Source of the DNA: a virus
Length of the DNA stretch: 22,982 nt
Virus record (IMG/VR): IMGVR_UViG_3300025274_000072
Coordinates: 1-22,982 of that record
Direction: 5' to 3' (one strand)
A program made the position numbers and the translations under genes. This document shows, in pieces, positions 1 through 22,982 of this stretch. The notes under the pieces were generated by a model. The model was not told the DNA's origin, made no database searches, and saw only the letters and a program-made list of their open reading frames with translations. The stretch's first letter is position 1. The number at the start of each line of letters is the position of its first letter.

Positions 1-3000
1 AACCTGACGCGCGGGTTGCCATCATCATCCAACTCACGAACTGGTCTTTTGAGAAGGAGGTCGTCTAATTCATTAAATTGCGTAGACAGTCCCTCCCAAT
101 TAGGAGCGTAAACCTCGAATATTTCACTCCCATCATCCGCAAGCTCCGCGTGAATATAGCCAGTGTTCTCCCCCATAGAAGGTGGCAGCTTAACCTGCCC
201 ATTACTTACATGCCTAACCAGTTGAGCCATACCCTCGTGCGATATAACATAAGCGTCCCACACATAAAGCTCGCCCTTGTTATCGTAAGCAAAACGTAAC
301 TCGGCTCTCTTTCCCACACGCCCAACCAGTCCTTCAGCATGATCTCTCCTGTACTTTTGCGCCATCCTTGTTATCACATGTCGAGAGGGATTAATCCTTA
401 CCTCCTCAACCTCAGGCTCATAAGTACTGTGAGCGAAAGCTGCCGCTACTTCCTCACCAGTAAACCTTCTGCCGCGTGACCTCCCTACTTTCTCCTTATC
501 TATGGCACTCATCTCCTCGTCGATAAGAGGATCCCCGATCATGGTGTCTTCGATAGGAAGAAGCCCTATTTTCTGAGGCGCAAAGGGGCGCTCTTCAATA
601 GGCAGTGAGTCTGCCCGTTTGGCTGGGTCAATGCCGAGACGGTGGAAATTGAACCAAGCGTTGTTTCCCAGTGTCTCAGTAGCCAAAGCCCAGCGCGCCC
701 ACGGACTAGCCATCATACGCGCATGATTAACGTAGGCTGCCTTTCCCCCGAACTTACCCAACGAAAGAGGTGACATGGTGTGAGCGTAGTAGTCATGCAC
801 AGCCCGTAGCACATCATTGTACAACAAGAACGTGCCGTTCATATCGACACGCCCGCTCTGTTTTATGAGGGGATGGTTGGAAGAGAAGTCACTTTCGTCA
901 GTCTTGAGGATATAGAGATGATTGTTGTTCATAACATCATCTCTCATGGCTGCGCTGTTAGCGTATGGCTCCCCCTCTCCCTCGAACACCTCTACCTTGA
1001 CAGGCAGGGCGTCGAACTGACTAATCGACTCTCGCTGAAGTTCCGTATAGGCTCTTTTAACAGCAGGATTCCCGCTGTCATCATCCGGCATAGCGTCGTA
1101 GTTGTCGGCTATCCTCTCAAAGGATGTTCTTTCTTCTGGAGTGAGGGTGGTTTGTGGGACGGCAGTGGCAAAGGGCAGCCCACGCAGGAATTGAGCTATT
1201 CGGTGACTGGTTCTGTTTCCTTCGTGGTACGCCGGGAGACGAAGTGTGCCTGATATCTCTTGATACCCGTTTGTGGCGGCAAATCCACTACCGTAAGCCC
1301 AGAATCTTCTAATGCTTCTGTTAGCTCGTGATATGCTTTTTCCAAGGGATTGGCGGGCGCGGTTGGCTTGTTGTTGGAACTCTTGGATGGCGGCTGTGTC
1401 ATTAGGATCTCCCCAGTAGTATGCCTCTAAATATGTATCAGTTACCGTTAGGCCGGGCAAGCCTGATGACTTAATGACCTCATCGATCTTTGCCCGCGAT
1501 AATGGTTTAGGCAAAAGATAGCGAACTGCAATAGTGTTATACGACCCATCTGGATGAACGAACCCGGGAATGTTATTGTTGGGGTCACCATCCAAAACGT
1601 GGAGTTGTTCTTGATTGAAGTTGGTGGAGAACTGCTTGAGGGCAACCAGCGTATCCTGCCTGTCCGGTTCAGCAAAGCCCACCAGCAATCCAACTGATGG
1701 CTCACCCTCTCCCGCATAAACCCCCTGCGAGGGGAGTATCTGGAAAGTAGCTGTGGGAATACCGCTCAACAAGTAGGTCAGGGCATCAGTGGCAATGTCC
1801 TGCAACAGGTGAATGGCGTCTTGATTGCCCGTTTGGGCCTGCTCCTGTAAAGCAGCAAGGCCGGGGATCTCAGCATTAACGACCGACAGGTTGGAAGCTA
1901 TCTGATTGACAGGGACATCGTCTATGCTCTTGACCTCGCTGCGGTCGAGAACGTCCTGATCCCAAATAACGTAGTTATAAGTACGACTATCGCGTAACTC
2001 TATCGACCCCGGGTCCGCTGACCATTCTTCTAAAGTCTCTTTTAAATCGCGAGCATCTCTGAGTGTAGATCTTAGATTTTGGGTATAGCGTCTATTTGCC
2101 GCTCTTCCTTTAGGACCAAAAGCAGGTTCTGTCGCTAGAGCAAGAGACGTTTGCAACCGTTCCACCGAAGCCGTGGCCTGCTCTAGCGCAAGATCAACAT
2201 CCCCTGCGGTAGCACGCACAGCACGAGATGCTGCGAGATAGCCTAAATGGTACGGATTGTTTTCATCTATCTCTTCGCCATTATAAAAAACACCGATTGG
2301 TTTATCCCGACTCAACTGATCCCAATATCTAAGACCCGGAACACCTTCGTCAGCCAACGCCAAAGAAAGAACCTTCTTGGCCTCTCCCCGCTCTATGCCT
2401 TGTTTCTTCTCAATCGCCTCAGTAAGCGCGCGATAAATACCATTAACGGTTCTCTTGGGGTCCAACTGGTATGGTATGTACTTCTGAGGCACTCCGCTTA
2501 CCACATTGGTCAGAGCCTCCTGCACTTCTGGAGATTGCTTGTCGAATGCCAGATCAGCATCCATAAACAGCGCCATGTCGGCATCTGGAACGTCTATTTC
2601 ATAGAGGGTAGGCGCGTCTATGGCTGCCCTGACATCTGTACCAGCAGCAATCCATTGATCTATTAGTTGGAGTGCCTCAGAAGTAACTGCATCCGCTGCT
2701 GGTCCGATTTGATATACAAGCGAGTCTAACGATCCGCTTAAATAATCTCTCGCCAACTTTAATAACCGCTGTGGATCAGCACCTAGAGCTTTCTCTTCTT
2801 GTGGATTTCGATAACTACCAAAGAGATCGTTAAGCGCTGCTATTTTATGGCCCCGTTCATGGCTCACAATACCGGAGCTAAGGTCCACAGCACTGGGCCT
2901 AAGGTCTCCAGTCTCCCACCTACCCCGTAGAGATGGATGAGGAAGCGACCTACGCCCCCCTGCATACTCAAGAACCATTTGCAGAATGTAATTAGCATAC

Positions 3001-5456
3001 GTTAATGGAGAAACCAGTTCCTCTAATGACGGCATTTCCGAGGCAGGCACCACGGGATAACGTCCCCCAACAGGTCTGAGGGGGTTGGGAAGAACGCCGC
3101 CTATTGCACCTTTGTATTCATCACCAAGATGTTGGAGACCCGGCTCTTCCCACGTTTTTTGAGGAACACCATCTATAACAATCTCCCTGACAGCATCCTG
3201 ATTCCTCCACTCCTGCGCACGATCAGCCCTATAAGCCGCACCCGTATCCCGCACCTGCCCCGCATAATAACCCCACCCCTCCATAGTGGTGTCCTCTCCA
3301 GTACCCTGAAAAGCCAGATCTGGCTTGCCGAACACCCGATCCAAAGCCTTACCCCACGGCACGGGACTACCGCTGAACGCGCGCGCCTCTTTAACCCCCT
3401 CCTGCTTTTCCTTCTCAAGCTTCTTACTTAGACTTTCCTCCAGTTCCTCTGGGAAGTCCTCTGTTCGCGCCCCAGTCGGAATAAAGCCAGCAGGAGTGGG
3501 ATCAATGATGCGATCAAACACTTGCGCGGCGTTGTAGATTTTGGCGTCAGCAAGACCCCCCTTCAAATTCCTGAAGAAATTGAGGATACGCTGCCATATT
3601 GTCAGGGGGCGGCCCTTGAGAAAGTTCTGCCCGCTGGCGTGTCCCCTGAACAACTCGGCAGCCACCTCTTCAAGCTGCTCCGTCTCAGAGAGATCGGAGT
3701 AAGTCTCGCGCACCACCTCCATGACGCTCTTAACGGAGCCATCGTCTCTAAGCTGCCCCGTCCAATGAGGAACTTCATTGGCCGCTTCTGTTAAAGCTTT
3801 TATATCGGCAGCATCCAATGTCTTCATATCGACCAGCGCATGGATGGTCTCGTGGTCAAGCAGACCAGCCATGTAACGAGCCATCCATTTGGGATTCTTG
3901 AGAGTGGCTGGAGGTAAGCCATCAAGAGCAATCAAGATCGCTCGCTTAACAGCGGCCTCTTGAGGAATAAATATCGCCTCGTCCCCAACCTTCTGACCAT
4001 ATATGCCAGCAATGGTATCGGTAATTATCAGTGGTACCTTGTCTCCTAGATTAGAATACGAGCCAAAGCGACGTAGCAGGTTCTTGCGTATCTGACTGAG
4101 GATGGCGGGGGTGATATCGGGCTTGATGGTGGCAGTCCGAACAGTATCGGTAAGAGTGGAGATATCTGGAATAATCTGCTTCTCGGCAGGACCGATGTCC
4201 ACATGCACAGGATCAATAGCCGACGTAATGATCTCTTTGGTCTCTTCCAGAATAGCCGGTGCCTCTCCACCCACGTCTTCATCGACAGGACTGATACCCG
4301 GCAGGGCAGCAGGCGGCGTTGCGTCAATGGTTTCTTCTATGATGGGGGGTTCGGGGAGGCGGGTAGTCGGGATAGCTGCCGCAGTCTCATCCAGAATAGG
4401 AGGCTGTGGAATAGGCTCAAGAGGTATCGCTTCAGCCGTTTCTTCAAGGATCGCGGGCGGCGCGAGCGGCGGCCCCTCTTCTGCTACCGTTTCAAATTCT
4501 TCGGGGAGTCCTTCAGTAGGATCGGGTGGGGGTACTGGATCCGGTGTGGGGCGAGCAAAGGGGCCACCCACGCTACCAACAAACCCACCAGTAAGGCCAC
4601 CAATAGCAATGGCATTAGCAATATTCTCCACCCGCTGTGCCAACTGGATGTCTTCCGGGGAAGCGCCCGTAGCCTCGGTGTATTCACCCGTCGTCTCCTG
4701 AATGATCTGCTGCGCACCTTCGGTAAGCGCCTCTACAGTGAGGCCCTTCTTGCCGAACTGGAGCATCCGCTTGGCAACTGAGTGTGCGATTTTTTCTTTG
4801 GTTTTTTTCCTGAAGGGAGCAGTGAGGGCAGAGAGACCGGCCATATCCAAAGCGGCCATCGCCACACCCGGACCCAAAGCTATGCTAGCCGCCGTGTCAG
4901 GATCTACCTTTTCCTGCTCAACCAGATAATCATAAGTATCGCCATAGTTCTGGAGGAAAGATCCCGTACCAGCCCCAACACGCATCCCTACCCCTACGCC
5001 GATAGGGCCACCGGGTGCCCCTGCTATCCCACCAGCAACAGCACCAGCCAATGGCACACCTAAGGAAGCAACGCCTTGCCCTAATCCTTGACCGACGTAA
5101 TCCAGAAAAGTATCAAGGTCTTTGATTTGAGTGAGGGAGGGGACGCGAGCAACAAAAGCTTCTTTATCAGGCTCTGCTTCAAAGTCACTGACGATCTCAG
5201 AACCCCAGTCAGTGACTGTATCTGAGCCAAAGAAACGACCCAGCCCTTCGATGGCGCGCCCAGCCAAACGTGGGTTCTCTTGGGTAAGAGTGCCCCAAAA
5301 TGAGCCAGCGAATTGTTCACCAAACCCCGATTCGCTAGGCTGAGGAGGGGGAGCTTCGTAGGGGAATTGTTGATTGATGTACGCTAGAGCTTCATCTTGC
5401 GTAGCGTCATCAGGAAACGAGAACTGCTGCCCTTCAAATTCATAAAGCTGTGCCAT
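1..5456 (-). CDS. Giant polyvalent internal virion/ejection protein with zincin peptidase and ADP-ribosyltransferase-like regions (3' end outside window)
   Basis: An open frame runs from ATG at 5456 to the window edge with no stop I could find, giving 1818 visible residues. It starts MAQLYEFEGQQFSFPDD, an N-terminus style common in phage virion proteins. Residues about 115-170 are Gly/Ala-rich and hydrophobic, as in proteins that enter membranes during DNA ejection. Residues about 333-419 are a Pro/Glu repeat linker. HETIH lies at 535-539 in DHETIHALVDM, followed by EEVAAELF at 596-603, the pattern of a zincin metallopeptidase. GTGED (718-722), GWGYY (727-731), YEIDVPD (952-958), VPGLRYWD (1039-1046) and YNYVIWD (1160-1166) match, in order, the landmarks of ADP-ribosyltransferases of phage polyvalent proteins. 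A further conserved region holds RAVHDYYAH (1551-1559) and TETLGNNAW (1593-1601). It is the last of four core-type genes, in the position of T7 gene 16. No strong Shine-Dalgarno precedes the start. The gene is certain; the enzyme assignments are motif readings, and delivery into the host is inference. Confidence 0.85.
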   Translation of the reverse strand, partial: MAQLYEFEGQQFSFPDDATQDEALAYINQQFPYEAPPPQPSESGFGEQFAGSFWGTLTQENPRLAGRAIEGLGRFFGSDTVTDWGSEIVSDFEAEPDKEAFVARVPSLTQIKDLDTFLDYVGQGLGQGVASLGVPLAGAVAGGIAGAPGGPIGVGVGMRVGAGTGSFLQNYGDTYDYLVEQEKVDPDTAASIALGPGVAMAALDMAGLSALTAPFRKKTKEKIAHSVAKRMLQFGKKGLTVEALTEGAQQIIQETTGEYTEATGASPEDIQLAQRVENIANAIAIGGLTGGFVGSVGGPFARPTPDPVPPPDPTEGLPEEFETVAEEGPPLAPPAILEETAEAIPLEPIPQPPILDETAAAIPTTRLPEPPIIEETIDATPPAALPGISPVDEDVGGEAPAILEETKEIITSAIDPVHVDIGPAEKQIIPDISTLTDTVRTATIKPDITPAILSQIRKNLLRRFGSYSNLGDKVPLIITDTIAGIYGQKVGDEAIFIPQEAAVKRAILIALDGLPPATLKNPKWMARYMAGLLDHETIHALVDMKTLDAADIKALTEAANEVPHWTGQLRDDGSVKSVMEVVRETYSDLSETEQLEEVAAELFRGHASGQNFLKGRPLTIWQRILNFFRNLKGGLADAKIYNAAQVFDRIIDPTPAGFIPTGARTEDFPEELEESLSKKLEKEKQEGVKEARAFSGSPVPWGKALDRVFGKPDLAFQGTGEDTTMEGWGYYAGQVRDTGAAYRADRAQEWRNQDAVREIVIDGVPQKTWEEPGLQHLGDEYKGAIGGVLPNPLRPVGGRYPVVPASEMPSLEELVSPLTYANYILQMVLEYAGGRRSLPHPSLRGRWETGDLRPSAVDLSSGIVSHERGHKIAALNDLFGSYRNPQEEKALGADPQRLLKLARDYLSGSLDSLVYQIGPAADAVTSEALQLIDQWIAAGTDVRAAIDAPTLYEIDVPDADMALFMDADLAFDKQSPEVQEALTNVVSGVPQKYIPYQLDPKRTVNGIYRALTEAIEKKQGIERGEAKKVLSLALADEGVPGLRYWDQLSRDKPIGVFYNGEEIDENNPYHLGYLAASRAVRATAGDVDLALEQATASVERLQTSLALATEPAFGPKGRAANRRYTQNLRSTLRDARDLKETLEEWSADPGSIELRDSRTYNYVIWDQDVLDRSEVKSIDDVPVNQIASNLSVVNAEIPGLAALQEQAQTGNQDAIHLLQDIATDALTYLLSGIPTATFQILPSQGVYAGEGEPSVGLLVGFAEPDRQDTLVALKQFSTNFNQEQLHVLDGDPNNNIPGFVHPDGSYNTIAVRYLLPKPLSRAKIDEVIKSSGLPGLTVTDTYLEAYYWGDPNDTAAIQEFQQQANRARQSLGKSISRANRSIRRFWAYGSGFAATNGYQEISGTLRLPAYHEGNRTSHRIAQFLRGLPFATAVPQTTLTPEERTSFERIADNYDAMPDDDSGNPAVKRAYTELQRESISQFDALPVKVEVFEGEGEPYANSAAMRDDVMNNNHLYILKTDESDFSSNHPLIKQSGRVDMNGTFLLYNDVLRAVHDYYAHTMSPLSLGKFGGKAAYVNHARMMASPWARWALATETLGNNAWFNFHRLGIDPAKRADSLPIEERPFAPQKIGLLPIEDTMIGDPLIDEEMSAIDKEKVGRSRGRRFTGEEVAAAFAHSTYEPEVEEVRINPSRHVITRMAQKYRRDHAEGLVGRVGKRAELRFAYDNKGELYVWDAYVISHEGMAQLVRHVSNGQVKLPPSMGENTGYIHAELADDGSEIFEVYAPNWEGLSTQFNELDDLLLKRPVRELDDDGNPRVR
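4200..4460 (-). repeat. In-frame 54-bp-period repeat encoding an 18-residue Pro/Glu linker unit
   Basis: Within the giant protein, the unit (I/L)-L/I-(E/D)-ET-x-x-A-x-P recurs: ILEETAEAIP from residue 336, ILDETAAAIP from 354, IIEETIDATP from 372 and ILEETKEIIT from 402. The first three copies are exactly 18 residues (54 bases) apart; the fourth follows a 12-residue insert. The units separate the hydrophobic N-terminal region from the zincin region and probably form an extended flexible linker. Confidence 0.8.
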
Positions 5457-5473
5457 TCAGCAACTCATCACAT

Positions 5474-7948
5474 CTAGAATGGATAGACTTGTCGTGGCGC
5501 GGCAACAATGTCGCCACTGTTAGGATCACGAATAGTCGTGTGAACACCTGCTGCCGTCTGTGGAGCGACACCAGTAGCCGCTCTGATTTGTTCTAGTTCC
5601 TTTTTATATTCCTTTAATAGCTCTTTCTTCACCTTATCAGGATCATCTCCATACAGATCCTTTAGCCTACGTTCAACCCGTTTTCCTGCGAGGCTCCGTA
5701 CCCACTGATGATAAGTTTGAAGGGAAGCCTTTGATGCAGCATAAGGAGATTGAGCACTGCCAGCGCCCCAAGCCTTTCTTATTGCTTCTCTTGCCCCGGG
5801 GAGGGGGTTACCGGGTTTACCATCGACATCCTCAAACCACCTTTTCCAATGAGGACTTTCCTTGTGGCTTGCTAATATATCTTCTTCAAATCTCTGATAG
5901 GCGTCTGGTTTTCTCTTAAGAGCCGCCGCCTGTAATTCCAATGTAGCCCGTGCCAAGTCCTCTTTAGCACCCGCCGCTCTGGAGGCAGCTAATCCCTTCA
6001 TGCCCTCCAAGCCACCTCGTCCCAATGAACCAAGGGCAGTTGCTCCGGGCAGTTGCGCTGCCGCCGCCGTCCCAAATCCAGCGCGCGCTAAAAATTCCCA
6101 TAGATTCTGTTGGTCTCTTTCTTTTTGGCCCGCCAAGAGAGCACTCGCAGCAGAGGGTATTCCCGCAGCATCATCAACAGTAGCGTCATCAAGTGCACCC
6201 GGCTTCCCAGCAGCCATATTCCTGAGAGCACCCTGCCTCCAACTTCCCGGCCCCCCGAAAGCAACGGTCCTCGCATAAGCTTCACCCATATCAGGAGGAG
6301 CAAAACCCGGCGGAGTAGATGCCGCTACTAACGGCCTCTCACTCTGACTCAGAGCTAACTGCAAGTTAGGTGGATCAGGAATAGGATCAGCAATTTTATA
6401 ACCCCCGACAAAGGGCAATCCCCCAACTTTCTCAGCATAAATCCTCTTAAATGCTTCTTTATCCGCAGCACGTTGCTGCTCCATGTTTTTTCTGTATATC
6501 ACATCGTTAATCGGGGCTGCTTCAGAAAAACGACCAGTCTGAATACCTGCAAGCTCTGGGACTAGAGGCTGTACTGTTGATGGCGGAGCATCAGGCGAAC
6601 CAGAAAGCACAGTCTCTTCCTTGAAGCGTTCAGGAACCGGCAGCCCAAGCCGCCCCACTAACCGCCTACCCGCGCCCCCTAAATCAATTGCGCCTTGTAG
6701 CACTTTTTCACCTATGCCACCCGCCTGACCTATGCTTGTGCCAGATGCTGCTACCTGTGGCAGTCCACCTGTAGCTCCAGTTGTAGCTCCAGACATGAAC
6801 TGCGGCGGAAGCCATGTCCCAGATAAGGGAACTGCTTCCTCAATTCGATTTAACCAATCCACGGCCATCAGCGTTTCATCAGGTGACACAATAGGTTGTT
6901 CAGCAAGCTGTACTGGAGGCTGTGCTGTAGGCACCGCAGAAATAGCAGCCTCTTCTTCTGTTAGCGGTTTATCCCCGGCAGTAAAGAAAACATTCCCGCC
7001 AATATCCACCTTATCAGGTGTCAAGGGCGTTGTGAGGTTGCCTTGAGAATCATAGAAATCTTTAAGACTCTTGCTAATAGTCCCTCGTTTGGCAGTTAAG
7101 GTGGGGTTCTCAAAATTGAGCGAGCCACCAACAGGATTCGCCGCATTGAACGACCGCCCATCAAAGAGCGCCCCCGACACGAAGTATCTCGTCCAGCCGC
7201 TTGCTGGTAAAAGCTTGTCTACATCATGTCCTGCCTTCCCCACTGGCTCAAATTGTTGTTTTGCTTCAAGAACTTCCTTAACACTATCCCCCCATTTGCC
7301 ATCTCTGAGACGATTTATAATTACTGCCGTTACTGCAAATATGCCCTTTACATCATCCCCAGTTTCCTGATCAACAACCCTCGCAATTCTGTCTTTATCT
7401 TCATCAGTTAGGCTCTCAATCACCTCCTCAATAGACTTAACCCTACCTCCCTTAGCCATCCTCACAACACCACCTTGCTCCATCATCATGGGGGGAACAG
7501 CCTGACGGGCCATTGGTGGAGGCACTGCTCTGGCAAGAGCCTGCATCTGAGGAGGAACACCCGGTGACATCTGCCGTTGGGGTAGCGCCCTGATACCCTG
7601 CTGGGCTTGCGGGGGCATACGTCCCTGCATCATCTGAGGAGGAGGCCCCTGCATCATTTGAGGTGGAGGACGGCCCTGCATCATCTGAGGTGGACGGCCC
7701 TGCATCATAGCCTGCGGCCCCATTAGAGGACGGGGCTGCTGTGGTGATGCGCCACTAATAACATCATCAGCAACCGTAGTCTCCGCTTCCTCTACATCAG
7801 CCCTATAGGCGTCTTCCATACGCTTACGGCGATCCAACTCACTAATGATTAAATATGTATCAACAGCCCCGGGGTTCTGTACTTGCTGTAGCAAAACTTC
7901 CTTAGAAAGACCCTTCAGAATCTCTGTTATCTGTAAGATATTGGTCAT
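5474..7948 (-). CDS. Internal virion protein with SleB-type cell-wall hydrolase domain
   Basis: An 824-residue protein. The chosen start MTNILQITEILKGLSKEVL lies four bases after the stop of the preceding gene; the frame stays open further upstream, but that part overlaps the 360-aa gene and looks like shadow sequence. Residues 1-60 are a helical, charged conserved N-terminus. Residues 81-114 are a Met/Gln/Pro repeat. GGVVRMAKGG sits at 159-168. Residues about 186-325 resemble SleB/hydrolase_2 lytic transglycosylases: ARVVDQETGDD with candidate catalytic Glu195, then FAVTAVIINRLRDGKWG, QFEPVG, a SFNAANPVGG loop and VFFTAGD. The rest is Pro/Ala-rich with a charged helical C-terminus. It lies between the 360-aa core protein and the giant protein, as T7 gene 15 lies between 14 and 16. 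The likely role is local peptidoglycan opening during genome entry. T7 carries its transglycosylase on gp16 instead. The domain call is motif-based; a free endolysin role is less likely given the length. Confidence 0.88.
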   Translation of the reverse strand: MTNILQITEILKGLSKEVLLQQVQNPGAVDTYLIISELDRRKRMEDAYRADVEEAETTVADDVISGASPQQPRPLMGPQAMMQGRPPQMMQGRPPPQMMQGPPPQMMQGRMPPQAQQGIRALPQRQMSPGVPPQMQALARAVPPPMARQAVPPMMMEQGGVVRMAKGGRVKSIEEVIESLTDEDKDRIARVVDQETGDDVKGIFAVTAVIINRLRDGKWGDSVKEVLEAKQQFEPVGKAGHDVDKLLPASGWTRYFVSGALFDGRSFNAANPVGGSLNFENPTLTAKRGTISKSLKDFYDSQGNLTTPLTPDKVDIGGNVFFTAGDKPLTEEEAAISAVPTAQPPVQLAEQPIVSPDETLMAVDWLNRIEEAVPLSGTWLPPQFMSGATTGATGGLPQVAASGTSIGQAGGIGEKVLQGAIDLGGAGRRLVGRLGLPVPERFKEETVLSGSPDAPPSTVQPLVPELAGIQTGRFSEAAPINDVIYRKNMEQQRAADKEAFKRIYAEKVGGLPFVGGYKIADPIPDPPNLQLALSQSERPLVAASTPPGFAPPDMGEAYARTVAFGGPGSWRQGALRNMAAGKPGALDDATVDDAAGIPSAASALLAGQKERDQQNLWEFLARAGFGTAAAAQLPGATALGSLGRGGLEGMKGLAASRAAGAKEDLARATLELQAAALKRKPDAYQRFEEDILASHKESPHWKRWFEDVDGKPGNPLPGAREAIRKAWGAGSAQSPYAASKASLQTYHQWVRSLAGKRVERRLKDLYGDDPDKVKKELLKEYKKELEQIRAATGVAPQTAAGVHTTIRDPNSGDIVAAPRQVYPF
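7607..7708 (-). repeat. Tandem MMQGRPPPQ coding repeat
   Basis: Residues 81-114 of the SleB-containing protein are four tandem copies of an 8-9 residue unit: MMQGRPPQ, MMQGRPPPQ, MMQGPPPQ and MMQGRMPPQ. On the plus strand this appears as repeated ctgcatcat motifs about 24-27 bases apart. The repeat is strictly in frame and lies just before the catalytic domain, so it probably forms a flexible, sticky linker. It may vary in copy number by slippage. Confidence 0.85.
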
Positions 7949-7952
7949 AGCG

Positions 7953-9035
7953 CTATCCAGTAAGGGTTTTGTAAGCACCAAGAGCACCAAGGCCAGCACC
8001 AGCCAACTGACCCGTAAATGATCCCGGTGCTTGGTATTGGTAAACCTCGGACTGAGGTGTAACGGGCACTCCCTGTAATAGGCCAGCCAAGAACTGAAGC
8101 TGCCTACGCTCAAAGTCCCGCTGATTAAGGAAGTCCTGATAGGCCAAATCAAGGTTGGCCTGATCCATTTTCTGATAAGCAGCCCCCACTCCCTGCAACG
8201 CCCCAGCTTGAGAAAGCTGTTGCTGTAATATTTGAGGGTCCATTCCAGCGGCGGCAGCCGCAGCCTGTAATCCATACTGCGCCTCCTGCAACCTCTCTGC
8301 TCCCCCAAGTTGAGCAGCCTGTACGCGAGCAGCACGATCCCGCTGGAACTGATCCATTGCCTGCTGTTGAGCTAAACGAAATCCCTCCGAGCGTTGACGG
8401 CTTTCAAGATCGCCCATACGCTCCTCGAATTGACCGCGTGCCAATGATTCTTCCACGGCAGCACGGCTTCCCGTGCGCGTTCCACGCCCCACACGGGCAG
8501 CTTCCCTTTGCTGGGCCTGTAACCCAAACTGCGTTTCAGCACTCCTCCGCTGCCCACCAAGAACATCCTCCAAATAGGGATCAAAATAGTCCTTATAATC
8601 ATAAGATGGCCTGTATTCCCCTATAAGCCCGCTGTAGCCCTGTGCTTGAAATGGGCGTGGTCCGAACCCGGCAGCAGGAGAAGGCCCCTCAGCACCCCCT
8701 ACAGGAGCCTGAGGAGGCGCCCCCACCTCACCAGCAGGGGGTGGGGGAGCATACGGACGGTTAAGAATATTGGAGTAATAGTCCTGCGCAGCGTACATTC
8801 CCTGAGGAGCGGTTGCGCCTGCCTGTGTCTGCAACCCAAATCCTAGGCTCTGCTCCGGTGCAAATGGGGCAATGCGTGGTCCCGGGTAACCCAAATAGGG
8901 CTGATCGGTAACCGTTTCGCCTCGCGTTAAAAGACGCTCGTAGTAAGGCTGTGCGTATTCGGGAAGACTAGTCTGTGTAACCGTGCTCTTAGTGGGCGTA
9001 GGGTTGACACCCCCGCCACCTCCACCTTTACTCAT
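7953..9035 (-). CDS. Internal virion (core) protein, T7 gp14-like position
   Basis: A 360-residue protein with a six-Gly run at residues 4-9. A conserved block follows (SLPEYAQPYYERLLTRGE at 23-40, then Pro/Gly-rich sequence to QSLGF at 62-66), of the kind found in marine podophage internal proteins. Residues about 98-125 are Pro/Ala/Gly-rich. Residues about 160-310 are Gln/Ala/Arg-rich and probably helical or coiled-coil, and the C-terminus is a small Gly/Ala hydrophobic tail. A strong Shine-Dalgarno at 9038-9046 supports the start, and the first 8 bases overlap the end of the GNAT-like gene. Its place after a 137-aa GNAT-like gene and before two larger core proteins corresponds to T7 gene 14 (196 aa in T7). 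I see no enzymatic motif. The role is inferred from context and composition. Confidence 0.87.
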   Translation of the reverse strand: MSKGGGGGGVNPTPTKSTVTQTSLPEYAQPYYERLLTRGETVTDQPYLGYPGPRIAPFAPEQSLGFGLQTQAGATAPQGMYAAQDYYSNILNRPYAPPPPAGEVGAPPQAPVGGAEGPSPAAGFGPRPFQAQGYSGLIGEYRPSYDYKDYFDPYLEDVLGGQRRSAETQFGLQAQQREAARVGRGTRTGSRAAVEESLARGQFEERMGDLESRQRSEGFRLAQQQAMDQFQRDRAARVQAAQLGGAERLQEAQYGLQAAAAAAGMDPQILQQQLSQAGALQGVGAAYQKMDQANLDLAYQDFLNQRDFERRQLQFLAGLLQGVPVTPQSEVYQYQAPGSFTGQLAGAGLGALGAYKTLTG

Positions 9036-9441
9036 AGCCTTTCTCCGTAATAAAGAACGTCGCGTTCCATCCGATGTCTCTCAATGCGCGAACCCATCCC
9101 CTGCGTCCCGTCAGTTCAATGCCTGCGCAACCATGATCCATACCCCACCTTTGCAGCATCTCATCAAGATCCCCCATCCATTCCATTAAACGGGTGCCAC
9201 CCAGAAACTGGCCCGTCAGCATTCTCTTGCGCGGGTACTGCGTGAATGTGGTGGTACATGTTGCGATAATCTCGTCCTCATCCAACACCACCCACAGGTG
9301 GCTCTCTTGTGTGACTACCAAATGGTACACATCCTCAAGAGTGAACCTTCCTAAGGACTGCTCCACAGCAGGCTTGAGCAACGGAGCGACTTCATCCCAA
9401 CACTCCGCCACCCTATCGTAGGGGACAATGGAAACCTTCAC
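9028..9441 (-). CDS. GNAT-like virion-associated protein, T7 gp13-like position
   Basis: A 137-residue protein, almost the length of T7 internal virion protein gp13 (138 aa) and in the same position at the head of the core genes. It has the alpha/beta pattern of a GNAT acetyltransferase: an N-terminal helix, HLWVVLDEDEIIATCTTTF as paired strands, a positively charged turn YPRKRM, then FLGGTRLMEWMGDL, and GCAGIELTGRRGWVRALRDIGW as the final strand-helix element. The segment where acetyl-CoA normally binds (Q/R-x-x-G-x-G/A) is replaced by FLGGTRL, so catalysis is doubtful and a structural role is plausible. The start ATG overlaps the stop of the 704-aa gene by four bases (ATGA), implying coupled translation. 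The family resemblance is clear to me; activity is unknown. Confidence 0.85.
   Translation of the reverse strand: MKVSIVPYDRVAECWDEVAPLLKPAVEQSLGRFTLEDVYHLVVTQESHLWVVLDEDEIIATCTTTFTQYPRKRMLTGQFLGGTRLMEWMGDLDEMLQRWGMDHGCAGIELTGRRGWVRALRDIGWNATFFITEKGYE
9038..9046 (-). promoter_or_regulatory. Ribosome binding site for the 360-aa core protein
   Basis: GGAGAAAGG, read on the minus strand, lies two bases before the ATG at 9035; its GGAG core is seven bases before the ATG. It lies inside the 3' end of the GNAT-like gene and fixes the start that makes the 8-base overlap. Confidence 0.7.
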
Positions 9442-11552
9442 GCAACCCCTACTTCTTCAAAGACTTCCTCAACCCCTTCCTCGCCTATGTAGTTGGGGCG
9501 CTTGATAGTTCCATGTGCCATCATCCTTAGCTTATTGCGCGCCGCATCCAACCGCCTAGCTCCTGCCTCGGTATTGCCGTCACCGGCCAATGCCACATCA
9601 TCGGCAGACCAGATGTGTTCACCGCTGCTCACATTAATCGCCTCCCTGCCGTCGATGTTACCTCGCCGCAAGTCGTCACGGCCACCGTCTGCACCACGAA
9701 CAAGGCCCTCGTGCGCACGACCCAACCCCCTTGCGCGCTCTTCCTGTATAATTATACGGCGCAGTCCCTCGAAAGCACCGGGACCAAAGACCTCGGCAAA
9801 GCGGGTGATAGCTATTTCAGGCTCTGGATGGTCACCTTTTATGGCCGCGATAGCCTGTTGAGTGACATCTTCAATCAAAGCCTCAGCGCCTCCCGCTATG
9901 GGAAGGGAACCAATGCCGCCTTCAGCAAGCTCCGTAGGCGCTTCTACCGGGAGATCGGTTATGCTGCCCTCGACCTCTTCAACTGTTTCGGTCTCTTCAA
10001 CCTCGTCATCAATGGGGAGAGACTGAAGGCCGCCAGCTTGAGCGTATTGCGTGTAACCCAAACGATGGGGGTCCATGATATTAGGATAGAAGAAGCGTCC
10101 CTCGGGACCGTAGCCATACTGGGTCAAGTCAGCAGTCTGAGCTAATTGTGTGGGCCGACGGGTGTCGGGCACAAGTCTGGGATCGCGATAGGTTCCACCT
10201 GTACCTGACGTAGGCAGAGGGCCAGTATACTTAGGTAGCATAGCCTGTTCGGCAGCCATCCCACCCAGTCCACTAAACGCCCCAGCAGCGGTAAACGGAT
10301 TATCCAACATAGACGCAGTCATTTTTTGAGCGCCACTTTGAATGCCAGATAGCCCCGAACCCCCAGCAAACTGGGGAGCACCAAAAGTCCTTTGATAGTC
10401 AGCGAGATTATATGACCCAGTCAAGGGATCTGTTCCCTGAGCAACCATTTCTTCTATTGGAAGAAATTGCTGACTGGCTCCAAGACCCCCCTCACCCACA
10501 ACTTGACCTGCTTGAAGGCTACCAGCTTTAATTGGCTCATATCCCGTTGGTGCGCCACCTAAAAATTCCGCACCTCCTCTGAAAAGACCAGCAGTTACTG
10601 CCGTCCCTAATCCTGCTAGTAGCCCCTTTTTGAGAGGATCTTCTTCTCCCAGCATATAACTCTGTGCAGCTTGTCCAAGCCCTGCACCAGCCCCCGTTGC
10701 TAAAGCCCCTCCTAACCACCCAGCAGGCCCCAAGGATGCACCCAACATACCCCCTAACAACGGCCCCAAGAAATTCTCAGGCAATCCAGTATCAGGGTTC
10801 CTAGTGACTCCCCCCAGAGAAGCAAGTCCCGCCACTTCATCGGGGCGCATATGCATGAGCATGGTGTCGCCGCCACGTCCTTGGCGCGCCACCTGTTTGG
10901 CTTGGTTGCGTAGCCCCATCAAACCGCCTCCTTGTGCCACTTGGGGCCGATAAAATAAATCACTAGGCAACCCCCTAAAGCCCGCTGTAGTAAAATCATA
11001 ACCCTCATACGGCTGCGGGTTAAAAACCTGTGGCCCATAAGGATCACGGTAGGTAGCCGCCTCTTCCAAGGCAGGCAGAGGTGGAGGACGCCGTAGTTGA
11101 GGTGGGAGAGGTTCATCATCTCGACCCCCAAAGTCTTGCGGTGGCGTTTGCAATCCCAATTGTGCGACAGCCGTCTCCGCATATGGATCGCCTACACCAC
11201 GACGCTCTTTAAAACCAAACTGAGGATCATTCTCCGCCCTATATGGACCGAATCCAAAAAAATTCCCAAGCCCTCCGAGCCAACTCTCCTCCTCAAGTTC
11301 CGCTTGAGCAATAGGTAGAGAGAAAGGACGACCCGCACCTTGAAGCCTAGCAGCAGTAGCTGCCTCAATAATATCCCCTACCCCTTCTGAAGAGAGTCCC
11401 CCTGTACCACCACCACCGCCGCCACCATAGTCGACGCCCCAGCCTTCCGGCCCACCATAATCAGCACCAATATCAGCAGGAGCAAACCCACCCCCGCCAC
11501 CAACATCAATGCCGTCCCAATCTGTTCCAGCGCCGCCGATATCTTCTGGCAT
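9438..11552 (-). CDS. Gly-rich internal virion protein with hydrophobic segments
   Basis: A 704-residue protein. Residues 1-52 are strongly Gly/Asp-rich, with Gly runs of five and seven. Residues 140-200 are Pro-rich. A conserved phage block MLMHMRPDEVAGLASLGG lies at 231-248, followed by RNPDTGLPENF. Residues about 261-297 and 308-335 are Gly/Ala hydrophobic and could be membrane-interacting. Short GGL/GGI motifs recur (QGGGLMGL, AGGLQSLPID, EGGIGSLPIAGG). Residues 510-545 are acidic. The C-terminal block INVSSGEHIWSADDVAL ... DGNTEAGARRLD (639-669) is a signature seen in large internal or tail proteins of marine phages. The gene lies between the nozzle/98-aa pair and the GNAT-like gene, with a good ribosome site. 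An ejection or core role is inferred. A tape-measure role is less likely because long coiled coils are absent. It has no clear T7 counterpart. Confidence 0.85.
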   Translation of the reverse strand: MPEDIGGAGTDWDGIDVGGGGGFAPADIGADYGGPEGWGVDYGGGGGGGTGGLSSEGVGDIIEAATAARLQGAGRPFSLPIAQAELEEESWLGGLGNFFGFGPYRAENDPQFGFKERRGVGDPYAETAVAQLGLQTPPQDFGGRDDEPLPPQLRRPPPLPALEEAATYRDPYGPQVFNPQPYEGYDFTTAGFRGLPSDLFYRPQVAQGGGLMGLRNQAKQVARQGRGGDTMLMHMRPDEVAGLASLGGVTRNPDTGLPENFLGPLLGGMLGASLGPAGWLGGALATGAGAGLGQAAQSYMLGEEDPLKKGLLAGLGTAVTAGLFRGGAEFLGGAPTGYEPIKAGSLQAGQVVGEGGLGASQQFLPIEEMVAQGTDPLTGSYNLADYQRTFGAPQFAGGSGLSGIQSGAQKMTASMLDNPFTAAGAFSGLGGMAAEQAMLPKYTGPLPTSGTGGTYRDPRLVPDTRRPTQLAQTADLTQYGYGPEGRFFYPNIMDPHRLGYTQYAQAGGLQSLPIDDEVEETETVEEVEGSITDLPVEAPTELAEGGIGSLPIAGGAEALIEDVTQQAIAAIKGDHPEPEIAITRFAEVFGPGAFEGLRRIIIQEERARGLGRAHEGLVRGADGGRDDLRRGNIDGREAINVSSGEHIWSADDVALAGDGNTEAGARRLDAARNKLRMMAHGTIKRPNYIGEEGVEEVFEEVGVA

Positions 11553-11556
11553 TGTA

Positions 11557-11562
11557 TTTCCT
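11557..11562 (-). promoter_or_regulatory. Ribosome binding site for the 704-aa virion protein
   Basis: AGGAAA on the minus strand, four bases before the ATG at 11552. Its first two bases overlap the TAG stop (11561-11563) of the preceding 98-aa gene, suggesting translational coupling. Confidence 0.65.
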
Positions 11563-11857
11563 AACTTGTTGTAACCGTTACGGTTCCAATTGCACTAGCT
11601 GCCGAAACGGAACCTGAGTATCCTACATTAACAAGCACGATCTTCAATGTGCCACTGTCGTTAAAAACAGAACCTGTCGCCAACTGAAAGCCACTCGTGG
11701 GCAAGTCCGTCAGCACCAACGTAGTGCCGCGCAAGGCCCCCGGGTTGGCTACCTGTTGCACGAACGCATTAAGCGTCCTCACCAGATCATCGGCATATGC
11801 CCTCTCATACCCTTCTGGCGGGGAAGGGAAGACCGGCAGGCCGCCCTTGAAGTTCAT
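11561..11857 (-). CDS. Small conserved virion protein (98 aa)
   Basis: It starts MNFKGGLPVFPSPPEGY with an ATGA overlap on the stop of the nozzle-like gene. It has a helical N-terminal half (YADDLVRTLNAFVQQV), then NPGALRGTTLVLTDLPTSG and a beta-rich stretch with FNDSGTLKIVL, a pattern common in small proteins encoded beside tail genes of marine podophages. It ends ASAIGTVTVTTS, nearly the same C-terminus as the 117-aa protein at 22116-22469. No enzyme motif is visible. Its position directly after the nozzle gene suggests a tail decoration or assembly protein; the function is not known. Confidence 0.82.
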   Translation of the reverse strand: MNFKGGLPVFPSPPEGYERAYADDLVRTLNAFVQQVANPGALRGTTLVLTDLPTSGFQLATGSVFNDSGTLKIVLVNVGYSGSVSAASAIGTVTVTTS

Positions 11858-14154
11858 CTCCTGCCATCCGGCCTTATGTTAAGGCGCGGTACTCCCAGCC
11901 TCCATTGCACGCCAATCTCGGTGCTCGATACCCTGAGAGCAACGCCGCGCCCTCTAATGCGGACGTGCAACTGGTTGGTGAACTGCTCCACAGGGGTGGT
12001 AGCAGTACGGGTGGCCGTCTCATCCTGAGATTCATCGTAGGCAGCACCGGGATAGTTACGCGCCTTGATGGTGAACGTCGCCGTGGGGTCCATAGATGTC
12101 GACCCATCGAACGTGAGGTCAGGAAGGACGCGGTCCACGAAACTGAAGCTATCCCCCTGCCCTATATCAAACTGAGAGCTTTCAATATAAGAATCAATAG
12201 CGGAGCCATCGTCGTCATTCCCATTCTCGTGGTTATAAAGATAAGGCGAAGCAGTCGTCCCCGTTGCCTGAGGGTAGGTTCTGATGCCCCTGTCGATCCA
12301 CGCTGTTCTAGCTAACGACCCATAATACCACAGGTTTTCCCCATAGTTATAGACAACATACGAATCGTTTTCAGTCGCCGTGGACGACGGATAAAACCAT
12401 ATAACCTCCGTAAACTCTGAATTGACCCCCGCATAGATGGTCCGCAAGAGATTAGCATTAAGGTTGCCGAAGACCTTGAAGCGCACCGCACACGGGAGCG
12501 CCTGAACGCGCCCATCGTAACGATAGAAGGTATCCCTGCCCATCCAGAAGATGAGGTCGTCGACACTGGCTACGGCATTGGGACCAATAATCGTAATGGC
12601 CCCCGAAATCTGGGCCAGACCAAACGTATCGGGAGGTCCGAGAAACGTCATCGAATGAAGGGAGGTGTCAGTCCATATCAATATTTCTCTTTTGGTTTCA
12701 ACGGCCTTGACGAAAGTAGAACCCGATCCAAGAACCAAATCACCGGCAGTAGTGGTCTCGTCAATATCCCAATTAATCCTGCTGTCCTGATCGGACCAAC
12801 GGACAAGAAGGGGATCTTGAGCAGAAGAACCCACGGCATTGCAACCAAAAGCAATAATGTGGCCGTCCCTATCCGAGGTCAGTATCTGCTTGGCAACGGT
12901 GGGCACGTTGCTGGCGTCCGTCTCAGTCGCCAAATCAACAGCCGCAGTGAGCAGACCGTTGTCCCTTTCCCAGACATAAATAGCGCTATCCCTCACGTTA
13001 GCAAGAAGGTCTTCGCCATAGTTATCCTGCGACCACAGAGGTAGCTCAGTTCTCACGGCGATCTCCGCAGGATCTCCCCAGCCAATAAAGGCCCTCGCAT
13101 CCTGTACAGGTGCGGCATCGGCATGAGTAGCTCCCGTTGTCCCCCTAGTGCCCCGGGTTATTCCAGTGAGATCATTAGTCGAAACACCCGTATAAGTGAT
13201 CAGTTCATTATCTACGAGGATCACCCCGAGATAAGTAACAGCATCAGAAGCCGTGTGAGGAGCAGCAGTCGTACCAAAAGCGCCCCGAGTTAAGTCACTG
13301 AATACATTACCAGACAGGGTTTTGTAGCCGATAATCTCTGTGTTAATCGATACCGTTCCGGCTGCCGCAAAGCCTGTCGAGCTAGCCACTGTAAACGACG
13401 TGTCGGCATCCGTTATACCGTCACTCAAGGTGGTGCTACCCGCAGCAAAGTCAGTAGCGCTCGTCAGGGCAATATTCGACGTGGACGTTGGACTTGATAT
13501 CGCGCCGTTTAATGTGGTGGAAACAGCACCAGTAACAGCACCGCCCCACAAGCCAGCACTCCAACCAGTACCGCCAGCGGTCGAAGCAGGGCCAGTATTG
13601 ATCTGATACGTCGCTGTGAACGCATCTCCTCCCGAACCAGTTCCGGTCGAGGTTGCGGCACTCCCCACGGTAATGGTGTAAATATTGGCATCGGTAACAC
13701 TTGTTATCTGGTGCTCCGTGTTAAGGTCGGCAGCAAGGATTCCGTTGACCGCACTAAGTCCGGTAAACGTCACAAAGTCATTCTGTATAGCACCATGTCC
13801 TGAATCCGTAACCGTTACCGTCGTCTCCGTGTCAACTGTAGCCAACGCCGCTGCCGTCAATGACGCCGTCCGTCGAATAGGAGTAATGTCGTAAAACGAA
13901 ACACCCTCTTGAATATAGAGCTTGAGGTTCGTCCCCACCCCTAAGAAATCAGAGCCATCATTGGCAACCCAATTGTGCAAAGAACGGCACGCCCCTTGGA
14001 AGGTTGAAGAAGAAACCTTCTGCCAACCACCAAATTTTTCCGGCAGGCCGAAACGAAAGCGAACCATATCCCCATCAAACCACCCTCCCTCGTTGGCATA
14101 GGAAGTCGTCTCCGTCACGATACCGGGGCGGAGGGTGATGTTCTGCAAGGGCAT
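11854..14154 (-). CDS. Tail nozzle / DNA stabilisation-like protein with tandem insertion
   Basis: A 766-residue beta-rich protein. The start MPLQNITLRPGI at 14154 lies four bases after the previous stop; an upstream in-frame ATG would overlap that gene and adds poorly conserved residues. Residues 1-100 hold the conserved opening (GGWFDGDMVRFRFGLPEKFGGW, SLHNWV, then FLGVGTNLKLYI). Residues about 100-350 look like an inserted beta domain with a tandem duplication. From about 355 the pattern of a tail beta-propeller/nozzle protein returns: VRWSDQDSRINWD, REILIWTDTSLHSMTF, TIIGPNAVASVDDLIFWMG, DTFYRYDGRVQALP and YNYGENLWYYG. This pattern resembles the P22 gp10 and T7 gp12 tail proteins that close the portal channel. 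Its place just before the internal virion genes agrees with T7 order (12 then 13). The fold assignment is by pattern only. Confidence 0.85.
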   Translation of the reverse strand: MPLQNITLRPGIVTETTSYANEGGWFDGDMVRFRFGLPEKFGGWQKVSSSTFQGACRSLHNWVANDGSDFLGVGTNLKLYIQEGVSFYDITPIRRTASLTAAALATVDTETTVTVTDSGHGAIQNDFVTFTGLSAVNGILAADLNTEHQITSVTDANIYTITVGSAATSTGTGSGGDAFTATYQINTGPASTAGGTGWSAGLWGGAVTGAVSTTLNGAISSPTSTSNIALTSATDFAAGSTTLSDGITDADTSFTVASSTGFAAAGTVSINTEIIGYKTLSGNVFSDLTRGAFGTTAAPHTASDAVTYLGVILVDNELITYTGVSTNDLTGITRGTRGTTGATHADAAPVQDARAFIGWGDPAEIAVRTELPLWSQDNYGEDLLANVRDSAIYVWERDNGLLTAAVDLATETDASNVPTVAKQILTSDRDGHIIAFGCNAVGSSAQDPLLVRWSDQDSRINWDIDETTTAGDLVLGSGSTFVKAVETKREILIWTDTSLHSMTFLGPPDTFGLAQISGAITIIGPNAVASVDDLIFWMGRDTFYRYDGRVQALPCAVRFKVFGNLNANLLRTIYAGVNSEFTEVIWFYPSSTATENDSYVVYNYGENLWYYGSLARTAWIDRGIRTYPQATGTTASPYLYNHENGNDDDGSAIDSYIESSQFDIGQGDSFSFVDRVLPDLTFDGSTSMDPTATFTIKARNYPGAAYDESQDETATRTATTPVEQFTNQLHVRIRGRGVALRVSSTEIGVQWRLGVPRLNIRPDGRR
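13105..13362 (-). repeat. Tandem domain-level repeat inside the nozzle-like gene
   Basis: Two consecutive units of about 41-42 residues at 265-306 and 310-350 share the frame G(T/V)(V/I)x(I/V)(N/D)xE(I/L)IxY, then L/D-T-R/G and RG-x-x-GTT-x-A-x-H-x-A. Examples are DLTRGAFGTTAAPH and GITRGTRGTTGATH. The units form an insertion in the beta domain and probably arose by duplication; DNA similarity is modest, so the event is old. Confidence 0.75.
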
Positions 14155-14158
14155 TAAA

Positions 14159-14680
14159 TCAGTCCAGTGGATCGGGCCAGTCGTGCATGGGAGCGTTGCC
14201 GTCATCAGGCGCGACAAACATATTCTTCAGCCCAGTGACTGTCTTCTTTGCGGCAATGGCCTTGGTGATCTTCTTCTCCACCGCCCTCACCGCAGCACGA
14301 TATGTCGCCACGTCATCGGGGATCGCTTCCTCTGTCTCTGTCTGCCTAATGACGTACCAGTCAGTAGACTTCAATAAGCTCAGAGCACTCTGCGCTGTAC
14401 GCTCCGTGTGTTTTTTCCTCAACTCATCCATCGGCTTAGGCGTGACGTTGTCCCACACACGCACCACCTTCTCGGATTGGATGTCGTAGCGCTCTCCCCT
14501 GTAAGTGTAGAACTCGCTGTCTTGATGCTGGATCTCCAACGGGAAGACGCCGATGTTGGCAAGCTGGTGTTTGTCCCATGCACGGAAGATCGCCGCCGGG
14601 TGCTGTATCTCATCAATGGTGATGGCTTGAGCGCCATTGATGATTTTGATGACCTGATTACCCTTACGCACACACCACAT
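14159..14680 (-). CDS. Tail-fibre assembly-like / DUF4376-type protein
   Basis: A 173-residue soluble protein. The N-terminal part (KIINGAQAITIDEIQHPAAI, then LANIGVFPLEIQ) and central YTYRGERYDI read as a small beta domain. The C-terminal part, LKSTDWYVIRQTETEEAIPD followed by VATYRAAVRAVEKKI, is the helical hallmark of phage tail-fibre-assembly and DUF4376-like proteins, in which a TDWxVxR motif precedes an A-x-YR helix. It lies near the fibre genes, as such chaperones usually do. A Shine-Dalgarno GAGGTGA at 14684-14690 supports the start. Conserved Trp residues in the TDW and AWDKH segments are visible. It could be a minor tail component rather than a chaperone. Confidence 0.83.
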   Translation of the reverse strand: MWCVRKGNQVIKIINGAQAITIDEIQHPAAIFRAWDKHQLANIGVFPLEIQHQDSEFYTYRGERYDIQSEKVVRVWDNVTPKPMDELRKKHTERTAQSALSLLKSTDWYVIRQTETEEAIPDDVATYRAAVRAVEKKITKAIAAKKTVTGLKNMFVAPDDGNAPMHDWPDPLD

Positions 14681-14683
14681 AAC

Positions 14684-14690
14684 TCACCTC
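14684..14690 (-). promoter_or_regulatory. Ribosome binding site for the tail-assembly-like gene
   Basis: GAGGTGA on the minus strand, three bases before the ATG at 14680, in the 11-base gap after the coiled-coil gene. It supports this start over internal Met codons. Confidence 0.65.
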
Positions 14691-14691
14691 G

Positions 14692-15003
14692 CTACGTCTT
14701 GTTTGCCTTTACAACTACCTTTTTCAGATGCTCTATCTCGCTCCTGAGCGTGGCTAGTTCTCTGGTATCCTTCTCCAACTTCTCGGGACTGAGGATGCTG
14801 CTCACTATATCCAGCCTGTGCTTAAACAATCCATTGGACTGTTCGATTGAGTCGAGACGATTATCCAACTCTGTTTTGCTCTTGAACAACACCTCCACTC
14901 TTTCCAGCAGACCGTTGATCTTGTATTTGGCAATCGCCGCCGATCCTATTATCGCCGCCACCATCGCTGCGAGGGATATGAGATTAGAGGTTGTAAGCTC
15001 CAT
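14692..15003 (-). CDS. Membrane-anchored coiled-coil protein (possible lysis or spanin-like)
   Basis: A 103-residue protein with one predicted membrane segment near the N-terminus (about residues 7-26, LISLAAMVAAIIGSAAIAKY) followed by a basic residue and a long charged helix (about 30-97) with heptad-like spacing of Leu/Ile/Val. The C-terminus is Lys-rich (KKVVVKANKT). One membrane helix plus an outer coiled coil fits inner-membrane spanins and some phage holin-like accessory proteins. It also fits membrane-tethered virion proteins. There is no adjacent outer-membrane lipoprotein spanin with a lipobox, which weakens the spanin idea. The start is supported by GAGGT at 15008-15012 and lies two bases after the LamG gene. 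Membrane topology is clear by eye; the function is open. Confidence 0.78.
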   Translation of the reverse strand: MELTTSNLISLAAMVAAIIGSAAIAKYKINGLLERVEVLFKSKTELDNRLDSIEQSNGLFKHRLDIVSSILSPEKLEKDTRELATLRSEIEHLKKVVVKANKT

Positions 15004-15005
15004 CT

Positions 15006-18000
15006 CTACCTCGCTCTTGCCTGTGCAACTCCTGAACCTCCAAACGGATTTTCCGCAAAGGCAATGTAGATATAATCAGCAGTGTCTGTATTTTGGAATG
15101 TACTGCGGAGTTTGAATCCATTTGCTAAGAAATCCTGCGTTGCACCTGTATTTGTTCCATCAGTATCATCAACAACTAAAAAATCATCAAGTGGGTTAAA
15201 TGGATCTCTCTTATTATCTACTAAGGTATAACTACCAACAGCACTAAACTTTTTCTGAAACAAATAACTAGGACGAAACCCCGTACAGACAAACGGACCG
15301 TCCGCATCACCATTACCGACATAGCTTCCGAAAGAGGAATATCCTTCAACGGGAAACCACGCATAGAAGACATATTCTTCAACTAAATTAACAGCATTAT
15401 TATTTAAATTTTTTGCAAGAGTTATCGTTGTTGAAGATACTGCACTTATATACCCAGCATTTGGAGTTACTTCGGCACCATTATGATCTATTTGCAGGAT
15501 CTTATTAGCGGATAATGAAGTATGCCAAAGAGTCCACGAACTAGACCTCTCAAGAGGTTTCACTATAACCAATTCAGGGGTAACCCCAAGTCCGTGACCT
15601 ATCGTAGAAGAGACAGCGGCATTATCACCTGTATAAGTACCCATCGAAAATCCGGCAGCGGTATTTGCCCTGATCGTAGTCGTAATGGCACCATCCCCGT
15701 TACTGGTTTCCGCACCATCATTCGCCCATTGCCACAGAACATAACTTTCGGCAGACGTATTAACTGCATCCATGTTTCCTATCTGTACACCCTGCTGAAG
15801 GAATCGTTGTACAGAATTAGTATCGGTATCTTGACCGTCAGTAGTATTACTTTCTACATAATTATAAATTCCAGTTACCCTCGTCTGAAGGATATGATTA
15901 TCAGTAGCATCCCGGTTCTTGATCCAAGAGAAGCCGGTGATGCCAGCGGTGTTGGCTGGTAGGTTGTCCTGTTGGAAAGCTAAAAAATCTGTTGGTGGTG
16001 TATATCTGAAATACCCACCGGCAGTAGCATCTAGTGTCGTTGTCGCCCCATCGAAATAACGCCACTGACCGAAATTAAAAGTACAGGTATGACTAGCATT
16101 AAAAAGCAACTCTATAGCCCATTTCGATATATTCGGACCTCCGAATATTCCCGTTATGGCAGGGTTTGTGCCAGCACTAGGATCACCGCTACCCATCCAC
16201 GTATCATTTTTTGCAAACCACATATGTCCCGCATCTAAATCCATTGCGATTTGAAACACATCTCCAGATACATAACCCGTTCCGAAAGTTGTAAAGTCAC
16301 CCCTCACATTTTTTTGCCCTGTAGACCCTGATGTAGTACCACCAGCACTATCATAATTTCTGTATCCAAATGCATTTTCGCCATAAATACTATTATCCGC
16401 AATTAGATTGTTAAGATCAATAATTCCAAATGCCATTGTATTAGCGCCAACCACCATCGTATCTATTCCAATTTCAACATACCATTTTCCGGTAGAAGCA
16501 CCCATAAAAGCAGGGCCAGAAGGATTACCCGATGATTGCGTATATGTTAAGTTTCCCTGCGTTAATCCCGCTGCTAGAGGTTGTATCCATGATATGCCGG
16601 TACTATCCCAACCACCATCCATTACATTAAAGTTCTGTGACGGCGTGTCGTACATCTGGTTGCTGCCGTTGGTGCTGTCCAGATTAGTTTCGGCCCAATC
16701 ATTACCTTCACCGGAGGTATCATCACCTAAATTATTTTCAGAAGCATAGGCAAGGTAAGTGCCGTTGGTTCCAAAGGTTAGACCTGAAACATCCTTTGGT
16801 ATCCAACGACCTGTTGAAGTATCAGTCTCACCAAAGCTGGAAGCAGCGTAAGCCGTTCCATCAATAAAAACAGTTTCAGCTAAATATCCATCATAGGGTA
16901 TATCCCCCGCTGGTTCTCGTTGACCTATTCCGTGTTCAACATTGGTTTGTACGCCACCCTCAAAATTTAATGCTGGATTCGTATCCGTTGAAAAATTGGT
17001 AAGTTCCACCCCATCATAATATATCCGAACTCTGTCACCTGCTGTGGCATCGGTAGTATCCCATGTCAGCACGATATTGTGCCATGAACTTGTATCTAAA
17101 AATAATCGGTCTGTGGCGAGATAAGTAGTACCTCCAGCATTAAATTGAAGTGTATTAGCACTTCCAAATATAAGAACACCAGAATTAGCTGTGGTTGCAC
17201 CAGAAGCTGGTTGTGTCCCAAATATGTGTCCGTTAACATCAACTTTCCCTCGTTTTACCCAAGTTGAGAACGTCCACGTTTTTCTATCACTAGCATCAAA
17301 GGTCCGGCTTAAAAAATCACTGTCACCACTATCAAACCTACAAGAAGCACCAACAGCAAACGTATCGGTGAAGGGTATGAAGTTACCTACACGCTGACCA
17401 GCGCCGTTGCCTTCATAGAGTATGGGGAGGAACTGATCTGTGGGTTTGGTTATGGTTGGGGCTGCAAGGTTAGCCGTGCATATAGGAAGATGGTCTGTAG
17501 CTGGAGTATCGTCAAACCCAAATTGTCCGGCGTTAATATTCGATATTGTAGTGCCATTATTAGTAAAATAGAGAGTGTACGGCCCGGTGGCTAATGTCAT
17601 GCCAGAATCAGTGAATATATTTGAACCATCGAAAGATCCTGCAATAGTTCCGTTATCAAGATCTATATCCACCGCCACCCGCTGTCCAGCAGTTACTACC
17701 GTCAAACTGCCACTTTGCTCTACACCTCCCAACTGCGTCATTCCATCACCTGAAGAAGGCTTCATGAACCAGTTCCAGTAGCCACTAGCACTTGGATTGA
17801 AGGTACTGAGAGTGGGTGTTAGTCCAAGTCTATGATGACCACTACCACCAAGAGTTGTCATAACAAATTCTATGTGCCATTTCCCAGTAAGTATAGGTGT
17901 TGTAGTAAGCGGTATAAAAACATCGCCACTGGCTATAGCTATTACTACTTTAGTATTCCCCTCACTCCAAGTCACTTCAGAAGCATAACCACCAGGAGCG

Positions 18001-18821
18001 GTGTAAATAGAAGACCCTGTACTATAATTCCCAATCGTCGTGCCGCTATCGGTGGGACTGTCGAGGGTTTGGTTTGATGCAGACATACTAGTTGTTGTAA
18101 AGTCGTTATCATTACCAGATACGTCGTTACCTAAATCGGAACTGTCTTCAAAATCCAACCAGAAACCATTTGTACCAAATGTTAAATCTGTAGGATTAAC
18201 TGGTATCCAAACTCCATCCGAATTAAATTCCCCAAAATCACTAGGAGACGCTTCCACGCCATCAAGCATTACTGTCTCAGCCATGTACCCATCAAAAAAA
18301 GCATCTGTTAGTGTTGTATTTCCCGGTACTCCTTGAAGCACGGCACTAGAATTAATGTAACCATTAACATCGGCAACAGCTACATCAACTGTTGTGGCTG
18401 TCTGCACAATTCCATTTATATAAAACCTTACTCTGGTATTAGCCGCATCTTTCGTCACCATGTAATGTGACCAAGCAGTTGGATCTCGTTGAATTGCGGT
18501 ACAATATATTTTACCTTTTTCTACACTCCCAACAGTTACATCCCACGCAAACCGTAAAGCAGAACTCACGGCTCTAAAAGAAAGACGTTCAAAATCATTC
18601 CCTGAAGTTCCGGCAATATAAAAATTACCTTCATTGGTGAAGTCCGATCCCAACTTCATCCACGTTGAAAAAGTAAACACCTTTAAATTATCTGCTGAAC
18701 TCCCCGGCGTATAAGTCATAACGTCGTTAGTACCGTCATACCATACTGAGTTATCAATCGTATAGGCAGCAGCAACAGTAGTGCCGCTAAAGAAGCTGCT
18801 TGATCCAAAAGGTCCAGACAT
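15006..18821 (-). CDS. Large tail adhesin/fibre with duplicated LamG-SPRY modules
   Basis: A 1271-residue virion protein. Residues about 22-198 are a LamG/concanavalin-like domain (FTFSTWMKLG; WSHYMVTKDAANTRVRFYING; FFDGYMAETVMLDG). A linker at 203-262 carries WIP...LTFGTNGFWLDF and SGNDNDF. Residues about 310-435 are SPRY-like (GKWHIEFVM). A second LamG lies at about 485-665 (WTFSTWVKRGKV; WHNIVLTWD; DGYLAETVFIDG), with the same linker at 672-730 and a second SPRY-like region at about 777-925 (GKWYVEIGI). Residues about 935-1265 form a C-terminal block with ENxWQW-like VLWQWANDG, GTYTGDN, IGHGLGVTPELVIVK and YVFYAWFPVEGYSSFGSYVGNG, known from marine phage tail proteins (DUF7483-like). It starts one base after the previous gene's stop. 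It is clearly AT-richer than its neighbours. It probably binds host surface glycans; specificity cannot be read from the sequence. Confidence 0.9.
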   Translation of the reverse strand: MSGPFGSSSFFSGTTVAAAYTIDNSVWYDGTNDVMTYTPGSSADNLKVFTFSTWMKLGSDFTNEGNFYIAGTSGNDFERLSFRAVSSALRFAWDVTVGSVEKGKIYCTAIQRDPTAWSHYMVTKDAANTRVRFYINGIVQTATTVDVAVADVNGYINSSAVLQGVPGNTTLTDAFFDGYMAETVMLDGVEASPSDFGEFNSDGVWIPVNPTDLTFGTNGFWLDFEDSSDLGNDVSGNDNDFTTTSMSASNQTLDSPTDSGTTIGNYSTGSSIYTAPGGYASEVTWSEGNTKVVIAIASGDVFIPLTTTPILTGKWHIEFVMTTLGGSGHHRLGLTPTLSTFNPSASGYWNWFMKPSSGDGMTQLGGVEQSGSLTVVTAGQRVAVDIDLDNGTIAGSFDGSNIFTDSGMTLATGPYTLYFTNNGTTISNINAGQFGFDDTPATDHLPICTANLAAPTITKPTDQFLPILYEGNGAGQRVGNFIPFTDTFAVGASCRFDSGDSDFLSRTFDASDRKTWTFSTWVKRGKVDVNGHIFGTQPASGATTANSGVLIFGSANTLQFNAGGTTYLATDRLFLDTSSWHNIVLTWDTTDATAGDRVRIYYDGVELTNFSTDTNPALNFEGGVQTNVEHGIGQREPAGDIPYDGYLAETVFIDGTAYAASSFGETDTSTGRWIPKDVSGLTFGTNGTYLAYASENNLGDDTSGEGNDWAETNLDSTNGSNQMYDTPSQNFNVMDGGWDSTGISWIQPLAAGLTQGNLTYTQSSGNPSGPAFMGASTGKWYVEIGIDTMVVGANTMAFGIIDLNNLIADNSIYGENAFGYRNYDSAGGTTSGSTGQKNVRGDFTTFGTGYVSGDVFQIAMDLDAGHMWFAKNDTWMGSGDPSAGTNPAITGIFGGPNISKWAIELLFNASHTCTFNFGQWRYFDGATTTLDATAGGYFRYTPPTDFLAFQQDNLPANTAGITGFSWIKNRDATDNHILQTRVTGIYNYVESNTTDGQDTDTNSVQRFLQQGVQIGNMDAVNTSAESYVLWQWANDGAETSNGDGAITTTIRANTAAGFSMGTYTGDNAAVSSTIGHGLGVTPELVIVKPLERSSSWTLWHTSLSANKILQIDHNGAEVTPNAGYISAVSSTTITLAKNLNNNAVNLVEEYVFYAWFPVEGYSSFGSYVGNGDADGPFVCTGFRPSYLFQKKFSAVGSYTLVDNKRDPFNPLDDFLVVDDTDGTNTGATQDFLANGFKLRSTFQNTDTADYIYIAFAENPFGGSGVAQARAR
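15008..15012 (-). promoter_or_regulatory. Ribosome binding site for the membrane coiled-coil gene
   Basis: GAGGT on the minus strand, four bases before the ATG at 15003. It overlaps the TAG stop (15006-15008) of the LamG tail gene, so the gene is probably translated by reinitiation. Confidence 0.65.
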
Positions 18822-18822
18822 T

Positions 18823-20061
18823 TTAGGTCACATTCGCTAACGCTAACTGTGGAGTGCCGAGAGCTATCTTGTCAGCAGCCCAGCAGAAGTAGGGGATGAC
18901 ATCGATTGCCGATGCCGCTGTTGAGATCGTAAGACTGGCACCGGGAGCATAAAACTGAGTACCAATAGAAAGCGTTCTCGATCCCGATCCATCCTGCTCG
19001 AAGATGATCACCCCCGATTGCCCGATGCTTTCCGTCGTTGGGTTAGACAGCGTCACGTTGCCGGTGGCCGTCAAATAGAAGTTCTGGTAGGTATCGAAGT
19101 CGAGTGTCGTAGCGCCTGTAGTGGTGGCATCAACAAACACACTTGCATAAGCGCTATTGGCAAAGGCCACCTTACCACTGGATACGATGCGCATGACTTC
19201 GGCGGCAGTGGCTCCCCCTTTCATGGTTTTAAAGACCATGTCGAAGTCTTCTGCCGTAGACGTTACGTCGGTCGTCAGCGACTGAATGACGCCCCCCGTC
19301 TCGTTATTACCAGCACCAGTCTCGGTGATGAAATCCATGCCCACACCGATACCGGCAGCGGGCGATCCACTACTGGTGCGTGTCAAGGTGAGGGGATTGA
19401 GGACGGTAGTGGTGCCAGAATCCTCTTTACTCAAAACAGCCCCGGCGCTTCCCGTGATGCCACTGGTAACGGCAAGGGTAGAACTCAATGTCGTCGCTGC
19501 CGTGACGCCCAGCGTCGAGCTAAGAGTTGCCCCACTGGTAACAGCCAGCGTACTCCCTAGGGTAGCTGCCCCGTCAATGGCAGCCGCTCCGGTGCATTCA
19601 AGAGTGGCTATCTGAAGATCGGCCAAGGCATCCAAAACCGCAGCCCCAGCACCTGCACCGTCGCAGTATACGGCTACATTCTTGCCATTCTGGATAGTGA
19701 CGTTGGCTCCAGCCCCCTGAGATACGTCTATGGTGCGGCTGGCAGAGAGGGCGTTCTCCATAATAAACCACGCCGTCGTCGTATTGGGTTCGATGGTGAC
19801 AGTGCAATTTCCTCCAATATCCCCCGAATCCGCGAACTTGAGAACACGAAACATCCCAGCTTGAACATTGGATGTACCGCTGCCCGGCGAAGCCTCGCGC
19901 ACAGTAAGAGTGTGGGATGTGCTGGACACCGTCACTGGAGAATACGCAGCGATCCGATCTATGATGTCCCAGTTGTAATTGGAGGTGGTTCCCCAAGTGC
20001 CAGCTTGGTCGCCACTCCCCATTTCCTCAATGCCTAAGTTGGTCGTGTATGAACTTGCCAT
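18823..20061 (-). CDS. Tail fibre-like protein with trimeric beta repeats
   Basis: A 412-residue protein. The N-terminus SYTTNLGIEEMGSGDQAGTW, then GTTSNYNWDIID, is a conserved virion-attachment motif of phage fibre-like proteins. Residues 50-150 are beta-rich. Residues 167-202 contain three 12-residue repeats of the TLSSTLAVTSG type, characteristic of trimeric fibre shafts. The C-terminal block (LDFDTYQNFYLTATGNVTL, IGQSGVIIFEQDGSGSRTLS, then a strand and IALGTPQLALANVT) is a widespread tail-fibre tip module. A Shine-Dalgarno GAGGT lies five bases upstream of the ATG. It lies directly upstream of the LamG adhesin and downstream of the 198-aa repeat protein, forming the adhesion block. I infer a structural role in the tail or baseplate; there is no enzymatic motif. 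Confidence 0.88.
   Translation of the reverse strand: MASSYTTNLGIEEMGSGDQAGTWGTTSNYNWDIIDRIAAYSPVTVSSTSHTLTVREASPGSGTSNVQAGMFRVLKFADSGDIGGNCTVTIEPNTTTAWFIMENALSASRTIDVSQGAGANVTIQNGKNVAVYCDGAGAGAAVLDALADLQIATLECTGAAAIDGAATLGSTLAVTSGATLSSTLGVTAATTLSSTLAVTSGITGSAGAVLSKEDSGTTTVLNPLTLTRTSSGSPAAGIGVGMDFITETGAGNNETGGVIQSLTTDVTSTAEDFDMVFKTMKGGATAAEVMRIVSSGKVAFANSAYASVFVDATTTGATTLDFDTYQNFYLTATGNVTLSNPTTESIGQSGVIIFEQDGSGSRTLSIGTQFYAPGASLTISTAASAIDVIPYFCWAADKIALGTPQLALANVT
19456..19563 (-). repeat. Three 12-residue (36-bp) fibre-shaft repeats
   Basis: In-frame units TLGSTLAVTSGA, TLSSTLGVTAAT and TLSSTLAVTSGI at residues 167-202 of the fibre-like protein. The regular alternation of Leu/Val and Ser/Thr fits a triple-stranded beta structure. 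Confidence 0.85.
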
Positions 20062-20065
20062 TTTT

Positions 20066-20070
20066 ACCTC
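20066..20070 (-). promoter_or_regulatory. Ribosome binding site for the 412-aa fibre-like gene
   Basis: GAGGT on the minus strand, four A residues before the ATG at 20061. It overlaps the TGA stop (20069-20071) of the 198-aa gene, so the two genes are likely translationally coupled. Confidence 0.7.
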
Positions 20071-20665
20071 ACGCTGCTCTGCTTCCTATTTCAATCCAGT
20101 CTGGTGTCTGACTGGGCACAATCGGCTCCCAAATCACCGGGTAATTAAGAGTGTGGGTTGCCTCGACCCCCGTCACGCTGAAGATAAATCCGGGGGCGGT
20201 AACCGTTCCTATAGCACCCGCAGCCTCCACACCCGTAGGCTGTACAACCACACCGCCGCCTTCAACCACCGTCTCACTGCCCGTCGCCCCCGCAGCCGAC
20301 ACCCCGGTAACCGCAATGTCGGTTCCCCCAGCCACGGTAGAGCTACCAATAGCGGCAGAGATCTCTTCACCAGTAGCCGTAACAAGAACATCCCCACTAA
20401 CGCTTTCAGTGCCGGTAGCGAACGCTCCTTCGACGCCGCTCTCGACAATGGTAACGCCGGTTCCTTCACCTACCGTATAGGTGCCAAACGAATACTGAGC
20501 CTGAACACCTGTCGCAGTAACCGTAACCCCCGCACCCTCGACAACGGTCGTCGTGCCGATACCCGAAGCAAAGGTAAGAGTAGCCAGACCGCCTGTGTTC
20601 CACGCCCCCTCGTTCCAGCCGGATCTTCCCCAGCCGGTTCCAAAGATAATGGTGACGGCAGCCAT
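20069..20665 (-). CDS. Repetitive beta-rich virion protein (198 aa)
   Basis: The N-terminus MAAVTIIFGTGWGRSGWNEGAW carries the GWGR-x-x-W...W motif that opens many marine phage and cyanophage structural proteins. Residues 37-173 are six degenerate tandem repeats of 21-24 residues (G-x-x-TV-x-x-G-x-GV-x-V-x-x-TGV-x-A). The C-terminal 25 residues (YPVIWEPIVPSQTPDW) are not repetitive and are aromatic/Pro-rich. It starts four bases after the stop of the 169-aa gene and has no strong ribosome site. The repeat regularity suggests a beta-helix or stacked beta-hairpin rod, perhaps a fibre or appendage. It lies at the head of the adhesion block. The function is inferred from form and context only. 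Confidence 0.83.
   Translation of the reverse strand: MAAVTIIFGTGWGRSGWNEGAWNTGGLATLTFASGIGTTTVVEGAGVTVTATGVQAQYSFGTYTVGEGTGVTIVESGVEGAFATGTESVSGDVLVTATGEEISAAIGSSTVAGGTDIAVTGVSAAGATGSETVVEGGGVVVQPTGVEAAGAIGTVTAPGFIFSVTGVEATHTLNYPVIWEPIVPSQTPDWIEIGSRAA
20147..20557 (-). repeat. Six degenerate tandem beta repeats of 21-24 residues
   Basis: The units begin at residues 37, 61, 85, 107, 129 and 153 of the 198-aa protein, each with Gly, then TV or SV, a Gly-rich turn, and a TGV-x-A or similar element. Examples are GTTTVVEGAGVTV, GTYTVGEGTGVTI and GSETVVEGGGVVV. The last unit lacks part of the turn. Confidence 0.8.
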
Positions 20666-20669
20666 GACT

Positions 20670-21179
20670 TTACGCTAGACGAATGATGGCGTTGTTCGCG
20701 TCGTTGGCGGGATACTGGATGGTGAAGTCACCCGCTGAAGACGACTTGTCTCCGCCAAAGTCGAGCACAGCTACCGATGGATCGGCGTCATGGGTGACAT
20801 CTCCGCCAGTCCCAGCGGTGCTGAGAGTGGAGTTGTAGATCACGGCACATCGGGCATTTGAGATAGTGGACGAAGCCCACGTCGTATCAGCGAAGTCGAG
20901 AAACGCCGTGGGTACGGAACTGCTGTTGTCAGACAGCCCAAGAGTAACGCTTCCAAGCGCCTCCCCGCCAGCCGAATAGGCTGTTCCTGTAACCTCGTTG
21001 GTCGCCGTATACCCGGTCAGGTCTTCATTCGCATCGGTCTTGCTCGACGTGAACATTGCGATCTTGAAAGTGTCAGCCGCAATCACACTGGCCCCGGTGC
21101 GGGAATGGGACATCCAAAAGTGGATGCCAGCCGTTATCTGTTCCTTATAGGAACCACACATCGCTTGGTTAATTGCCAT
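20670..21179 (-). CDS. Conserved phage virion protein (169 aa)
   Basis: It starts MAINQAMCGSYKEQITAGIH immediately after the TAG stop of the 96-aa gene, with a near-perfect Shine-Dalgarno. The order of conserved elements is typical of small structural proteins of marine phages: a helical opening, FKIAMFTSSKTDANEDLTGY, TNEVTGTAYSAGGEALGSV, FLDFADTTWASSTISNARCA, then VAVLDFGGDKSSSAGDFTIQ and NAIIRLA. It is beta-rich with no membrane segment or catalytic motif. It lies between connector genes and the adhesion block, so a tail or head-tail junction role is plausible. The family is recognised by its pattern, but its exact place in the virion is unknown. Confidence 0.85.
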   Translation of the reverse strand: MAINQAMCGSYKEQITAGIHFWMSHSRTGASVIAADTFKIAMFTSSKTDANEDLTGYTATNEVTGTAYSAGGEALGSVTLGLSDNSSSVPTAFLDFADTTWASSTISNARCAVIYNSTLSTAGTGGDVTHDADPSVAVLDFGGDKSSSAGDFTIQYPANDANNAIIRLA

Positions 21180-21470
21180 CTAAAGTCTCCTTATGATCTC
21201 TGCTTCCTCGTGGAACCCTTCCTTCTTCAGAACATTCCACAGCGTGGTACGGTCACTAGCGATAGCTCTCTTCATGTACTCCGTAATGACCGCCTTGACC
21301 TTCTCACGGAAGGCGAGAGCCTGCTCACGCACATGAGGCGGTGCATCCTGCGAAATAAAACAAATCTTATTGACAGCCATCTCGGCTATCTCTTCGGGGG
21401 AGTGTCCTCGATCAGTCGTCGTGAACACTTTAACCGCACCGATCTCCCCGGTGCCTACCGATCCTTCCAT
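21180..21470 (-). CDS. Small conserved phage protein (96 aa)
   Basis: The start ATG overlaps the previous gene's TGA by one base (TGATG). It is helical and charged, with the conserved series TDRGHSPEEIAEMAVNKI, DAPPHVREQALAFREKVKAV, YMKRAIASDRTTLWNVL and a C-terminal EEAEIIRRL. This pattern recurs in many marine and alphaproteobacterial phages next to the adaptor gene. The RGHSPEEIAEMAV segment looks like a helix-forming partner surface. No DNA-binding or catalytic motif is visible. It is probably an assembly or head-tail junction factor; the function is not established. Confidence 0.85.
   Translation of the reverse strand: MEGSVGTGEIGAVKVFTTTDRGHSPEEIAEMAVNKICFISQDAPPHVREQALAFREKVKAVITEYMKRAIASDRTTLWNVLKKEGFHEEAEIIRRL
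21186..21192 (-). promoter_or_regulatory. Strong ribosome binding site for the 169-aa virion gene
   Basis: AAGGAGA on the minus strand, six bases before the ATG at 21179 and inside the 3' end of the 96-aa gene. It is the best match to the anti-Shine-Dalgarno sequence I saw in the window, suggesting high expression of this product. Confidence 0.75.
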
Positions 21471-22111
21471 CAGGTCACCGCAATGCGAAGCTGACCTGAC
21501 CGGAAGACATCCTTGCGATCCCTTCCCTCACCGAGGTTCTTAACCCTCGGCAAGGTCTCTTGATAGCGCGTCTGATAATAGGTCAACAACTCTGCATCGC
21601 CCTTCATAAAGATATAGGCTTCGATCAACGAAGCGTAGAGCAATGCGTCGTAAGCATTGGTGCCGAGCCACGTTGTAGTGTTGCTCGAAGAAAGTCCATC
21701 TGGCTTATAAACATAATGGAACTCCATCGTGTAATCGGCATCCGGTACAGGAGCAACCAAGAGATTGGTATCGTCAAAGATGGAATAATAAAGAGGCCGT
21801 CCCGTCTCTGTGGTGTCGGGGTAGGACTCCTGAAGAAAGTTCACGTCCTTGTTGAGGAGGAAGTAGTAGGTATTGGACGACACCACCGACAGCGAGAAGG
21901 GTGCCAGAAAATCGTTAGGCAGCGCCAGATACTTGTTCGCAGAGGTCAGCGTTCCCTGCGTGTTTTTCCTGAACACGGGCAACTGAACCTCGAACAGGAT
22001 CCTCTGTTCGGCATTAGAAATGAACTGGTCTATCTGCGATACGAAGACCGTTTCGGTATTGTCCGTGTAATCTTTGATCGCCTGCACCAGTGTCGAGTAA
22101 GTAAGCGCCAT
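21470..22111 (-). CDS. Head-to-tail adaptor protein (SU10 adaptor-like)
   Basis: A 213-residue protein. It opens with MALTYSTLVQAIKDYTDN and a helix ending in FISNAEQRILFEV (30-42), the N-terminal bundle typical of phage adaptor proteins that sit under the portal ring. Then come a strand and loop YLALPNDFLAPFSL (61-74), GRPLYYSIFDDTNLLVAPVP (104-123), a paired strand FHYVYKPDG, and the C-terminal helices NAYDALLYASLIEAYIFM and YYQTRYQETLPRVK. It starts four bases after the stop of the 117-aa gene. Its position, after presumed head genes and before tail genes, agrees with a connector role. It shows the same block order as the partial gene at 22466-22982. T7 gp11 is the functional analogue. Confidence 0.88.
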   Translation of the reverse strand: MALTYSTLVQAIKDYTDNTETVFVSQIDQFISNAEQRILFEVQLPVFRKNTQGTLTSANKYLALPNDFLAPFSLSVVSSNTYYFLLNKDVNFLQESYPDTTETGRPLYYSIFDDTNLLVAPVPDADYTMEFHYVYKPDGLSSSNTTTWLGTNAYDALLYASLIEAYIFMKGDAELLTYYQTRYQETLPRVKNLGEGRDRKDVFRSGQLRIAVT

Positions 22112-22115
22112 CTCA

Positions 22116-22469
22116 TCAACTCGTTGTAATCGTTACAGTGCCAATAGCGGAATTGATCTGCATCGTCTCCAGTCCCTGAGTCCCCAAGACCTCGGCACTG
22201 TTGCCATCCCCCACGGGATCCCACGCAAACAGCCCACGACCAGCAGTCCCTCCATTGGGACGGGGATCGAACAAAGCCTGAGGATCGACAATGGGAATAG
22301 CACCCACCCAGTTCTGTGGTTGATCGGGATCGAACACATCCTGACCCACCCTCAGCCCTGTACGCATTCCCCTCTGAACTTCATAAACCAGTTGGCTCAA
22401 GGGATAACGGAAGCCCGTCTTGTCACAATACCCATAAGCATACTTGCCGCGCGCATAGGGATAGCTCAT
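22116..22469 (-). CDS. Conserved connector-region protein (117 aa), zinc-ribbon-derived N-terminus
   Basis: The start overlaps the upstream stop by four bases (ATGA). The N-terminal part, YAYGYCDKTGFRYPLSQLVY followed by RTGLRVGQDVFDPDQPQNW, matches the layout of a small zinc-ribbon-like domain common beside phage adaptor genes, but only one Cys (in YCDKTG) is present, so metal binding is unlikely. It continues with VDPQALFDPRPNGG and a short linker (GLFAWDPVGDGNSAEV), and ends NSAIGTVTITTS. The C-terminus is almost identical to that of the 98-aa protein at 11561-11857. It lies between two adaptor-like genes. Its role is unknown; a structural plug or assembly factor is possible. Confidence 0.83.
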   Translation of the reverse strand: MSYPYARGKYAYGYCDKTGFRYPLSQLVYEVQRGMRTGLRVGQDVFDPDQPQNWVGAIPIVDPQALFDPRPNGGTAGRGLFAWDPVGDGNSAEVLGTQGLETMQINSAIGTVTITTS

Positions 22470-22982
22470 GCCGAATAGTACTCAGCAAGTGGGATCAACC
22501 TAAAGGGAGCCTTGACCCTGTTCTCTTCGGCAGCCAATCTGAACTGTTCCTCGTATTCCTGCTTCAACATAGGCACCCGTGGTGCCGCTTCTGGCTTCTT
22601 GATGGCGATGTAATAAGCAAGACCTGCCACCATCGCAGGAAGGAAAAGAGCAGGGATGTCGTAATTATTTGAACCCTTGGTTCCCGTATCCGTCATTCGC
22701 CTGACGCGCCAGTAGACAAACTGGCAGTGGTGAAGGTTGAACTGGCGGGTGGGGTATATATAAATGGTGGGGGCTGTGCGCTGACGGTCAACCCAGTACT
22801 GGTTGGGACGCCCCTTCTCCAACTTGTCAGGGATAGTTGCGTAGGTAACGGGTGACACGCGCGAGATGGACGAGTCAATTTGAAGGGTGGCATTGGATGG
22901 GTCTGTCCTCACCACGGCCTCTATGATGTCAACGGTATCATCCGGCAGGCTATAGGACGCGGTTCCCTCCGTGAAAGCAAAG
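22466..22982 (-). CDS. Adaptor/connector-like virion protein (5' end outside window)
   Basis: The reading frame enters from the right edge; the first visible residues are FAFTEGTASYSLPDDTVDII, so the GTG at 22915 is internal and 171 residues are visible. Blocks in order: YSLPDD, ATLQIDSSISRVSPVTYATI, GRPNQYWVDRQ, TIYIYPTRQF with paired strands, FVYWRVRRMTDTGTKGSNNY, FLPAMVAGLAYYIAIKKPEA and a charged C-terminal helix. This order (LP-x-D, GRP-x-x-Y, paired strands, helical pair) parallels the 213-aa adaptor two genes downstream. It probably belongs to the portal-to-tail connector. The amphipathic GLAYYIAIKK helix is too short and charged to be a sure membrane segment. Confidence 0.85.
   Translation of the reverse strand, partial: FAFTEGTASYSLPDDTVDIIEAVVRTDPSNATLQIDSSISRVSPVTYATIPDKLEKGRPNQYWVDRQRTAPTIYIYPTRQFNLHHCQFVYWRVRRMTDTGTKGSNNYDIPALFLPAMVAGLAYYIAIKKPEAAPRVPMLKQEYEEQFRLAAEENRVKAPFRLIPLAEYYSA

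What the first reader, a model, noticed from the sequence alone, without database searches (positions are those of the whole stretch)
1..5456. Ejection-position giant protein combining a zincin peptidase, an ADP-ribosyltransferase-like region and another conserved domain
The last core-type gene (at least 1818 residues) has a hydrophobic Gly-rich N-terminus like an ejected protein. It also has HETIH (535-539) with EEVAAELF (596-603), a dispersed ART-like motif series (718-1166) and RAVHDYYAH/TETLGNNAW (1551-1601). Known polyvalent proteins of phages and conjugative elements join such domains and are thought to be injected to act on host targets. Here they sit on the protein in the T7 gp16 position, so one molecule could form the ejection channel and carry effector enzymes. 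Seen: the motifs and their order. Inferred: activity and delivery.
Basis: partly seen in the sequence, partly recalled or inferred. Interest (0 to 1): 0.85.

Follow-up and report, generated by a model that had tools for sequence, protein, structure and literature searches.

The report
Giant phage ejection-position polyvalent protein
A phage known from environmental DNA carries a 4069-residue protein, at the place where related phages encode the protein they eject with their DNA, that strings together an intact-looking protease, a probably dead ADP-ribosylating domain, an unnamed enzyme-like domain and a methyltransferase: a known kind of giant 'polyvalent' phage protein with some unusual features.

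Summary
The window is a whole IMG/VR fragment that cuts the gene; L003 gives the full 4069-residue protein. It ends in LPD38 (Pfam E 1.9e-32), a phage-type polyvalent-protein domain, and is followed by holin and lysozyme. The zincin is strongly supported by sequence: H535, E536, H539, E596 and E597 are the same in 42 of 42 non-redundant LPD38 proteins in which a profile finds it. The ART region is a real relative of ART-PolyVal/Tox-ART-HYD2, but the strand-1 histidine is Ser here (His in 39 of 42 rows), so it is probably not a working transferase of the known kind. The third domain (PHROG 3170) is widespread, with a conserved H-D-x-x-x-H, H, E set; this protein departs from it at three near-invariant sites. 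In Pelagibacter phage HTVC034P a 1229-residue LPD38 protein occupies the T7 gp16 slot; Burkholderia phage JC1 gp69 (LPD38, 4515 aa, before the lysis genes) was found in virions by mass spectrometry. Best reading: a packaged, ejected polyvalent protein with exchangeable cargo and, in this clade, a constant protease. Channel formation and protease action are inferred. New variant of a known kind; interest 0.5.

The parts
3..5456 (-). Giant ORF, residues 1-1818 of a 4069-residue protein; the rest lies beyond the contig end (L003:10001-22210)
   Evidence: 100% identical over 1818 residues
4569..5264 (-). N-terminal virion-protein-like region, residues 65-296
   Evidence: phrog_6958 'virion structural protein' E 3.2e-19; phrog_10089 DarB-like 217-329 E 1e-5
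3387..4166 (-). Zincin-type region, residues 431-690; HETIH 3840-3854, EEVAAELF 3648-3671
   Evidence: H,E,H,E,E 42 of 42 nr80 rows; 11 of 11 rows
1914..3395 (-). Degenerate ADP-ribosyltransferase domain, residues 688-1181, with a long insert at about 745-950
   Evidence: S695 in place of His
1299..1553 (-). Ferredoxin-like alpha/beta stretch, residues 1302-1386 (model only, common fold)
   Evidence: AF2 model, block pLDDT 74-88; VIA-align best row Z 6.0, 74 aligned, rmsd 2.5
477..1175 (-). PHROG 3170-type domain (D3), residues 1428-1660, RAVHDYYAH / TETLGNNAW
5474..7948 (-). Preceding gene, about 824 aa, SleB-type cell wall hydrolase domain, gp15 position
   Evidence: Pfam Hydrolase_2 E 7.9e-10; phrog_15649 endolysin E 3.6e-7; start codon chosen by eye
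7953..9035 (-). 360-aa ejection-type protein, gp14 position
   Evidence: phrog_4287 'DNA ejection protein' E 2.1e-7
9028..9441 (-). 137-aa protein in the slot that holds an acetyltransferase in HTVC034P and JC1
   Evidence: phrog_7642 unknown function E 4.3e-6; slot; GNAT-like by eye only
11854..14217 (-). Tail/head-closure-type virion protein
   Evidence: phrog_3287 E 1.1e-63; relatives annotated 'stabilization protein' in several phage records

Best explanation
It is a phage polyvalent protein built on an LPD38-type ejection protein. Shown by sequence: a virion-protein-like N-terminus and a C-terminal LPD38 block (about 3320-4060) bracket roughly 3000 residues of cargo, in the slot that follows ejection-type genes. 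Shown: the cargo holds a zincin signature with all metal and catalytic residues, an ART domain that lacks the strand-1 histidine, domain D3 and a methyltransferase-like stretch. Inferred: the protein is made late, packaged in the head, threaded out with or ahead of the DNA with the 360-aa and about 824-aa neighbours (the latter carrying the cell wall hydrolase), and its LPD38 end serves packaging or ejection. Inferred, less certain: in the cell the zincin cuts the chain or a host protein and frees the cargo; the ART remnant binds rather than transfers.
For: LPD38 E 1.9e-32 at 3771-3951; Iyer et al. [quoted passage not shown] Position: tail gene, 98 aa, 704 aa, 137 aa, ejection-type 360 aa, hydrolase-bearing ~824 aa, giant, then holin and lysozyme. 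In HTVC034P the order is tail tubular A, B, acetyltransferase, internal virion protein B, 580 aa, LPD38 protein of 1229 aa, tail fibre; two of these hit 'internal virion protein' PHROGs and the LPD38 protein aligns with window-protein residues 3318-4024. JC1 gp69 (LPD38 at 4195-4401) gave 51 unique peptides from purified virions (PMC9144972 tables); an LPD38-end profile made without it recognises it at E 2.5e-17 among 9 JC1 proteins. Zincin: found in 40 of 43 closed LPD38 ORFs, key residues 42 of 42. ART: H 39, Q 2, S 1 of 42 rows, Tyr 44 of 44; hhalign of a 13-row ART alignment to an ART-PolyVal set E 1.9e-5 against 0.79 and 0.069 for two unrelated alignments.
Against: No direct evidence that this phage packages the protein. 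The LPD38 block has no usable match in the PDB by sequence, so its role is positional. Only one weakly hydrophobic 19-residue window in 4069 residues, whereas gp16-like homologues are said to share putative C-terminal membrane helices (PMC8954989, passages). The zincin profile hits 0 of 7 LPD38 proteins of named phages, so the zincin is not needed for ejection in general. The AF2 model of the zincin region shows helices but no sheet. JC1's neighbours share no detectable single-sequence similarity with ours and hit other PHROGs.
Confidence: 0.72

Rival explanations
1. One reading: every cargo domain including the ART is an active host-directed enzyme delivered by an ejection-channel protein.
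For: Zincin residues complete; ART Tyr and Asp kept; D3 H, D, H, H, E kept; the ART part is still constrained between L005 and L008 (dN/dS 0.34).
Against: The strand-1 His is absent in the window protein and in L005/L008, by two different replacements, while 39 of 42 rows keep it; L005/L008 also have one residue more before the Asp and lack the Ser-Arg after it. D3 has G1571 and N1598 where 36 of 37 rows have E and Q.
Confidence: 0.12
2. The zincin is a head-maturation or self-processing protease acting before or during packaging, and the other cargo is largely structural or decaying.
For: Near-constant presence in this clade (40 of 43) with invariant residues, while cargo varies; Iyer et al. 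cite P1 DdrB processing before packaging (PMC5512222 section 8); ART degenerate.
Against: N4 vRNAP, also with a zincin, is packaged unprocessed (same section). JC1 gp69 does not match this zincin profile. D3 core residues outside the seeding patterns, H1559 and E1594, stay 37 of 37, which is not decay.
Confidence: 0.2
3. A DarB-like DNA-protection (antirestriction) protein, with the methyltransferase as the working part.
For: Weak N-terminal hit to the DarB-like PHROG 10089 (E 1e-5); JC1 gp69, in a like position, is called DarB-like.
Against: The hit covers only 217-329; the methyltransferase hits a tRNA methyltransferase PHROG (E 3.5e-16) and is missing in the L005 and L008 lineages; no helicase family among the Pfam matches.
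Confidence: 0.08

Closest known systems
Burkholderia phage JC1 gp69 / Bcep22 gp75 (DarB-like, LPD38)
   Same: Size (4515 aa for JC1), LPD38 near the C-terminus, end of the virion module with two small reverse-strand genes before lysis, acetyltransferase and virion proteins upstream; in virions by MS
   Different: Cargo is lytic-transglycosylase-like, methylase-helicase and LPD3 (tables); none of the window's zincin, ART, D3 or methyltransferase profiles hit it; neighbours hit other PHROGs
Pelagibacter phage HTVC034P gp44
   Same: LPD38 end block, gp16 slot
   Different: 1229 aa, none of the cargo profiles used here hits it
Polyvalent-protein zincin-like metallopeptidases (Iyer et al. 2017)
   Same: HExxH plus Glu on a later helix, inside a multidomain phage protein
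   Different: No Pfam model matched; the later Glu is an EE pair; sheet not seen in the model
ART-PolyVal (PF18760) / Tox-ART-HYD2
   Same: Motif order and Tyr, Asp; profile similarity of the wider family
   Different: Strand-1 His missing; large insert; the Pfam model hits neither the window protein nor the near relatives scanned
Planktothrix phage Pag-Yong1 'large polyvalent protein'
   Same: D3 and LPD38 in one protein
   Different: 2772 aa; no match to the zincin or ART profiles, though it has two other HExxH

Membership tests
Phage polyvalent proteins (PMC5512222) | Several unrelated domain types in one polypeptide | tested here: met
Phage polyvalent proteins (PMC5512222) | A domain of the polyvalent set (LPD38) | tested here: met
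   Pfam LPD38 113 bits, cut-off 27
Phage polyvalent proteins (PMC5512222) | Encoded beside late virion genes | tested here: met
Phage polyvalent proteins (PMC5512222) | Packaged and injected | not testable with these tools
   Only the homologue JC1 gp69 is reported in virions
Zincin-like metallopeptidase | HExxH on a helix | tested here: met
   42 of 42 rows; helix in the model
Zincin-like metallopeptidase | Glu on a second C-terminal helix | tested here: met
   E596, E597 42 of 42; helix 591-607 in the model
Zincin-like metallopeptidase | Three-stranded sheet core | tested here: inconclusive
   Model shows no sheet; 11 zincin rows only
ART (Tox-ART-HYD2 / ART-PolyVal) | His in strand 1 | tested here: not met
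   S695; H in 39 of 42 rows
ART (Tox-ART-HYD2 / ART-PolyVal) | Tyr in strand 2 | tested here: met
   Y731, 44 of 44
ART (Tox-ART-HYD2 / ART-PolyVal) | Asp in strand 5 | tested here: inconclusive
   D1046 follows a model strand and is D in 39 of 41 rows; its identity with the strand-5 Asp is inferred
ART (Tox-ART-HYD2 / ART-PolyVal) | ART fold | tested here: inconclusive
   Two diphtheria-toxin chains Z 7.0 and 6.8 over 132-134 residues, model 688-1181, but helix matches tie; Foldseek none at E 0.001
T7 gp16-type ejection protein | Last and largest of the ejection genes in the order gp13-14-15-16 | tested here: met
   By slot: own order; LPD38 protein in that slot in HTVC034P
T7 gp16-type ejection protein | C-terminal membrane segments | tested here: inconclusive
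   One KD window at 1.6 or more, at residue 129 only
T7 gp16-type ejection protein | Sequence or fold similarity to gp16 | tested here: inconclusive
   No gp16 chain among matches; block not folded here

The most novel reading that the evidence does not exclude
An ejected giant protein in which a once-active ART has become a non-catalytic NAD+/ADP-ribose- or target-binding module (a delivered decoy or sensor), next to D3, an unnamed phage domain with an H-D-x-x-x-H, H, E site on helices behind a small sheet, possibly a second, divergent metallohydrolase fold, all mounted on an exchangeable-cargo ejection protein whose one near-constant enzyme in this clade is a zincin that releases the cargo.
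Probability: 0.22. Interest if true: 0.75.

Novelty: new variant of a known kind. Interest (0 to 1): 0.5.

Why it matters
It ties polyvalent proteins to the gp16 slot through a graded series (1229 aa with no cargo recognised by these profiles in HTVC034P, about 2770 aa in L005/L008, 4069 aa here), which makes 'ejection protein as cargo carrier' testable in a cultured pelagiphage. It gives natural His-bearing and His-less ART neighbours inside one gene family, and points to D3, a widespread domain with an enzyme-like site that no Pfam model clearly covers in the 34 rows scanned.

Tried and rejected
Pfam, NCBIfam and PDB sequence searches with the window protein or alignments of its regions gave nothing usable for zincin, ART or D3. 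Foldseek against the PDB found no match at E 0.001 for either model. In BFVD the second model matched 19 viral proteins at E 0.001 or better, two of them named polyvalent or ART-PolyVal-like. A MATCAP (carboxypeptidase) hit for D3 is in 1 of 34 rows only (E 2.7e-5; 25.3 bits under the 27 cut-off), so I do not use it. Zincin against D3 profiles: no similarity. ART alignments against the single L140 sequence were weak (E 0.06 and 0.042). The ART-like stretch of L140 itself (a different stretch from the Pfam best hit) gave no Pfam family at 0.01. Single-sequence comparison of JC1 with the window's neighbours found nothing at 0.01: kinship with JC1 rests on order and on the LPD38 profile. The second HExxH (HERGH 866-870) lies in an ART insert that L005/L008 lack and is treated as chance. 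The 4y6w/4y6c hits of the LPD38 profile are TPR/kinesin-light-chain repeat proteins and were not pursued. HTVC023P and DSL-LC04, hit by the tail gene, were listed but their largest proteins were not analysed.

Full report
What is there. The window is a complete IMG/VR record of 22982 bases. Its first ORF on the minus strand, 5456 to 3, is 1818 residues and open at the contig end. A scan of viral contigs gave 12 loci; two of them (L002, L003) hold the gene at full length, 100% identical in protein over the window's 1818 residues. In L003, part of a 61126-base contig, it is 4069 aa. All later residue numbers refer to that protein. The gene is followed by a GTA-type holin (Pfam E 5.7e-6) and a phage lysozyme (E 7.3e-37).

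Domain map. Residues 65-296 match phrog_6958, virion structural protein (E 3.2e-19), and 217-329 match phrog_10089, DarB-like (E 1e-5). Zincin-type region 431-690; ART region 688-1181; ferredoxin-like stretch 1302-1386; D3 1428-1660; methyltransferase-like stretch 2328-2559 (phrog_4752, E 3.5e-16; Pfam Methyltransf_31 only E 0.13; the one phage record hit is a Maribacter phage tRNA methyltransferase at 37.5%); LPD38 3771-3951 (E 1.9e-32).

Zincin. With three rows the scan kept 7 loci of 78 pattern stretches; a later profile found more. In 11 aligned rows H, E, H and the EE pair are invariant. Among LPD38 ORFs in which the profile finds this region, 55 unique sequences reduce to 42 at 80% identity: H535, E536, H539, E596, E597 are 42 of 42; 54 of 55 have HExxH, the exception L114 not followed up. 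The scan patterns do not contain the motif, but the profile does, so rows that lost it are less likely to be counted. Of 105 unique LPD38 ORFs, 43 are closed at both ends; 40 of these 43 have the zincin, and the set includes near-duplicates (L002/L003, L007/L008, L194/L195). Seven LPD38 proteins of named phages do not match the zincin profile; three of the seven have some other HExxH. So the protease is near-constant in this environmental clade, not in all LPD38 proteins. The AF2 model puts both motifs on helices but shows no sheet, on 11 zincin rows; the fold is therefore unproven.

ART. Many relatives read H-G-T-P-H and G-W-G-W-Y where the window has S-G-S-P-V and G-W-G-Y-Y. The family scan: 77 pattern stretches, 49 relatives. 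One of its two patterns admits only H, Q or S at the site in question, so the count below leans to these three letters; the other pattern does not touch the site. Of 49 unique domains, 44 at 90% identity: position 695 is His in 39, Gln in 2, Ser in 1 (the window) of 42 rows with a letter; Tyr 731, in neither pattern, is 44 of 44; Asp 1046, in neither, is 39 of 41. The next relative in the same gene family, L069/L184 (one contig), keeps His. A separate set of domains grown from the L140 stretch that Pfam calls ART-PolyVal (E 1.1e-38; set A8, 11 rows) matches the wider 13-row ART alignment by hhalign at E 1.9e-5, probability 77.7, over 84 columns of the first half, with the H-G and G-x-Y motifs in register; the narrower alignment A1 reaches only 0.0068, single-sequence comparisons 0.06 and 0.042; two unrelated alignments give 0.79 and 0.069. 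The structure comparison of residues 430-1200 lists diphtheria toxin chains at Z 7.0 (132 aligned, rmsd 5.1) and 6.8 (134 aligned, rmsd 5.3), the only two of the 50 rows listed that span the whole domain, but long-helix matches tie with them and Foldseek alone found nothing significant. The first aligned pair is model 259 with chain 14; if ungapped, Ser695 would fall on chain residue 21, which I recall, from no call, as that toxin's NAD-site histidine. Iyer et al. describe the ARTs of polyvalent proteins as H (strand 1), Y (strand 2), D (strand 5) (PMC5512222 section 9). By that test the window protein descends from the family but lacks a defining residue, so I file it as a degenerate relative, not as an active ART. 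The ART part of L005 against L008 has dN/dS 0.34, against 0.12 for the zincin and 0.14 for D3, so it is constrained, more loosely. dS also differs by part (0.81 ART, 0.18 zincin), so recombination confounds these ratios.

D3. tblastn of the whole window protein against 50,697 phage records hits 200 records; the 40 rows listed all fall on this region. The scan: 172 pattern stretches, 148 relatives, 80 kept. In 37 non-redundant rows (of 61 unique) H1554, D1555, H1559, H1578, E1594, N1547, D1548, R1551, Y1556, Y1557 and others are 37 of 37. Caution: the scan's patterns were RAVHDYY and a stretch with H1578, so R1551, H1554, D1555, the two Tyr and H1578 are partly conserved by construction; H1559, E1594, N1547 and D1548 are outside both. 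Pag-Yong1, found by tblastn without patterns, reads RAVHDYFGH, which supports H, D and H. The window alone has L1566 (F in 36), G1571 (E in 36) and N1598 (Q in 36). The model is confident there (block pLDDT mostly 89-98) and reads helix-helix-strand-helix-strand-strand-short strand-helix(HDxxxH)-helix(H)-helix(E); the likeness to a zincin order is my reading of that string and was not tested on coordinates. Of nine stretches, eight were ORFs that carry D3; of these eight, three also hold ART-PolyVal and GNAT (L139), GGDEF (L119) or a phage RNA polymerase (L121), one has the sub-threshold MATCAP hit (L128) and four have no Pfam match at 0.01. L140, another D3 ORF, holds ART-PolyVal stretches. 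For the 34-row alignment gives E-values only; its best family is MATCAP, 1 row.

Position and packaging. Reading the minus strand: a tail/closure-type protein (phrog_3287, E 1.1e-63), a 98-aa and a 704-aa protein, a 137-aa protein, a 360-aa protein (phrog_4287, DNA ejection protein, E 2.1e-7), an about 824-aa protein with Hydrolase_2 (E 7.9e-10), then the giant. Pelagibacter phage HTVC034P has tail tubular A and B, acetyltransferase, internal virion protein B, a 580-aa protein, a 1229-aa LPD38 protein and a tail fibre in that order; its acetyltransferase and IVP-B hit internal virion protein PHROGs and its LPD38 protein aligns with window-protein residues 3318-4024 (E 2.1e-34). A review of ejection proteins (PMC8954989, passages) gives 609-1337 aa for gp16-like proteins and notes that the peptidoglycan hydrolase can move to the gp15 homologue, as the position of Hydrolase_2 suggests here. 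Burkholderia phage JC1 gp69, 4515 aa, LPD38 at 4195-4401, at the end of the virion module, was second on the list of proteins found in CsCl-purified virions, 51 unique peptides (PMC9144972, passages and tables). JC1's neighbouring genes hit different PHROGs from ours and single-sequence comparison is blank, so the kinship is at the LPD38 end and in gene order.

Cargo exchange. L005, L006, L007 and L008 (two lineages) align before 2194 and after 3076 but not between, where the methyltransferase lies; L209 carries a similar stretch in another LPD38 protein. L005 against L008: N-terminus 33% identical, zincin 96%, ART 65%, 1661-2031 28%, 2032-2194 97%, LPD38 87%; the window's N-terminus is nearer L008 (54%) than L005 (29%). 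The gene is a mosaic with a steady end block.

How it most likely works. Made late, packaged, ejected with or before DNA, cargo delivered, the zincin cutting either the chain or a host protein. Packaging rests on position and one homologue; cutting, timing and targets are inferred. Iyer et al. discuss both pre-packaging and post-injection processing for such zincins (PMC5512222 section 8).

What is known already. The class, zincins and ARTs in phage proteins of this class, LPD38 as a phage-type domain, and ARTs as early effectors are in PMC5512222 (abstract, sections 8, 9, 29, 32 and passages read) and PMC9503650 (passages). In this library I found no description of an ART lacking its His in a polyvalent protein or of the LPD38-gp16-slot link by searches; the three papers listed by one search were not opened, of the 25 of one search (20 listed) two were read in passages, the one listed by 117 was not opened. 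D3 was not searched by name, and most subscription papers are not held.

Verdict. Observation confirmed, interpretation partly supported, new variant of a known kind.

Noticed in passing
window 15006-18821: 1271-aa gene, tail-fibre-like by eye (repeated lectin-like stretches), lies in a low-GC block (42-45% against 49-57% around it), suggesting a recently acquired receptor-binding module.
   Followed up: no
L003:16841-17740: Methyltransferase cassette present in the 4069-aa form and absent from the L005 and L008 lineages; a similar stretch in L209; nearest phage record a Maribacter phage tRNA methyltransferase.
   Followed up: partly
window 2847-2861: Second HExxH (HERGH, residues 866-870) inside the ART insert that L005 and L008 lack; probably chance.
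   Followed up: partly
L005 and L008, N-terminal about 330 residues: N-terminal part swapped between lineages: 33% identical while the adjacent linker is 91%.
   Followed up: partly
L121, L119, L139, L140: D3 occurs in ORFs beside a phage RNA polymerase, GGDEF, GNAT and ART-PolyVal domains: it behaves like an uncatalogued polyvalent-protein domain.
   Followed up: partly
window 11854-14217: The tail/closure-type protein carries a stretch matching a tail-fibre PHROG (phrog_11439, residues 262-328).
   Followed up: no
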